Shown here: positions 1-64,000 of the stretch, piece by piece | Layout of the letters: every line of letters begins with the position of its first letter | Position numbering within the stretch: the first letter of the stretch is position 1 | Assembly: GCA_947503245.1 (NCBI GenBank) | Contig: CANNCV010000001.1 | Span: 557,501-621,500 of the forward strand | DNA length: 64,000 nucleotides | From: an uncultured Sphingomonadaceae bacterium | GTDB taxonomy: Bacteria > Pseudomonadota > Alphaproteobacteria > Sphingomonadales > Sphingomonadaceae | Direction of reading: 5' to 3' | The notes under the pieces: model-generated | What the model was told of the DNA's origin: nothing | Databases searched by the model: none | Seen by the model: only the letters and a program-made list of their open reading frames with translations | Made by a program: the position numbers and the translations under genes

Positions 1-184
1 AGCTTTTGCGGGCGTTGATATAATTGTTCAATACCAGCTGGGCATGGGTAAGATTGCCGCCGCTCTTATCCTGGTCGACAAAACCGACCTGTATTTCGCG
101 CGGGCCAATGCCGGTGGATGCCAATTGTATGACCGCTTCTACGATCTTGGCTCCTGTGCCGCCTACGCCAATCAAGATATCCAT
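1..184 (-). CDS. Tubulin/FtsZ-like protein, N-terminal fragment (runs off left edge)
   Basis: Only the first 61 codons are in the window; the frame is open to base 1. The ATG at 184 is the only plausible start, as no in-frame start lies just upstream. The N-terminus reads MDILIGVGGTGAKIV, a hydrophobic strand followed by a GxGGTG loop like the first nucleotide-binding loop of FtsZ/tubulin-fold proteins. A second strand follows with GFVDQDKSGG. Bacterial tubulin-like proteins (Tubulin_2 type, FtsZ-like families) start this way, often beside vWA and membrane proteins as here. Assignment rests on about 60 residues plus context; another Rossmann-like nucleotide-binding protein is possible. It lies 69 bp downstream of the four-helix membrane protein gene on the same strand. 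Confidence 0.6.
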   Translation of the reverse strand, partial: MDILIGVGGTGAKIVEAVIQLASTGIGPREIQVGFVDQDKSGGNLTHAQLVLNNYINARKS

Positions 185-253
185 AAATTTTTCCGTTTCA
201 TGTCGCTATTGGACATTTGTTTCAGATAAACAGTTCTCATCCATGCCATCGCT

Positions 254-829
254 TTAAAGCGGTAATGATGGCTGCATAATATCCGGCGTTGCGAGCTTAG
301 TGCCGCCCGCATAGATAAGTGCAGACAATATAATCAAACCTGCTGGCCAACCCCAGGCCAATGCGGGCTGTAATTTTGTCGGCCAAAGACCAAAAAGCTC
401 AGTAAAATGGGCCAATGCGCCCAATATAATAATCAGAATCAGCATGATGACGATCAATTTCGTCCAATTCGGCCGCAAAGCCTTAAATTCATCTGGTGTG
501 CTGGCCTTTTCCGCCTCAATCGCTGCCTGAGCAACAAAAGCGATACCAAACAATAAGGGGATTACCATCGCAATGGCATACCAGTTGAGCAGGCTGCCCT
601 CGGCACGCTCTGCTTCACGTTCCAAAAACTGGTCGAGAGCGACAATATTTTCCTGAATCTGTTCTTCGGTCAGGCCATCGCCATTTTGCTCGGCCAGATT
701 TTGCTCATAGCGCTCAACAATCTCTGCATTAAGAGATTCGCTGCCGCTAACGGACAAGGATGCCAAAAAGCCAACGGCCAAGGTCACAACCAGCCATAGT
801 CCGAAATATTTGGCCAAAGCATTTACCAT
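254..829 (-). CDS. Four-helix membrane protein of the tubulin-like/vWA cluster
   Basis: 191 residues, not recognised as a named family. Predicted helices by eye: about 8-28, 84-105, 125-147 and 158-178. Between helices 1 and 2 lies an acidic, Glu/Gln-rich stretch (about 30-78) likely to be helical or coiled coil. It is 25 bp downstream of the vWA-like gene and 69 bp upstream of the tubulin-like gene, so the three are probably one transcription unit. Inference: a membrane anchor or scaffold for the cytoplasmic tubulin-like protein. No catalytic motif is visible. Confidence 0.75.
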   Translation of the reverse strand: MVNALAKYFGLWLVVTLAVGFLASLSVSGSESLNAEIVERYEQNLAEQNGDGLTEEQIQENIVALDQFLEREAERAEGSLLNWYAIAMVIPLLFGIAFVAQAAIEAEKASTPDEFKALRPNWTKLIVIMLILIIILGALAHFTELFGLWPTKLQPALAWGWPAGLIILSALIYAGGTKLATPDIMQPSLPL

Positions 830-854
830 TTACTCTTCTCCGTGATGGTCGGCA

Positions 855-2354
855 TTATTCGACCTCCAATACAAAATGCGATACAGAGCGTGTGACAGTC
901 TCGCGTCCGTTTTCAATCAATTCATTGGTGAGCATCCGTCGCAAAGGCTCCAGCCCAGGGGCGTTGATTTCTCTGCGGTTGCGCAAATTGGCAGTAATTT
1001 GCGCGCTCGACATAGACCAGCTGGTCATCCACGAAGCGGCAGGATGATCGGGAACAAGGCCAGCCTGACCGGCTGTCAGTTGGACAAGATAGGTGCCGGG
1101 ATTCCGTATTGACGACAGGTCGATAGTATCTGCGGTGAGAAGATAATTTATCTTCTGGCCCTTGGTCTTCCAACCGGATTTGGGCAATTCAGGGGCCGCT
1201 ACCCACATGGTGGAGAAGCATTCTGCGCTTTGCGCCTCACCTTCGGACAATTGCCATATACGTGAGGATTGGCGCGGCTCGTCACCAATAACTTCATAAG
1301 GTGCCACGGTCGCATTTGCTTCCAATGCTATCGACAATCCCTGCTTGGCATCATCATTTTCCGTCTTGTCCTTATCAAAATTGAGTTGCTGCAATGTCCC
1401 CAATTTACGGGCCAGCAAAGGATTGGTCGTAGCGCGTTTTGGGCGAAAGCCGGTGCGGGTGCCGCGCACTTTGGTCTGCGCATATTGTAAGCTGCCTGCA
1501 GATTGCCCGAACATGGCAAAGGCGCGCCGTGCGGATTCAGTCCCAGGGCCGCCAAGACCTTTGGTTTCGGAAGTGGACAGATAATCGTGAAATGATCTGA
1601 CATGCCTTGGTTGTCCGATCATCAACATAATTAAAGGCCTGCGCCTCAGCTTGGCGGGGTAGGTTTTTCCGGCATGATATATAGGGCCATCAAAAGGCAC
1701 ACGCAGGCCCAAAATTCCAATAGCCAGATTATCTTCGGTCACTGCCGTGCGTAGTTCGCCGCCAACAGATGCTTCAAAGTCATCCGCGGCCGACGTGTCG
1801 TCCAACATCAGATCGGTGACAATGATGGTCAATTGTTCAGTGCCATTTTTGGCATTTTCAGTGCGCTGTTTGGCGACCAGAGCCAAGACATCGGTTATCC
1901 GGGTTTCGGTGCCGGTATAAACGGCTGGTTTCCCATAGGCTTCAGGGTCGGGTAGTGGCTTTGTGCCGATTGTCTTGTCGAACCGGTAAAAATCGACCTG
2001 ACCTTTTTCAGCACCCTTATAAATGGCGCCGCTGCGGGTGTAATTTTTGGTCTCGGTGATGAAATTTGCAATGATGTTGGAACTGCCCTGCGAAGGATTA
2101 ACATATCCTCTCATACCGGCAGAAGCGTCAAGATAGACCGCAATGCGGCTAGGCGCATCTTTGATGGCTTTTTCGCGGTCCAGAAAGTCGGTAACCTGAT
2201 CGGGCAGACATACAGATGCTGTTTCAGGTGCGGCATCGTCTTTGCCGCTCATAAACAGAAAAAAATACGCCACAGCCAAGATCGCCAGCAAGGCAATTGC
2301 GCCCAGTGCGATTCCAATCATGTTGCCATTGGCCTTCTCGGTTTTGCGGACCAA
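855..2354 (-). CDS. Membrane-anchored von Willebrand factor A-like protein
   Basis: 499 residues from the TTG at 2354, chosen because a GAGGGAGAGAGAGG Shine-Dalgarno stretch precedes it; the frame stays open to another TTG at 2417. A single N-terminal membrane segment (about 12-35) is followed by a probable vWA domain. The strand IAVYLDASAGMRGY carries a MIDAS-like DxSxG, with Gly where DxSxS is usual. A second strand ends TIIVTDLMLDD, matching the later Asp of the fold. The C-terminal half has no recognised domain. The gene heads the minus-strand vWA/membrane/tubulin-like unit and diverges from the SH3-like protein gene. vWA domains usually mediate metal-dependent protein contacts, so an assembly role beside a tubulin-like protein is plausible but inferred. 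Confidence 0.7.
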   Translation of the reverse strand: MVRKTEKANGNMIGIALGAIALLAILAVAYFFLFMSGKDDAAPETASVCLPDQVTDFLDREKAIKDAPSRIAVYLDASAGMRGYVNPSQGSSNIIANFITETKNYTRSGAIYKGAEKGQVDFYRFDKTIGTKPLPDPEAYGKPAVYTGTETRITDVLALVAKQRTENAKNGTEQLTIIVTDLMLDDTSAADDFEASVGGELRTAVTEDNLAIGILGLRVPFDGPIYHAGKTYPAKLRRRPLIMLMIGQPRHVRSFHDYLSTSETKGLGGPGTESARRAFAMFGQSAGSLQYAQTKVRGTRTGFRPKRATTNPLLARKLGTLQQLNFDKDKTENDDAKQGLSIALEANATVAPYEVIGDEPRQSSRIWQLSEGEAQSAECFSTMWVAAPELPKSGWKTKGQKINYLLTADTIDLSSIRNPGTYLVQLTAGQAGLVPDHPAASWMTSWSMSSAQITANLRNRREINAPGLEPLRRMLTNELIENGRETVTRSVSHFVLEVE

Positions 2355-2497
2355 AGCCTCTCTCTCCCTCAAAATAATTGCTGGTCTTGCGCAACCTGAG
2401 CGATTGCATCTCCCCAATCACCATTTATCATATGGTAAACTAATCGATTCGCAAGCGATTTAATTTGACGAAGACTTGTGATGGGGGCGCAAGTTAT

Positions 2498-3919
2498 ATG
2501 GTAAATAATCAAAGAAAATTGACCATCATTGTCAATGATGGGCGCAAACTTATCAGGCTGCCCAATGAAAAAAAGTGGCGCATTGCGATTGATAATAAGC
2601 TTATCGATAGAAATACTATTGTCACTTGTGAATATGAGGGCGGAGATCGCAGCGATATTATGGCGCAGGACTGCCCAGAACTGGCAGTTTTACTTGATGA
2701 ATATCTAGGCCCGGAGCCTGAAGTTAATGATGCGCCGTCAGCTGAAACACCGCCTGAAACGCCAGATGATGCTTCTATCGAACAGACCGTTAACTTCACC
2801 ATAGTTGGCGATGATGATGCAGTGCCGCAAGGCGAAGATGCAGCTAAAGCGTCCCTTGCTGCTTCAGCCCCTATTGTGGCTCCACCAATCGTAACAGAAA
2901 CGCAATTGCCTCCTGTTGCTCCGCCTCCCCCACCGCCTGTCGAACCCGCCGTCGAACTTCCTGCTGAACCTGATCCACCCGAAGGTGTTGCCGAGCCTGT
3001 ACGCGGTGTTTCTCCTTTATTGGTGGCGCTTTGTATTGTTGTGGTTTGTGGCGGCATAGTGTGGTTAGCTATTGCCGTTCGCAGTGCGAATGATGGCGAG
3101 GCTGTGGTATATGAAGAGCCGGAACCTGAATCGGTTATTCGCTATGTATCTGCTAAGGCCAATTTGCGGGCCGAGGCAACGGGCACAAGCCGCGCAAGGG
3201 GCAGCATTGCACGCGGCGAAGAAGTGCAAGGCTATTATGTGCCCAGTATTGTTGATCCATCGATAAACTGGTTCCGCATCACCAGTGGTGAGCATGCAGG
3301 GAAATTCACCTATGGTCCCAATTTGGTGGAAAATGAAATGCCTGCAATTGAGACCTTTTATGCGGGCAAATACAGGGTCTTGGCCGATACGGTGCAACTT
3401 GCACAGCCAAGCGATACATCGCCCCAAAAAGGGTCAAAGACTGTCTCCATAGGCAGCGAATTGGAAGTTATGGGGACAGTGAATGGCAAATATGCTGAGA
3501 TATATAATGGTGCCGGAGATATTGGCTATATTGATTGGCGCTATTTTGGCGGACCAGGCGGCAAGGGGGAGCGTGCGACCATTCGCATTGTGAACACTTG
3601 TGATAGCAGCCAGAGCTTCTACTTTGCCTGGAAGAGAATAGCGGGGGATTGGCTTCTGGTTGATCGTTATATTAGTGCCAATAGCAGCTATAAACTCCGC
3701 TCACGTGAAGGAGAGGCGCTGACCAATACGTCAGAGCTATATTATTTGATTAGCCAGAGGCAGCGCCCACCTTTCAACACTATCAGCTATAGCGGCGCTG
3801 GCGAATATACATATCGCGGTGACAATAAAAGCTATAAACTCGCTAAAGCCTTACCGCGGCTAACCCCTCAAGGGGTTTATGAGGTAACCTTTGAGGGCGA
3901 TCTGTGCGGACCTGCATGA
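2498..3919 (+). CDS. Single-pass membrane protein: novel N-terminal module, Pro-rich linker, SH3-like repeats
   Basis: 473 residues from the ATG at 2498. This start, rather than an in-frame TTG at 2465, matches the N-terminus of the next gene. Residues about 1-75 form a module shared with that gene (IIVNDGRK, KKWRIAID, MAQDCPEL, LLDEYLGPEP). An acidic and proline-rich linker follows to about 170, with PVAPPPPPPVEPAVELP. One membrane segment lies at about 172-195. After it come two bacterial-SH3-like units, the first starting YVSAKANLRAEAT and the second ending AEIYNGAGDIGYIDW. A C-terminal beta-rich domain of about 115 residues is not recognised. The predicted topology puts the shared module in the cytoplasm and the SH3-like units in the periplasm. 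It diverges from the vWA gene and precedes the DUF805 protein gene, probably co-transcribed. Confidence 0.7.
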   Translation: MVNNQRKLTIIVNDGRKLIRLPNEKKWRIAIDNKLIDRNTIVTCEYEGGDRSDIMAQDCPELAVLLDEYLGPEPEVNDAPSAETPPETPDDASIEQTVNFTIVGDDDAVPQGEDAAKASLAASAPIVAPPIVTETQLPPVAPPPPPPVEPAVELPAEPDPPEGVAEPVRGVSPLLVALCIVVVCGGIVWLAIAVRSANDGEAVVYEEPEPESVIRYVSAKANLRAEATGTSRARGSIARGEEVQGYYVPSIVDPSINWFRITSGEHAGKFTYGPNLVENEMPAIETFYAGKYRVLADTVQLAQPSDTSPQKGSKTVSIGSELEVMGTVNGKYAEIYNGAGDIGYIDWRYFGGPGGKGERATIRIVNTCDSSQSFYFAWKRIAGDWLLVDRYISANSSYKLRSREGEALTNTSELYYLISQRQRPPFNTISYSGAGEYTYRGDNKSYKLAKALPRLTPQGVYEVTFEGDLCGPA

Positions 3920-3965
3920 TGGTATGTAACAGGCCAAACAATTATAGCGCGAAAAGGGAATGACA

Positions 3966-4958
3966 ATGTCTTCCTCGCATCAGCCTGTTATTATCGTGGA
4001 TGATGGCCAGCGTAAATATATGCTGTCCAATGCGCGCAAATGGCGGCGCGCTATTGATGCGCGGATGATCACATGGGAAACCCCTATTGAATATGAAGCG
4101 GAGGCCGATAACCGCATCAGCATGGCTGCTGGTGATTGCCCTGTTTTAACCGATATATTGCTGGAGATGCTGGGGCCGCGACCTATAATGCCTTCACCTA
4201 TTCCCACGCAGGAAGCCGAACAAGAAGACGAGCTTGGGATAGAGGCCGATAGGGTTCCTGACGCTGAACCTGATCAAGATATAAACGCTCCAGATGCCAA
4301 TATTTCTGAGACCAATAATCTGGATGATAACGCGCTAGCTGCACGTGCAGCCAATGATGCATTAACAGCAGATGATGAGTCCGATCTGGAGAAGCGCTTG
4401 GCTGCTCTTGAGCGCGAAGTCGACGCCGCGGCAGATAGTGTTCCGGCTGTTCGCAAATCGGGCCAAGGCCTATCGGGCGACAAAAAGGCACAGCGGGGAA
4501 ATACCACATCGCCTTCTCGCCCACCTGCTTATCAGCCAGCACGGCGCAAAAGCAGCGAACCCGCGCAGCGCCCTTGGGGCAAGAATGATATATTTGAAGA
4601 TCTGATGACGCCAAACGTAAAGCAGGGCGATAAATTGCCTGCTAAACGGCCAGTAACTATTCCGCCTGGAGAGGATAATGCCTTTTCATTCGCTGGCAGG
4701 ATTGGGCGCAGCACATTTTTTGCGCATAATGCCGGTGCGATTTTCATCTGGTTGATTCTGCTAGCTTGGCTAGGTGAAGATTCTTCTTGGCTGGGTATAG
4801 CGTCAATAGCCTTAATATGGGTGGCATTGGCAGCCAGTGTGAAGCGGTGCCGCGATATGGGGATCACTCCATGGTGGCTGCTCGTTGGTTTGGTGCCTGC
4901 TTTTGGCATTATACTTTTGCTGATTTTGCTGTTCTCTCCAACCAAAAACGGCAAATAA
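3966..4958 (+). CDS. DUF805 membrane protein with the shared N-terminal module
   Basis: 330 residues. The ATG at 3966 is preferred over the one at 3960 because AAAAGGG lies 7 bases before it. Residues about 1-75 repeat the module of the preceding gene (VIIVDDGQRKYML, RKWRRAID, MAAGDCPVL, LLEMLGPRP). A long acidic, low-complexity linker follows to about 230. The C-terminal 100 residues look like DUF805: FAGRIGRSTFF at its start, three hydrophobic helices, and the conserved VKRCRDMGITPWW. It converges with the M20 peptidase gene, stop to stop within about 16 bases. The module is likely cytoplasmic and tethered by the DUF805 helices. Function unknown. Confidence 0.75.
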   Translation: MSSSHQPVIIVDDGQRKYMLSNARKWRRAIDARMITWETPIEYEAEADNRISMAAGDCPVLTDILLEMLGPRPIMPSPIPTQEAEQEDELGIEADRVPDAEPDQDINAPDANISETNNLDDNALAARAANDALTADDESDLEKRLAALEREVDAAADSVPAVRKSGQGLSGDKKAQRGNTTSPSRPPAYQPARRKSSEPAQRPWGKNDIFEDLMTPNVKQGDKLPAKRPVTIPPGEDNAFSFAGRIGRSTFFAHNAGAIFIWLILLAWLGEDSSWLGIASIALIWVALAASVKRCRDMGITPWWLLVGLVPAFGIILLLILLFSPTKNGK

Positions 4959-4974
4959 GTACAATGTGCCGAGC

Positions 4975-6255
4975 TTAGTCGTTGGTTTCTGCCAAAATGG
5001 TCAACAGCAACACTTGCAGAGCAATATGGGTGTCTTTGTCCTCCCAGCTTTCATTGGGCGCATGGGCGTTACGGCTAATACCGCCACGGCCCAGAGTGAT
5101 GGCAGGGATGCCCAAGGATAGCGGAATATTGGCATCGGTTGATGAAGCAACCTGTTGCGGCTGCATCCCCAATTGACGTATCGCGCTCATGGCATTGGCC
5201 ACCAAGGCCGCATCCTCGGCATTGCTGCCAGCGGGGCGCCTGCCAACCGATTTGATCTCAACCGTGAGTGGGTCATTAGCGCTGCGCCGTGCATTCTCTA
5301 CCTCAAGCGCCTCGGCCATTGCGTTCTGAAAAACCCTATCAAGCGCTGCCAGCTTATCAGGATTGGCCGAGCGCATATCGACCTCCATCCAGCTGGTAAA
5401 GGGGATGGAATTGATCGACGTGCCGCCGCCGATCCGACCAACTGAAAATGTTGCTTTTGGTCCTTCTTGCGTTATCGGCGTTGCGGCCTCGGTAAAGCGC
5501 GTAATAGCTTCGGCCAGCGCCTGATGCGGATGGGCACGGCCAAAAGCCCCATAGCTATGACCGCCAGGGCCAGAAAATGTAACGCGGTAACGATGAGAGC
5601 CGACAGCTGTCGTAACCAATCGGCTAGCCCCGCCGCCATCAATGGCGATCATGCTGGAAATATTCGGGCCGCCTTCGGCAAAAAGTGCGCGCACCCCGCG
5701 CAAATCGCCTAGCCCTTCTTCACCGACCGATCCGACAAAAAGGATATCGCGCTGGGTCGTGATACCATGCAGTTCCATCACTTCTGCCAGTGCCAGCAGC
5801 GCAACCAGCCCTTGAGAATTGTCACCAATGCCCGGGGCAAAATATTGATTGCCTTCACGCCGCACGGTGACATCAGTTCCGGCAGGGAACACAGTATCCA
5901 GATGTGCGACAAGAGCCAATGCGCCGGTCTCTTTGCCTGTTCCTGCGCGGCGAGCGATGACATTGCCTGTGCTATCAATGGTGACATCAGTAAGGCCAAT
6001 ATCGCGCAGTCGCTGCGCAAAGTCGGCTGCGCGGGCTTCTTCGGCAAATGGCGGTGCTGGAATTTCGGTAATAGCGATCAGCCGCTCAATATTTCTCTCG
6101 CGCATATCTTCAAGCGATTGCAGCGCAGCACTCACCTTTGGCCGCGCTGAAATATTCGCAATACGCTGATCAGTATTTTGTGCTTGAAGCGGCGCCAAGG
6201 CAAGGCCAGCGAGAGTTGCAAAGATGATGAGTGGGCGAAATGGTAAAAGCGACAT
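4975..6255 (-). CDS. Secreted M20-family metallopeptidase
   Basis: 426 residues from the ATG at 6255, which has AAAGG 8 bases before it and begins a signal peptide (MSLLPFRPLIIF, cleavage near LQAQ). M20 dizinc hydrolase motifs are visible: VAHLDTVFPAG with the first metal His/Asp, GIGDNSQG with the bridging Asp, and GSVGEEGLGDLRG with the catalytic Glu pair. A lid/dimerisation segment (SHRYRVTFSGPGGHSYGAF) and a C-terminal metal His (RGGISRNAHAPNE) follow. It probably removes residues from peptides in the periplasm; the exact substrate (dipeptide, tripeptide or acyl amino acid) cannot be told. It lies 112 bp downstream of leuB on the same strand but is not obviously part of that pathway. Confidence 0.85.
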   Translation of the reverse strand: MSLLPFRPLIIFATLAGLALAPLQAQNTDQRIANISARPKVSAALQSLEDMRERNIERLIAITEIPAPPFAEEARAADFAQRLRDIGLTDVTIDSTGNVIARRAGTGKETGALALVAHLDTVFPAGTDVTVRREGNQYFAPGIGDNSQGLVALLALAEVMELHGITTQRDILFVGSVGEEGLGDLRGVRALFAEGGPNISSMIAIDGGGASRLVTTAVGSHRYRVTFSGPGGHSYGAFGRAHPHQALAEAITRFTEAATPITQEGPKATFSVGRIGGGTSINSIPFTSWMEVDMRSANPDKLAALDRVFQNAMAEALEVENARRSANDPLTVEIKSVGRRPAGSNAEDAALVANAMSAIRQLGMQPQQVASSTDANIPLSLGIPAITLGRGGISRNAHAPNESWEDKDTHIALQVLLLTILAETND

Positions 6256-6367
6256 GCACGAGCCTTTGGCGAATAATGTGGATGGTTTTGGAAACACTAG
6301 CCCATCGCCATGCTATGCCGCAAGCAGCATGACGGGCGCGCAGCAAGCAAATTTCGCTGGCGCTATT

Positions 6368-7414
6368 TTAGAGCTGGCCCGCAATTGCTGCGGCTGCGGC
6401 GCTGCAGCCTGTATCGCCGCCCAGATCATGCGTGCGCAGACCGGAGCCAAGAGCGCTTTGCACGGCAGCTTCAATTGCCGCGGCAGGTTCTTCCAAACCA
6501 AGACTATGACGCAGCATCATGGCAGCAGAGAGGATTGCGCCAATAGGGTTAGCAATATCCTGGCCTGCAATATCCGGTGCAGAGCCGTGAATGGGTTCGT
6601 AAAGGCCAGGGCCATTGGTTCCCAAAGATGCCGATGGCAACAGGCCGATCGAGCCGGAAATGACACTGGCTTCATCGCTCAAAATATCGCCGAACATATT
6701 TTCGGTCAGCATGACATCATAAGCTGACGGGTCGGTGATAAGCTTCATTGCCATGGAATCGACCAGCTGGTGCGTTAGTTCGACATCGGGAAACTCATCC
6801 CTGTGCAGAGTATTGACTGCATTGCGCCATAATCGGCTAGTGGCCAGCACATTGGCTTTGTCAACGCTGACCAACTTGCCGCTACGTGCCTGTGCAGCGG
6901 TGAAAGCAATGCGCGCAACCCGTTCCACTTCTGCGCGGCTATAGCGGCATAGGTCAGAGGCGTTTTCGTCGCTCTCTTCACGTTCGCCAAAATAAACGCC
7001 GCCGGTTAGTTCGCGCACGATCAGCATATCTGTGCCGCGCACACGCTCAGCCCGCAATGGGGAGAAATCCTCTAAGCCGGTCATTATTGCAACGGGCCGT
7101 AAATTGGCAAACACCTGCATTTGGGCGCGCAGGGATAGCAGGCCTTGTTCAGGTCGCACTGGTGCGCCATCATATTTTGGGTCGCCCACTGCGCCAAGAA
7201 AGACCGCATCGCTCGCCAAACAGGCAGAGAGCGTATCATCGGGCAATGATGTGCCAGTTGCATCAATCGCAGCTCCGCCAAACAGCTTCTCATTACAATG
7301 CAGATTAAGCGCAAATTTGGCAGCTACGGCATTCAATATTGTCTGCATTGCGCGCGTAACTTCGGGTCCGATACCGTCACCGGGCAGCAAGATAATATTA
7401 TGTTGATCGGTCAT
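6368..7414 (-). CDS. leuB: 3-isopropylmalate dehydrogenase
   Basis: 348 residues, full length for LeuB. It oxidises and decarboxylates 3-isopropylmalate with NAD to the precursor of 2-ketoisocaproate, third step of leucine synthesis in the cytoplasm. Motifs: LLPGDGIGPEV near the N-terminus, the substrate-binding Arg segment RERVRGTDMLIVRELTGG, and NMFGDILSDEAS for Mg and cofactor binding. The start ATG at 7414 overlaps the leuD stop by four bases (ATGA), implying translational coupling. Last leu gene of the cluster. Confidence 0.97.
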   Translation of the reverse strand: MTDQHNIILLPGDGIGPEVTRAMQTILNAVAAKFALNLHCNEKLFGGAAIDATGTSLPDDTLSACLASDAVFLGAVGDPKYDGAPVRPEQGLLSLRAQMQVFANLRPVAIMTGLEDFSPLRAERVRGTDMLIVRELTGGVYFGEREESDENASDLCRYSRAEVERVARIAFTAAQARSGKLVSVDKANVLATSRLWRNAVNTLHRDEFPDVELTHQLVDSMAMKLITDPSAYDVMLTENMFGDILSDEASVISGSIGLLPSASLGTNGPGLYEPIHGSAPDIAGQDIANPIGAILSAAMMLRHSLGLEEPAAAIEAAVQSALGSGLRTHDLGGDTGCSAAAAAIAGQL

Positions 7415-7995
7415 GATTCAGCTCTGATTTGTGCGATTTCGAAACGGCTAATAGCCTCACGCTGCGCCAGTAACGCGCCGAGCGGATCCACTCCGTCAAG
7501 CAAACATCGGCGGGCAAAACGCTCAATTGTAAAGTGGCAGCTTATGCCGTCTGCGCTAAGCTGCTCATTCTCCAGATCTACCGTGATGGACAGGCCGGGT
7601 TTGTCCAGCAATTGCGCGTGAATGTCAGCGGGCACTTGCACCGGCAGCAAACCGTTTTTCAGGGCGTTGCTGGTGAAAATATCGGCAATGTCAGAGGAGA
7701 TAACCACACGAAAACCAAAGTCCAGCAGGGCCCAAGGCGCATGTTCACGCGATGAACCGCAGCCAAAATTCGGACCAGCCACCAATATCTGATGGGTGGC
7801 CGTGTTAACATGGTTGAGCACATGATTGTCACGCAGCGCACCATTTTCACCGCGCCGCCAGTCATAAAAGGCTTTGTCGCCCAGTCCTGCGCTTTCCGTT
7901 GTGGTTAAAAAACGCGCTGGAATAATCTGATCAGTGTCGATATCGGCTTGCTCCAATATCACGCTTTTGGATGTCAGCTTGGTAAAAGGGGTCAT
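7411..7995 (-). CDS. leuD: 3-isopropylmalate dehydratase small subunit
   Basis: 194 residues. Small subunit of isopropylmalate isomerase, pairing with LeuC. Signature [18 protein letters not shown] near the N-terminus and [17 protein letters not shown], the swivelling-domain substrate loop. It overlaps both neighbours by four bases (leuC stop/leuD start and leuD stop/leuB start), giving tight coupling that suits a heterodimer. Confidence 0.97.
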
Positions 7996-9440
7996 GCCGC
8001 GCTGCTTTCTTCAGTCTGGTCACTATCGGCAAACTGGCCGGCAAATTGGCGTGGGTCAGCCAGATAGCCATTTACTGCGCATGCCGCAGCCGTAGCGGGG
8101 CTAGCCAGCATGGTGCGCACATCTTTGCCCTGCCGCCCTTTAAAATTGCGATTGGAAGTAGAAACGACCAGTTCGCCCGGTTGCCCTTTATCGCCGTTCA
8201 TGGCGATACACATGGAACAGCCCGGCTCGCGCCATTCCGCTCCAGCAGCAATAAATATACTGTGCAGTCCTTCGGCTTCAGCCTCAGCCTTGATAGCTTC
8301 TGAACCCGGGGCTACCAACATGGCGACATGATCTGCAACTTTGCGGCCTCGCAAGATATTTGCCGCAGCACGCAAATCGGTCAGTCGCGCATTAGTGCAG
8401 CTGCCGATAAATACTCGGTCAACGCGCACAGCATCAAAATCCTGCCCGGCCTGAAGCTGCATATAGTCCGCAGCCTCACGCGCATTGTCATTGGCCAGCG
8501 CAGGGTGCTGCCCGTTAATCGCCGCTGCTGCATCGGGGGAGACGCCATAGGTAATCATTGGTGTGATCGTACTGGCGTCAATCTCTATTTCCTGATCAAA
8601 ATGCGCATCATCATCGCTGTGCAATTGCTTCCACTGAGAGACAGCATCGGCCCAGTCTTTGGTTTTGGGTGCGCGTTCGCGACCTTCCAAAAAGGCAAAT
8701 GTTGTTTCATCAGGCGCAACCAGACCGACACGTGCACCAGCCTCTATTGACATGTTGCACAATGTCATACGCCCTTCCATATCCAGCGCTTCCACTGCGG
8801 GGCCAGCAAATTCCATAGCATGGCCCTGTCCGCCATCAGCACCGACATGGGCGATCATCGCCAGCGCCATATCCTTGGCAGAAACCCCTGGTTGCAACGC
8901 ACCAGTAAAGCGCACACGCATGGTTTTTGCTTTGCGCTGGAACAGGCATTGCGTCGCCAGCACATGGCCAACTTCTGTTGTGCCAATACCAAAGGCCAGT
9001 GCACCAAATGCGCCATGGGTGGAGGTATGGCTATCGCCGCACACAATCGTCTTGCCCGGCTGGGTCAGGCCCAATTCGGGGCCGATAACATGCACAATAC
9101 CGCGCCGGTGATCGCCTAGACCAAACAGCTCTATGCCATAATCGGCGCAATGGTCTTGCAGTGCCGCAACCTGCGTGGCGGCGTCTTCGGTTGCATAGGG
9201 TAGGCTGCCATCCTTATTGGCGGGCAGGGTCGGCACACTATGGTCCAAAGTGGCTTTGGTCAGATCAGGCCGCCGTACATCCAGACCGCGCTCTTTCAAA
9301 ACAGTAAAGGCTTGCGGTGAAGTGACTTCGTGCACCAGATGCAGATCGATATATAATATCGCAGGGCTGTCCTTGCCCTCTGGCGCTACCAGATGGGCAT
9401 CCCATAACTTGTCATATAGGGTTTGGGGAGTGTCAGTCAT
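7992..9440 (-). CDS. leuC: 3-isopropylmalate dehydratase large subunit
   Basis: 482 residues from the ATG at 9440 ([16 protein letters not shown]), chosen over an in-frame upstream start at 9485 because it fits the family N-terminus and has GGGAAA before it. Aconitase-superfamily 4Fe-4S enzyme converting 2- to 3-isopropylmalate with LeuD. Cluster cysteines are in [15 protein letters not shown] and [25 protein letters not shown] is the substrate loop. About 300 bp of repeat-rich DNA separate it from leuA upstream, so it may be expressed by read-through. Confidence 0.97.
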
Positions 9441-9491
9441 ATCGTTTCCCATCGCTGTTAGCCAACGGGACGCTTCTGGCGTCACGCATAG

Positions 9492-9595
9492 CCCTCTCTC
9501 CTTTAGGGGAGAGAGTTGGGAGAGGCGGTGTCATTCTTGGCGCTGCGTTATTGGATGGTCCCCACCCCCAACCCCCTCCCCTGAAGGGGCGGAGG
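9492..9595. repeat. Two GC-rich palindromes in the leuA-leuC gap
   Basis: CTCTCTCC (9494-9501) pairs with GGAGAGAG (9508-9515), and a second CCCC/GGGG-centred hairpin lies at 9575-9595. Read in any frame the region gives the Pro/Gly/Arg-rich pseudo-peptides typical of dispersed intergenic palindromes in proteobacteria. On the minus strand it follows leuA and could act as a transcript-end or processing structure, but there is no U-tract. Confidence 0.55.
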
Positions 9596-9605
9596 CGTTT
9601 TATTT

Positions 9606-9716
9606 GCGCTACTGCTTCGTTGCTTAAGCGCTGGAGACCGGACGGCAGGTCCGCAAGCGCGACTGCGCGCCGGGCCTTATTGGCCCGCCCCCTTGGAGGC
9701 GTTCGCACAAGCGAAC
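9606..9716 (-). repeat. Dispersed intergenic repeat, copy A
   Basis: On the minus strand, module 9648-9700 reads GCCTCCAAGGGGGCGG, a GGCC/GGCC dyad, GGCGCGC and then GCGCTTGCGGACC. A related module is at 21393-21455 on the plus strand (GCCTCCGAGGGGGCGG ... GGCGCGC ... GCGCTTGCGAACC). Both are flanked by a small GTTCGC/GCGAAC-type hairpin (9701-9716 here). A second shared piece, AAGCAACGAAGCAGTAG (9606-9626, minus), matches AAGTAGCGAAGCGGTAG at 21303 and 21338. A REP-like family is the simplest reading. Confidence 0.6.
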
Positions 9717-9740
9717 ATGCCGTGAAAGAAAAAATCCCAC

Positions 9741-11333
9741 TCATGCTGCCTTCTCGCGTCCTTGGGCCACCAAAGCGGCATTTACAGCAACAACAAAGGC
9801 GCCCACTGCGGCATAGGCCACATCGACTTCACGAATAGACCCTTCATATTCGGCTCCATCAATATTGATGACCGATTCGGCGCGCACATTGCGGTCGGCA
9901 CCATCGGCGACGTGATGGATGTCCAACGTGCAAATACGCCCGCCAACATCGGCAATGGCGCAGACGGCATGAAAGGCAGCGTCAAATGGCCCTTGACCTT
10001 CGCCAATGATGGTTTTGCTGGTGCCATCTTCATGCTCCATCACCACACGGGCATTGGGCTTATGATCGGCATCAATGGCATATTCCATCTCAACCTGACG
10101 CAAACGCCATGGACCAGCGCGGCCCGGCGGCATATTGGACCCTGTGACAAGGCGCACCAGATCATTATCGGTCACTTCGCGCTGTGTATCCGCCAAGGCT
10201 TTGAATTTTACAAAGAGCTCATCCAAACGGGCCTTATCGGCTGACAGGCCAATAGCCTCAATACGGGATTTCAGCGCGTGCTTGCCCGAATGCTTACCCA
10301 ATACAATGGAGTTGCTGGGCATGCCCACCGCTTCGGCGTCCATAATTTCATAAGTGCGTTTATCTGCCAGCACACCATGCTGGTGAATACCAGCCTCATG
10401 CGCAAAGGCGTTTTTGCCGACAATGGCTTTATTGCGAGCAATGGGCTGATGGGTCACTTGAGTCAGCGCGACACTGGTTGGGTAGAGGCGCGGGGTGTTG
10501 ATCTGTGTGGTCAGGCCAAAATGGTCGCGCCGCGTGGCCAGTGCCATCACGGCTTCTTCCAGCGAGCAATTGCCTGCCCGCTCGCCAATACCGTTTACCG
10601 CGCATTCAATCTGCCGCGCACCGCCACGCACTGCGGCCAGTGAGTTGGCAACCGCCAGACCCAGATCATCATGGCAATGGGTGGAGAAGGTAACGCCCGC
10701 AGCACTGGGCACTTCACTGGTCAGAAACGCGAACAGATTCTGGATTTCCTCCGGCGTAGTATAGCCCACAGTATCAGGGATATTGATGGTCGTTGCTCCG
10801 GCCTCAATCGCGGCCTGCACGGCCTCAACCAGATAGTCACGCTCTGTGCGGATGGCGTCTTCGGGTGAAAATTCGATATCGTCACAGGCCGACCGCGCAT
10901 GCGCGACCAGATCAGTGATCGCGGTTAATATCTGCGCTTTAGACATTTTCAGCTTGGCATCACGGTGCAGCGGGCTGGTGCCGATAAAGGTGTGGATGCG
11001 GCGGTTCGTTGCTGGGCTCGTCGCCTCGGCCGATGCATCAATATCGCGGATATTCAACCGGGCCAGTGAACATATGGTCGGGCTGTTGGCGCCATCGCCA
11101 ATTTCTTCTGCGACAGCTTTGACCGCAGCCATATCGCCGGGTGAGGCTGCGGCAAATCCGGCTTCGATAATGTCGACATTCAGACGCGCCAGTTCACGCG
11201 CCATAACCAGCTTGCCCGCTGTGGACATGGAAAAGCCGGGTGCTTGCTCGCCATCGCGCAAGGTGGTGTCAAAAATTTTGACATGGTCGCTGGCAGGGGT
11301 GGGTTCAGTCGAAACGGTTTGTTCGGGCGTCAT
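9741..11333 (-). CDS. leuA: 2-isopropylmalate synthase
   Basis: 530 residues from the ATG at 11333, with AAGGAG 6 bases before it (that motif lies inside a spurious upstream extension). Condenses acetyl-CoA and 2-ketoisovalerate, the committed step of leucine synthesis. Motifs: KIFDTTLRDGEQAPGFSM at the start of the HMGL-like TIM barrel, the THCHDDLGLAVANS metal-binding His pair, and GIGERAGNCSLEE. The C-terminal third (from about 395) fits the LeuA allosteric domain, so leucine feedback is expected. The start overlaps a Leu-rich small ORF by 29 bases in another frame. Confidence 0.97.
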   Translation of the reverse strand: MTPEQTVSTEPTPASDHVKIFDTTLRDGEQAPGFSMSTAGKLVMARELARLNVDIIEAGFAAASPGDMAAVKAVAEEIGDGANSPTICSLARLNIRDIDASAEATSPATNRRIHTFIGTSPLHRDAKLKMSKAQILTAITDLVAHARSACDDIEFSPEDAIRTERDYLVEAVQAAIEAGATTINIPDTVGYTTPEEIQNLFAFLTSEVPSAAGVTFSTHCHDDLGLAVANSLAAVRGGARQIECAVNGIGERAGNCSLEEAVMALATRRDHFGLTTQINTPRLYPTSVALTQVTHQPIARNKAIVGKNAFAHEAGIHQHGVLADKRTYEIMDAEAVGMPSNSIVLGKHSGKHALKSRIEAIGLSADKARLDELFVKFKALADTQREVTDNDLVRLVTGSNMPPGRAGPWRLRQVEMEYAIDADHKPNARVVMEHEDGTSKTIIGEGQGPFDAAFHAVCAIADVGGRICTLDIHHVADGADRNVRAESVINIDGAEYEGSIREVDVAYAAVGAFVVAVNAALVAQGREKAA

Positions 11334-11466
11334 GGGGCGCTCCTTGATCACGAATTTTCACAGGCACGCTTTTGCGCGCAGGGCTATTATTTGCTTTCAT
11401 TGCCAGATTTAGGCCCAATAGAAGCAGTAATCCAAGGGTTAATAGTGATAGCAGTGATAATGTCAT
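11305..11466 (-). CDS. Leucine-rich small ORF overlapping leuA (leader peptide or small membrane protein)
   Basis: 53 codons, starting ATG at 11466 with AAGGAG 6-7 bases upstream and ending TGA at 11305-11307 inside leuA. Thirteen of the first 21 residues are Leu; their codons include TTA three times and CTA four times, codons that look rare in the neighbouring genes. The C-terminal half is polar and basic (RKSVPVKIRDQ). Two readings fit: a leucine-sensing leader whose stalled ribosome controls the overlapping leuA site, or a one-helix membrane protein. It sits 48 bp after ilvN with no clear terminator between, so it is inside the transcription unit. I do not recognise a family. Confidence 0.5.
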   Translation of the reverse strand: MTLSLLSLLTLGLLLLLGLNLAMKANNSPARKSVPVKIRDQGAPHDARTNRFD

Positions 11467-11514
11467 CGTCTTCTCCTTGGGTTGGTTAGCCGGTTTGGTT
11501 CGTGAATATCGGGG

Positions 11515-12078
11515 TCAATTGGCTTCTGCGCCGCGCCGGATGCTCAATACGCCTGTGCGTGAGTTCTCGACCAATCCTAATGGGCGCATCAGGTCAATAA
11601 AGGCATTAACCTTGTCGCGTGTGCCGGTCACTTCAAATACAAAGCTGTTATGGGTGATATCAATGGGCCGGGCGCGGAAAATATCGGCGACCCGCATGGC
11701 TTCCAATCGTTGTTCACCGCTGCCCTCAACCTTGACCAGCGCCAGTTCACGCTCAATTGCGTCGCTTTCTGCCGTGACGTCGATAACCCGCCGAACCGGC
11801 ACCAGACGTTCCAATTGCGCCTTGATCTGGGAAATTTTTGTCGCCGTACCGCTGGTCACAATGGTGATGCGCGAACGGTGTTTCATCACATCGGTTTCAG
11901 CAACGGTCAGGCTTTCAATATTATAACCGCGTGCAGAGATCAGGCCAACCACACGGGCCAATACGCCTGGCTCATTGTCAACAATGGCTGCCAATATGCA
12001 TTCATAAATGGCCGGATCACCTGACGAAACCGGATAGACTGATTGTGATGGCGCGTTATCATTCGGGGTATCACTCAT
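11515..12078 (-). CDS. ilvN: Acetolactate synthase small (regulatory) subunit
   Basis: 187 residues (also called ilvH). Regulatory subunit that activates the catalytic subunit and confers valine feedback. An ACT domain lies at about 25-100: CILAAIVDNEPGVLARVVGL and SARGYNIESLTVAETD. The C-terminal ALS_ss_C region includes RADIF-like and FVFEVTGTRDKVNAFIDL segments. The start codon overlaps the stop of ilvB, implying coupled translation of the two subunits. Confidence 0.96.
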   Translation of the reverse strand: MSDTPNDNAPSQSVYPVSSGDPAIYECILAAIVDNEPGVLARVVGLISARGYNIESLTVAETDVMKHRSRITIVTSGTATKISQIKAQLERLVPVRRVIDVTAESDAIERELALVKVEGSGEQRLEAMRVADIFRARPIDITHNSFVFEVTGTRDKVNAFIDLMRPLGLVENSRTGVLSIRRGAEAN

Positions 12079-13904
12079 CAGACCAACACCTTGCCTGCTG
12101 CAGAAATTTCTTCGCCAGTAACCGCGCCGCCCAGCAACATGTCATTATGCGCCGCGCCTGATGGGATCATCGGAAAGACATTCTCTTCCTTGGTGACGCG
12201 GCAATCAAACAATACCGGCTTATCGCTTTTAATCATGGCGATGATTTTGTCGTCCAACTCATCTGGATGTTCTGCACAAAAGCCTTCGCCGCCATAAGCC
12301 TCTGCCAATTTGACAAAGTCAGGGAGAGATGCGGAATAGCTTTGTGCATAGCGCTTGTCATGCAGCAATTCCTGCCATTGGCGTACCATGCCCAGATATT
12401 CATTGTTCAGGATGAATATCTTGATCGGCAAGCCATATTGAATGGCAGCAGACATTTCCTGAATACACATTTGTACCGACGCATCACCGGCAATATCAAT
12501 GACCAGAGCATCGGGGTGCGCTTCCTGCACGCCAAGAGCAGCTGGCAGGCCATAGCCCATGGTGCCCAAGCCGCCCGACGTCATCCAGCGATTGGGCTCT
12601 TCAAAATGGAAATGCTGCGCAGCCCACATCTGATGCTGGCCCACTTCGGTGGTGATATAGGTGTCATAGCCCTTGGTCAGCTCATATAACCGTTCAACGG
12701 CATATTGTGGTTTGATCAGACTATCCGATTTTGCATAGGCAAAGCTGTTCTTGCCGCGCCAGCTAGCAATTTCTGCCCACCAGCCATCCAAACGGGCTGG
12801 GTCGCATGGGCTATCGACTTCGGTGCTTTGCCATTTTTGCAGCAATGCAGCCAAGATTTTGCCCGCATCGCCAATAACCGGCAGGTCAACCGGCACATTT
12901 TTGTTAATTGAGCTAGGGTCAATATCGATATGAATTTTCTTTGATCCGGGGGAGAAAGCATCAAGCCTTCCGGTTACCCGGTCATCAAAGCGCGCGCCGA
13001 TACAGACCATAAGGTCGCAATCATGCATCGCATTATTGGCTTCATAACTGCCATGCATACCCAGCATACCCAGCCATTGCCGATCGGATGCAGGGAAAGC
13101 GCCCAGCCCCATCAATGTAGAGGTTACAGGAACATTGCTGGCATGAGCAAGCGCACGCAATGTCTCGGACGCTCTTGGCCCTGCATTGATGACGCCGCCG
13201 CCTGTATAAAATACCGGTTTGCGCGCGCTGCGCAGCATATCCACCACCTTGGCGATACGCTCATCATCCATGAGCGGCTTGGCAACAGTTGGCCGCGCCA
13301 CCGCGTCCGCTTTGGCTGTGTAGGAGCCACTCTCAAACTGTACGTCTTTGGGAATGTCGATCAGCACTGGTCCGGGCCTGCCCTGTGTGGCGATATGGAA
13401 TGCCTCATGCACCACTCCGGCCAAACGATCAGCATGGTCGACCATATAATTATGCTTGGTGCAATTGCGGGTGATGCCGATCGTATCACATTCCTGAAAC
13501 GCATCCGTGCCGATTAACGGGCGCGCCACTTGCCCTGTAATACACACCAGAGGAATGGAATCGAGCAAGGCATCGGTCAGTCCGGTAACGGCATTGGTGG
13601 CCCCGGGGCCGGATGTAACCAGCACAATGCCGGGTTTGCCGGTGGAACGCGCATAGCCTTCAGCGGCATGTACTGCGCCCTGTTCGTGCCGCACCATGAT
13701 ATGCTTGATGGTGCCGCGCTTATCCAGCGCATCATAAATCGGCAGTACTGCACCGCCCGGATAGCCGAAAATTACCTCTACGCCCTGCTCTTCCAATGCA
13801 TCAAGCAGGAGGTCAGCTCCTGATTTCTGCACAGCACCAGCCTGCGTTGCAGCAGACTGGTCATCGCTTTGGCTTTGCGCGGGCGGAGGGGTAATCGCAT
13901 TCAT
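12078..13904 (-). CDS. ilvB: Acetolactate synthase large (catalytic) subunit
   Basis: 608 residues from the ATG at 13904 (MNAITPPPAQ); upstream in-frame starts would run back towards ilvC and lack a site. TPP- and FAD-dependent enzyme making acetolactate or acetohydroxybutyrate from pyruvate, common to Val, Leu and Ile. Motifs: VEVIFGYPGGAVLPIYDAL with the catalytic Glu of the following EQGAVHAAEGYAR, the FAD-domain segment, and the TPP-binding IAGDASVQM followed by ILNNEYLGMVRQWQ. The first 30 residues are a Gln/Ala/Ser-rich tail. Confidence 0.97.
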   Translation of the reverse strand: MNAITPPPAQSQSDDQSAATQAGAVQKSGADLLLDALEEQGVEVIFGYPGGAVLPIYDALDKRGTIKHIMVRHEQGAVHAAEGYARSTGKPGIVLVTSGPGATNAVTGLTDALLDSIPLVCITGQVARPLIGTDAFQECDTIGITRNCTKHNYMVDHADRLAGVVHEAFHIATQGRPGPVLIDIPKDVQFESGSYTAKADAVARPTVAKPLMDDERIAKVVDMLRSARKPVFYTGGGVINAGPRASETLRALAHASNVPVTSTLMGLGAFPASDRQWLGMLGMHGSYEANNAMHDCDLMVCIGARFDDRVTGRLDAFSPGSKKIHIDIDPSSINKNVPVDLPVIGDAGKILAALLQKWQSTEVDSPCDPARLDGWWAEIASWRGKNSFAYAKSDSLIKPQYAVERLYELTKGYDTYITTEVGQHQMWAAQHFHFEEPNRWMTSGGLGTMGYGLPAALGVQEAHPDALVIDIAGDASVQMCIQEMSAAIQYGLPIKIFILNNEYLGMVRQWQELLHDKRYAQSYSASLPDFVKLAEAYGGEGFCAEHPDELDDKIIAMIKSDKPVLFDCRVTKEENVFPMIPSGAAHNDMLLGGAVTGEEISAAGKVLV

Positions 13905-13960
13905 GGTTTCGACTCTCTTTGTCGGCATATCCGGGGTTTTGCGCATCCGGATAAGCCGGT

Positions 13961-14977
13961 TTAGCTGCCTTTGGTGTTTGCGCCGTCTTGCAACCACGGC
14001 ATGAGCGAGCGCAATTCCTTGCCAGTTTCCTCAATCGGGTGATTGAGATCAGTGCGCATCATCTGGTCATATTTCACTTTGCCGGTCTGATTTTCCAAAA
14101 TCCAGTTCTGGGCAAAAGTGCCGTTCTGAATGTCGGTCAGCACTTCGCGCATCCGGTTTTTGGTTTCATCATTGATGACGCGTGGGCCAGAAGTAAGATC
14201 GCCATAAGCCGCCGTTTCAGAGATGAAGTCATGCATTTTGGCAATGCCGCCTTCATAGAGCAGATCGACGATCAGCTTCAGCTCGTGCAGGCATTCATAA
14301 TAGGCGATTTCGGGGCGGTAACCGGCTTCGGTTAGCGTTTCAAAACCCTTCATCACCAATTCGGTAGCGCCGCCGCACAATACGGCCTGCTCACCGAACA
14401 AATCGGTTTCGGTTTCTTCGCGGAAGGTTGTTTCCAATGTGCCAGCGGTCGTTCCGCCAATCAAAGAGGCATAGGATAATGCCCGTGCTTTGGCGTTGCC
14501 AGTGGCATCCTGATGCACGGCAAACAGGCAGGGCACACCTCGACCACGCTCATATTCACGGCGGACCAGATCGCCCGGACCTTTGGGGGCGACCATGATG
14601 ACGTCAACATTCTCAGGCGGCTTGACGCGGCCATAAAGAATGGTGAAGCCATGCGCGAAAGAGATGCAATCGCCATCATTCAATGCCGGAGCAATGTCTT
14701 CCTCATAAATGCTCTCATGGCTCATATCGGGGGTCAGCATACAAATGACATTGGCTTGCTCTGCTGCCTCGCGCACTGGCGCCGTGGTCAGGCCGTCTGC
14801 TTTGGCTTGCGTGTCGCCTTTGCCGCCCGGACGTACGCCAACAATGACGTCACAACCGGAATTTTTCAGGTTGAGCGCATGGGCACGCCCCTGACTGCCA
14901 TAACCGATAACCGCCACTCTGCCCTGTTTCAGGACTGCGCCATCTGCATCTGAATCTGTATAAACCTTAATCGCCAT
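13961..14977 (-). CDS. ilvC: Ketol-acid reductoisomerase (class I)
   Basis: 338 residues, the short class I form. NADPH-dependent Mg enzyme that isomerises and reduces acetolactate or acetohydroxybutyrate. The Rossmann loop AVIGYGSQGRAHALNLKNSG is at about 22-41; metal-binding acidic residues are in DLFGEQAVLCGG and ECLHELKLIVDL. It lies 34 bp downstream of ilvD and 56 bp upstream of ilvB, same strand, consistent with one operon. Confidence 0.97.
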   Translation of the reverse strand: MAIKVYTDSDADGAVLKQGRVAVIGYGSQGRAHALNLKNSGCDVIVGVRPGGKGDTQAKADGLTTAPVREAAEQANVICMLTPDMSHESIYEEDIAPALNDGDCISFAHGFTILYGRVKPPENVDVIMVAPKGPGDLVRREYERGRGVPCLFAVHQDATGNAKARALSYASLIGGTTAGTLETTFREETETDLFGEQAVLCGGATELVMKGFETLTEAGYRPEIAYYECLHELKLIVDLLYEGGIAKMHDFISETAAYGDLTSGPRVINDETKNRMREVLTDIQNGTFAQNWILENQTGKVKYDQMMRTDLNHPIEETGKELRSLMPWLQDGANTKGS

Positions 14978-15011
14978 TATCTTCGCTTTCCTTATGGTAT
15001 CAATATCGTGT

Positions 15012-16676
15012 TTAGAAACTTTTTGACGTCACTGCGCCATGCGCCGCTGATGAGACGAGCCGGGCAAATTTGTCGAATGCTCCGCCCAGAGAATTGAGCG
15101 GACGTGGTACAAAGGCCGCGCGGCGCGCCTCCCAATCAATATCCGCATTGATGGTTCGCTCCTCGGCGTTGATAGTCAATATATCGCCCTCTTCAATCAG
15201 CGCGATAGGTCCGCCATTGGCAGCCTCTGGTGCGACATGACCAATGACAAAACCATGGGACGCGCCGGAGAAACGCCCATCTGTGATCAGTGCCACCTTG
15301 CCAGCCAGACCTTGTCCGGCAACGGCAGCAGTGACTGCCAGCATTTCGCGCATGCCCGGGCCGCCACGTGGGCCCTCATAGCGGATGATGACGACATCGC
15401 CTTCATTGATTGCACCTGATTGTACAGCCTTGAAAGCATCATCCTCACATTCATAAACCCTTGCTGGGCCGGTAAAGCTGCCATCATCATAACCAGCGGT
15501 TTTGAGCACTGCACCTTCGGGCGCCATATCGCCATATAAGATGCGCAGGCCGCCTGTGGCTTTGACGGGGGTATCAACCGGATAGACCACTTTTTGGTCA
15601 GGTGTCTCAGGCGCATCCTGCAATTCTTCGGCCAGTGTTTTGCCGCTTACCGTTGGCGCGTCAGTCAAGCGGCTGCCTTCTAATAAACGGCGGCCAAACA
15701 ATGCCATGCCGCCAGCATCATAAAGGTCGCGAGCAAGGAATTGCCCGCCGGGTTTTAGATCGGTGATGACCGGCGTTGTGCGCGATAATTCATCAAAAAT
15801 GTCTATGGTAAATGGCACATCTGCCTCGGCAGCGATGGCCGCAAGATGCAGCACGGCATTGGTCGAGCCGCCACTGGCAACAACTGCTGTTGCGGCATTG
15901 CGCAGGCTGGCCTCAGTCACAAAGTTGCGCGCTGTAATTTTGCGCTTGGCCAAAGCCGCAACCAAACGGCCACAGCGTTCGGCCTCAACAGCTTTATTGC
16001 CATCAACCGCTGGCGGATCACCCGCGCCCATAGGTGCCAGTCCCAAAAAGGCCAACGCCATGGCCATGGTGTTGGCAGTAAATTGTCCGCCACATGCACC
16101 TGCGCCCGGGCAGGCGGCACGTTCGATACGGTCCAATTCGCCATCATCAATATCGCCGCGACCATGGGCGCCAACAGCTTCAAAAACATCCTGAATAGAA
16201 AGGTCTTTGCCCTTGCTATTGCCCGGCAAAATGGTGCCGCCATAGAAAATCAGTCCAGGCACATCCATACGCGCCAATGCCATGGCTGCGGCAGGCAGGG
16301 TCTTGTCACAGCCCACCAATATCACGGCGGCGTCGAGTGAGTGGCCGCGCACGGCCAATTCGATAGAATCGGCAATCACTTCGCGCGAGATGAGAGAGGC
16401 ACGCATGCCTTCGCCGCCCATGGTAATGCCGTCGGATACCACGATAGTGTTGAAATCAATCGGTGTAGCGCCGCCTGCGCGGACACCCTGACGAATAGGC
16501 TCGGCCAGCGCATCAAGATGCATATTGCATGGTGTGACATTCGACCATGTATTGACCACAGCGATCATTGGCTGGGCAAAATCCTTGTCGCCATAGCCGA
16601 CCGCACGCAACATCGCGCGCGCTGGTGCCTTGGACGGGCCTTTTGTAATGGCATCTGATCTTTTGCTGGTTGTCAT
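15012..16676 (-). CDS. ilvD: Dihydroxy-acid dehydratase
   Basis: 554 residues. Iron-sulfur dehydratase converting dihydroxy acids to 2-keto acids for Val/Leu and Ile. Cluster cysteines are in [10 protein letters not shown] and [20 protein letters not shown]; the catalytic Ser lies in [21 protein letters not shown]. First structural gene after the attenuator at 16747-16889, about 70 bp downstream of its terminator. Confidence 0.97.
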
Positions 16677-16746
16677 TTGCTGCTCGGCTCTTTCTTCATT
16701 TCCTGGGCACTATCTTAACATCGGTCTTCAGGTCATTCGGGACATT

Positions 16747-16779
16747 AAAAAACCCGCTTACCATTTGGTGGGAAGCGGG
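16747..16779 (-). terminator. Attenuator terminator upstream of ilvD
   Basis: On the minus strand CCCGCTT (16779-16773) pairs with AAGCGGG (16759-16753), followed directly by six T (16752-16747). It lies between the ILV-rich leader peptide and ilvD, so it can only act on that transcript as a conditional terminator. Confidence 0.88.
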
Positions 16780-16808
16780 CGGTGGTGGATCAGGCTATTT
16801 ACTATTGC

Positions 16809-16889
16809 TTAGAATGCCTTCTCTCCGACCGCCCGTTGCACGAGCAGCACGTTGATAATTTCTAGCACTAGGACAGCGATATTGGTCAT
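16809..16889 (-). CDS. ilv operon leader peptide
   Basis: 26 residues, MTNIAVLVLEIINVLLVQRA and six more, ending TAA at 16809-16811. Twelve of the 26 residues are Ile, Val or Leu, concentrated at residues 4-17. It is followed by a mutually exclusive antiterminator/terminator pair and then ilvD. The Shine-Dalgarno sequence is weak. The peptide itself is probably non-functional; its translation is the sensor. Confidence 0.82.
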   Translation of the reverse strand: MTNIAVLVLEIINVLLVQRAVGEKAF

Positions 16890-17103
16890 TACTGTTTCGA
16901 TTAACCCTGTTTACGTTGTTTGCCCCTATGCGCAGAAACCACCGACAATGCAACAAGAAAACGCGATTCTTTGCAAAAAAACGTAATATTATTCCAAATT
17001 TTGCATTTTTAGAGCAACTAATTTTGGAACTTTGCGTATTTTGCACTCGCATTTGGTGGCTTTGCCGATATATCCGCGCACATGAAAGGCGAATGCTAAA
17101 GAC

Positions 17104-17895
17104 ATGATCAATATCATCAAATATGGCACGGCTGTGCTGACCAGCCATGGCGCGGCAGATTCACTGTCCAGCGGCGCGGTGGATGAAGCAATATTGCAGG
17201 CCCATGCCCATATCATTGATAATCATGATGGTGATGTGCTGGTCGTAAGTTCTGGTGCTATGGGTATGGCGCAAACTATGGTCGATGCTGATGCTATCAA
17301 TGCGGATGTGGTCACGCGCAAAAGACTGCTCGCCGAAATTGGTCAACCGCGATTATTTGCGACATGGCAGGAGGGCTTTACCCGTAAACAGGTCTTGCAA
17401 AAACTGGTGACCTATGCCGATTTGCAGCGCCCGACCATGGCCGCAACAATGCGGGCCGCGCTGGATCATGGCTTTGTGATGATTTGCAACTTTAATGATG
17501 GCGTGGACGATAGCGAATTGCGTGCTGATGAGGGGCATCAATTTGGTGATAATGATCATTTGGCCGCTGAAATGGCGCTAACCTGCACCCAATTTTCTCG
17601 GCCTGTACGCTTAATCGTCAACACCAGTGCAGATGGTTTTGTCTCTGCTGATAATGGCGCAGTGGTGCCAGAGCTAAGGGCGGACCAGTTAAGTGAGGCA
17701 TTTATTGATCGGCACACCGGGCATATATCAACGGGCGGCACAGGCGGCATGGCCAGTAAGCTGCACAATATCAAAGCTGCTTTGTCTGGCGGCGTGTCAG
17801 AAGCTTGGATAATCAATGGCCGCACGCCCGCAGCGTTGACGGCTATATTGGCTGGCGGGCATGCCGGTACGCGAATCACGCGCAGCGATGACTAG
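17104..17895 (+). CDS. proB: Glutamate 5-kinase, PUA-less and divergent
   Basis: 263 residues, only the amino-acid-kinase domain; the C-terminal PUA domain of longer ProB proteins (about 370 residues) is absent. First enzyme of proline synthesis, phosphorylating glutamate with ATP. Motifs: IIKYGTAVLTSHG at the start, VLVVSSGAMGMA, QFGDNDHLAAEMA and STGGTGGMASKLHNIKAA. The substrate loop NFNDGVDDS departs from the usual N-END pattern. proA follows after 40 bp, which supports the assignment. It diverges from the ilv attenuator across about 215 bp. Confidence 0.88.
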   Translation: MINIIKYGTAVLTSHGAADSLSSGAVDEAILQAHAHIIDNHDGDVLVVSSGAMGMAQTMVDADAINADVVTRKRLLAEIGQPRLFATWQEGFTRKQVLQKLVTYADLQRPTMAATMRAALDHGFVMICNFNDGVDDSELRADEGHQFGDNDHLAAEMALTCTQFSRPVRLIVNTSADGFVSADNGAVVPELRADQLSEAFIDRHTGHISTGGTGGMASKLHNIKAALSGGVSEAWIINGRTPAALTAILAGGHAGTRITRSDD

Positions 17896-17935
17896 CGGGT
17901 GCGCATATAGCTTTTATGAAGGAATATAAAAGACA

Positions 17936-19213
17936 GTGACAGGAACAGTAACAGAAACACTGCATGATGCAGTGATCACACAATTGTCGCGTTTGCGCAG
18001 GGGACAAAGCGCGCTCGCACTGGCCATGCCAAAGCAAATCGACTTGCTGTTGCAAGCACTTGCTGTGCGGCTGGAAGCAGAAACGCCTTGCATCTTGCAG
18101 GAGAATGCACGTGATCTTGAGGTGATGCCGCAAAATGATCCGCGCTATGATAGGCTCAAGCTCACTGCGGAGCGCATAACCGGCATTGCTGATGGTCTGC
18201 GCATCTTGGCCGAATTGCCAACGCCGGTGGGCGATGAGCTGGAAGCGCGGACATTGGCCAACGGTCTTCGCCTCACGCGCAATGCGGTTCCGCTGGGCGT
18301 AATCGGCATGATTTATGAAGCGCGGCCCAATGTCACGGTCGATGCATTTGGCATCGCCTTCAAAACGCAAAATGCCATTGCGTTAAAAGGCGGCTCTGAT
18401 GCGCAGCATAGCAATAGAGCGTTGCTGTCCATCATCCATTCTGCGCTAGAGGAGGCGGGCTTGCCAGTGGATTGCGTCACATTATTGCCGCCGGAACGGG
18501 CTGCGGCTGGCGTGCTGATGGGCGCGGTTGGCCATGTGGATGTGATTATTCCGCGTGGCAGTCAGGGGTTGATTGATACTGTGCGCGATACTGCCAAAGT
18601 GCCGGTGATAGAAACCGGCGCTGGTGTGGTGCATATATATTGGGATGAGACGGGCCGCGAGGATTATGCCCGCGCTATCATTCGTTCCGCCAAAACCAGG
18701 CGGCCCAGCGTCTGCAATGCGATTGATACATTATTGGTGCACCGCACACATCTGCCACAGCTTGCTGAAACATTGGAGCCCTTGGCCAATGCCAATGTTG
18801 ATATCCGCGCCGATACGGACAGTCTGGCCGCGCTGACCGGTCATTACCCCGATGGTCTGCTGAGCGCGGCGGATGCTGATGATTATGGCACGGAATTTCT
18901 GGGCTTTCGTATGAGCATCAAGACGGTGGATGATCTTGAAGGCGCACTGGCGCATATTGAACGGCATAGCTCTCGTCATAGCGAGGCCATTATCACCGAG
19001 GATGATCAAAATGCGGCTGCCTTTTTGCAGCGCGTTGATGCAGCCTGTGTCTTTCATAATACAGAGACCGGTTATAGCGATGGCGGCGAGATGGAATTGG
19101 GCGCGGAAATCGGCATTTCCACGCAAAAGCTTCATGCCCGCGGCCCCATGGGTCTGGCCGCGATGACCAGCTATAAATGGATCATTCGCGGTGAGGGCCA
19201 GACGCGGATATAG
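17936..19213 (+). CDS. proA: Gamma-glutamyl phosphate reductase
   Basis: 425 residues from the GTG at 17936. NADPH-dependent reduction of glutamyl phosphate to the semialdehyde, second proline step. ALDH-fold motifs: GVIGMIYEARPNVTVDAFG, NAIALKGGSDAQHSN, and the catalytic Cys in RRPSVCNAIDTLL. Downstream partner of proB; the two enzymes are thought to channel an unstable intermediate. Confidence 0.96.
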   Translation: MTGTVTETLHDAVITQLSRLRRGQSALALAMPKQIDLLLQALAVRLEAETPCILQENARDLEVMPQNDPRYDRLKLTAERITGIADGLRILAELPTPVGDELEARTLANGLRLTRNAVPLGVIGMIYEARPNVTVDAFGIAFKTQNAIALKGGSDAQHSNRALLSIIHSALEEAGLPVDCVTLLPPERAAAGVLMGAVGHVDVIIPRGSQGLIDTVRDTAKVPVIETGAGVVHIYWDETGREDYARAIIRSAKTRRPSVCNAIDTLLVHRTHLPQLAETLEPLANANVDIRADTDSLAALTGHYPDGLLSAADADDYGTEFLGFRMSIKTVDDLEGALAHIERHSSRHSEAIITEDDQNAAAFLQRVDAACVFHNTETGYSDGGEMELGAEIGISTQKLHARGPMGLAAMTSYKWIIRGEGQTRI

Positions 19214-19282
19214 AATTGCCGCTTATTGATCTCTTGCACTTTCCATCTTGACGAAGCGCCATGACGCATTAACCGCAGTGCT

Positions 19283-20320
19283 ATGCAATTTTTCTCTGAC
19301 AATGCCGCGCCCGTCCATCCCAAAGTCATGCAAGCGATTGCTGATGCTGATAGCGTCGATGCGCCTTATGATGGCGATAGCTATTCACAGGCGCTCGATG
19401 CCGCTTTTGGTGAGGTTTTCGAGACCGAGGTGACGGCGCTCTGGGTCGCCACGGGCACAGCGGCCAATGCATTGGCGCTGGCGGCAATGTGCCCGCCGCA
19501 TAAGGGCGTTATCTGTCATAAATTGGCGCATATTGAGCAGGATGAATGTGGCGCACCGGGATTTTATACCCATGGCGCAAAGCTGATGCTGGTCGAAGGG
19601 GAAGGGGCCAAAGTGGCACCCGATAGCGTTACCGAAGCACTGGGCGCCATTCGCGATGATGTGCATCAGGTGCAGGCGGCGGCGCTCTCCATCACCAATG
19701 CATCGGAATATGGCCTGACCTATTCAGCGCAAGAAACAAAGGCGTTGGGCGATGTGTGCAAGGCGCATGGTCTTGGGTTCCATCTGGATGGTGCGCGCTT
19801 TGCCAATGCGGTGGTAAGCCAGCACAATCAAAGCGGCGCATCACCGGCTGACCTTACATGGCGTGCCGGCGTTGATGCGCTCAGCTTTGGCTGCGTTAAA
19901 AATGGCGGCATGAATGCTGAGGCACTGATTTTCTTTGGCACGGCGCGCGATTGGGCGCAGGATACACGCTATCGGCTAAAACGCGCCGGGCATCTTATGT
20001 CCAAGGGGCGCTATATGGCGGCGCAATTGCTGGCCATGCTGCGTGATGATCTGTGGTTGGACAATGCGCGGGCGAGCAATGCCGGGGCTGCGCTTATCGC
20101 CAAGGCTGCGGGGCAACGCTTGCTCTATTCAGTACACGGCAATGAAGTATTTTTGCAGCTTGGGCCGGGCGAAGCGGATGCATTGCGCGCGCAAGGCTTT
20201 GATTTTTATGATTGGGGCGTGGTGACGCAGCAAGCTGGTGGTCAGGCGCGGTTTGTGGCCAGCTGGAACCAAGATGAAGCTGCGGTGCGCCCGCTGGCCG
20301 ATGCCATTGCAGCATTGTAA
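19283..20320 (+). CDS. ltaE: L-threonine aldolase (low-specificity type)
   Basis: 345 residues, PLP enzyme of the beta-eliminating lyase fold that cleaves threonine or allo-threonine to glycine and acetaldehyde. Features: FFSDNAAPVHPKVMQAI at the N-terminus, THGAKLML after a conserved His segment, LGFHLDGARFANAVV with the PLP-ring Asp, and SFGCVKNGGMNAEALIFF, whose Lys should form the Schiff base. Only 12 bp separate it from the EamA transporter gene. Confidence 0.88.
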   Translation: MQFFSDNAAPVHPKVMQAIADADSVDAPYDGDSYSQALDAAFGEVFETEVTALWVATGTAANALALAAMCPPHKGVICHKLAHIEQDECGAPGFYTHGAKLMLVEGEGAKVAPDSVTEALGAIRDDVHQVQAAALSITNASEYGLTYSAQETKALGDVCKAHGLGFHLDGARFANAVVSQHNQSGASPADLTWRAGVDALSFGCVKNGGMNAEALIFFGTARDWAQDTRYRLKRAGHLMSKGRYMAAQLLAMLRDDLWLDNARASNAGAALIAKAAGQRLLYSVHGNEVFLQLGPGEADALRAQGFDFYDWGVVTQQAGGQARFVASWNQDEAAVRPLADAIAAL

Positions 20321-20332
20321 AAAACCACCGTC

Positions 20333-21289
20333 ATGAACACCGATTCATCCTCGATCACCGATGATCCTGGCCAGACCAGCTTTTGGCAAGCCTCGGTACT
20401 GATCCCGTTCTTGACTGTCTCCTTGATTTGGGGCGGCACATGGATTGTTATTAAAGACCAGCTTGGCGTGGTACCAGAGAGTTGGTCTGTCACCTATCGT
20501 TTTGCGCTGGCGGCATTGGCCATGTTTGTTCTAGCAAAGGCGCGCGGGCAAAAATTGGCACTTGGCCGGGCCGGGCATGGCTGGGCCATGATGCTCGGCC
20601 TGTTTCAATTCGCGTGCAATTTCAACTTTGTGTACCGGGCGGAACTCTACATTACATCGGGGCTGGTCGCGGCGATGTTTGCGCTGCTTATCATCCCCAA
20701 TGCATTGCTGGGCGCATTGTTTTTGAAACAGCGGATTACGGGTCTTTTTCTGGGCGGTTCAATCATTGCTATTGTCGGCGTGTCGGGCCTGTTCGCGCAC
20801 GAATTTGCCCGTCTGCAGGGCGCGCCAGACACATTATGGCTGGGCATAGCACTCACCGTGCTGGGCGTGCTGTCTGCCTCTATTGCCAATATCATGCAGG
20901 GGACGGAGCGGATGAAGGCTTGGCCTATGCTCTCCATGCTTGCTTGGGCCATGTTCTGGGGCGTGGTGTGCAATGCCGTGTTTGCATTGGTCAGCGCCGG
21001 GCCGCCAGTGTTTGACATGCGGCTGGGCTATATGGCGGGCATTGGCTTTTTGGCGCTGTTTGCTTCAGCGGTCACCTTCCCGCTGTATTTCGGCCTGATC
21101 CGCAATATTGGCCCTGGCCGCGCGGCCTATGTCAGCACCATTGTGCCCGTGATTGCGATGATCTTCTCAACCATTTTTGAAGGCTATACATGGACGCCCT
21201 TAGCAATTGGCGGCGGATTTTTGGCGCTGGCGGGTCTGATAATCGCCATGCAGGCCCGCAAACCCAAAACCCCCCGCGTGGTTGGGTAG
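20333..21289 (+). CDS. EamA/DMT-family inner-membrane transporter
   Basis: 318 residues with about ten hydrophobic helices in two repeated halves, the drug/metabolite transporter pattern. The N-terminal half opens with LIWGGTWIVIKDQLG and the second ends with PLAIGGGFLALAGLII. It probably exports amino acids or other small metabolites, but the substrate cannot be read from sequence. Close spacing to ltaE suggests co-transcription. Confidence 0.88.
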   Translation: MNTDSSSITDDPGQTSFWQASVLIPFLTVSLIWGGTWIVIKDQLGVVPESWSVTYRFALAALAMFVLAKARGQKLALGRAGHGWAMMLGLFQFACNFNFVYRAELYITSGLVAAMFALLIIPNALLGALFLKQRITGLFLGGSIIAIVGVSGLFAHEFARLQGAPDTLWLGIALTVLGVLSASIANIMQGTERMKAWPMLSMLAWAMFWGVVCNAVFALVSAGPPVFDMRLGYMAGIGFLALFASAVTFPLYFGLIRNIGPGRAAYVSTIVPVIAMIFSTIFEGYTWTPLAIGGGFLALAGLIIAMQARKPKTPRVVG

Positions 21290-21297
21290 ATAAAACA

Positions 21298-21360
21298 CCC
21301 TCAAGTAGCGAAGCGGTAGGGCAGACTGAACGCCCTCAAGTAGCGAAGCGGTAGGGCAGA
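21298..21360 (+). repeat. Tandem direct repeat, two copies of 28 bp
   Basis: CCCTCAAGTAGCGAAGCGGT plus eight bases occurs at 21298-21325 and again at 21333-21360, identical, period 35. Each copy can form a short CCCT/AGGG-closed hairpin. A diverged copy of the inner part lies at 9606-9626 on the opposite strand. Two copies only, so not a CRISPR. Confidence 0.85.
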
Positions 21361-21392
21361 TAAAAATGTTTGTTTTTCTCTCGCGGCCAGAG

Positions 21393-21461
21393 GCCTCCGA
21401 GGGGGCGGCCTAACGGCCGGCGCGCGCCAAAAGACCAAGGGCGCGCTTGCGAACCTTGTGG
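21393..21461 (+). repeat. Dispersed intergenic repeat, copy B
   Basis: Plus-strand counterpart of the element at 9648-9716: GCCTCCGAGGGGGCGG, a GGCC/GGCC dyad, GGCGCGC, GCGCTTGCGAACC, then a CGAAC/GTTCG hairpin. It fills the gap between the convergent EamA and SDR genes, as expected for a REP-like element. Confidence 0.65.
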
Positions 21462-21466
21462 TTCGT

Positions 21467-22297
21467 TTATGTTTTGCTCTGCGCGTTCCAGATGTCCTGC
21501 AAACCCTGCTTATAGGTGGGGTATTGTGGTTGCCAGTTTAGCAGGCGTTTGGCTTTGCCATTGGCGACGCGGCGGTTTTCGCTGTAAAATTTCCGCGCCA
21601 TGGGGGAAAGCTCGGCCTGCTCGACGCTTTGCAATGGCGGCAGGGGTGCGCCCGATAATGCGCAGGCATATTCCAGCACCAGATTTTGTGCGCAGGGCAG
21701 ATCGTCCGACAGATTATACGCCCCGGCAGGGCCAGTAAATCCAGCAATAATGCCGCTGGCAATATCGGCAACATGGCACCGGCTGAACACTTGGCCGGGC
21801 ATATCAATGCGCCGCGCAACCCCTTTTTGCAGCCGTTCAAAAACACTGCGGCCCGGCCCATAAATGCCCGGCAGGCGAAAAACCCACATATCGCTGCGCA
21901 ATTTCTGCCAATTTTCATCGGCCTCTGCCCGCGCTGTGCGCCGCCCGCCGCCAATGGGCGCGCTTTCGTCCACCCATGCGCCTTTGGTGTCGCCATAAAC
22001 GCCGGTGGCAGAGATATAACCGCTCCATGCAAGTTTTGCCTGCGCTATCGCCGCGCCATAATTGTCCAGCACCGGGTCTGCGCCCGTGTCCCGATCAGGC
22101 GGGACGGAAGAGAGGATATGCGTTGCGCTATTAATAGCCGCCAGCACCGATTCGCGGTCCGCAAAGGCAAGATTATGCGCATCGCCGCTGCGCCGTGTGC
22201 CGGTTACTTTCCAACCCTGTCCACGCAAAATATCGGCCAGATAACCCGCCGTATAGCCCATGCCGAAGATCAGCAGTGAATTGCCTGTATCGCTCAT
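21467..22297 (-). CDS. NAD(P)-dependent epimerase/dehydratase-like SDR protein
   Basis: 276 residues from the ATG at 22297; a longer in-frame start at 22333 adds only basic residues with no site. N-terminal Rossmann strand LLIFGMGYTAGYLA has a GxGYxA variant of the glycine motif. YISATGVYGDTKGAWVDE has the position and sequence of the catalytic region of atypical extended SDRs (YeeZ-like), with VFRLPGIYGPGRSVF later. The substrate is unknown. It diverges from pepN. Confidence 0.82.
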   Translation of the reverse strand: MSDTGNSLLIFGMGYTAGYLADILRGQGWKVTGTRRSGDAHNLAFADRESVLAAINSATHILSSVPPDRDTGADPVLDNYGAAIAQAKLAWSGYISATGVYGDTKGAWVDESAPIGGGRRTARAEADENWQKLRSDMWVFRLPGIYGPGRSVFERLQKGVARRIDMPGQVFSRCHVADIASGIIAGFTGPAGAYNLSDDLPCAQNLVLEYACALSGAPLPPLQSVEQAELSPMARKFYSENRRVANGKAKRLLNWQPQYPTYKQGLQDIWNAQSKT

Positions 22298-22392
22298 GGC
22301 GGCATGCTTAGCCCAGCATCGACGTGCCCGCAATATGGCGGGAGAGCAATATCACTCTTGCCAGCAGCGCAGCCTATCGCCATGAAACATAT

Positions 22393-25020
22393 ATGGCAGA
22401 TATTAGACAACAAGACATGACCGCAGATGCGGCAACCAACCCACAACAACCAGCGGTGATTTATCGCAAGGATTATGCGCCGCCCGGCTGGTATATTCCC
22501 AAGGTTGCGCTGGAATTTATGCTGGGCCTGACAGAGACAAAAGTGACCGCGCATCTGACGCTGCAGCGTAATGGCGATCATGATCGGCCTTTGGCACTCG
22601 ACGTTGATAATGTGCTGCCCGATAGCATTATGCAAAATGACCAGCCGCTAACGTGGCGCGAAGAAGGTGGGCAGATCATTGTTGATGGCGCTGCCTCTGG
22701 CGCGGTGCTGACCATTTATTGCACGGTGCAACCCGACCAGAACACCACATTGATGGGGCTATATGCGTCAAACGCGATGCTGTGCACCCAATGTGAGGCA
22801 GAGGGCTTTCGCCGGATTATCCCCTTTGTTGATCGGCCGGATAATCTGTCAGTCTATACCGTGCGGATGCAGGGCGATAAGGCGGCCTTTCCGGTGTTGC
22901 TCAGCAATGGCGAATTGACCGAAAGCGGCGATGCTGATGATGACCAGCATTATGCTGTGTGGCATGACCCGTGGCCAAAACCCAGCTATCTGTTCGCGCT
23001 GGTCGCAGGCGATCTGGTGGCCAATAGAGACAGCTTCACCACCATGTCAGGCAAGTCGGTTGATCTGGCCATCTATACCCGCAGCGAAGAGGATAGCGCA
23101 CGCACCGGCCATGCGATGAAGGCGCTGAAAGACTCAATGCGCTGGGATGAACAGGTTTATGGCCGCGAATATGATCTGGGTGTGTTCAACATTGTTGCGG
23201 TCAGTGATTTTAACATGGGCGCGATGGAGAATAAGGGCCTGAACGTCTTTAACACGCGCTACATATTGGCCGATCAAGACACCGCCAATGATGGCGATTT
23301 TGATGGCGTGGAAGGCGTCGTTGCGCATGAATATTTCCACAATTGGTCCGGCAACCGCGTCACTTGCCGTGATTGGTTTCAATTGTCGCTGAAAGAGGGC
23401 TTCACCGTCTTTCGTGATCAGAGCTTTTCTGCGGATATGAACAGCGCGCCAGTGAAGCGCATTGAAGATGTTCGCATTTTGCGCGCCGCCCAATTCCCCG
23501 AAGATGCAGGGCCTTTGGCGCACCCCATCCGCCCCGATAGCTATATGGAAATCAGCAATTTCTACACCGCGACTGTGTATAATAAGGGCGCGGAAATTAT
23601 CCGCATGATGGCGACTCTTGCGGGGCCGGACAATTTCCGCAAAGGCACAGATCTCTATTTTGACCGGCATGATGGTGAGGCTGCGACCTGTGAAGATTTT
23701 GTTGTCGCTATAGAACAGGGTGCGGGGCTGGACCTGTCGCAATTCCGCTTATGGTACAGCCAGGCCGGCACGCCGCAAATCACAACCAATCTGTCTTTTG
23801 ATGCAGATAGCGGCACGGTGACGCTGACCCTGAAGCAAAGCTTGGCCCCGACACCGGGGCAGACCGAGAAAAAGCCGATGGTCATCCCGCTTAAAACGGC
23901 GCTGATTGATGCGTATAGCGGGGCCAAAAGCCATGAAGATATATTGGTGCTCGATCAAGCGGAGCAGAGCTTCACCTTTACCGGCTTTACCGCAAAGCCA
24001 GTGCTCTCCATCAATCGCGGTTTTTCTGCGCCAGTGACGGTGCACAGCCCATCCGATCCGTCGGCACTTGCGCATCTGGTGCGGCATGATGATGACAGCT
24101 TTGCGCGTTATGAAGCATTGCAAAAACTTTTGACCGAACGGATTTTGGCAGATGTTGCTGGCGCTTCGGAAACGGCCATTGCTGATGCTGATCTGGTGGC
24201 TTTGTTCGGTGCGTTGCTGGCTGATGACCGGCTGGAAGAAGCGATGCGCGCTGAATTGCTGACGCTGCCGAGTGAGAATTTTGTGACCGAGCAACAGGCG
24301 GTGATGCAGCCGCTAAAAGTCCATGCGGCGCGGCAGGCATTGCGCACATTGCTGGGCCAGACTTTGGCTGATGGCTGGCGCGCAATCTATAAGCGCATGG
24401 CCAGCGTTCCCTTCGCACTGAGCGGCGCAGCAAAGGGTGCGCGGCGGATGAAAGGCTTGGCGCTAGCCTATCTGGTTGCGGGCGGCGCGGATGATGCGGC
24501 GCAGCTATGTTATGACCAATTTGCAGCGGCCGATAATATGACAGACCGGCAATCCGCGCTCATGTCGCTCGCCAGTCTGGACGATCCATTGCGCGAAAAA
24601 GCGCTCAGCGTATTTTATGATCGCTATCAGGGCAACGCGCTGGTTATCGACAAATGGTTTTCTATGCAAGGGCTGTCTATGCACCCTGATTGCATGGCGC
24701 ATATCACTGCGCTGCGCGGCCACCCTGATTTCACCTTGTCAAACCCCAATCGGGTGCGCGCACTTTATGGCGCTTTGGCGGGTAATCCGTCCGTCTTTCA
24801 CGATCCATCGGGGCAGGGCTATGCGATGCTGACCGATATGATTATCGCGCTGGATGCAACAAACCCGCAAACCGCGGCACGTTTCATTCCGCCATTGGGC
24901 CGTTGGCAGCGCTATGATGATAAGCGCGGAGGGCAGATGCGCGCCGCGCTGGAGCGGATCAGGGCGGTTGATGGCCTGTCCAAAGACACAACAGAACAAG
25001 TGGTAAAAAGTCTTGGCTAA
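22393..25020 (+). CDS. pepN: Aminopeptidase N (M1 family)
   Basis: 875 residues from the ATG at 22393; an in-frame ATG at 22417 is the alternative. Zinc aminopeptidase of the M1 family, E. coli PepN type by length and order. Motifs: FNMGAMENKGLNVFNTRY (exopeptidase GAMEN) and VAHEYFHNWSGNRVTCRDWF followed by LKEG, giving HExxH-18-E. The C-terminal two fifths fit the ARM-like alpha domain. No signal peptide, so cytoplasmic. It overlaps the start of pgeF by 8 bp. Confidence 0.95.
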   Translation: MADIRQQDMTADAATNPQQPAVIYRKDYAPPGWYIPKVALEFMLGLTETKVTAHLTLQRNGDHDRPLALDVDNVLPDSIMQNDQPLTWREEGGQIIVDGAASGAVLTIYCTVQPDQNTTLMGLYASNAMLCTQCEAEGFRRIIPFVDRPDNLSVYTVRMQGDKAAFPVLLSNGELTESGDADDDQHYAVWHDPWPKPSYLFALVAGDLVANRDSFTTMSGKSVDLAIYTRSEEDSARTGHAMKALKDSMRWDEQVYGREYDLGVFNIVAVSDFNMGAMENKGLNVFNTRYILADQDTANDGDFDGVEGVVAHEYFHNWSGNRVTCRDWFQLSLKEGFTVFRDQSFSADMNSAPVKRIEDVRILRAAQFPEDAGPLAHPIRPDSYMEISNFYTATVYNKGAEIIRMMATLAGPDNFRKGTDLYFDRHDGEAATCEDFVVAIEQGAGLDLSQFRLWYSQAGTPQITTNLSFDADSGTVTLTLKQSLAPTPGQTEKKPMVIPLKTALIDAYSGAKSHEDILVLDQAEQSFTFTGFTAKPVLSINRGFSAPVTVHSPSDPSALAHLVRHDDDSFARYEALQKLLTERILADVAGASETAIADADLVALFGALLADDRLEEAMRAELLTLPSENFVTEQQAVMQPLKVHAARQALRTLLGQTLADGWRAIYKRMASVPFALSGAAKGARRMKGLALAYLVAGGADDAAQLCYDQFAAADNMTDRQSALMSLASLDDPLREKALSVFYDRYQGNALVIDKWFSMQGLSMHPDCMAHITALRGHPDFTLSNPNRVRALYGALAGNPSVFHDPSGQGYAMLTDMIIALDATNPQTAARFIPPLGRWQRYDDKRGGQMRAALERIRAVDGLSKDTTEQVVKSLG

Positions 25021-25771
25021 ACTGCTCAATTGTGCGGCCTTTGATGGCATGGACCGTATCGCGCATGGTTTTACCACGCGCGCCGAAGATTTGGCCGATC
25101 TGGGCAATGTCGGGTTGGGCGGTGGCGGCGCAGTGGAGACGGCGCAGACCAATCGCGGCTTATGGGCAGGCGCCATTTTGCCTGATGCGCCGCTCACCGG
25201 GCTTTACCAAATCCATTCGGCCAAAGTGGTGACGGTTGATACTGCATGGGATGATGATAACCGGCCAGAGGCAGATGCGATGGTGACCAACAAACCCGGC
25301 ATATTGCTAGGCGTTTTGGGCGCGGATTGCGCGCCGATATTATTTGCTGATGATCATGCCGGGGTTATTGGCGCAGCGCATGCCGGTTGGCGCGGTGCGC
25401 TGGCGGGCGTCACAGATGCCACGTTGGATGCGATGGAGAAACTGGGCGCAAACCGGCTGCATATTGTCGCCTGTATCGGGCCATGCATCGCGCAGAAAAG
25501 CTATGAAGTTGATAGCGCTTTCATGCAGCAATTTCTGGATGCCGATGAAGAGAATGAGCGGTTTTTTGCTAGCGGTAAAGACACCTCTCACCATCAATTC
25601 GATCTGGAAGGCTATATTGCGTCCCGCCTGTCAAAAGCGGGATTGAGCTATATCTCCTGCATGGGTGAAGACACCTATGGGCAAAGCCATTTCTTTAGCC
25701 ATCGCCGCGCCACGCATGAAGGCCGTGATGATGAAGGCCGGCATATGGGGGCGATAGGCCTTGTCGGCTAA
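25013..25771 (+). CDS. pgeF: Peptidoglycan editing factor / YfiH-type multicopper-fold protein
   Basis: 252 residues from TTG at 25013, overlapping the pepN stop. DUF152/YfiH family. Conserved metal/catalytic motifs: VLGADCAPILFAD, AAHAGWRGALAGV, ACIGPCIAQKSYEVD and QSHFFSHRRATHEGR. Family members act as purine nucleoside phosphorylases/adenosine deaminases, and in E. coli as an editing factor for peptidoglycan precursors. Translation is probably coupled to pepN and to the following transporter. Confidence 0.9.
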   Translation: MAKLLNCAAFDGMDRIAHGFTTRAEDLADLGNVGLGGGGAVETAQTNRGLWAGAILPDAPLTGLYQIHSAKVVTVDTAWDDDNRPEADAMVTNKPGILLGVLGADCAPILFADDHAGVIGAAHAGWRGALAGVTDATLDAMEKLGANRLHIVACIGPCIAQKSYEVDSAFMQQFLDADEENERFFASGKDTSHHQFDLEGYIASRLSKAGLSYISCMGEDTYGQSHFFSHRRATHEGRDDEGRHMGAIGLVG

Positions 25772-27197
25772 CCCGCTTTCTGCAGGGCGCAGCCGCGCAG
25801 AAAATATCGGCCTTATTGCCGGACCAATTGCTTTCATAATGACATTATTGCTGCCTGCCCCTGCGGCCATGACGGCACCTGCATGGGCGATTGCGGGACT
25901 GACCCTATGGATGGCTGTCTGGTGGATGACACAGGCGGTGCCGCTGACCGCAACGGCCTTATTGCCCTTTTTGGTGGTGCCCTTGGCCGGGGTGATGGAT
26001 GTGAATGCCATTGCATCAAAATATTATTCGCCGATTTTGTTTTTGATTTTGGGCGGCGCTTTTCTGGCATTGGCGATTGAGCGGACCGGCCTGCACCGGC
26101 GGCTGGCGCTGGCGATTATCCGCCGTGCCGGTGCGGGCAGCACACAGCTTATGCTCGCTTTCATGATCGCAACAGCTTTGCTGTCTATGCTGATTTCCAA
26201 CACCTCCACCACGCTTATCATGGTGCCCATTGCTGTCGCGGTATTGGCGGCGGGCGGCGTAAAACCGGGCGAGACACAGGGTTTTGCCGGGGCCTTGCTG
26301 ATGGGCATCGCCTTTTCCGCATCCATTGGCGGGCTGGGCACTTTGGTTGGTTCGCCCACTAATGCCATCGCCGCCGGATTGATAGCCGAAACATTGGGGG
26401 AGCAGATCAGCTTTGCGCGGTGGGCGGCCTATGGTTTGCCGGTGGTGATTTTGGGCGTTCCCGTCTGCGCGCTGATATTGTCGCGGGTGCAGCAATTGTC
26501 GCGCGGCAGTTTTGATGTCGCCGCCGCACGCACCGCCATTGGCGGCAGCGGCGCATGGAGCATGCCGGAAAAGCGCTTAGTGCCGGTCATTATATTGGTT
26601 GTGGGCGGCTGGTTGCTCCTGCCGCTGATCAAACCCTATGTCCCGCCCAAAGCATTGCATGATGGGAGCATTGCGATCTTGGGCGGCATTTTGCTGTTCA
26701 TCCTGCCCGATGGCACTGGGCGGCCCTTGCTAAAATGGCAAGAGGCAGACCGTGCGCCATGGGGCGTGATTATGATGTTTGGCGGCGGGTTGGCGCTTGC
26801 TGCTGCGATTATTGCTTCAGGCCTTGCCGATTGGCTGGGCGGAGCGTTGGAACCGCTAAAGGCCGTGCCATTAATTGTGGTTGCGGTGGCGCTGGTCGGG
26901 CTGGTGATATTGGTCACGGAATTTGCCAGCAATGTCGCCACCGCCAGCGGCATAATGCCCGTTGTCGCCAGCCTTATTCTTGCCATGGGCGTGGACCCGA
27001 TGCTGCTCGCCATGCCCGCAGCATTGGCCGCCAGCTGGGGCTTTATGCTGCCATCAGGGACGGGGCCAAATGCCATCGCCTGGGCCAGCAACCATATCGC
27101 CCTGCCCAAGATGTTGAAAGCCGGCTTTCTGCTCGATCTGGCGGGTATCCCGCTCATGGTCGGCGCGGTGTGGCTGGTGGCGATGCTGCGCGTTTAG
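25761..27197 (+). CDS. SLC13/DASS-family anion symporter
   Basis: 478 residues from TTG at 25761, overlapping pgeF by 11 bp. Around eleven hydrophobic helices. Both DASS signature halves are visible: LISNTSTTLIMVPIA with GTLVGSPTNAIAAG, and EFASNVATASGIMPV with PSGTGPNAIAWAS. Such proteins import di- or tricarboxylates, sulfate or related anions, mostly with sodium; the substrate is not resolvable here. Confidence 0.88.
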   Translation: MSANPLSAGRSRAENIGLIAGPIAFIMTLLLPAPAAMTAPAWAIAGLTLWMAVWWMTQAVPLTATALLPFLVVPLAGVMDVNAIASKYYSPILFLILGGAFLALAIERTGLHRRLALAIIRRAGAGSTQLMLAFMIATALLSMLISNTSTTLIMVPIAVAVLAAGGVKPGETQGFAGALLMGIAFSASIGGLGTLVGSPTNAIAAGLIAETLGEQISFARWAAYGLPVVILGVPVCALILSRVQQLSRGSFDVAAARTAIGGSGAWSMPEKRLVPVIILVVGGWLLLPLIKPYVPPKALHDGSIAILGGILLFILPDGTGRPLLKWQEADRAPWGVIMMFGGGLALAAAIIASGLADWLGGALEPLKAVPLIVVAVALVGLVILVTEFASNVATASGIMPVVASLILAMGVDPMLLAMPAALAASWGFMLPSGTGPNAIAWASNHIALPKMLKAGFLLDLAGIPLMVGAVWLVAMLRV

Positions 27198-27442
27198 AGT
27201 TTGCGCGTTAGGTAAAAAGTCCAGCCTAAAATCACTACAGTTAGCCAGATCATAGCAAATGCAAAGGCTGGCATCGCAGAGTCAATTGGGTAAATTGTGT
27301 GAAGTGGATGTCCATAATCCAAGGCTAAAGGCAATAATATATTATATGTGAAATCGTAATGCGCCCAGATTGCAAATGAAAATGGCGCAATCCAGCCTGC
27401 GCTTAGCAATGCAATCATCAACCGGAAGAGGAACTTTCGCAT
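27194..27442 (-). CDS. Small two-helix membrane protein, hypothetical
   Basis: 82 residues from the ATG at 27442 (MRKFLFRLMIALL); an in-frame TTG at 27460 is possible. Two hydrophobic stretches, about 3-25 and 58-78, separated by an aromatic polar loop (YGHPLHTIYPID). It converges with the SLC13 gene with a four-base overlap. No family recognised; composition supports a real membrane protein. Confidence 0.5.
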   Translation of the reverse strand: MRKFLFRLMIALLSAGWIAPFSFAIWAHYDFTYNILLPLALDYGHPLHTIYPIDSAMPAFAFAMIWLTVVILGWTFYLTRKL

Positions 27443-27590
27443 ACCCCTTTTGTAGAACAATGCTATGTTAAAGCAACGCCGTCAGCGCAGATCATGTGAA
27501 AGCCCGCCGTTTGCAAATCTCGCCAGACCGTGAAGCACCCTTCGACACATTTGGGGTTTCAGTCTTTATTGTGTGAAGTTAGGTGCAAAC

Positions 27591-28328
27591 TCACCACATT
27601 TTGCGGGGTCTGCTTTTGTCGCGGTGTAGGTCGCCGCCTGCAATGCGGTCCCAAAATTGTCCGCCGACCATCTGTTCGGCATCATAGGTTTTGACCAGAA
27701 AACTCTCCAGCGGCGCGGTTTGCGGTGCATTGGGTATCTGGAAGGTCCATAGCCGATGCCGCCCACGTTTATTTTCGGCCAATACACTTTTGATAAAGGC
27801 ATGGGGGATGGGCACGGAAATGCCAAAATCTTCTTGCTCTTTGCCGATGCGCTCAATCGTTTCACCAAAGTAAAAGACAGGGCAGGTCAGTACATAGGTT
27901 TCCAATGTGCTGGCACGGCTGTCCAGATCGCGAATTTCCATCTCCAGCTCCCGCCAGATGCCGCGGTTAAATTGCGGGGCTTGCGGGGACATGTTGGAGA
28001 GCAAAAAGGTCTCGCTATTCTGAATGTCCTGCAAATCCTGATTGGCGCTGGCCACCAGATGGCCGCGATCGTAACCGCTGCCTTTATAAGCTTTCAGGCC
28101 AGCGCGGAAGCGTTTGGGGATGCGCGTATCAGCGCGGAAATTGTCGAGCCGCTCCACGCCTTCCGGATCATTGACCAATTCGCGGTCCCGATTGATAATC
28201 TCCAACGTCCATTTGGGCTGGCGGAAATACCATGAATAGCCGATAGTGAAATGCCGCCCGGTCAGCACCTGAAAACAAACCGGCGCACCATAGCGCAATT
28301 CGCGTTGCATCTGAAATGGATCGTCCAT
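27591..28328 (-). CDS. DNA/RNA non-specific endonuclease (NUC family), no signal peptide
   Basis: 245 residues. Serratia-nuclease-like beta-beta-alpha-metal fold: SGYDRGHLVASANQ carries the DRGH catalytic His, in a variant where the family usually has DRGHLAPA, and NMSPQAPQFNRGIWRELE carries the Mg-ligand Asn and the following Glu. Most family members are secreted or mitochondrial with an import signal; here the protein starts MDDPFQMQRELRYG with no hydrophobic leader. It should cut single- and double-stranded nucleic acid. The next gene is divergent. Confidence 0.85.
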   Translation of the reverse strand: MDDPFQMQRELRYGAPVCFQVLTGRHFTIGYSWYFRQPKWTLEIINRDRELVNDPEGVERLDNFRADTRIPKRFRAGLKAYKGSGYDRGHLVASANQDLQDIQNSETFLLSNMSPQAPQFNRGIWRELEMEIRDLDSRASTLETYVLTCPVFYFGETIERIGKEQEDFGISVPIPHAFIKSVLAENKRGRHRLWTFQIPNAPQTAPLESFLVKTYDAEQMVGGQFWDRIAGGDLHRDKSRPRKMW

Positions 28329-28516
28329 CTACGTTCTCCTAATGAATGGGGAGCAACTTTTTATTATGGGCGACCTTTTGCATGAACATAGCATATTGCC
28401 ATGATCGCTGCAAAAAGTTATCCGGCATGGGGTGCAAAGGTGATGCGTTCCTGCGGAGGTTAGGGATTTGCGCTTTTGCCCATTTTCTTTTGGCCCCTGC
28501 CTTCCTGGGGGCGTTT

Positions 28517-28547
28517 GGTGCAGCGCTGAAATATGGGCGGCTGCACC
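28517..28547 (+). promoter_or_regulatory. Hairpin just before the Cys/Met enzyme gene
   Basis: GGTGCAGC (28517-28524) and GCTGCACC (28540-28547) form a perfect 8-bp stem with a 15-base loop. It ends 5 bases before the AGGAGGG ribosome site. Loop bases AAAT could pair with ATTT just 3' of the stem (28549-28552) in an H-type pseudoknot touching that site. It does not match the SAM-II consensus I know. Confidence 0.4.
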
Positions 28548-28567
28548 TATTTAGGAGGGTATTTTCC

Positions 28568-29887
28568 ATGTCAGATGCTGTTCCCCATAAACCCGTGCCA
28601 ACCCCGCGCCGCAAGCCAAAGCCTGCGGCTGGAGAGATTAATGGCCGCAAGCTTAATCCGGCAACCATGATGATGGGCCATGGCTTCGATCCGGTTCTGT
28701 CCGAGGGATCATTAAAGCCGCCTATTTTTCTGACCTCAACCTTTGCTTTTGAGAATGCAGCAGCGGGCAAACGCCATTTTGAGGGCATTACCGGCAAACG
28801 CCCCGGTGGCGCGGAAGGCCTGGTCTATTCGCGGTTTAACGGCCCCAATCAGGAGATTTTGGAAGACCGTTTGAGCATCTGGGATGGCGCGGAGGATGCG
28901 CTGACCTTCTCTAGCGGGATGACCGCCATTTGTGTCATGATGCTGGCCTATTGCGCGGCGGGTGACGTCATTGTGCACAGCGGGCCGCTCTATGCCGCCA
29001 GTGAAGGCTTTGTTGCCAAGGTGCTGAGCAAGTTCAATGTCACCTATGTTGACTTCCCAGCGGGTGCCAGCCGTGAAGAGCTGGAGGCCAAGCTGGAACA
29101 GGCCAAGGATCAGGCCGCGGCCAATGGCGGCAAGGTGGCGATGGTCTATTTGGAAAGCCCGGCCAACCCAACCAATGCGCTGGTCGATATTGAAGCGGTG
29201 CGTGAAGCGCGTAATGCCGTGCTGGGCGAAGATGCTGCCCCTATTGCGATTGATAACACCTTTCTTGGCCCGTTATGGCAGCGTCCGTTAGAGCATGGCG
29301 CAGATATTGTTGTGTACAGCCTTACCAAATATGTCGGCGGACATAGCGATTTGGTTGCTGGTTCGCTGGCGGGTGCGAAAAAATGGATGGACCCGGTGCG
29401 GGCGCTGCGCAACACCATGGGCGGCATTGTTGACCCCAATACGGCATGGATGCTGATGCGCAGCCTTGAAACCGTTGAGCTGCGGATGCAGCGCGCTGGT
29501 GAAAATGCTGCCAAAGTCTGCGCCTTTCTGGCCAATCATGATAAGGTTGAAGGGCTGGGCTATCTGGGCATGATCGCAGACAGCCGCCAGCAGGACATTT
29601 ATGACCGGCATTGCCTTGGTGCTGGCTCAACCTTCTCCGTATTTATCAAGGGCGGTGAAGCGGAAAGCTTTGCCTTTTTGGACAGCCTGAAAATTGCCAA
29701 GCTGGCGGTCAGTCTGGGCGGCACCGAAACACTGGCCAGCCACCCTGCGGCAATGACGCATTTGTCCGTTCCCGATGAACGCAAGGCTGCGCTGGGTATT
29801 ACGGACAATCTGGTGCGTATATCGGTCGGCATTGAAGATGCGGATGATCTGATCGCCGATTTTGATCAGGCGCTGTCGCAGGTGTGA
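28568..29887 (+). CDS. Cys/Met metabolism PLP-dependent enzyme (cystathionine/methionine gamma-lyase type)
   Basis: 439 residues from the ATG at 28568, with AGGAGGG 9 bases before it. Fold-type I PLP enzyme of the Cys_Met_Meta_PP family. Motifs: SRFNGPNQEILEDRL, FSSGMTAICVMMLAY, IDNTFLGPLWQRPLEHGAD, and YSLTKYVGGHSDLVAG, whose Lys binds PLP. The C-terminus carries SLGGTETLASHPAAMTHL. This could be methionine gamma-lyase, cystathionine gamma-lyase/synthase or O-succinylhomoserine sulfhydrylase; these are not separable by eye. The N-terminal 40 residues are a Pro/Lys-rich extension. Confidence 0.88.
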   Translation: MSDAVPHKPVPTPRRKPKPAAGEINGRKLNPATMMMGHGFDPVLSEGSLKPPIFLTSTFAFENAAAGKRHFEGITGKRPGGAEGLVYSRFNGPNQEILEDRLSIWDGAEDALTFSSGMTAICVMMLAYCAAGDVIVHSGPLYAASEGFVAKVLSKFNVTYVDFPAGASREELEAKLEQAKDQAAANGGKVAMVYLESPANPTNALVDIEAVREARNAVLGEDAAPIAIDNTFLGPLWQRPLEHGADIVVYSLTKYVGGHSDLVAGSLAGAKKWMDPVRALRNTMGGIVDPNTAWMLMRSLETVELRMQRAGENAAKVCAFLANHDKVEGLGYLGMIADSRQQDIYDRHCLGAGSTFSVFIKGGEAESFAFLDSLKIAKLAVSLGGTETLASHPAAMTHLSVPDERKAALGITDNLVRISVGIEDADDLIADFDQALSQV

Positions 29888-30036
29888 ACTGCGGCGGCTG
29901 TGCCCGAATAGTCTAACAAAGGGCGCAAAGGAGATGTGAAAAAGGGGCGCGTTGGCTAAGCGAGTATTCGGTTATTGAGCAGGTTCTCAAGACCAATACA
30001 TACTCTTATTCTGTTTGGGGGGCGTGCCGTCTGCCT

Positions 30037-30285
30037 TTAGCTACCCGCTTCGCAAATTGCGTCCCCCTTGTCTTGTATAGCTTCGCTTTCTTTCCATTGG
30101 TTATAAAACAGCGTCTCTACTGGGACGTGGAAAAACGCGGCCATGCGATATGCCATCGGTAGAGAGGGGTCGTATTTCTCCGCTTCCATCGCGATAATGG
30201 ACTGCCGAGTTACTTCGACTGCATCCGCTAGCTCAAGCTGGCTCAAGCCGCGCTTTTTGCGGTAGCTCCGTAAGCAGTTCTTCAT
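30037..30285 (-). CDS. Xre/Cro-type HTH regulator, small
   Basis: 82 residues. HTH_3 domain: [21 protein letters not shown] then [21 protein letters not shown], the YozG-like short form. It overlaps the end of the upstream membrane-protein gene by four bases, so the two are translationally coupled. In this common pair the regulator usually controls its own operon; an inverted repeat in front (30720-30739) is a candidate site. Confidence 0.9.
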
Positions 30286-30704
30286 TCACCCGAACGGAAA
30301 CTGAAATCCCGCCCCTTCAGCCACCAAAATGCATAAAAGATGACAGAGCAAACAAGTTGCATGACCATGAGTGTTGCGACCCCTAAGGTGAATTCGCTTT
30401 TGGCTAATCCTGTTACGCTGATAATGAGTGCGCTCATCGCCACGCCGCCTATGCAACCCCAGTACCAGCTGGTGGCATGGCCTTGGCGTTGTATATCGTC
30501 AAGGCCTTTCCAAAACCGTGAGCCGAACACGAATATAGCTGAAAAGCCGATAACAACAAAGCCTGTCGCCAGCCAACCGCCATCATCCACGCTCCAAGCG
30601 CGCAAAGCAGCTTTTATGGCCACCACCGCAGCTGCAAGGGTCAGAATGGTTAAGCTCATCATCACGGTCCGGCGGGACTGTTTCTCGGAATATGTTTTGG
30701 ACAT
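30282..30704 (-). CDS. Four-helix membrane protein paired with HTH regulator
   Basis: 140 residues with hydrophobic stretches at about 13-33, 42-60, 82-102 and 108-128. No recognised family motif. It precedes the HTH gene with an overlapping stop/start. Function unknown; such pairs are often stress- or signal-responsive, but nothing here shows that. Confidence 0.8.
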
Positions 30705-30719
30705 GAAATGCTCCTTTCG

Positions 30720-30739
30720 ATGTAATAACCTTTTTACAT
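30720..30739. promoter_or_regulatory. Candidate operator before the membrane/HTH pair
   Basis: ATGTAA (30720-30725), 8-base spacer, TTACAT (30734-30739), 15 bp before the start of the operon. TTTACATT recurs at 30764-30771 next to the palindrome CATTGCAATG. The Xre regulator encoded downstream is the obvious candidate binder, by inference only. Confidence 0.45.
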
Positions 30740-30987
30740 TTGAAGGAAAAATGTTAAAACTTCTTTACATTGCAATGATCGGTTAGGTTATTAAATCGAG
30801 GAAGAGAAATACTGCGGCTAAGCGCCAGTGGTGCTGCATGCGCCCTCTCTGCTCTCAGTAATTGGTGTCGAAAATCACTGTTTAGTGAAAAGATATTGAA
30901 TGAAAGCAATGCCTTCACGATTGAGGCCGTTTCTCCATCCGCTTTCCCCATCAAGCATAAAGTGAATAGGTGGCATGGTCGCTCGCC

Positions 30988-31260
30988 TCACATCCGGCCG
31001 CTGAGCAATATCCATGCTGCCCCGGCATTGAGTGTGGTATAGCCAATATAGGCGCCCACAGCGAAGGCAAAGCCCTGATGGGCGAAGCTCATGGCTGCGA
31101 CCAGAATGACATATTCCAGCACATAGCCGCCCCAGCCACCGGTTGCTTTATCAAATGCTGCGCGGCTACCTTGAATAGCAGGATGGCCGGATTCCATAAC
31201 CGCTTTGTGCATGGCAAAATTGCCGGTGCCGAGGACGAACAGGAAAAACAGAGCTGCCAT
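30988..31260 (-). CDS. Hypothetical small membrane protein
   Basis: 90 residues from the ATG at 31260; the frame continues upstream but only this start gives an N-terminal helix (MAALFFLFVLGTGNFAM). Further hydrophobic Gly/Ala-rich helices lie at about 48-66 and 70-87. No family recognised. The composition (AYIGYTTLNAGAAW) looks like genuine protein rather than a shadow frame. Confidence 0.6.
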   Translation of the reverse strand: MAALFFLFVLGTGNFAMHKAVMESGHPAIQGSRAAFDKATGGWGGYVLEYVILVAAMSFAHQGFAFAVGAYIGYTTLNAGAAWILLSGRM

Positions 31261-31407
31261 GATCTTAATATAGCGTGCTTTTTGCGTTTGCCCACTAGTG
31301 AAAAATCTGGGTGCGGTGCTATAGCAGGAATAATGTATTGATACATGGCTAGCGCTTGCGAAGTTACGTGCGGTGCGGAACAAGATAGATTAAGAACGGA
31401 TAGCGCA

Positions 31408-31554
31408 TTGGCCCACAAAAAACCGCATCTGCCCGAAAAGACGTGTCCAGTTTGTGAGCGGCCTTTTGCATGGCGCAAAAAATGGGCGCGTGATTGGGAC
31501 AATGTCGTTTATTGTTCTGAACGCTGCCGCCGGACTGGCAAAACCGCGGGTTAA
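31408..31554 (+). CDS. DUF2256 zinc-ribbon-like small protein
   Basis: 48 residues from TTG at 31408, the point where family members begin ([13 protein letters not shown]); the frame is open to an ATG at 31345. Signature: [20 protein letters not shown] then [10 protein letters not shown], with Cys pairs suited to one zinc. Function of DUF2256 is unknown. It converges with the next gene with a four-base overlap. Confidence 0.85.
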
Positions 31555-32135
31555 ACTGGGTCTGGCAAAGCCGTATCGTTTTGCGGCGCGTTTTTAACGT
31601 CCGGTTGTTGCAATATTACAGGGTTGCCATCAGGCGAGATGTCGGGAGATGCGTCAGGAGCGGTTGGACTGTCTTGCGCTGGCAGTTGATCAGCAAAATA
31701 AAAGCCAGAAATAAGCTCCTGCTCGATATAGCCGCCGTGATAAAGGTCCATATAGACTTGTGTGGTGCCAGGCGCAGCATCACCGCAATCGACTTCGTAA
31801 AGATCGACAATATAGCCATAAACGCCTTCCCCTACATTGCCACTGCGCGCATATTCTGGGCGTGAACCATCAGCGCAGCGCAGGCGGTCGAGATATTCAC
31901 GCTGACCCTGTGCAGCATCCGCACGTACTGGGTTTTTCTGACTACCCAACGGATGTTTATAAGCCTTTTTGACCAGCTTTTCATATTGCTTGTCTGACGG
32001 AATGGGGATTCCAAAGCCTTCCATCATGCGTTGATTGTCATTTGGCTCACCGCGTTCAATGCTCTGTGCCATAGCGGGCGATAGCGGCGACAGAACCAAA
32101 GTTGCCGCAAGCAGTTTAAACGTGAAATGCTGCAT
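31551..32135 (-). CDS. Secreted hypothetical protein
   Basis: 194 residues with a clear signal peptide ([20 protein letters not shown], cleavage near AMAQ). The mature part has a Cys pair (LRCADGSRP and [11 protein letters not shown]) and a conserved-looking block [14 protein letters not shown] ... [11 protein letters not shown]. The last 45 residues are a Pro/Asp-rich tail. Periplasmic; no family recognised. Confidence 0.75.
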
Positions 32136-32254
32136 CTAACCTCTCCTCAACATACAATGTTGCAAAGCTGCCATGATTGCATCCGCAATTCCAGTGCGGT
32201 TTATGCGGGATATATATTTTTACGTGGCATCATGCTTCGTCAACACAGGGCAAA

Positions 32255-32283
32255 GAAAAGGGCGACCCATTGCTAGGTCGCCC
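32255..32283 (-). terminator. Rho-independent terminator after katG
   Basis: GGGCGACC/GGTCGCCC perfect 8-bp stem with an 8-base loop, followed on the minus strand by TTTTC. It lies about 35 bp past the katG stop. Confidence 0.8.
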
Positions 32284-32317
32284 GTAGTCTTGCTCATAAT
32301 TTTGGTTTTAAGCCATA

Positions 32318-34528
<2,211 letters not shown>

Positions 34529-34562
34529 CTATTCAGTTTTTTATGCCAGATTCGCACCAATC

Positions 34563-34609
34563 GATCAAAACGATTTTTTGATAAAGACTGATTGAGTGGT
34601 CCACTCAAT
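34563..34609. promoter_or_regulatory. Two inverted repeats between katG and the hydrolase gene
   Basis: ATCAAAA (34564-34570) / TTTTGAT (34576-34582) with a 5-base spacer, and a perfect palindrome ATTGAGTGG-T-CCACTCAAT at 34591-34609. The second has the size and symmetry of a TetR-type operator. No TetR gene lies in the window. The rest of 34493-34687 is AT-rich with no ORF I would support. Confidence 0.5.
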
Positions 34610-34687
34610 ATATATGGTTTATCTCTCGTCCTCGTTGCTCTGACTGATGCTCTTTACATTATAGAGACGAGGGTAGATGATTACATC

Positions 34688-35422
34688 ATGGCAATAATAT
34701 TTTTACACGGCGTGCCAGACACGCCCATAGTCTGGCAGCCGTTAATCGCGGCGCTTAATCTGAGTGATGACAGCTATATCGCTCCTAACTTGCCGGGCTT
34801 TGCTACACCCTTGCCGCACGGCTTTGCTGCAACCAAAGAGGCTTATGTCGATTGGCTGATTGCAGAGATGGAAAAATCCTATGCGCAAAGTGGGCCGGTT
34901 CATCTGGTCGGCCATGATTGGGGCGCAATTTTGTGTGTCCGTGCCGCATGTTTGAGGCCCGATCTCGTGACTAGCTGGGCCGTCAGCAATGCTGTGCCGG
35001 AGCCGACATATCAATGGCACCGCGCCGCTCGCATGTGGCAGACACCTTTATTGGGTGAGCTTGGAATGGCGATGCTGAACAATGCCAAAGCAGAGAGGGT
35101 TTTGATACAATCCGGAATGCCGGAGGATATGGCGAAGATTGAAGCAGCATATGTCGATAAGGTGATGAAAAGTGCGATCCTCAAACTCTATCGCTCTGCC
35201 AAAACCATGGCTGATGACTGGGGCAATGATTTGACCCGCCTGCCCAAAAAAGGCCTGTTATTATGGGGTGCGGATGACCCTTTTGTGCCGATCAAGACAG
35301 CGCAAAACTTCAGTGAGCGAACTCAGATACCATTGCATATCGAAAAAGGTGCTGGTCACTGGGCGATTGTTGAACGCGCGGACAGCATGGCGGCGCAGTT
35401 GCAAGGTCATTGGTCTGCGTAA
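34688..35422 (+). CDS. Alpha/beta hydrolase (epoxide hydrolase/haloalkane dehalogenase type)
   Basis: 244 residues from the ATG at 34688 (MAIIFLHGVPDTPIVW). The N-terminal HG motif gives the oxyanion hole. The nucleophile elbow is VGHDWGA with Asp at about residue 77, so the nucleophile is Asp rather than Ser, as in epoxide hydrolases and dehalogenases. The acid is probably in WGADDPFVP and the base His in GAGHWAIVE. Preceded by a TetR-type palindrome, so possibly inducible by its substrate. Confidence 0.85.
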   Translation: MAIIFLHGVPDTPIVWQPLIAALNLSDDSYIAPNLPGFATPLPHGFAATKEAYVDWLIAEMEKSYAQSGPVHLVGHDWGAILCVRAACLRPDLVTSWAVSNAVPEPTYQWHRAARMWQTPLLGELGMAMLNNAKAERVLIQSGMPEDMAKIEAAYVDKVMKSAILKLYRSAKTMADDWGNDLTRLPKKGLLLWGADDPFVPIKTAQNFSERTQIPLHIEKGAGHWAIVERADSMAAQLQGHWSA

Positions 35423-35439
35423 AAACTGCCCTGACCATT

Positions 35440-36123
35440 TTAGTCAGAAGCAAAAAGTTTATCGACCGATCCGCCATTTTTGGCCAAAATTCGAGCGACA
35501 TCTTGGTGACCTTGATAATAGATAAGTGCTGGATGATCCTGTCCTGAGGCTTTCAGCTTGGCGACATCATCTGCGCTAAGGCTGGATTCCTGCGCGATAT
35601 AATCGGCATAGCCTTCCACTTTCCAATTTGGGAATGTGGTTGCTTGGACAAACCCAAAATGCTGGCGGATAAGGGCATGTGTTCGCTCATGGGCTATAAC
35701 AGAAGCAAGGCTACGCTCGCCGCCCATATCTCGGCCATTATAAATTTTGCCAGCCGCAATATCGGTGCGGTTAAATACCATATTGGTGGTCAGCGGCCGG
35801 TTGATGGCAAAGGCACCATTGGCCCCAAATGCCAGCCATTTCCAGCGCCAGCCGCCATTGGTCAAAACAATCACATGATCATAGTCATCACCATAGACAG
35901 CGCTGGCGCGCAGCAGCTTATCTGATTGCGCCAATGCTGTGGCAAAGGCTGGCGTAATTTCGCTTTCCGAATAGATAATCGTATCGCCAAAACGCTTGGC
36001 ATAAGGGAAGAGCAGAAATTGCGGTGCCAGCAATGGCGCAAAGGCGATAAAAGCCAACACCAAGGCCAGCCTTTTGCCCCAATAGCCTTTAGGCTTGTTG
36101 GGTTTGGCGTCGCTTGGCGGCAA
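35440..36123 (-). CDS. Membrane-anchored HExxH metallopeptidase-like protein
   Basis: 227 residues. A short basic N-terminus is followed by one membrane helix (about 18-40). The domain after it carries SVIAHERTHALIRQHFG, an HExxH zinc site, and WKVEGYADYIAQ about 20 residues later, which offers the third Glu ligand. This is a gluzincin-like pattern. Orientation suggests a periplasmic catalytic domain. The protease family is not identified. It follows fumA by 3 bp on the same strand. Confidence 0.65.
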   Translation of the reverse strand: MPPSDAKPNKPKGYWGKRLALVLAFIAFAPLLAPQFLLFPYAKRFGDTIIYSESEITPAFATALAQSDKLLRASAVYGDDYDHVIVLTNGGWRWKWLAFGANGAFAINRPLTTNMVFNRTDIAAGKIYNGRDMGGERSLASVIAHERTHALIRQHFGFVQATTFPNWKVEGYADYIAQESSLSADDVAKLKASGQDHPALIYYQGHQDVARILAKNGGSVDKLFASD

Positions 36124-36126
36124 GGA

Positions 36127-37650
36127 TTATGCTCCTTCCAGCAATTTCTCTTTCTTGATCTTCTCTTGCCAGACCAAGGGCGCCAGATGGTGCACGCTAT
36201 TGCCCTCGGCATCGACAGCTACGGTGACGGGCATATCCTGCACCTCAAATTCGTAAATCGCCTCCATGCCCAATTCGGCAAAACCAACCACTTTGCTGCC
36301 TTTAATGGCGCGGCTGACCAGATAGGCACTGCCGCCAACCGCCATCAAATAGGCCGAACCATGTTTTTTGATCGCTTCAATAGCCATTGGCCCACGTTCG
36401 GCCTTGCCGACCATGGCCAACAATCCCTCGCCCAGCATCATATCGGTGAATTTGTCCATCCGCGTTGCGGTGGTGGGGCCAGCAGGGCCGACCACTTCCT
36501 CACCCACCGGATCAACCGGACCAACATAATAGATAACGCGCCCGGCAAATTCGACCGGCAAAGGCTCGCCAGCATCCAACATATCCTTGATGCGTTTGTG
36601 CGCGGCATCGCGGCCAGTCAGCATCTTGCCATTGAGCAGCAAGCGATCACCCTGTTTCCAGCTGGCAACCTCCTCTTGTGTCAATGCATCAAGCTGCACG
36701 CGTTTTGCCTCTTTAGATGGGGTCCAGTTGACATCGGGCCATTCGTCCAGCTTTGGGGCCTCCAAATAGGCCGGGCCAGAGCCATCAAGTGTGAAATGCG
36801 CATGGCGTGTGGCCGCACAATTAGGGATCATAGCTACGGGCTTGCCAGCTGCGTGACACGGCGCATCATAAATCTTCACATCCAAAATGGTGGACAGCCC
36901 GCCAAGCCCCTGCGCCCCAATGCCAAGTGCATTGACCTTGTCAAAAATCTCGATCCGCATTTCTTCCAATGCGCTGCCGGGGCCACGCTCTTTCAACTGG
37001 GCCATATCAATCGGCTCCATCAGCGATTTTTTGGCGAGCAAAACGGCATGTTCCGCCGTGCCGCCAATACCGATGCCCAACATACCAGGAGGGCACCAGC
37101 CCGCCCCCATTTGCGGGATCATATCCAGCACCCAGCCAACAATATCATCACTGGGGTTCATCATCTTGAATTTGGATTTATTCTCACTGCCGCCGCCCTT
37201 GGCCGCGACATCAATATCGACCTTGCTGCCCGGCACCATATCGACATGCAGAACGCACGGTGTGTTGTCTTTGGTGTTGCGCCGGGTAAAGGCCGGATCA
37301 GCCAGTACAGAGGCCCGCAATTTGTTTTCCGGGTGCAGATAGGCACGGCGTACGCCTTCATCGACAATATCCTGCATCGCACGGCTGGTGTCATCAAGCC
37401 GGCAATCCATGCCCCATTTGATAAACACATTGACGATGCCGGTATCCTGACAAATTGGCCGATGCCCCTCTGCGCACATGCGGCTGTTGGTCAAAATCTG
37501 CGCAATGGCATCCTTGGCCGCTGGCCCCTGTTCGGCCTTGTAAGCTTCGCCCAAAGCGCGGATATAATCCATGGGGTGATAATAGCTGATAAATTGCAGT
37601 GCATCGGCGACACTTTCGATCAGATCATCGGCTTTGATTAAGGTCGTCAT
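36127..37650 (-). CDS. fumA: Fumarate hydratase class I
   Basis: 507 residues from the ATG at 37650, with AGGA 9 bases before it. 4Fe-4S fumarase of the TCA cycle. N-terminal (alpha) part: NSRMCAEGHRPICQDTGI with cluster Cys. GIGIGGTAEHAVLLAKKSL and NCAATRHAHFTLDG carry further cluster and substrate residues. The C-terminal (beta) domain reads YYVGPVDPVGEEVVGPAGPT and ends GNSVHHLAPLVWQEKI. Single-polypeptide form. Confidence 0.95.
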   Translation of the reverse strand: MTTLIKADDLIESVADALQFISYYHPMDYIRALGEAYKAEQGPAAKDAIAQILTNSRMCAEGHRPICQDTGIVNVFIKWGMDCRLDDTSRAMQDIVDEGVRRAYLHPENKLRASVLADPAFTRRNTKDNTPCVLHVDMVPGSKVDIDVAAKGGGSENKSKFKMMNPSDDIVGWVLDMIPQMGAGWCPPGMLGIGIGGTAEHAVLLAKKSLMEPIDMAQLKERGPGSALEEMRIEIFDKVNALGIGAQGLGGLSTILDVKIYDAPCHAAGKPVAMIPNCAATRHAHFTLDGSGPAYLEAPKLDEWPDVNWTPSKEAKRVQLDALTQEEVASWKQGDRLLLNGKMLTGRDAAHKRIKDMLDAGEPLPVEFAGRVIYYVGPVDPVGEEVVGPAGPTTATRMDKFTDMMLGEGLLAMVGKAERGPMAIEAIKKHGSAYLMAVGGSAYLVSRAIKGSKVVGFAELGMEAIYEFEVQDMPVTVAVDAEGNSVHHLAPLVWQEKIKKEKLLEGA

Positions 37651-37711
37651 GGGCAATCATCCTGTACAAAAGGCTATAATGTCTTGGGGCTCAGTATTTA
37701 GGCTAAGATGG

Positions 37712-37727
37712 TTATTTGGCCAAATAA
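37712..37727. promoter_or_regulatory. 16-bp perfect palindrome upstream of fumA
   Basis: TTATTTGG/CCAAATAA, directly after the stop of the J-like gene and about 60 bp before the fumA start. Could be an operator for fumA or a small 3' structure; no U-tract, so not a terminator. Confidence 0.4.
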
Positions 37728-37728
37728 T

Positions 37729-39540
37729 TTATCGTCCTGCGCTTCGCACCTGATAGCGGCCCCAAATGGTTGCGCCCATCCGCCAAATAATGGCCAAGGC
37801 CGCGATATAGGGCGCCTGCCAGATTATCAGGCCGCCAATTGCGATAATGGCGAAAAACCAGATACCCTTATCTTCATAGATAATCGCTTTGTCCAAAACT
37901 GCCGCGCAATATAGCAGGATTATATATATTGGTATGGCAAAAAGGCGCAGGATGTTGCGAATATCTGCGTCTATGTCCAGCTGTGCAACATAGCCTTGTA
38001 GGCCGAACATGAGCAAAGCGAGTAACCCTACAAAGGCACATAGGGCAATGTGCAGCCATGGCCGCACCGTCTGCATATAGTCCTGCCAGTCCTGCTGATG
38101 CCGAACCATGACCCATATGGTTATGGCGGCAATGACAATCAGCATGTCGAGCATAGTGTTAAAGCCCTCCAATATCAGATAGTTAATTATCAATGCCGCG
38201 ATCAGTAGCGCGAACAGCCGGGCTGCCCAACGCTCAGTAAATGTTAGATAATCAAAGGGGTCTGGCTTAATGCGCAGGAAAAAGCGCAATGCAGCAGCTA
38301 TAACCAATATAATAGCGACAGAGCTAAGGTCGGGCGGTAAGAAGAAAAGCAATAGCGGAAATGCTCCCGTCGCCACAAAACACAGATTCTTCCACGAAAG
38401 CCAAGCATATTGCTTGGCCGTAATATCTTCGTCAGGCTTGGCTTTTAAGGGTATTTTATCGACAAAAGTGATGAAGGTTGCGGCAATGCAAGCCGTTGCA
38501 TAATAATATAAAGTCGCAAGCGTGACGGCAGTGCCTTGAAGAAGATAAGCGGCGGCGATGGCTATTCCGGGAGCAGTGGTAAAAAAAGTCCATAGCAACT
38601 CTTGAGCAGCACCTCGCCATTCGGCAATACCATCCCAAAAGTGGACTGCGTCATCGTCCAGCTCATGATATTCCATGCTGGGATATTCTTCGCGAATGCG
38701 TCCAAGCAATTTTACGGTTTCACCGCCATACCAAAATGCTTTTAATCGGGCGCGCCATAATGGCGGCTCTGGAGGATACACAAGCGGCATAATGATATGG
38801 CGTTTTTTATTATCAGGCCGTGTTGCGCGTAAAAATGCCGCATGGTCATAAGCCCGTTCGCGGGCGTCATCGAGGGTATAATGGCCGCTATAGTCTTGCC
38901 CGTCTGTCCATTTATAATGATCGCGCACTATGGGGATGATCGGTAGCGCAGCCTCTTCGCCATCAATAATCAAACGTGCTGCCCAAATCTCATTCTGGCC
39001 CGACAGCGCGACATTATCATTGGCCGGGTGGGTGAGCATCTGCTTCATCAGCCTGGCCAATTCATCAGCCGCTTCGCCGTCAGATACGCCATTTTCTGCC
39101 TCTATACCGGCGCCGTAATAGATGATGTCTTCAATCTGGCGTTTCAGCGCTTCCATGGCGGCTCGCTCAGGGTCAGCAATGATGTTGTCAGATTGTGACC
39201 AGCGATCTTCGCTTTCGTCTCTGCTGGTATATTGCCTTAGATTGGCATCTTGCGGGTCAATGTCCCAGCCCTCGTCATCTTCATCGCTATAGGCTGTTTC
39301 GCTTTCTTCATAAGCCTCGTCATCTGCAAGGCTCTCATCATCCATAAAGTCATCGTCATCATAGTGATGCCATTCGCGCTGTTGCATGGCGCGGTCATAG
39401 GCTGTGCGCAGATCCATAAAGGCTTGCGGCTCAGCATCGACATCAATGGATTTCAGCAATTTGGCATAAGCGCGCTTAATCGCTTTGCGGTCGTCTGTCG
39501 CATCAATGCCCAAAACGGACCAAGGGTAAGCGCGTGCCAT
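37729..39540 (-). CDS. Polytopic membrane protein with degenerate N-terminal J domain
   Basis: 603 residues from the ATG at 39540. Residues about 1-55 are J-domain-like ([12 protein letters not shown], then [13 protein letters not shown] ... [12 protein letters not shown]), but the HPD tripeptide is replaced by residues IDVDAEP. A very acidic Asp/Glu linker follows (about 60-130), then a soluble region to about 330 and at least eight hydrophobic helices to the C-terminus. It lies 49 bp downstream of hscC. E. coli HscC also works with membrane J proteins (DjlB, DjlC) encoded near it, which supports a partner role. Without HPD, standard stimulation of Hsp70 ATPase is doubtful. Confidence 0.75.
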
Positions 39541-39589
39541 TAATGCCCTGCCACGATGCGGCGCAACGCAAAATTGGATGATTTTGCCA

Positions 39590-41308
39590 TCATAGGAAGC
39601 GGTCACCCTCCAGCTCGTCCAATGCTTTTTCCAGTTCTTTGCGGCCTTCTGCAATTTTGCGGGTGTCTTGCGTGTCTAACAGCCCGGCAAAGCCAGAGAT
39701 TAAGTGGCCAATATAATCGCGCTGTGGTCCTAAATAGCCTTGGTAACAGCGCTCGGCCCGCGCCATGAGGGAGGCATTGGCGTCCTCGTCCCGCGGGTGA
39801 ATCTTTAGCTTGGCCAGTTCCAATCGGCGCTTTTCCAGGTCTTTTGGTGAAAGCTCATCTGCGCCGTCTTGTATGACCAATTGGCGCGTTTCCTGACCAT
39901 CTTGGTCCTTAACGTCTACTTCCAATAGCCCGCTAACATCATAGGTGAAGCGTACGGAAAAATAGACTTCATGCTTTTTGCCTTTGGGCAGGGGCAGTTT
40001 CACGTCACCTAGAAAGACATTATTGGCCACCATCCGCGATTCACCCTGATAGACACGCACATCGACGGACCGCTGATTGTCATACATGGGGGAAAAGACG
40101 TGCTCGCGGCTGACAGGTATAACGGTATTGCGATCAATTATGGGCGAAAACAGTCCAGAAACGATCTGCTTGTTGCCGCGCTCCTCTGCGCTTTCAATAC
40201 CCAGAGTGAAGGGGCAAACATCGGTCAGTCTTACTTCATCCAGCGCAGCATCACGCATTTTTAGACCTGCCTGCACCGCAGCGCCCAGTGCAATGGCTTC
40301 ATCAGGGTCAAGCGCAGTTTCAGGAAAGCGGCCAAACATTTTGGTGACCGCTTTGCGCACCACTGGCATGCGTGTGGCGCCGCCAACCAATATCACTTTG
40401 CCCAAATCCTCACCGCGCACATCGCTGTCACGCAGTGATTGCAGCACCGGATCGCGCAAACGTTTGATCAATGGCTCTGACTCGCGTTCAAAACTGGCAG
40501 CACTGACCTGTGTGCTGTGGCTTTCACCCTGCCAGACAATGCGAAACTCTGCGCTGTCAGTCTTGCTTAAATCGCGGCGAACACGTTCTGCTGTGGCCCG
40601 TAATATCTCGTACAGGGCTGCTGATTCCTCGCTGCCCTCTTCAATATTCCATTTTCCCCAAGGGTCGATTTGGGTGCGCGCCAATTGCACCAGAACATCA
40701 TTAAAATCTTCCCCGCCCAAACGGTTATCACCCGCCGAAGCGCGCACCTCAATTATGCCCTCGAAAATTTCGACCAGTGAGACATCAAATGTGCCGCCGC
40801 CCAGATCAAATATCAAAAACGGCTCTTCTTCTTCCAGCTCGTGAATGCCATGGGCCAGCGCGGCCGCTGTCGGCTCATTGATAAGCCGCTCCACTTTCAG
40901 GCCTGCCAAAGATGCTGCTCGTACCGTAGCCTTGCGTTGTTTGTCGTTAAAATAAGCAGGCACGGTGATGATCGCGCTATCGACAGTTTCACCCAGAAAC
41001 GCCTCTGCATCTGCCTTAAGGCTCTTAAGCACAAAGGATGAGAGGTCTTCAGCAGAGAATTGCCAATCGCCCAATTGGACGCGTTTGTCAGTGCCAATAT
41101 AGCGCTTAAAAGCAGTGGCGGTCAGTTTTGGATGGTTGGCCTGCCGTTCGCGCGCGGCCATGCCGGTAACGATCTCTCCGTTATCCATGACACTAACCGC
41201 TGATGGTGTCAGCACATCGCCCAGTGCATTGGGAATGAGCTTCGCCTGACCATCTTGCCAGACAGCAATTGCAGAATTGGTTGTTCCCAGATCGATTCCG
41301 ACCAGCAT
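39590..41308 (-). CDS. hscC: HscC-type Hsp70 chaperone
   Basis: 572 residues from the ATG at 41308, with GGGGGA 5 bases before it. ATPase domain about 1-360: [74 protein letters not shown]. The overall sequence tracks E. coli HscC better than Dna[45 protein letters not shown]. The substrate domain is about 370-500, with a shortened helical C-terminus and no EEVD-like tail. HscC is a specialised Hsp70 with few known clients. Confidence 0.9.
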
Positions 41309-41560
41309 ATTGTCCCCCATCACATTACCATATTCTTTAATGCGTAAAGCGCGATGGTTTCAACGCCGTATTTCCAATACATCCAGTAATGAGAGGGAAT
41401 GTGGCGGAAAATACTGCCTTCAGCGATGCGTCCCTGTCAGCTTGGCTGGACAGTATTTTGTGAACATATTTTGTGCAAATTTTTATCAACATCTCTGGAC
41501 ATGATTTCGCATGGTTTTTTCCCACAGGCCAAAAAATAAATCCGTTTTTTGAGGGAAGCC

Positions 41561-41641
41561 ATGAAACTCAAGGCCTTGGCTTTATTTGCTGCATTTTGCT
41601 GCGGTGAAACGAATCGGGCGTGCGGTGAACCGAGTCCCTAA
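41561..41641 (+). CDS. Possible 26-codon ORF in the nrdA upstream region
   Basis: MKLKALALFAAFCC and twelve more residues, stop TAA at 41639-41641, with GAGGGA 4 bases before the ATG. A good ribosome site but no other support; it lies upstream of the likely nrdA promoter. Could be chance or a tiny exported peptide. Confidence 0.25.
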   Translation: MKLKALALFAAFCCGETNRACGEPSP

Positions 41642-41658
41642 ACTGTCATTTACCCTCT

Positions 41659-41725
41659 TGCGTCTGAATCGAATATGGGCACAATAGGTAGTGTAGTTCG
41701 AAACGTGGCATATCAACCTATAGTA
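41659..41725 (+). promoter_or_regulatory. nrdA promoter region with tandem NrdR-box candidates
   Basis: Box 1 CACAATAGGTAGTG (41680-41693) matches 12 of 14 positions of the NrdR consensus as I recall it (CAC-W-ATATAT-W-GTG). Box 2 (41712-41725) matches 9 of 14, exactly 32 bp further on, the usual NrdR spacing. TTGCGT (41659-41664) and CACAAT are weak -35/-10 candidates overlapping box 1. NrdR would repress class I nrd genes when dATP is high. The remaining 41309-41916 holds hairpins 41736-41763 and 41805-41829 and four GANTC sites. Confidence 0.6.
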
Positions 41726-41916
41726 TCTCTATAAATTGGTAGCGGCAAAACCGTTGTTACCAAATGATACTTTTCGCCATGTATCGCACTTGGGGAGCGA
41801 AATCTTGATACGGTCTTGCAACGTATCAAAAAAATGCGCTGTATCCGCACGGGCAAAACAGGCTGAAAAAGATTCGTCTTGCGAATCGAACGAAGCAAGA
41901 ACATTATGGGGCAATT

Positions 41917-43905
41917 ATGGATTTCAGAGATACAGCGCAGGATAATCTGGTGGACCAAAATAAGGCAACAGAAACCGGCGATGGCGGTGCTATCGGTAGT
42001 GCGTCAGGCAATGCAGAGGAGGCGATGTTGATCGTTGAAGCTAAGGAAGAGACTGCCTCTGTGACTGAAGAGAAGGTCGAATCCTCCAGCAAGACCGTTA
42101 ATGCGCGTCGCTTCACAATTGTTACCGATGATTCGCGCGATGATAATCTGACCGAATTTGGCAAAGAGACACTGCAAGACCGTTATTTATTGCCGAATGA
42201 AAGCTATCAGGATTTGTTTGCACGTGTCGCTGATGCTTATGCTGATGATCAGGATCACGCGCAGCGGCTTTATGATTATATTTCCAAACTCTGGTTCATG
42301 CCGGCAACGCCTGTGCTTTCCAACGGTGGAACAGGGCGCGGCCTGCCCATTTCCTGTTATTTGAACAGCGTTGATGATAGCTTGGGCGGCATTGTTAACA
42401 CGTGGAATGAAAATGTTTGGCTGGCCAGCAAAGGCGGCGGTATTGGCACCTATTGGGGCAGTGTGCGCGGCATTGGTGAGCCAGTTGGCCTGAATGGCAA
42501 GACATCAGGCATCATTCCTTTTGTGCGGGTTATGGACAGCCTGACACTGGCGATTTCGCAAGGCTCTTTGCGCCGTGGCAGTGCGGCCTGTTATCTGGAT
42601 GTCGATCATCCGGAGATTGAGGAATTTCTCGAAATCCGTAAACCATCAGGCGACTTTAACCGTAAAGCGCTGAACCTGCATCATGGCGTATTGCTAACCG
42701 ACGAATTTATGGAAGCGGTACGCGATGGGTCTGAGTTCAATCTGAAATCACCCAAAACAGGTGAAGTACGCGGCACCGTTGATGCGCGTTCGCTTTTCCA
42801 GAAACTGGTCGAAACACGTCTGGCGACCGGCGAGCCCTATATCATTTTCAACGATACCGTGAACCGTACCATGCCCAAGCATCATCGCGATCTTGGTTTG
42901 AAGGTGTCGACATCTAATCTTTGCAGTGAAATCACATTGCCAACTGGCCGTGATCATCTTGGCAATGACCGGACAGCAGTGTGCTGTCTCTCGTCCCTAA
43001 ACCTTGAAAAATGGGATGAATGGTCAGTTGAAGATATGTTTGTTGAGGATGTTATGCGCTTCCTTGATAATGTGTTGCAGGATTATATTGACCGTGCGCC
43101 GGATGAAATGGCGCGGGCCAAATATTCCGCTGCTCGCGAACGTTCGGTCGGCTTGGGCGTAATGGGTTTCCACTCATTCTTACAAGCCCGCAAGCTGGGC
43201 TTTGAAAGTGCTTTGGCAAAATCATGGAATATGAAAATCTTCAAACATATTCACGCCAAGGCTAGCGAAGCATCAATGATGCTGGCAAAAGAGCGCGGAC
43301 CATGTCCTGATGCTGCTGACCAGGGTGTTATGGAGCGCTTCTCCTGCAAAATGGCGATTGCGCCAACGGCGTCAATCTCCATCATTTGTGGCGGTGCATC
43401 AGCCTGTATTGAGCCTATCCCGGCCAATATCTATACGCACAAAACCCTTTCGGGCAGCTTCATTGTGAAAAATCCTTATCTGGAAAAACTGCTCAAGGAA
43501 AAATCAAAAGACAGCGCGAATGTGTGGAACTCCATCCTTGAAAAAGGTGGCTCGGTTCAACATCTTGATTTCCTCTGCACTGAGGAAAAAGAAAGCTTCA
43601 AAACCAGCTTTGAAATTGATCAGCGCTGGTTGCTAGAACTGGCTGCGGATCGCACGCCCTATATTGATCAGGCACAATCGCTGAACCTCTTCATTCCAGC
43701 CGATGTTGATAAATGGGACTTGCTCATGCTGCACTTCCGTGCGTGGGAATTGGGCATTAAATCGCTTTATTATCTGCGCTCAAAATCTGTACAGCGGGCC
43801 GGCTTTGCTGGCGGTGTTGAGGCAGACAATACACTTGACCCCAAACAGGTTGAATTGGCGACTGCGGAAACAACCGATTATGATGAATGTCTGGCCTGCC
43901 AGTAA
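41917..43905 (+). CDS. nrdA: Class I ribonucleotide reductase, large subunit, without ATP-cone
   Basis: 662 residues from ATG at 41917 (GGGG 5 bases before). Makes deoxyribonucleotides with NrdB. Catalytic parts: SCYLNSVDDS with one of the redox Cys, STSNLCSEITLPTGRD with the thiyl-radical Cys, the second redox Cys in DRTAVCCLSSLNLEKW, LYYLRSKSVQ with radical-transfer Tyr residues, and a C-terminal ECLACQ thiol pair. The first 60 residues are acidic low-complexity sequence, not the ATP-cone of E. coli NrdA, so dATP feedback on overall activity should be absent. nrdB is 2.3 kb downstream, separated by two unrelated genes. Confidence 0.95.
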   Translation: MDFRDTAQDNLVDQNKATETGDGGAIGSASGNAEEAMLIVEAKEETASVTEEKVESSSKTVNARRFTIVTDDSRDDNLTEFGKETLQDRYLLPNESYQDLFARVADAYADDQDHAQRLYDYISKLWFMPATPVLSNGGTGRGLPISCYLNSVDDSLGGIVNTWNENVWLASKGGGIGTYWGSVRGIGEPVGLNGKTSGIIPFVRVMDSLTLAISQGSLRRGSAACYLDVDHPEIEEFLEIRKPSGDFNRKALNLHHGVLLTDEFMEAVRDGSEFNLKSPKTGEVRGTVDARSLFQKLVETRLATGEPYIIFNDTVNRTMPKHHRDLGLKVSTSNLCSEITLPTGRDHLGNDRTAVCCLSSLNLEKWDEWSVEDMFVEDVMRFLDNVLQDYIDRAPDEMARAKYSAARERSVGLGVMGFHSFLQARKLGFESALAKSWNMKIFKHIHAKASEASMMLAKERGPCPDAADQGVMERFSCKMAIAPTASISIICGGASACIEPIPANIYTHKTLSGSFIVKNPYLEKLLKEKSKDSANVWNSILEKGGSVQHLDFLCTEEKESFKTSFEIDQRWLLELAADRTPYIDQAQSLNLFIPADVDKWDLLMLHFRAWELGIKSLYYLRSKSVQRAGFAGGVEADNTLDPKQVELATAETTDYDECLACQ

Positions 43906-43973
43906 ATCTGAGCACGCTATATTGGTTGCCCGATGGTGAGCATGTGAGTTCGCAGCTGCGTCACCAAATCCAA

Positions 43974-44020
43974 ACCCATATTTTCAATTTTGTGGTTATC
44001 ACCGCATTGAAAATATGGGT
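43974..44020. repeat. Perfect 15-bp inverted repeat after nrdA
   Basis: ACCCATATTTTCAAT (43974-43988) and ATTGAAAATATGGGT (44006-44020), loop of 17. No U-tract on either strand, so not a classical terminator. It sits at the junction between nrdA and the inserted glycan genes; may stabilise or process the mRNA, or mark an old insertion. Confidence 0.75.
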
Positions 44021-44059
44021 GGGGTAAAGGCTGGTGAATAGGAAGTTAAGTAACCGATT

Positions 44060-44809
44060 ATGAAACGCCAGCTTCGCAACCTACAGACATTTTTTCCGTT
44101 TATACGGCCTGCGAAATTTGGCGCTTATAATGCTGCTGCACGATATCTCGGGCTGCGCATCCAGTCAGAGTTTCGCGTTCTTGCTTCATCTATGGCCGGC
44201 GGCGTAGCGGTCGATATTGGCGGCAATTGGGGCCAAAGTATTTTGGCATTTAAGCGTATGGCGCGCCCGTCCAAAATCATCAGCTTTGAGCCTAATCAGA
44301 TTTTGGCCAATCGCCTGAAACATGCTTTTCGCAAAGATGATAATGTCGAGATACAGGCTTGTGCGCTGGCCCATAAACGCGGGAATTTCACTCTCTTTGT
44401 GCCGCATTATCGCAATTATATTTATGATGGTCTCGCATCACTTGATGAGGGGGAGGCGCGCAACTGGCTCAATCCCCGTCGCATGATGGGTTTTGACCCT
44501 GACAAGCTGCGCCTTGCGGAACAGACTGTGCCTGTTGAGACGCTGGATTCTTTTGATCTTGCGCCGGACTTTGTGAAAATTGACGTACAGGGCGTGGGTT
44601 TGGCGGTCGTTAAAGGCGGCATGGAAACTTTTCGTCGCAATAAGCCCATTTCGATCATTGAAAGACCTGGCCGAGAACTGGTCGCGCTGCTCGATTCGAT
44701 GGGTCTAAAAGCTTATCGCTTTCACAAGGGGCGGTTGGATACCGCTTGGAACAGGGCGTTTAATTGCGTGTTTTTGACAGATAAGCATCGCATGGAAATG
44801 GGGCTGTAA
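44060..44809 (+). CDS. FkbM-family methyltransferase
   Basis: 249 residues. SAM-binding motif I is GVAVDIGGNWGQSILAF at about 47-63, with the acidic end of strand 2 in IISFEPNQ. DFVKIDVQGVGLAVVKGG corresponds to the FkbM DxEGxE segment, here with DVQGVG. Such enzymes O-methylate sugars or similar hydroxyls. It abuts the glycosyltransferase gene with no gap, pointing to a shared role in a surface glycan, yet both sit between nrdA and nrdB. Confidence 0.85.
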   Translation: MKRQLRNLQTFFPFIRPAKFGAYNAAARYLGLRIQSEFRVLASSMAGGVAVDIGGNWGQSILAFKRMARPSKIISFEPNQILANRLKHAFRKDDNVEIQACALAHKRGNFTLFVPHYRNYIYDGLASLDEGEARNWLNPRRMMGFDPDKLRLAEQTVPVETLDSFDLAPDFVKIDVQGVGLAVVKGGMETFRRNKPISIIERPGRELVALLDSMGLKAYRFHKGRLDTAWNRAFNCVFLTDKHRMEMGL

Positions 44810-46111
44810 TTGACGCAAGACCGCCCTTTGAATGTGCTCTTGGTAACGCCAAACTTCCCGCCTTATGCTATGGCGGGGGCGGCGCGTACCGGCGCATTGG
44901 CGCGGCATTGGGCGCGGCAGAATGTACATGTCTATATCTTATCTGCACGCAATAACGATGCTCATGGTCTGCATGATGCGTTGGAAAATGATCATATCCA
45001 TCCGGAGTTTTTGGCCATAGATCGGGAAGCAGCATCGCCCGCTGCGCAGCAAGCGACCCCGGATACAAAGCCCAGCTTGAACAAAGACCCGGGCGCGTTT
45101 CGGCGGCTCATCTGGGGCTTGCGCGCTTTGCCTGATCGCTATCATCCTCACTGGAGCGCGCGTGCCGCTGAGCGTGGAGCGGCGATCATACGCGATAATG
45201 CCATTGATTGTATTTATTCATCCGGACCGCCGCACAGCGTGCATATCGCAGCTGCGGAAATTAAACGCGCGACCGGCCTGCCTTGGATATGCGAACAGCG
45301 TGACCTTTGGGTGGGCAATCCTTTTGCAGATAGGCCATGGATAACCGAGGCGCTCAATAAGAGACTGGCGCGCAAGGCATTGCCGCTGGCCGATGCCTTT
45401 GTTGGGGTAACACATGGCACGGTGGCCGAACTGCAAAGCCAGCATGATGCGCCTGTTCTTCTCGCTTATAATGGCCTTGACCCTGCGGACTTTGAAGGGA
45501 TTGATGGTGGCGATGTGCCGCCGCCGCTGGACCCGGACAAGCTTACCATTGTCCACCCCGGCGTCATCTATGCGGAAAAGCGCGACCCCAGCCCATTATT
45601 CGCGGCAGTGGCCAAGATGGATGAAGCCAGCCGAGGCGCTATCCGCATGATCTTCTTCCATGACGAATATGATTATGTGCGTGGTCTGGCGCAGACCTAT
45701 GGCGTAATGAATCAGGTTGAATTTCGGCCTATGATACCGCGTCACGAGGTGCTGGCGCTGGAGCGTCAGGCGGATTTGCTGCTGCTTGCTCATTGGGATG
45801 ACCCGCGCGGCGATGCGATTATTCCTGGCAAGGTGTTTGAATATATCGGCGCGCGCCGCCCGATCATTGCAACCGCTTCTGCCAGCAGCGAAGTGGCGCA
45901 GATTGTCCGCCAAGGCAATTTTGGCCTGTCTGGCGCAACGCCGGATGAGATTGCCGCGCACCTTAGCTATTGGATTGAGGAAAAGCACAAAGCCGGCGGC
46001 CGTGTGCCCGATCTGCCAGCCGAACCCATTGCTGATTTTACCCGTGATCGTCAGTTTGAAAAAGTCGATGCACTGATCAACCAGATTCTACCCACAGGCA
46101 GGGGAATATAA
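44810..46111 (+). CDS. Glycosyltransferase (GT4/GT-B type)
   Basis: 433 residues from TTG at 44810, directly after the FkbM stop. N-terminal NVLLVTPNFPPYAMAGAART matches the acceptor domain start of GT4 enzymes. IVHPGVIYAEKRDPSPLF opens the donor domain, and ALERQADLLLLAHWDDP with IIPGKVFEYIGARRPIIA carries the nucleotide-sugar Glu region. Soluble or peripheral. Donor and acceptor unknown. Confidence 0.88.
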   Translation: MTQDRPLNVLLVTPNFPPYAMAGAARTGALARHWARQNVHVYILSARNNDAHGLHDALENDHIHPEFLAIDREAASPAAQQATPDTKPSLNKDPGAFRRLIWGLRALPDRYHPHWSARAAERGAAIIRDNAIDCIYSSGPPHSVHIAAAEIKRATGLPWICEQRDLWVGNPFADRPWITEALNKRLARKALPLADAFVGVTHGTVAELQSQHDAPVLLAYNGLDPADFEGIDGGDVPPPLDPDKLTIVHPGVIYAEKRDPSPLFAAVAKMDEASRGAIRMIFFHDEYDYVRGLAQTYGVMNQVEFRPMIPRHEVLALERQADLLLLAHWDDPRGDAIIPGKVFEYIGARRPIIATASASSEVAQIVRQGNFGLSGATPDEIAAHLSYWIEEKHKAGGRVPDLPAEPIADFTRDRQFEKVDALINQILPTGRGI

Positions 46112-46177
46112 AATGCGCCCTGTCTTCATTTCCATCAAAAAACCACTATATTTAAGCATGTCCGAGGAGCAGAATCC

Positions 46178-47233
46178 ATGTCACTTTTAGAAGCCCGCAC
46201 CCAGTATAAGCCCTTTGATTATCCATGGGCCTATGACTTTTGGAAACGCCAGCAACAGATTCACTGGATGCCTGAAGAGGTTCCTTTGGGCGAAGATTGC
46301 CGCGATTGGGCGCAAAAGATTACTGAGCATGAGCGCAATTTGCTCACGCAAATTTTCCGCTTTTTCACACAAGCCGATGTTGAGGTGCAAAATTGCTACC
46401 ATGATAAATATGGCCGTGTGTTCAAGCCGACCGAAGTGAAGATGATGCTGACCGCGTTCAGCAATATGGAAACCGTGCATATCGCTGCCTATTCGCATTT
46501 GCTGGATACAATCGGCATGCCGGAAAGCGAATATGGCATGTTCCTCGAATATGAGGAAATGGCCGCAAAACATGATTATCTGAACGAATTTGGCGTTGAT
46601 AATGATGCGGATATTGCCCGCACCTTGGCAATGTTTGGCGGCTTTACTGAAGGACTGCAGCTATTTGCCAGCTTCGCTATGCTGATGAACTTCCCGCGCT
46701 TCAACAAAATGAAGGGCATGGGGCAGATTGTTAGCTGGTCCGTGCGCGATGAGTCGCTGCACTGCGAAGGCATTACCCGCCTGTTCCATGAATTTGTGCG
46801 CGAGCGTGATTGCCTGACCAAGGCTGTGAAAGAAGATATTATCGATTGTTGTCAAAAGACAGTGCGTCTTGAAGATGCGTTTATCGATCTGGCTTTTCAG
46901 GACGGCCCCGTCAGCGGCATGACAGCGAAAGAGATTAAGAAATATATCCGTTATATCGCTGATTGGCGCTTGGGCCAGCTGGGCTTTTCACCGGTCTATA
47001 TGGTTGAAGAACACCCGCTGCCATGGCTCGCACCATTGCTGAACGGTGTGGAGCACGCCAACTTCTTCGAAACACGCGCCACCGAATATTCCAAAGGCGC
47101 AACCCGCGGCGACTGGAACACCGTCTGGGCCAGCTTCGACAAACGCAAAGGCAAACCAGCAGACCCCGCCAATTGCGCCGCCGAAGATGAAGGCGCAGGC
47201 CTGTTCGACACTGCCGAGGTTGCGGCGGAGTAG
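46178..47233 (+). CDS. nrdB: Class I ribonucleotide reductase, small subunit
   Basis: 351 residues. Di-iron tyrosyl-radical subunit. The metal/radical set is present: TQADVEVQN (first Asp), SNMETVHIAAYSHLL (Glu, His and Tyr spaced as in E. coli E115/H118/Y122), GFTEGLQLFASFAML (Glu), and RDESLHCEGI (Glu, His). No N-terminal ATP-cone, and the C-terminal tail is acidic (ending VAAE). A GGAG-like site precedes it. Terminator at 47273-47310. Confidence 0.96.
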   Translation: MSLLEARTQYKPFDYPWAYDFWKRQQQIHWMPEEVPLGEDCRDWAQKITEHERNLLTQIFRFFTQADVEVQNCYHDKYGRVFKPTEVKMMLTAFSNMETVHIAAYSHLLDTIGMPESEYGMFLEYEEMAAKHDYLNEFGVDNDADIARTLAMFGGFTEGLQLFASFAMLMNFPRFNKMKGMGQIVSWSVRDESLHCEGITRLFHEFVRERDCLTKAVKEDIIDCCQKTVRLEDAFIDLAFQDGPVSGMTAKEIKKYIRYIADWRLGQLGFSPVYMVEEHPLPWLAPLLNGVEHANFFETRATEYSKGATRGDWNTVWASFDKRKGKPADPANCAAEDEGAGLFDTAEVAAE

Positions 47234-47272
47234 TTTGATACTGCGCGAACTGATCTCAAAAGCGGATTATAG

Positions 47273-47310
47273 ACGGCTTGGCTGCACATCGTGGCCAAGC
47301 CGTTCTTATT
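47273..47310 (+). terminator. Terminator after nrdB
   Basis: ACGGCTTGGC (47273-47282) / GCCAAGCCGT (47294-47303), 10-bp perfect stem, followed by TCTTATT. Confidence 0.8.
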
Positions 47311-47420
47311 AAGGATCGCCATCCCGAACCCGTTTCAAGATCTCATGCAGATATATCTGCATCCTTGGCGTTGGATATAGCGGGTGCCTTGAGTGACCTT
47401 AGGCTATTGTAAAACAACCC

Positions 47421-47873
47421 TCACCCACACCAATCCGGCGTTGCCTCGAAGGGTGTGCTGGCATGGACCAGTCCTTTATCGGCCAGAACCAAGCCCAAAT
47501 CTTTGCCTTTGCGCGTGATGGTGCGCAGTTCGCGGCCATATTGGTCGTGGGCGTCTCCGGTCATGATGAATGCACCCGAGTTTAGCAGGTCGCGCAGCGC
47601 GGTGCGCGCTGCTTCGCCTTTTTGGCGTTCTGCCGCACATCGTGAAGGGAAAAGCTCGGGCGCATCGATGCCGATGATGCGGATGCGGCGCCATTTATAG
47701 CGGAATGTATCGCCATCAATCACACAGGCGCTATTCGCGGCCTTTGGGCATAGGGCAAAGCGCGCCGCTACATTCTCTATTGGCGGCGGCGCAAGGGCAA
47801 AGGGCGAGAGTGGATGGCGCAATGCCAGTGCCGCAATGCCGATAATCATCGCCAGAATGAGCAGGTTTCTCAT
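47421..47873 (-). CDS. Thermonuclease (SNase)-like exported protein 1
   Basis: 150 residues from ATG at 47873; a TTG at 47927 is in frame. An N-terminal signal or anchor helix (MRNLLILAMIIGIAALAL) is followed by a staphylococcal-nuclease domain: CVIDGDTFRYKWRRIRIIGI then DAPELFPSRC. Ca-ligand Asp, catalytic Arg and Glu, and the second Arg in DQYGRELRTI are all present, so it should be active. A paralogue lies 1 kb away (48909-49463). Confidence 0.85.
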   Translation of the reverse strand: MRNLLILAMIIGIAALALRHPLSPFALAPPPIENVAARFALCPKAANSACVIDGDTFRYKWRRIRIIGIDAPELFPSRCAAERQKGEAARTALRDLLNSGAFIMTGDAHDQYGRELRTITRKGKDLGLVLADKGLVHASTPFEATPDWCG

Positions 47874-47953
47874 AGAATAGCGCTTACGGTGCTGTGCCGA
47901 CAAGGGCAAGCAAAGCGCTTGCTGCATGGCAGCTTTAAAGGCATGTTGCGGCT

Positions 47954-48535
47954 ATGACCGATATATCGACACTGCTCGCCAGACTGGCCCTGCTCATGGC
48001 CCTTTCACTTTCATTATTTGCCGCGCCTGCAGCTGCGCAATTGCCGCCGGGTTTTGCAACGGGACCGGTCTTTGATGATTATGGGCCACATGCACCGATT
48101 GACAGCGACACGCCATTGCCGGCGGATATGCAAATGGCAGTGGCCTTTGATGTTGCGGCGGCGAGTGAGGGGGAGTTGAACCGCACACTGATTTCGGTAA
48201 CGCGCTTCATCAACATGCACGTAGCCAATGGCGTTGCACGGGACAATATCCGCGTCGCCGTGGTGGTGCACGGTCCAGCCGTGTTCGATATGGCCATGGA
48301 CAGCGCATATCTGCGCAAATATGATGGGCAGACGGCCAATCCCAATGTGCCGCTTGTTGCCGCGCTGCTGGCTCAAGACACGGGCGTCGATGTGCAGATT
48401 ATCATTTGCGGGCAAAGTGCGTCTGCACAAGGGCTGGCCAAAAGCGAACTATTGCCTGATGTCAAGATGGAGCTGTCCGCCATGACCGCGCATGCGCGGC
48501 TGCAACAGGCAGGCTTTACCCTTAACCCCTTTTGA
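47954..48535 (+). CDS. Exported DsrE-like protein
   Basis: 193 residues with a signal peptide (LLALMALSLS-type core at residues 8-25, cleavage near AAAQ). The mature domain resembles the DsrE/DsrF fold: VAFDVAAASEGELNRTLISV, NIRVAVVVHGPAVFDM, and VDVQIIICGQSASAQGL with the conserved Cys. Probably periplasmic. Role not known; DsrE-fold proteins bind or transfer sulfur. Coupled to the DUF952 gene by TGATG. Confidence 0.75.
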   Translation: MTDISTLLARLALLMALSLSLFAAPAAAQLPPGFATGPVFDDYGPHAPIDSDTPLPADMQMAVAFDVAAASEGELNRTLISVTRFINMHVANGVARDNIRVAVVVHGPAVFDMAMDSAYLRKYDGQTANPNVPLVAALLAQDTGVDVQIIICGQSASAQGLAKSELLPDVKMELSAMTAHARLQQAGFTLNPF

Positions 48536-48873
48536 TGGCGGACCAAATGACAGCACAAACACAAAATCACCCTGACACCGCCTATAAAATTCTGACTGCT
48601 GCGCAATGGGCCGCGTTTCAGACCATGGGAGAATTTGCCGGTGCGCCGGTTGATTTGGCCGATGGCTATATTCATTTGTCGAGCGCTGAGCAGTTGCAAG
48701 GCACGCTGGACAAGCATTTTTCCGGACAATCGGGCCTTATCATTGCAAAGATTGATCTGGCGCAATTGGGTAAGGATATTGTGTGGGAAGTATCGCGCGG
48801 GGGTGCGCTGTTCCCGCATCTTTATAATCGGGCACTGCCAATGGCGGCGGTGGTGGAAACGCGTTCAGCCTAA
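48535..48873 (+). CDS. DUF952 protein
   Basis: 112 residues from ATG at 48535, overlapping the DsrE stop (TGATG). Family signature AYKILTAAQWAAF and DLADGYIHLSSAEQLQGTL, with GGALFPHLYNRALPM near the end. The fold is related to ADP-ribosyltransferase-like 2H/Tpt1 domains, but the family has no established function. Cytoplasmic. Confidence 0.88.
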   Translation: MADQMTAQTQNHPDTAYKILTAAQWAAFQTMGEFAGAPVDLADGYIHLSSAEQLQGTLDKHFSGQSGLIIAKIDLAQLGKDIVWEVSRGGALFPHLYNRALPMAAVVETRSA

Positions 48874-48908
48874 CGGCCTGACTGAGCGGTTGAATGCGCA
48901 GATTGAAT

Positions 48909-49463
48909 TCACACTGCGTTATCGCACCAGCTCTCGCGCCGCCCATGCCAAATATGGGCGAGGCCTTCTTCAACCAATATGTCACCCAGGCTGCGTCCGC
49001 CGCGTTTGACGGTGCGCAATAATCGTCCATATCGGTCACGATTGCGCGCTCCCTGCACCAGTGAAAAGCGGTCGGCGTTCATTAAATTGTGCAGTCGCTG
49101 CTGTGCTTTAATGCCCAGACGCTTTTCCAGCGCGCATTTGGGGCGGCTGATTTCGGGTGTGTTGATATCGGCAATGCGGATCTTTTCCCCTCGATACCAG
49201 AATGTGTCACCATCAACGATGCAGTTGATACGCCGCGCTCTGCCGCAAATGGAGAAATCAGCCTGCTCCACATCCGCGGAGCCGATATTGGCGGCTTTTG
49301 CCAGATCCGAGCCTTTACTTGCCACCAATATAAGCGCCGTAAAGAGCGTTAGCATCAAGACAGGTGCAGCAAATCGAGTGCCGCGTGAAGGAGAAGGCGC
49401 CGCAATGCGACCTATCATTGCAGAGCGGTTTATAGCGGATGGTGTTTGGGAATTTTGTGCCAT
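48909..49463 (-). CDS. Thermonuclease (SNase)-like exported protein 2
   Basis: 184 residues with an N-terminal membrane anchor (about 33-50). SNase domain: CIVDGDTFWYRGEKIRIADI then NTPEISRPKC and DRYGRLLRTVKRGG. All key residues are kept; the Asp before TPE is replaced by Asn (INTPE against IDAPE in the first copy). Same strand as 47421-47873 with two plus-strand genes between. Confidence 0.85.
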   Translation of the reverse strand: MAQNSQTPSAINRSAMIGRIAAPSPSRGTRFAAPVLMLTLFTALILVASKGSDLAKAANIGSADVEQADFSICGRARRINCIVDGDTFWYRGEKIRIADINTPEISRPKCALEKRLGIKAQQRLHNLMNADRFSLVQGARNRDRYGRLLRTVKRGGRSLGDILVEEGLAHIWHGRRESWCDNAV

Positions 49464-49683
49464 GATGGCCCAATGATATTGGCCATTGGCTCATATTGGC
49501 TAAAGCGGAACCCTCTATTTTGGAGCAAGTCGGGCCAAATACCGCTCCGCAAATGGCCGGAGGAAATAATAGCTAATATTTATTTTACCTGTTTTGACAA
49601 GCTGATGTTCACCAGCGGGAACCGAAAAGATAACCACGTTATGGACAGATTCGTTTTGACTTTGACCGTTGTGGGAACGTGTG

Positions 49684-49968
49684 ATGATATTAGCTGAAGC
49701 AATAAATGTAACATATGGCAGCCTCTCCTTTGCAGCCTTTGGTTTGGCCGCAGTTTTGGCGAGCACTGACTGGCGTTTTAGGATGGCTTTAGAGGGCGCA
49801 TATGTGCGCGACCCGGTTGTTCAAGAACGCCTTGACCGGCTCAAGGCTTTGCAGCAGCTGACAGAGATTGCCGATCAGGCCAATGTCGCGCGCGGCCATG
49901 CCGAACCGATTATGCCAGAATCTTTCGGTCGTAACATCAAAAAGCAGATGGTTTTTAACCATCGCTAA
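49684..49968 (+). CDS. Small one-helix membrane protein (pair A)
   Basis: 94 residues from ATG at 49684, with GGGA upstream. A hydrophobic helix at about 10-28 (LSFAAFGLAAVLAS), then a helical, charged tail (RLDRLKALQQLTEIADQA). It resembles the protein at 50268 in layout (helix, D/R-rich turn, then basic/helical tail). Unknown function. Confidence 0.55.
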   Translation: MILAEAINVTYGSLSFAAFGLAAVLASTDWRFRMALEGAYVRDPVVQERLDRLKALQQLTEIADQANVARGHAEPIMPESFGRNIKKQMVFNHR

Positions 49969-50190
49969 GACGCCGTTCTGAATAGCTGGCTATCTGAGCC
50001 GCTCCCCATAGATCAGGCCATAATAATCCATTATTTAATCACTGCGATTGCGCGAGAGACTTTGTAAAACTGGCAAAGCTGGCTCTTAAGCAGGCTTGTC
50101 TGAAGCAAGCAATTGCGCATGGTAAAGATTTCATTGCCGAATTGTAACCATTTATAAAATAGAAGAAATCTGAGTGCATTTTAAAAAATT

Positions 50191-50215
50191 AACCCTGTCT
50201 GGGAAAGGGTTTTTT
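50191..50215 (+). terminator. Terminator-like hairpin in 49969-50267
   Basis: AACCCT (50191-50196) / AGGGTT (50206-50211) then TTTT. It lies 52 bp before the start of the small protein at 50268 and about 220 bp after the previous gene. It could end the 49684 transcript, an unannotated small RNA in 49969-50215, or be a leader terminator. I see no ORF in this 300-base gap. Confidence 0.6.
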
Positions 50216-50267
50216 ACCAATGGAGGGCATTTACAAGGGTGAGTGCAATCAAGGGAAAGGAATCATC

Positions 50268-50528
50268 ATGACACCGGATCAAGGCTTTATCGCTTTTTCA
50301 TCCATATCGCTGGCGGCCGTATTGCTGGCGTTTGTACTGGCTTTTCGTGACATGGATATTTTCTCTGGCCGCAAACTTGTCAGTTCACTTATTAACAAAA
50401 GCCCTGGCCAGCGCAGCAAGGATAAGCATCAGCAAGTCCTGCGCAAAACGCAGATTGCAGATGAAGCCATTGCGGCAAAAGAACGCGGTGAGCGGTTTGT
50501 TCCGCCGAGTGATTATCGCGGCTGTTAA
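50268..50528 (+). CDS. Small one-helix membrane protein (pair B)
   Basis: 86 residues from ATG at 50268, with GGAAAGGA 7 bases before it. Helix about 8-27 (AFSSISLAAVLLAFVLAF), followed by FRDMDIFSGRKL and a basic tail (SPGQRSKDKHQQVLRKTQ). Similar plan to 49684-49968. No family recognised. Confidence 0.6.
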   Translation: MTPDQGFIAFSSISLAAVLLAFVLAFRDMDIFSGRKLVSSLINKSPGQRSKDKHQQVLRKTQIADEAIAAKERGERFVPPSDYRGC

Positions 50529-50577
50529 TTGCTCTTATTGTTGATAGAGATATTCTTAAATCGGGCGGAAAAGCTTA

Positions 50578-51141
50578 TCACTCGCCAGAATTGGCGGCTT
50601 TGTGCAACCGTCCGTTTTCAACATAATGGGCCACACCCATTTTCATCCCCATTTTGGCGCCGTCGCTTAAATGCTTGACCATCTTGGCGGGTCGGCCAAC
50701 CCATAATTCGCCCGCGGCCATATGCTTACCTTCTGGCAACAAAGCACCTGCGCCCAGCATCGCATCGCTTTCGACAATGCATCCATTCATGATGATCGCG
50801 CCAAGCCCTATAAATCCGCGATCCATGATGGTGCAGCCATGCACCATTGCCATATGGCCAATCAAAACATCCTCACCGATGATGGTGGGGAATCCATCAG
50901 GTGCGAAGGGGTTCGCTCCGTCGCAATGGACAACACTGCCATCCTGAATATTGCTGCGTGCACCGATTTCTATGCGGCTGACATCAGCGCGCAAAACGCA
51001 ATTATACCAGATGGACACATCAGGGCCGATTGTGACATCACCAATGATCCGGCAACCCGGAGCGATAAAGGCGCTATCATGGATTTGCGGCGTTTTGCCA
51101 TTGATAGAAATGATCGAGACGTCAGGATATTTTGCGGACAT
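50578..51141 (-). CDS. Gamma-class carbonic anhydrase-like protein
   Basis: 187 residues from ATG at 51141, with GAAGAG 6 bases before. Left-handed beta-helix of hexapeptide repeats. Motifs: SIWYNCVLRADVSRIEIGARSNIQDGSVVH (split here only by position) with the first metal His at its end, then IGHMAMVHGCTI supplying the other two. PaaY/YrdA-like branch, so carbonic anhydrase activity is plausible but not certain. It follows the GNAT gene by 2 bp. Confidence 0.88.
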   Translation of the reverse strand: MSAKYPDVSIISINGKTPQIHDSAFIAPGCRIIGDVTIGPDVSIWYNCVLRADVSRIEIGARSNIQDGSVVHCDGANPFAPDGFPTIIGEDVLIGHMAMVHGCTIMDRGFIGLGAIIMNGCIVESDAMLGAGALLPEGKHMAAGELWVGRPAKMVKHLSDGAKMGMKMGVAHYVENGRLHKAANSGE

Positions 51142-51143
51142 AT

Positions 51144-51713
51144 TTAGCTCTTCTTTATATCGCGCCATTGCTGACGGGTAATGGCATAGACCAGTGTCGG
51201 ATTGTCGCTATCGGGAAAGTCAGGATCGTGGAACTCCCACGCATCATGGCGTACCATGCCAAGGCTCTCCATCATTTTCCAACTCGGGATATTGCTTTCG
51301 CTTGTCAGGGCAACAATCTGCTCCGCCGCACCCTGCACAAAGCCATATTGCAAGCTCGCTCTGGCGGCTTCCCCGGCATAGCCCTGTCCCCAGACCTCTT
51401 CGCGCAATATCCAGCCTATTTCTACCATGCCGTGAATTTCTTCAGGGGCATGCTCAGTATCGACCAGTTTCAGGCCGCAACAGCCCAGTAGCTCGCCGCT
51501 ACTGCGCTCCTCCAAAAACCAGAAGCTAAAGCCATTCTGAGTCTGCGATTCCTGTACACGGTCAAAGGCAGCACGAATATTTTCCGGTGTTTCTACGCCG
51601 CCCAGATATTTGCGGATATTGGGCGTGTTGATATGTGCGTTCCAGATATCTTCATCGCTATCGGCCTCTGTCCTCAATAAGAGGCGCTGTGTTGTGATGA
51701 TGGTTTCAGCCAT
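51144..51713 (-). CDS. GNAT acetyltransferase, RimJ/RimL-like
   Basis: 189 residues. Acetyl-CoA-dependent N-acetyltransferase: starts with TTQRLLLRTEADSDED, has VEIGWILREEVWGQGYAGEAAR with the pyrophosphate loop (Q/GxGxxG/A form), and ends with VALTSESNIPSWKMMESLGM. Substrate unknown. Start overlaps the hemB stop by 8 bp. Confidence 0.9.
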   Translation of the reverse strand: MAETIITTQRLLLRTEADSDEDIWNAHINTPNIRKYLGGVETPENIRAAFDRVQESQTQNGFSFWFLEERSSGELLGCCGLKLVDTEHAPEEIHGMVEIGWILREEVWGQGYAGEAARASLQYGFVQGAAEQIVALTSESNIPSWKMMESLGMVRHDAWEFHDPDFPDSDNPTLVYAITRQQWRDIKKS

Positions 51714-52698
51714 TGAGCAATTTCGCCGCGACAGGCGCGTGATAGGTTAAGACACCTGAACAGCCAGCGCGTTTAAAGGCCATGAGTTTTTCCATCAGCA
51801 AGGCATCACGATCACCCGCTCCAACAGAACTGGCGGCTTCAAGCATGGCATATTCACCGGACACTTGATAGGCATAGACTGGCACATCAAATGCCTGACG
51901 GGCGCGGTAAATAATATCGAGATAAGCCAGCCCTGGCTTGACCATAACGCTGTCCGCACCTTCATCAATGTCGAGAGCGATTTCACGCATGGCTTCGTCG
52001 CCATTGGCCGGGTCCATCTGATAGCTTTTCTTGTCACCTTTCAGCAGACCGCCCGATCCAACAGCATCACGAAAAGGGCCATAAAAGGCGCTGGCATATT
52101 TGGCAGCATAGGCCATGATCTGCACATTGTGATGATCGGCCTGTTCCAATGTATCGCGAATGGCACCAATGCGGCCATCCATCATGTCGCTGGGCGCGAC
52201 AATATCGGCACCGGCGTCGGCCTGCACAAGAGACTGGCCGGTCAAAACCTCAACTGTTGCATCATTGATGACATAGCCATCGTCATCGAGCAGACCGTCC
52301 TGACCATGGCTGGTATAAGGGTCCAGCGCAACATCGGTAAGGACACCCAGATCATTGCCGCAAGCCTGTTTCACGGCATCAATAGCGCGGCACATAAGAT
52401 TGTCAGGGTTCAGCGCCTCTTTGCCATCATCGCTGCGTTTTTCGGCAGGTGTGTTCGGGAAAAGTGCAATGCAGGGAATGCCCAGGCTAATCGCCTCTTT
52501 TGCGCGTGCGACAATACCATCCAGCGACCAGCGTGAGACACCTGGCAAGGATGCAATGGGTTCTTCCACGCCTTTGCCGCTGGTCACAAAAAGCGGCCAG
52601 ATCAGATCCGACGGATCAAGCCGCGTTTCCCGCACCATAGCGCGGGACCATGTATGAGCGCGCGTACGGCGCGGGCGATGCAATGGAAATTGTGTCAT
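51706..52698 (-). CDS. hemB: Delta-aminolevulinic acid dehydratase
   Basis: 330 residues. Condenses two ALA to porphobilinogen in heme synthesis. Schiff-base lysines are in YAAKYASAFYGPFRDA and SVMVKPGLAYLDI. The metal site reads LTDVALDPYTSHGQDG, with Ala/Asp where zinc enzymes have Cys (DVCLCEYTSHGHCG), so this is the Mg-dependent, Cys-less type common in alphaproteobacteria and plants. Confidence 0.97.
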   Translation of the reverse strand: MTQFPLHRPRRTRAHTWSRAMVRETRLDPSDLIWPLFVTSGKGVEEPIASLPGVSRWSLDGIVARAKEAISLGIPCIALFPNTPAEKRSDDGKEALNPDNLMCRAIDAVKQACGNDLGVLTDVALDPYTSHGQDGLLDDDGYVINDATVEVLTGQSLVQADAGADIVAPSDMMDGRIGAIRDTLEQADHHNVQIMAYAAKYASAFYGPFRDAVGSGGLLKGDKKSYQMDPANGDEAMREIALDIDEGADSVMVKPGLAYLDIIYRARQAFDVPVYAYQVSGEYAMLEAASSVGAGDRDALLMEKLMAFKRAGCSGVLTYHAPVAAKLLNG

Positions 52699-52774
52699 AA
52701 CCGCAGCATAGCCGAGGGCAATTTGACTGGCCAGAGGCTAAATGCGGCCAATGTTTATGACTGGCAGAAAAGGC

Positions 52775-54421
52775 TTAACCGCGGATTTGGCGATCAGGCT
52801 TGCCAGTTAGCCTTTCAATCTCGCGCTCTGGTTCTTCGATAGGCGGCGGTGCCAGCGGAGAAAGTGCTTGCCCGGGCTCTAATGCGATCAGCATATCGCG
52901 GCGTGCCTTGAAGCGCGCTAATTGCTCACCGCTAAGCTGCGCACGGGTTGTAAAGCGCACGGAACGCGGGTTAATGGCGCGGCCATTGCGGTATAGCTCA
53001 TAATGCAAATGCGGACCCGTAGACAGTCCGGTAGAACCAACATAGCCAATAATCTGGCCACGTCTGACTCTCTGGCCAGAGCGCACGGAAATACGGCTCA
53101 TATGCGCATAGCCAGTGGCGAGACTGCCGCTATGGTTCAACTTCACATATTTGCCAAAGCCGCCTTTGCGCCCGGCATAGCTCACCCGGCCATCAGCAGC
53201 AGCATAAATGGGCGCGCCATGTCTGGCGCTAAAGTCCAGCCCGCTATGCATACGGCGATAGCCCAATATGGGGTGGCGGCGCATACCATAGCCAGAGGAT
53301 ATATTGGCGTTAACCGGCCGTGCCAGCTCGCCGCGCTGTTCGCCAACACCCTTGGGGTCGAACCATTGCAAGCGGCCATCTTTTTCCCAACTCATCAATT
53401 CGACGACCTTTTTGTCGCCGCGATGCACGGATGCATAGAGCAATTTCCCGACTTGCCGTTCGCCAGTTTCTGCACGTTTATAGGCAATGATAAAGTCAAA
53501 TTCGTCACTGGCGCGAATATCGCGGCCAACCGATATTTTGGTCGATAAAGTTTTCAGATAATCCTGCACAGAGCGCGGGGGGGCACCGGCGGCACGTGCT
53601 GAACGATAAAGGCTGTTGCCGACAGTGCCGCGCAGCCGCAACGGTGTATCATCAACGATAATGGGTTGGCGGGTAATGGCAAAACCATCGGCATCGCGTG
53701 TCACTTCCAGATTAAGGTCAAAGCGTGCACGAAAAGCCAGATTGTCGAGCGGGCGCGGTACATTGCGCGAAGGGCGGCGGCCAAGAACAATATCAAGCTG
53801 GGTTCCTGCTGCAATATCATCAAGCGCCACATTGGATCGTACCAGATCAGTGATTGTCGCGGCCTGATCGCGGCCAACACCGGCACGGCGCAGCACACGG
53901 GCAAAACTGTCCCCGCTGTTCAATGTCGCTGACAGAACAATATTGGGGCGTTCAGGGCTGGCAGCCAAAGGCACAACAGCGCTGGTCGCGCCCATTTTGC
54001 GGCCAACATCAGCGCCTAAAGCCAAAGGCGCGATACGCTGAGTGCGCCATTCATCATATTCACTAGCGGTCAGAGCGGGTGTGGTGCGGGCTTTGATCGC
54101 ACTAAAATCCGGCCAGAAGCTGAACGCGACCAAGCATAGAGCGGACAAAGTCGCAACCCCGCGCAGCCAGCGCAAACTGCCGATATTCCTACCCAGATCA
54201 GGGGTCCAGTCTAGCTCTCGCAAATATGTTGGCAGGTCAGCTATTTTGCTAATGAGGTTATTTTTTTCAGGTCTTATCGCCAATTCTTGCGATGGACTTG
54301 CCTGAGGGCTTGTCCCTGTATCATCTTGGTGACTATGCGCGTCTGTACGTCCGCCATCAGACATATTGTCATCAGACTGCCGGTCCGGTCCGGATGGTTC
54401 AGGGGCTTTTTCGTCGTACAT
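52775..54421 (-). CDS. M23/LytM peptidoglycan endopeptidase, membrane-anchored
   Basis: 548 residues. A cytoplasmic, acidic N-terminus of about 85 residues, one membrane helix (about 88-106), a periplasmic region with a LysM-like/OapA-type stretch (TLNSGDSFARVLRRAGVGRD), then the LytM domain at about 385-480. Zinc ligands: RMHSGLDFSARHG and GPHLHYELYRNG. It should cut peptide cross-links in the cell wall during growth or division. Probably essential pieces of the domain are intact. Confidence 0.93.
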   Translation of the reverse strand: MYDEKAPEPSGPDRQSDDNMSDGGRTDAHSHQDDTGTSPQASPSQELAIRPEKNNLISKIADLPTYLRELDWTPDLGRNIGSLRWLRGVATLSALCLVAFSFWPDFSAIKARTTPALTASEYDEWRTQRIAPLALGADVGRKMGATSAVVPLAASPERPNIVLSATLNSGDSFARVLRRAGVGRDQAATITDLVRSNVALDDIAAGTQLDIVLGRRPSRNVPRPLDNLAFRARFDLNLEVTRDADGFAITRQPIIVDDTPLRLRGTVGNSLYRSARAAGAPPRSVQDYLKTLSTKISVGRDIRASDEFDFIIAYKRAETGERQVGKLLYASVHRGDKKVVELMSWEKDGRLQWFDPKGVGEQRGELARPVNANISSGYGMRRHPILGYRRMHSGLDFSARHGAPIYAAADGRVSYAGRKGGFGKYVKLNHSGSLATGYAHMSRISVRSGQRVRRGQIIGYVGSTGLSTGPHLHYELYRNGRAINPRSVRFTTRAQLSGEQLARFKARRDMLIALEPGQALSPLAPPPIEEPEREIERLTGKPDRQIRG

Positions 54422-54703
54422 TAAATCGTCTCAAATGCTCACAAAACCGGTATAATCCGGCGCAGAATCTGCATGCAACTCTTTATTATGCTCTGGTGAA
54501 GAAAGAGGCTTAATTTTGGATTAATATCAGGCGTAATCTTTTTATCGCGCGATAAAGCGTGGCCCTGAGCGGATGATTGGCAATATCGAGCATATATTAG
54601 TCCCCGGCCATAACCCAGTAGTTACGCGGTAGAATGATTTTGGCATTGCCTGTAATTTGCCTTGCAACCGGAAGGGCTTGGCGCGACATAGGTCAGGTTG
54701 CAT
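54422..54703. other. Intergenic region between divergent M23 and helicase genes
   Basis: About 280 bp, no ORF I would support. It holds one perfect 16-bp palindrome, TTTATCGC/GCGATAAA, at 54541-54556. Promoters for both genes must lie here but no clear hexamers stand out. Confidence 0.4.
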
Positions 54704-57700
54704 ATGACCTCTCATCGTTCTTCCTTTTCCCAGCAAAAGCTTATTGCAGTATTGGGGCCGACAAATACCGGCAAAACCCATCTGGCTGTGGAGCGTTTGT
54801 GCGCGCATAGCTCGGGCCTGATCGGCTTCCCTCTGCGTCTGTTGGCGCGTGAGGTTTATGACCGGGTATGCGCGATTAAAGGGCCGAAAGAGGTGGCGCT
54901 GATCACTGGCGAAGAGCGTATTGTTCCGCAAGGTGCGCGTTGGGTGCTGGCGACAATGGAAAGCATGCCGATTGATGGCGATTATGCCTTTGTCGCTATG
55001 GATGAGGCGCAATTGGGTGCGGATCCAGAGCGGGGGCATATCTTTACGCAGCGCATTTTGCATGCCCGTGGGCGTGAGGAGACAATGATTTTGGGCTCTG
55101 CCAGCCTGCGCCCCATGATAGAAGCGTTGTTGCCAGAGGCGGAAATTGTCACGCGCCCCCGTTTTTCTACGCTCAGCTTTGGTGGACATAAAAAACTATC
55201 GCGCTTGCCGCCACGCTCCGCAATTGTCGCCTTTTCCGCCGAAGAGGTGTATGCCACGGCAGAATTGTTGCGACGCTTTCGCGGCGGTGCTGCGGTGGTG
55301 ATGGGCGCACTTAGCCCACGCACCCGCAATGCGCAGGTCGCTATGTTTCAATCTGGCGAAGTGGATTATCTGGTCGCAACAGATGCGATTGGCATGGGGC
55401 TTAATCTTGACGTTCATCATGTCGCTTTTGCGGCTTTACGCAAATTTGATGGTCGTCGGCAAAGACGGCTCAATATTGCGGAAATGTCGCAAATTGCCGG
55501 GCGTGCAGGGCGGCATCAGCGCGATGGCAGTTTTGGTAGCTTGGCAGCCTTAACGGGTGGCCGGTCTATGGAGTTTACGCCTGAAGAGATTGAGCGGATA
55601 GAAAATCATCAGGTTCCGCCGCTCTCCCATCTATATTGGCGGCAACATGATCTGGACTATGCAAATCTGGATGCTCTGACCGCTTCGCTCAATGAAAAAC
55701 CCAGTGAGGATTATCTACGGTCTTCGCCCGAAGCGTTGGATATGGCGGTGCTGCAACGCCTTGTCGGTGATAGCCAGATAGCCGCCGATGCGACATCACT
55801 AACGCGTGTGGCACGGCTTTGGGCAGCGTGCAGCCTGCCGGACTTTCGTCAACTGGGCGCAGACCATCATGCGCGATTTGTCGCTCAGCTCTGGAACTAT
55901 CTGAAAGATGGGGTTATCCCTCATGATTATGCTAGCCGCAAACTTGACGAGATTGACAATGCCAAAGGCGATGTCGGGACATTGTCCGGGCGGCTCGCGG
56001 CCATTCGCAACTGGGCCTATATCGCTGAAAGGCCGGACTGGCTCGACGGACGATCTGCCTTGGGCCAACGTGCCCGTGATATTGAGGAAAAATTATCTGA
56101 TGCCTTGCACTCTGCCCTTGCCGAGCGGTTTGTTGACCGCCGTGCCTCTATCCTTATGCGCCGCATGACCCAGGATAGCGATCTCTTGTCCGTTACGCTT
56201 GACGATAATGATGTGGTGGCGGTCGATGGCGAAGCCATTGGCCGGCTGGAGGGCTTTCATTTCCATGTCGGATCTGATGCCAAATTGGCGGATCGCAAGA
56301 TGCTACTCGCTGCGGCGGAGCGGCATATCGGCGCATTATTGGCGGTGCGGGCCAAAGCGCTGGTCGATGATGAAGATAAGGCATTTAGCCTGTCCGATAC
56401 AGTGCTTGGCGGCATTTGCTGGCAGGGCATAGTTGTCGCGCGGTGGCAACGCAGCGGCAAGATGTTGGCACCTTCTATGGTGCTGGATCGCTCGCTTGAC
56501 GGACTCGATCAGCAAAGCCGTGATGCCATTGCCGCGCGTTTGGCGGCATGGGTGAAAGCCGTGGAAGAGCGGGATTTGAAAACCTTAACCGCTTTACAAA
56601 CGCTTTCGGAAAACCCTGAATCAACCCCATCTATGCGCGCCGTGGCAACGCAATTAATTGAAAATGGCGGCGTGGTGGCGCGTGGCCCTGCAATGCACGA
56701 ACTGCTTGGCGCACTGTCTGATGAAGAGCGACAGGCCTTGCGCAGTGCACATGTGCGCATTGGCGCGCTCGATCTGTTTATTCCTTCTTTGAATAACCAG
56801 CGTACCCGCAAATGGCTGCACCATATCTTGGCGGTTTGGTATAAAAAAACGGCCTTGCCTGCTGATCCAATGGCAGGTCTGCCCGCCATGCTTGCGGTGC
56901 AGGCAGACAATGATGGCAAGACTGATGATGACCAAGCGCCTGACGCGCATCGTCAAGGGCAACAAGAACGGCATTTGGGTTATAGGCGCGCGGGCAATAG
57001 TTGGCTGCGTGTGGATATGGCAGAAAAGCTGTTGCGTGCTGCGCATGATGCACGGCAGACAAGTAGCAAGCCAGCAAAAGCAGCGTTGCCAGCTCCGCCA
57101 AAGCCAACTCAATCAGCAATGGCAGAAAATGTTGAACCGGCGGCAATAACAGATGCGCTGCCCTCTCAAACGGAATCATCACCGGCTCAGCAGGCTGAGG
57201 GTAAAGAGGGGCCGCAGGTGCAAGCTAAACAAGGGAAGGTTGCACAGCCCGAGCCCAAGCCTAAGCCCAAGTCCAAGTCCAAACCCAAGGCGGTGTTCGC
57301 GCTTTCTGATCATCTTGCGCTCTCTATCGGCCTTACCCGCGAGGATTGGGAGAAACTTTTGCGCACGGGTGGTTTCCGCAGGGCCAGTCCGCAGGATATA
57401 TCTGCTGCAGGAGCAGGTGCTGAAACACAGCCTGTTATAGCTGATGCAAAGACTGACACGCCCAAAGATGCCGTTTCCAAAGCAACCAGTGCAGAAACGA
57501 CGGAACAAGAATCGCTTTCTAAAGATACGGCAGATAAAGATATAAAATCTGACGCCAGCGCAGAGGCTGATGCTGAAACGGTGTCTGCTGAAGACACGGT
57601 TTTATGGCGTTGGACTGGGCTGAATAAACAGCGGAGACGCAAGCCAGTATCGGGACGCAAAGAGGGCGGCCATAAAGTCCGGTCTGCCAAACCGCACGGA

Positions 57701-57985
57701 AAGTCAGGCGATAGCCGCGGCAAGAGCGCGCATGCAAAGGGGCGTTCGGGCAATAGGTCTGGAACGGGTAAAGCCGGTGCAAATAATAGTGGCGGACAAA
57801 AGGGCAGGCGCGGCAATGCGCCGCAACGCGCTGCGCCTATGAACCCGGAATTTGAAAAATTGCGTGCGCTTTTCCCCCAAAAACCGGGGTCTGGCGGGAA
57901 TAAAGGCAAAAAGCCCAAGGCAAAATCTGACAAGAAGTCTGATGCGCCACCAATGAATAAAGGGGATGGCGGTGCGGCTGGATAG
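54704..57985 (+). CDS. SUV3-like DEAD/DExH RNA helicase
   Basis: 1093 residues from ATG at 54704 (AGG 6 bases upstream; in-frame TTG two codons earlier). Superfamily 2 helicase core at about 1-290: GPTNTGKTHLAVERL (Walker A), AFVAMDEAQLGADPERGH (DEAQ), LGSASLRP, VDYLVATDAIGMGLNLD and QIAGRAGRHQRDG (motif VI). A middle region resembles the mitochondrial SUV3 C-terminus. The last 350 residues are low complexity, Pro/Lys- then Gly/Lys/Arg-rich, suited to RNA binding. Probably RNA turnover. It overlaps the S4 gene by 20 bp. Confidence 0.9.
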   Translation: MTSHRSSFSQQKLIAVLGPTNTGKTHLAVERLCAHSSGLIGFPLRLLAREVYDRVCAIKGPKEVALITGEERIVPQGARWVLATMESMPIDGDYAFVAMDEAQLGADPERGHIFTQRILHARGREETMILGSASLRPMIEALLPEAEIVTRPRFSTLSFGGHKKLSRLPPRSAIVAFSAEEVYATAELLRRFRGGAAVVMGALSPRTRNAQVAMFQSGEVDYLVATDAIGMGLNLDVHHVAFAALRKFDGRRQRRLNIAEMSQIAGRAGRHQRDGSFGSLAALTGGRSMEFTPEEIERIENHQVPPLSHLYWRQHDLDYANLDALTASLNEKPSEDYLRSSPEALDMAVLQRLVGDSQIAADATSLTRVARLWAACSLPDFRQLGADHHARFVAQLWNYLKDGVIPHDYASRKLDEIDNAKGDVGTLSGRLAAIRNWAYIAERPDWLDGRSALGQRARDIEEKLSDALHSALAERFVDRRASILMRRMTQDSDLLSVTLDDNDVVAVDGEAIGRLEGFHFHVGSDAKLADRKMLLAAAERHIGALLAVRAKALVDDEDKAFSLSDTVLGGICWQGIVVARWQRSGKMLAPSMVLDRSLDGLDQQSRDAIAARLAAWVKAVEERDLKTLTALQTLSENPESTPSMRAVATQLIENGGVVARGPAMHELLGALSDEERQALRSAHVRIGALDLFIPSLNNQRTRKWLHHILAVWYKKTALPADPMAGLPAMLAVQADNDGKTDDDQAPDAHRQGQQERHLGYRRAGNSWLRVDMAEKLLRAAHDARQTSSKPAKAALPAPPKPTQSAMAENVEPAAITDALPSQTESSPAQQAEGKEGPQVQAKQGKVAQPEPKPKPKSKSKPKAVFALSDHLALSIGLTREDWEKLLRTGGFRRASPQDISAAGAGAETQPVIADAKTDTPKDAVSKATSAETTEQESLSKDTADKDIKSDASAEADAETVSAEDTVLWRWTGLNKQRRRKPVSGRKEGGHKVRSAKPHGKSGDSRGKSAHAKGRSGNRSGTGKAGANNSGGQKGRRGNAPQRAAPMNPEFEKLRALFPQKPGSGGNKGKKPKAKSDKKSDAPPMNKGDGGAAG

Positions 57986-58277
57986 TCTGCTTTGGCGCTT
58001 GCGATTGTCGAAGACACGGTCTCTTGCGCAGAAAACTATTGCAAAAGGGCATATCCGTATCAACCGCCAGCGTGTGACCAAGCGTCACCATATTGTGCGG
58101 ACCGGTGATGTTCTAACTATCGCAATGGGTAGCAATGTGCGGACGCTAGAATTGCTGACATTGCCAGAGCGGCGCGGGCCAGCCAGCGAATCACAAAGCC
58201 ATTATCATGTCATTGCGGAATATTCGCCCCGTACAGTGTCTGGAACATTGAAGCCGGACCGGCCCTTAATAGCTTAG
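57966..58277 (+). CDS. S4-domain RNA-binding protein (Hsp15-like)
   Basis: 103 residues from ATG at 57966, inside the end of the helicase gene (AAAGGGG directly before). S4 fold: RLDSLLWRLRLSKTRSLAQK, GHIRINRQRVTKRHHIV and GDVLTIAMG. Hsp15 relatives bind stalled 50S subunits to recycle them. The overlap with the helicase suggests a shared RNA role. Confidence 0.9.
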   Translation: MAVRLDSLLWRLRLSKTRSLAQKTIAKGHIRINRQRVTKRHHIVRTGDVLTIAMGSNVRTLELLTLPERRGPASESQSHYHVIAEYSPRTVSGTLKPDRPLIA

Positions 58278-58386
58278 CTGATGATGGATAAAGTGATAAT
58301 TTGCCAAGATAAAAGGTCTTTGGTTGACGCAAAGGGAAACAGTCAATAGCAACCATATAAGACATTCTAAGAGGAGCTACGCCAAA

Positions 58387-58725
58387 ATGACCTATGTGGT
58401 GACAGACGCATGTGTGAAGTGCAAATATATGGACTGCGTCGAGGTCTGCCCCGTCGATTGTTTTTACGAGGGCGAAAATATGCTGGTCATCAACCCCAGC
58501 GAATGCATTGATTGCGGTGTGTGCGAACCGGAATGTCCGGCGGAAGCTATTTTGCCTGATACCGAGGACGGCCTAGAAAAATGGCTGGAAGTGAACACAG
58601 AATATTCTGAAAAATGGCCGAATATCACCGTGAAAAGAGATTCGCCTGCGGATGCGGACGAGTTTAAAGGTGTTGAAGGCAAGTTTGAGAAATTCTTTTC
58701 CGCTGAACCTGGCGAGGGCGATTAA
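58387..58725 (+). CDS. fdxA: 7Fe-8S ferredoxin FdxA
   Basis: 112 residues from ATG at 58387 (GAGGAG upstream); an in-frame start at 58324 adds a tail with no family match. Two cluster motifs: [17 protein letters not shown] (3Fe-4S side, CxxC with extra spacing) and [12 protein letters not shown] (4Fe-4S). C-terminal tail ISPERA-like region [15 protein letters not shown]. Electron carrier. Its own terminator is at 58740-58770. Confidence 0.95.
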
Positions 58726-58739
58726 TCTATCGCTCTAAC

Positions 58740-58770
58740 AAGCCCTCAAGCGGCTGCTTTTGGGCTTTTC
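58740..58770 (+). terminator. Terminator after fdxA
   Basis: AAGCCC (58740-58745) / GGGCTT (58762-58767), extended inside by CAAGC/GCTTTTG, then TTC. It separates fdxA from carD. Confidence 0.75.
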
Positions 58771-58963
58771 CATCAATTAGGGTGGAAACACTGTCATTTT
58801 TCTGTTATGTAGGCTTTTGAGCGCAGAGGCATTGAGTCTTTGCGTCTTTTTACATGGTGGAACTAAATGGCGAAAATATGCCATTTGTCTATGTGGTAAT
58901 AGAATAAGTGAAAAATATTATGGCCTATTACCAATATTTCCCAGTGCGTTAGAAAGGTATTTT

Positions 58964-59497
58964 ATGTCTGCCAAGGCTTTGCCCTTTGATGTGGGCGACT
59001 ATGTCGTTTACCCAAAACATGGTGTCGGTCGTGTGATCGAATTACAGAATCAAGAAATCGCTGGAATGCAGCTCGAGCTATATGTTTTGCGCTTTGAAAA
59101 AGAGCGGATGACCCTGCGTGTCCCTACCAACAAGGTAGAAAGCATCGGCATGCGCAAATTGTCATCTGACAAAACTTTGCGCGAAGCTCTCGACGTTCTG
59201 AAGAGCAAACCAAAGGTGAAGCGCACCATGTGGTCGCGCCGTGCGCAGGAATATGAAGCGAAAATCAATTCTGGTGATCTGGTCTCGATTGCAGAAGTGA
59301 CCCGCGATTTGTTCCGCGCAGACGATCAGCCGGAACAGAGCTATTCTGAGCGGCAGATTTTTGAGGCGGCATCGAGCCGTTTGGCACGCGAGCTCGCTGC
59401 CATGGAAAAGACAGACGAGCCAACTGCTCTCACCAAAATTCTCGAAATTTTGAACGAGCATGCGCCGCTCTATTATGAGACTGCTGACGAAGCATAA
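58964..59497 (+). CDS. carD: CarD-family transcription factor
   Basis: 177 residues from ATG at 58964 (AAAGG upstream); the frame is open further up but only this start gives MSAKALPFDVGDYVVYPKHG. CarD/TRCF RNA-polymerase-interacting domain: GVGRVIELQNQEIAG, LYVLRFEKERMTLRVPTNK, then a helical DNA-binding C-terminus (KRTMWSRRAQEYEAKINSGD). Stabilises open complexes, notably at rRNA promoters. Confidence 0.95.
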   Translation: MSAKALPFDVGDYVVYPKHGVGRVIELQNQEIAGMQLELYVLRFEKERMTLRVPTNKVESIGMRKLSSDKTLREALDVLKSKPKVKRTMWSRRAQEYEAKINSGDLVSIAEVTRDLFRADDQPEQSYSERQIFEAASSRLARELAAMEKTDEPTALTKILEILNEHAPLYYETADEA

Positions 59498-59515
59498 GCT
59501 ATCATCCACATTATC

Positions 59516-59542
59516 AAAGGCCGCTTTTGAGCGGCCTTTTTT
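59516..59542 (+). terminator. Terminator after carD
   Basis: AAAGGCCGC (59516-59524) / GCGGCCTTT (59531-59539), 9-bp perfect stem, followed by TTT. Strong. Confidence 0.92.
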
Positions 59543-59637
59543 ATGTCTGCGTCCGAACATCAAAGCGCCAGAGCAACATAGTGATATTTGCCATAGTGTG
59601 GCTTGACGCAGTGGGTTTAAGCGTCAATGCTTTGCCT

Positions 59638-60456
59638 ATGAACAGAATAATGCCCCGCTTCCTTGTCTCTTTCGCGCTATTGCTCGGCATGACCGCACTT
59701 TTAACGCCCATTGATACTGCTCATGCGGCGGAGCGGCGATACAGTACGGGCAATTTTAACTCTGTCCGTATCTTTGGTGATTTTGATGTTGTTATAGAAA
59801 GTGCGCGCGGTCTTTCTGTGCGTGCGGAAGGTGACTCGTTGCTGATCAACCGCATCATCGTCCGCAGTTCGGGCAGGGTATTGACCATAAGAGAGCGCAA
59901 TGTCGGCACTGCGCCGCCCATATTTGATGATCGTATTGATAAAGGCCGCGAACGCATAAAAATCTATATAACGGCGCCGGCCCTTGCTTCGGTCAGCTAT
60001 CAGGGTGATGGCAATATCTCGGTTGCTGAACTGCAAGGTAGCAAAACCAGCATGACATTGATCGGCAATGGCACCGGCATGGTGCAGCGGGTTGATAGTG
60101 ACAATTTGGTGAGCAATATCAATGGTCGCGCTGTGCTGACTCTGCTGGGCAATGCCAAGCGCCATCGTGTCGTGTTGCGCGGCTATGGCGGTGTGGATGC
60201 GCTTGAGCTGAGCAGTGAAAATGCTGAAATTATAGCCGAAGGGCCGGTTATAGCGGAAATTGCAGTGTCGGATTCGGTTTCCGGCCTGGCCAATGATGGC
60301 GCTGATGTGCTGGTGATCGGCACAGAAGATTGCTCGGTGCGCACGCCATCACAGGATCGTGCTTACGGCTCTGGTCTCGCCGCTGCCAATGTTCGCTGCA
60401 TATTGGTTGATGACCGGCCCGAAGAAGAAACGCAGCCCGGCCAAGCTGATAAATAG
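59638..60456 (+). CDS. Exported DUF2807-like auto-transporter-adhesin-head protein
   Basis: 272 residues from ATG at 59638 (a second ATG at 59650 is possible; neither has a good site). A signal peptide (FLVSFALLLGMTALL, cleavage near AHAA) is followed by a GIN/DUF2807 beta-helix: FNSVRIFGDFDVVIESARGL, ISVAELQGSKTSMTLIGNG and repeated short strands. Function of the family is unclear. It has two conserved Cys near the end. Periplasmic or surface. Confidence 0.78.
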   Translation: MNRIMPRFLVSFALLLGMTALLTPIDTAHAAERRYSTGNFNSVRIFGDFDVVIESARGLSVRAEGDSLLINRIIVRSSGRVLTIRERNVGTAPPIFDDRIDKGRERIKIYITAPALASVSYQGDGNISVAELQGSKTSMTLIGNGTGMVQRVDSDNLVSNINGRAVLTLLGNAKRHRVVLRGYGGVDALELSSENAEIIAEGPVIAEIAVSDSVSGLANDGADVLVIGTEDCSVRTPSQDRAYGSGLAAANVRCILVDDRPEEETQPGQADK

Positions 60457-60490
60457 CGCTAGCTCCAATCGACCAAAACCGGCCGACGCG

Positions 60491-62584
60491 TTAAATTCTC
60501 TCCGTTTCTACTGAAGCATCGGATGCCCTGATAGCAGAGATAATCTGCATCAAATGCTGGACATCTTTAACTTCAAGGTCGATCTCAAACACGTGGAATG
60601 GCTCTTCGCGCTGCACCAGCCGTAAGTTGATGATATTGGCCATATGGTGCCCCAGAATTGCGGTCAGTTCCGCCAATGTGCCGGGTTTATTTTGCAGGGT
60701 GGAGCGTAAACGCGCGGTTGCCCCTATGGCGCGCGGATCCCATGATAAATCGACCCAGTCAGCATCCACACCATTGGCCAAAGTCATGCAATCAATGGCA
60801 TGAACCTCCACAGGCGAATTTTCACGGCGCAGGCCAACAATGCGATCGCCCGGAACAGGGTGGCAGCATTGGCCCAGCTCATAAGCAAGGCCAGGTGTAA
60901 GGCCGCGAATGGTCAGTGCATGGTTAGGCCGCGGCCAATCATGTGGGCGCTTATCCTCGGCTGTGCTGCCCGGTACCAATGCTTCCATCAGCGCTTCATC
61001 AGTGATTTTGTGCGCACCAATAGCATGCATCAAATCTTCTTCGGTTGGGATGTCGAGCCTTTCCATGGCTGCTGTCATTGCTTTTTTGCCGATCTTGCCG
61101 GGCAATTGTTCGCAGATCTGGTCATAGAGCATACGGCCAACCGCGCCGATTTCCTCGCGTTCCTTATGGCGGACCGAGCGGCGGATAGCGGCGCGCGCTT
61201 TGCCGGTAACAACAAAGTTGAGCGATGATGGTTGCGGTGTACTGCCCTCTGATTTCAGAATTTCAACAATATCGCCATTTTTGAGACCTGAGCGCAGCGG
61301 CGCTGTACGCCGGTTTATCCTTGCTGCAACGGCCTGATCGCCCAAATCGGTATGCACGGCATAGGCAAAGTCGAGAGCGGTTGCTCCGCGCGGCAATTGG
61401 TGCAGTACGCCCTTGGGTGTAAACGCAAAAATACGATCTTGATACATGGCCATGCGAGTATGCTCGAGCAATTCCTCAGCATCTTTGGCATTATCCAGAA
61501 TTTCGAGCAGATCGCGAATCCAGCCAGCCTGTCCATCCGGCGTCGCATCATGCTGTTTATATGCCCAATGTGCAGCTAGGCCAAATTCGCTCTGTCGGTG
61601 CATTTCCTCGCTGCGAATCTGGATTTCAACCTGCATGGATTCGCCAAAAATAATGGCGGTGTGCAAGGAGCGATACCCATTGCGCTTGGGTGTAGAAATA
61701 TAGTCTTTGAAGCGGCCCGGGATCATTTTCCAATTGCTATGGATGGCACCCAATGCACGATAGCAATCTTCGACATTGTCCGTGATGATACGAAAGGCAA
61801 TAATATCGGTCATATCCTCAAAAGTGACATGCCGTTCAGCCATTTTGCGCCAGATAGAATAAGGATGTTTTTCACGGCCACTCACTGTGGCGCGGATTTG
61901 TTTTTCGCTAATACAAAGGCCGAGCTCTTTACTGATAAGTTCAACCGGTTCAGCACCGCCTTGCTTAATCAGTTCGAGCCGTTCGACGATCGTCGCATAG
62001 CCATTGGGTTCTAGTTGCTCGAACGCCAGGAGCTGCATCTCGCGCATATATTCATACATGCCGATACGCTCTGCTAAAGGCGCATATATCTCCATGGTTT
62101 CTTTGGCTATACGCTGGCGCTTTTCGGGTTTTTTGATGTGATGCAGGGTGCGCATATTATGCAGCCTGTCGGCCAGCTTGACGAGCAGCACCCGCAGATC
62201 ATTCGACATGGCAAGCAGGAATTTGCGCAAATTCTCCGCCGCGCGCTCATCATCGGTTTGCGCTTCAATACGCGATAATTTGGTAACGCCATCGACCATT
62301 TGGGCAATTTCTTTGCCAAACAGATCCTCAATTTCCTCGACAGTGGTCAGCGTGTCTTCAACCGTGTCATGCAACAAAGCCGTGACAATGGTTTCCTGAC
62401 CAAGCCGTAAATCGGTCATTAGGCCAGCAACTTCTATCGGATGGCTGAAATAAGGGTCGCCGCTGGCGCGTTTCTGGCTGCCATGTTTCTGCACGGAAAA
62501 GACATAGGCGCGGTTGATCAGCGCCTCATCTACATCGGGGTCATAACTTCTGACCCGTTCTACAAGTTCATATTGTCGCAGCAT
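60491..62584 (-). CDS. rsh: Bifunctional (p)ppGpp synthetase/hydrolase Rsh
   Basis: 697 residues. Single long RelA/SpoT homologue. HD hydrolase domain about 1-190: SHPIEVAGLMTDLRLG, ALLHDTVEDTLTTVEE, KLADRLHNMRTLHHI. The synthetase domain about 230-340 includes KDYISTPKRNGYRSLHTAI. TGS about 385-450 (FTPKGVLHQLPRGATALDFA) and a C-terminal ACT (PGTLAELTAILGHHMANI). The only stringent-response enzyme in the window. Its start lies 36 bases after the terminator of an RNA element at 62621-62710. Confidence 0.95.
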   Translation of the reverse strand: MLRQYELVERVRSYDPDVDEALINRAYVFSVQKHGSQKRASGDPYFSHPIEVAGLMTDLRLGQETIVTALLHDTVEDTLTTVEEIEDLFGKEIAQMVDGVTKLSRIEAQTDDERAAENLRKFLLAMSNDLRVLLVKLADRLHNMRTLHHIKKPEKRQRIAKETMEIYAPLAERIGMYEYMREMQLLAFEQLEPNGYATIVERLELIKQGGAEPVELISKELGLCISEKQIRATVSGREKHPYSIWRKMAERHVTFEDMTDIIAFRIITDNVEDCYRALGAIHSNWKMIPGRFKDYISTPKRNGYRSLHTAIIFGESMQVEIQIRSEEMHRQSEFGLAAHWAYKQHDATPDGQAGWIRDLLEILDNAKDAEELLEHTRMAMYQDRIFAFTPKGVLHQLPRGATALDFAYAVHTDLGDQAVAARINRRTAPLRSGLKNGDIVEILKSEGSTPQPSSLNFVVTGKARAAIRRSVRHKEREEIGAVGRMLYDQICEQLPGKIGKKAMTAAMERLDIPTEEDLMHAIGAHKITDEALMEALVPGSTAEDKRPHDWPRPNHALTIRGLTPGLAYELGQCCHPVPGDRIVGLRRENSPVEVHAIDCMTLANGVDADWVDLSWDPRAIGATARLRSTLQNKPGTLAELTAILGHHMANIINLRLVQREEPFHVFEIDLEVKDVQHLMQIISAIRASDASVETERI

Positions 62585-62620
62585 CTATACAGATGAAGTG
62601 CTTTTGCGAAAAATTGCAAC

Positions 62621-62710
62621 AAAAAAGCCCGTATTTTCCAAAGCTGTCGTTCGGAAGAGGAAAAGAAACGACAGCAGATCATCTTTTAGATGGCTTGGAA
62701 GAATACGGGC
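62621..62710 (-). ncRNA. Structured terminator-ending RNA element upstream of rsh
   Basis: Minus-strand transcript 62710 to 62621. Outer stem GCCCGTATT (62710-62702) with AATACGGGC (62635-62627), continued by TTCCAA/TTGGAA, then six T directly after. Inside are two hairpins: CATC-TAAAA-GATG, and GCTGTCGTT (62675-62667) / AACGACAGC (62651-62643) with a 15-base CU-rich loop (TCTTTTCCTCTTCCG). So a three-way junction ending in an intrinsic terminator 36 bases before rsh. It could be an independent sRNA with an anti-SD-like loop, or a conditional leader terminator for rsh. Not matched to any RNA family I recognise. Confidence 0.6.
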
Positions 62711-62715
62711 CGAGT

Positions 62716-62810
62716 TTTGGTCTTGTGCAATGCAGTGGCGGTTTTGGCTGGGCATTATAGCCCTGGGTTAAGGGGGGCAGTGCCAAAACCGCCATCATGC
62801 TGAGACCAAA
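62716..62810 (-). ncRNA. Second long hairpin region between rsh and the CC_3452-type gene
   Basis: TTTGGTCT/AGACCAAA closing stem (62716-62723, 62803-62810), then a perfect 13-bp stem TGGCGGTTTTGGC (62736-62748) / GCCAAAACCGCCA (62782-62794), with a GGGC/GCCC hairpin at its tip (minus strand GGGCTATAATGCCC). It starts 10 bases after the stop of the upstream gene and has no U-tract. The minus-strand TATAAT in the tip could be a -10 for the downstream element, with no clear -35. Confidence 0.45.
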
Positions 62811-62820
62811 TGGCGTTTAA

Positions 62821-63153
62821 TTATGCTTTGGCGTTACAGGTGCTCATGTCTTCGGCGGCAAAAGCTTCACCACGAACGCTAAAAGTTTCCAATGCGCCCA
62901 TTTTCTTCGCCAAACGTGCACAGACATTGGATGGGCGGCTTGTTGCTTTGCGGGCGCGGCATGTATCGCCTGAACACTGCCAGACGACACCGCGGATAAT
63001 TTCGGTTTGGGCTTCTTCAACCGGTGTGCTCAACTTGGCCACATAATATGGGCCTTTGGCGGCGGCGGCAGGCGCTGATGCCAAAACTACGGTTGCGGTA
63101 AAGGCGACAGCGGCTGCAAAAAACTTCTGGGCAAAATTTGGGGATTGGGTCAT
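62821..63153 (-). CDS. Secreted CC_3452-family-like protein
   Basis: 110 residues with a signal peptide (FFAAAVAFTATVVLAS, cleavage near APAAAA). The mature part fits the small sphingomonad/caulobacter family that I recall as CC_3452: GPYYVAKLSTPVEEAQTEII, GVVWQCSGDTCRARKATSRP, SNVCARLAKKMG and a final CN. Four Cys suggest disulfides. Divergent from the HxlR gene and probably under its control. Confidence 0.75.
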   Translation of the reverse strand: MTQSPNFAQKFFAAAVAFTATVVLASAPAAAAKGPYYVAKLSTPVEEAQTEIIRGVVWQCSGDTCRARKATSRPSNVCARLAKKMGALETFSVRGEAFAAEDMSTCNAKA

Positions 63154-63220
63154 TATATATTCCTTAGTTGTAAAAATCGATGCAAGCGCTTAGGTTGCGA
63201 ATCAATACCTAATATATTCA

Positions 63221-63242
63221 GTTTTTAGTTGCAACTAAAAAC
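63221..63242. promoter_or_regulatory. 22-bp perfect palindrome, candidate HxlR operator
   Basis: GTTTTTAGTTG/CAACTAAAAAC, 39 bp before the HxlR start and 67 bp before the divergent secreted-protein start. HxlR-family dimers bind such symmetric AGTT-AACT sites; placement suits control of both genes. Confidence 0.7.
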
Positions 63243-63281
63243 TTATAATTTGTGCCATAAGAGCATGTGGAGTGGATATTT

Positions 63282-63797
63282 ATGGGAAAATTGCGTGAGC
63301 CTCTGGGCGAACTGACGGACAGTTGCGGGCTGCCTATGGCGCTTGAGGCGATGGGCGAACGTTGGTCATTTATGATCTTACGCGCCAGTTTCAACGGCCT
63401 TCATCATTTTGAGGAATTTCTTGAAGAATTGGGGATTGCCCGCAACATATTGTCCAACCGTCTGACGAAATTGGTGCAAGCAGGTATCTTAAAGCGTGCG
63501 CCATGCGTTGATGACCGGCGGCGCATTGAATATCGCCTGACCGATAAAGGGCTTGATCTTTTGCCAGCCATGATCGCTCTGCGCCAATGGGGTGAGCGCT
63601 GGGGCACAGGTATTCCGTCCAATCCAGTATTGTGTGATGAACGCGATAGATTGCCTATCGCGCAATTGGTGCTGCGGTCTCATGACGGCCGAACATTAGG
63701 ACCAAAAGACCTGTGCTGGATTGATGAGAATGACTTAGACAACAAAGAGTCTAAGCATCAACCTGCCGATATTCGTCAATTGGTTGGCGGTTCCTGA
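63282..63797 (+). CDS. HxlR-family transcriptional regulator
   Basis: 171 residues from ATG at 63282 (GGAGTGGA upstream). Winged-helix HxlR domain about 10-105: CGLPMALEAMGERWSFMILR, FEEFLEELGIARNILSNRLT, LVQAGILKRAPCVDDRRRIE and YRLTDKGLDL. The N-terminal Cys (DSCGLP) is the position used as a redox or metabolite switch in several members. The C-terminal 65 residues are an extension. Likely autoregulated through the 63221-63242 palindrome. Confidence 0.92.
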   Translation: MGKLREPLGELTDSCGLPMALEAMGERWSFMILRASFNGLHHFEEFLEELGIARNILSNRLTKLVQAGILKRAPCVDDRRRIEYRLTDKGLDLLPAMIALRQWGERWGTGIPSNPVLCDERDRLPIAQLVLRSHDGRTLGPKDLCWIDENDLDNKESKHQPADIRQLVGGS

Positions 63798-63831
63798 TCG
63801 CAATATAAGGCTTATGATTAAGCGCTAGCGT

Positions 63832-64000
63832 CTAACCTTGTTGGGATTGCGCAGAAATTTTTTCAGCACGTGGCCGCAAATGCGTCAATGCAGCGTCATG
63901 AATGCCTTTGGCGCTACAAAGCACACCGAAATGCACCGGGCGCGGCGATGTAAAAATGAGTGGCTTACCTGTCGCTTCTGTTGCCATAGCCCCTGATTCC
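63832..64000 (-). CDS. Inositol monophosphatase/CysQ-like protein, C-terminal fragment
   Basis: Runs off the right edge; only the last 55 codons and the TAG at 63832-63834 are here. The visible part reads ESGAMATEATGKPLIFTSPR then FGVLCSAKGIHDAALTHLRP. That is the end pattern of inositol-monophosphatase-fold enzymes, where an EAGG..TD..G segment precedes the last strand, and CysQ-type proteins end this way. Identification from a fragment only. Confidence 0.6.
   Translation of the reverse strand, partial: ESGAMATEATGKPLIFTSPRPVHFGVLCSAKGIHDAALTHLRPRAEKISAQSQQG

Follow-up and report, generated by a model that had tools for sequence, protein, structure and literature searches.

The window, a stretch of 64,000 nucleotides from an uncultured Sphingomonadaceae bacterium, opens with the start of a gene for a tubulin-like protein next to two genes for predicted membrane proteins, which raises the question of the partners with which this protein is encoded and of what they could do together. 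The initial annotation had placed a vWA-like protein, a four-helix membrane protein and a tubulin-like protein of the GVGGTG type on the minus strand, and these open reading frames were recovered at the same positions and in the same orientation.

Organization of the operon

The edge of the window cuts the operon, and the remaining genes were obtained from the same contig beyond it (L002, Table 1). The tubulin-like open reading frame is complete there, without an internal stop. The frame encoding an actin-like ATPase begins 19 nt past it, and that of a bitopic membrane protein follows after a further 10 nt on the same strand. Read from the vWA-like gene, the order on the minus strand is vWA-like, four-helix (4-TM), tubulin-like, actin-like and bitopic protein; the intergenic gaps of 10–69 nt point to a single operon. 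The three-gene set of the initial annotation is thus real and incomplete: the genes for the actin-like ATPase and for the bitopic membrane protein lie upstream of the window, out of its reader's sight, and two divergently oriented genes inside the window, here termed adaptors, had been left unlinked to the operon. The vWA-like gene has a GTG start after GAGGGAGAG, and its open reading frame extends to 2417 with a TTG start. The divergent intergenic region holds two sigma-70-like motifs (1.0 expected by chance), with a single, weak match on the operon strand; no match was found in an Rfam search of window positions 1–12000. In plasmid records the genes of the cassette are mostly annotated as hypothetical proteins.

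Table 1. Positions of the operon, the divergent region and the adaptor genes.
Feature	Window position	Position in L002	Strand	Description
vWA-like protein	855..2354		(-)	499 aa; N-terminal membrane anchor, predicted periplasmic vWA-like domain
Four-helix membrane protein	254..829		(-)	191 aa; 4 predicted TM
Tubulin-like protein (Tubulin_2/FtsZl1)	1..184 (gene start; first 61 residues at 2-184)	17099-18685 (full gene)	(-)	528 aa
Actin-like ATPase	-5012 to -1422	13489-17079	(-)	1196 aa
Bitopic membrane protein	-6399 to -5023	12102-13478	(-)	458 aa
Divergent intergenic region	2355..2497		.	Between operon and adaptor 1
Adaptor 1	2498..3919 (ORF opens 2465)		(+)	System-specific N-terminal domain, Pro-rich linker, one TM, SH3-like domain
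Adaptor 2	3960..4958		(+)	Same N-terminal domain and DUF805 membrane domain

The tubulin-like protein

The tubulin-like protein matched the Pfam family Tubulin_2 (PF13809) with 42.6 bits (cut-off 27), as did 29 of 30 aligned homologous sequences (E≤0.01). Two nucleotide-binding loops are largely invariant across the family, T1 (GVGGTGAK, at residue 6) and T4 (GSVFGGTGAAG, at 185). A direct sequence search of the PDB gave no match, and the alignment profile yielded only a weak match to CetZ (E 0.53) among noise. The structure was assessed on a model of the L022 homologue, which is 57% identical to the protein of the window's genome (pLDDT 85.9, pTM 0.91). Residues 1–356 of this model matched FtsZ (Z 17.4, rmsd 3.0, 199 residues aligned) and also CetZ, tubulin and PhuZ; Foldseek by itself gave weaker results, namely six matches at E<0.001, all of them tubulins. 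The fold predicted for the relative, together with loops T1 and T4, thus assigns the protein to the tubulin/FtsZ superfamily, and the expectation of the initial annotation that the full protein would have a tubulin fold is borne out to this extent.

The C-terminal ∼170 residues are helical and were left unmatched to FtsZ; past residue ∼350 the L022 model consists of separate helices and lacks the long coiled coil that the majority of FtsZl1 proteins, though not all, carry behind the FtsZ-like domain. The FtsZ C-terminal domain is absent from the protein of the window's genome (Pfam, E≤1) and from all 30 aligned sequences (E≤0.01). A W-x-D-[IL]-P motif is conserved at 337–341, the placement of which on the T7 loop depends on the coordinates of the model. 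With a C-terminal part unmatched to FtsZ and a T7 catalytic acid without assignment, filaments of the FtsZ type are not assured. A canonical FtsZ is encoded once elsewhere in the window's genome, in agreement with the earlier statement that the operon is not a standard divisome set, and no other Tubulin_2 match was found in this genome. A different, long Tubulin_2 protein of 1530 aa is encoded in L055, where it has no actin-like neighbor.

The actin-like ATPase

No Pfam family scored above its cut-off in the actin-like protein or in five diverged homologues; the FtsA model reached 13.6 bits (cut-off 31.8). The two phosphate motifs, AIDFGTTNT at 610 (phosphate-1) and LDIGGGTTE at 837 (phosphate-2), are conserved in the family, and the alignment profile matched MreB in the PDB (E 8.8e-7), followed by FtsA and DnaK-type chaperones. 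A model was again available for the L022 homologue (51% identical to the protein of the window's genome; pLDDT 80.3, pTM 0.69), of which residues 604–1052 resembled FtsA (Z 19.3, rmsd 3.1, 264 aligned), MreB (18.7), MamK (18.7) and DnaK (18.6). The actin fold of the relative's model and the phosphate-1 and phosphate-2 motifs place the protein in the actin/Hsp70 superfamily. Since the likeness to DnaK is about equal to that to FtsA and MreB, the core might alternatively act as a chaperone-like switch. An SrfB-type Hsp70 was considered for these proteins and discarded, as Pfam scans gave no SrfB match. In one cyanobacterial MAG (L042:4017-7310, plus strand) the actin-like gene lies in two frames, which reflects either a sequencing error or a real break.

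Membrane, exported and adaptor proteins

The vWA-like protein has one predicted TM segment at its N-terminus in the window, and 16 of 24 aligned sequences carry a lipobox; from these features the protein is predicted to be exported. The name refers to a motif and not to a family match, namely a DxSxS-type loop (DxSxS in 18 of the 24 sequences, DxSxG in the window), reminiscent of MIDAS, and a conserved D past a hydrophobic strand. No vWA family in Pfam matched the protein, nor did the vWA-like profile match the PDB. The four-helix protein, whose homologues have 3–5 TM segments, ends in a short conserved C-terminal tail (PSLPL in the window, SVPL or VVPG elsewhere). For the bitopic protein two TM segments and a cytoplasmic C-terminal domain are predicted.

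The adaptors share an N-terminal domain of ∼65 residues, found in 27 proteins from 16 loci, including the two window genes (i-E 2e-28 for adaptor 1 and 3e-28 for adaptor 2). These E-values are generous, owing to a small search set and proline-rich tails, and the domain is clear in the listed sequences. All the proteins with this domain adjoin the cassette, and they were found in Alphaproteobacteria only. C-terminal to the domain a TM segment is followed by SH3_3, TonB_C (E 8e-16 and 3e-18) or DUF805. In adaptor 1 the TM segment lies at residue 185 of the ORF and the SH3_3 match (E 0.029) falls below the Pfam cut-off, which is exceeded in the homologues of L020, L025 and L026; in adaptor 2 DUF805 was matched with E 1.6e-11.

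Conservation and spread of the cassette

A scan of genome contigs identified 30 loci. Gene order was compared across the 35 loci in which the tubulin-like gene could be read (the locus itself, 29 from the contig scan, two from relatives and three records from a plasmid collection). The actin-like gene lies directly downstream of the tubulin-like gene on the same strand, and the gene for a 3–5-TM protein directly upstream, in 35/35 loci; many of these trained the profiles, while profiles built from six sequences had earlier recovered most of the order, and copies from Bacteroidota and from plasmids were outside the training. The vWA-like gene is found upstream of the tubulin-like gene in 32/35; of the other three loci, two lie on truncated contigs and one has the gene on the opposite strand. 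The co-occurrence of the three genes in other genomes, on which the initial annotation had made its reading depend, is therefore confirmed by an order that is kept across related loci.

Of the 396 genomes of the order, 7 have the tubulin-like gene, and exactly these 7 also have the actin-like gene (3e-15 by chance, ignoring phylogeny). A mirror-tree comparison of the two proteins over 21 loci gave r = 0.98, a value to which the common inheritance of the whole operon also contributes. In the spirochaete MAG contig L048 both proteins are encoded in one frame, joined by a repetitive linker; this single contig, which ends within the actin-like part, is the evidence for a fusion. The pairing of the two proteins is thus supported by the adjacency of their genes, by their perfect co-occurrence and parallel evolution, and by a fusion found in nature.

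The hosts are Alphaproteobacteria, Acidobacteriota, Cyanobacteria, Firmicutes, Bacteroidota and one spirochaete. The system, which had been presented as a sphingomonad version, is no speciality of the sphingomonads: at least six bacterial phyla have it. The tubulin-like gene is absent from two genomes of the same genus. An empty-site comparison in two same-genus genomes was uninformative, since the peptidase and leu/ilv genes that flank the cassette have diverged there or lie elsewhere. The copies are mostly chromosomal, with some on cyanobacterial plasmids. The patchy distribution and the plasmid copies are in line with a horizontal spread of the cassette. A MAG labeled Euryarchaeota (L038, NYST01000060.1) holds a cassette with cyanobacterium-like sequences and may contain a mis-binned contig.

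Relation to known systems

FtsZl1 proteins were described together with vWA proteins, P-loop GTPases, kinases and OmpA proteins, and membrane remodeling was proposed as their function (Makarova & Koonin 2010, PMC2875224). The present cassette resembles them in its Tubulin_2 family, in the vWA and TM proteins of the operon, in the canonical FtsZ encoded elsewhere and in its patchy spread; the Tubulin_2 match and that paper bear out the link to FtsZ-like/vWA systems drawn in the initial annotation. It differs in that its protein of ∼525 aa does not have the long coiled coil typical of FtsZl1 proteins in their majority, in its fixed actin-like partner, and in that genes for a P-loop GTPase, a protein kinase or an OmpA protein are lacking from the cassette. 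The main text of PMC2875224 names no actin-like, MreB, FtsA or Hsp70 partner, and Tubulin_2 was set aside as too divergent in a 2023 study (PMC9871819). No description of the tubulin-like/actin-like pair or of the adaptors was found in the literature outside supplements, preprints and most subscription journals. The cassette is of the known Tubulin_2/vWA kind, extended by an actin-family partner that has apparently gone undescribed.

FtsZ and FtsA likewise bring a tubulin-family GTPase and an actin-family ATPase together at the membrane, but the present cassette is presumably not for division, its actin-like protein is ∼1190 aa long with an extra part of 600 residues, and it includes dedicated vWA, 4-TM and adaptor proteins. 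MreB and MamK share the actin fold (same Z-score for each), whereas the cassette protein is far larger and has a constant tubulin-like neighbor. In the DO-GTPase/GAP1-N2 systems tubulin and vWA membrane proteins also occur, with HSP70 in another subset; tubulin and HSP70 are non-overlapping themes of these systems (Kaur et al. 2020, PMC7159879), whereas the tubulin-like and actin/Hsp70-like proteins are constant neighbors in the cassette. The defining GAP1-N2 family (PF20013) occurs neither in the window's genome nor in five relatives, and membership of this group was rejected; matches in Firmicute genomes seem to be on other contigs.

A possible mode of action and its alternatives

We give about an even chance to the reading that the products of the operon form an accessory cytoskeletal complex, horizontally spread and seated in the inner membrane, which has a dedicated tubulin-like/actin-like pair at its core and works like FtsZ–FtsA, though not for division. 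It builds on computed gene order, co-occurrence, folds, nucleotide motifs, predicted topology and adaptor domains, and the FtsZ–FtsA analogy stands for a possible way of working and not for family membership. The tubulin-like GTPase would assemble in the cytoplasm, and the 1196-aa actin-like ATPase would bind it and either control it or co-polymerize with it. The 4-TM and bitopic proteins, as judged from their predicted topology, may tether the pair to the membrane. The vWA-like domain, predicted to lie outside the membrane on a lipoprotein or TM anchor, could sense or grip a ligand. The modular adaptors with their common cytoplasmic domain would connect the complex to putative partners, SH3 to peptidoglycan, TonB_C to outer-membrane receptors and DUF805 to other membrane modules, and could pass force to the wall or the outer membrane. 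NTP-driven assembly would then bring about local envelope remodeling or tension upon an external cue.

More tentatively, at somewhat below an even chance, the cassette may be the second conserved bacterial tubulin–actin pair after FtsZ–FtsA: a mobile two-NTPase cytoskeleton across several phyla, with dedicated proteins at the inner membrane, swappable SH3/TonB adaptors gearing it to the wall and the outer membrane, and a giant actin-family ATPase not previously described. It would be a new case of the tubulin and actin families coming to work together. Tubulin_2/FtsZl1 proteins have, since 2010, been treated from sequence only, with membrane remodeling as a proposal; now that an actin-family partner is a fixed part of the cassette, with membrane and exported proteins in constant order, this loose idea becomes a complex that is defined and can be tested.

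The cassette could instead be an NTP-dependent switch that acts in conflict or stress, a role put forward for GTPase-centered systems that include tubulin, HSP70 and vWA components (Kaur et al. 2020, PMC7159879). The patchy spread with plasmid copies, the DnaK likeness of the actin-like core (Z 18.6) and the vWA and tubulin themes of that work fit such a switch; the missing GAP1-N2 and a cassette without a toxin or nuclease effector do not, and the GTPase systems of PMC7159879 are described there as nearly absent from cyanobacteria, several of which carry the cassette. PADLOC gave no match for any window component and none that was convincing for homologues, by which a defence system was rejected; a phage origin was dismissed as well, no viral homologues being found by tblastn in phages or in IMG/VR. 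Overall, we regard a conflict or stress switch as unlikely.

Envelope transport or energy transduction, in which the nucleotide-driven pair would move or gate membrane proteins while TonB_C and SH3 adaptors transmit force to the outer membrane or the wall for the import or export of a substrate, appears to us quite improbable. TonB_C and SH3 domains are indeed fused to the adaptor domain, the vWA lipoprotein is predicted to be exported, and transport was raised for FtsZl1 by a reviewer of Makarova & Koonin (PMC2875224); yet no porin, periplasmic binding protein or channel was detected as a conserved part of the cassette, and the adaptors were seen in Alphaproteobacteria only. Filaments that move DNA, as in TubZR or ParM, would fit the copies on plasmids. 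Both the tubulin and the actin family serve plasmid partition, but the mainly chromosomal location, the membrane and exported partners fixed in the cassette and the lack of a recognized DNA-binding adaptor gene argue against a partition module, which we hold to be very improbable.

Neighboring features

Past the last operon gene, after 96 nt, lies a gene for a right-handed beta-helix-like protein of 498 aa (L002:10509-12005, minus strand; window about -7992 to -6496), which is not conserved alongside the cassette. Convergent to the operon is an open reading frame of 3243 aa with an autotransporter-like repetitive passenger (L002:692-10423, plus strand; window about -17809 to -8078). On the other side the cassette is flanked by leuB, leuD, leuC, leuA, ilvH, ilvI, ilvC and ilvD-like genes of leucine and isoleucine-valine biosynthesis (window 6368-15998, minus strand), identified by eye. 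Between the leuC-like and leuA-like genes a palindromic element of ∼105 bp (window 9488-9593) is present as a single copy in the window; it has dozens of matches, on both strands and with 72–92% identity, in two genomes of the same genus, and is predicted to form a strong hairpin (−55.5 kcal/mol).
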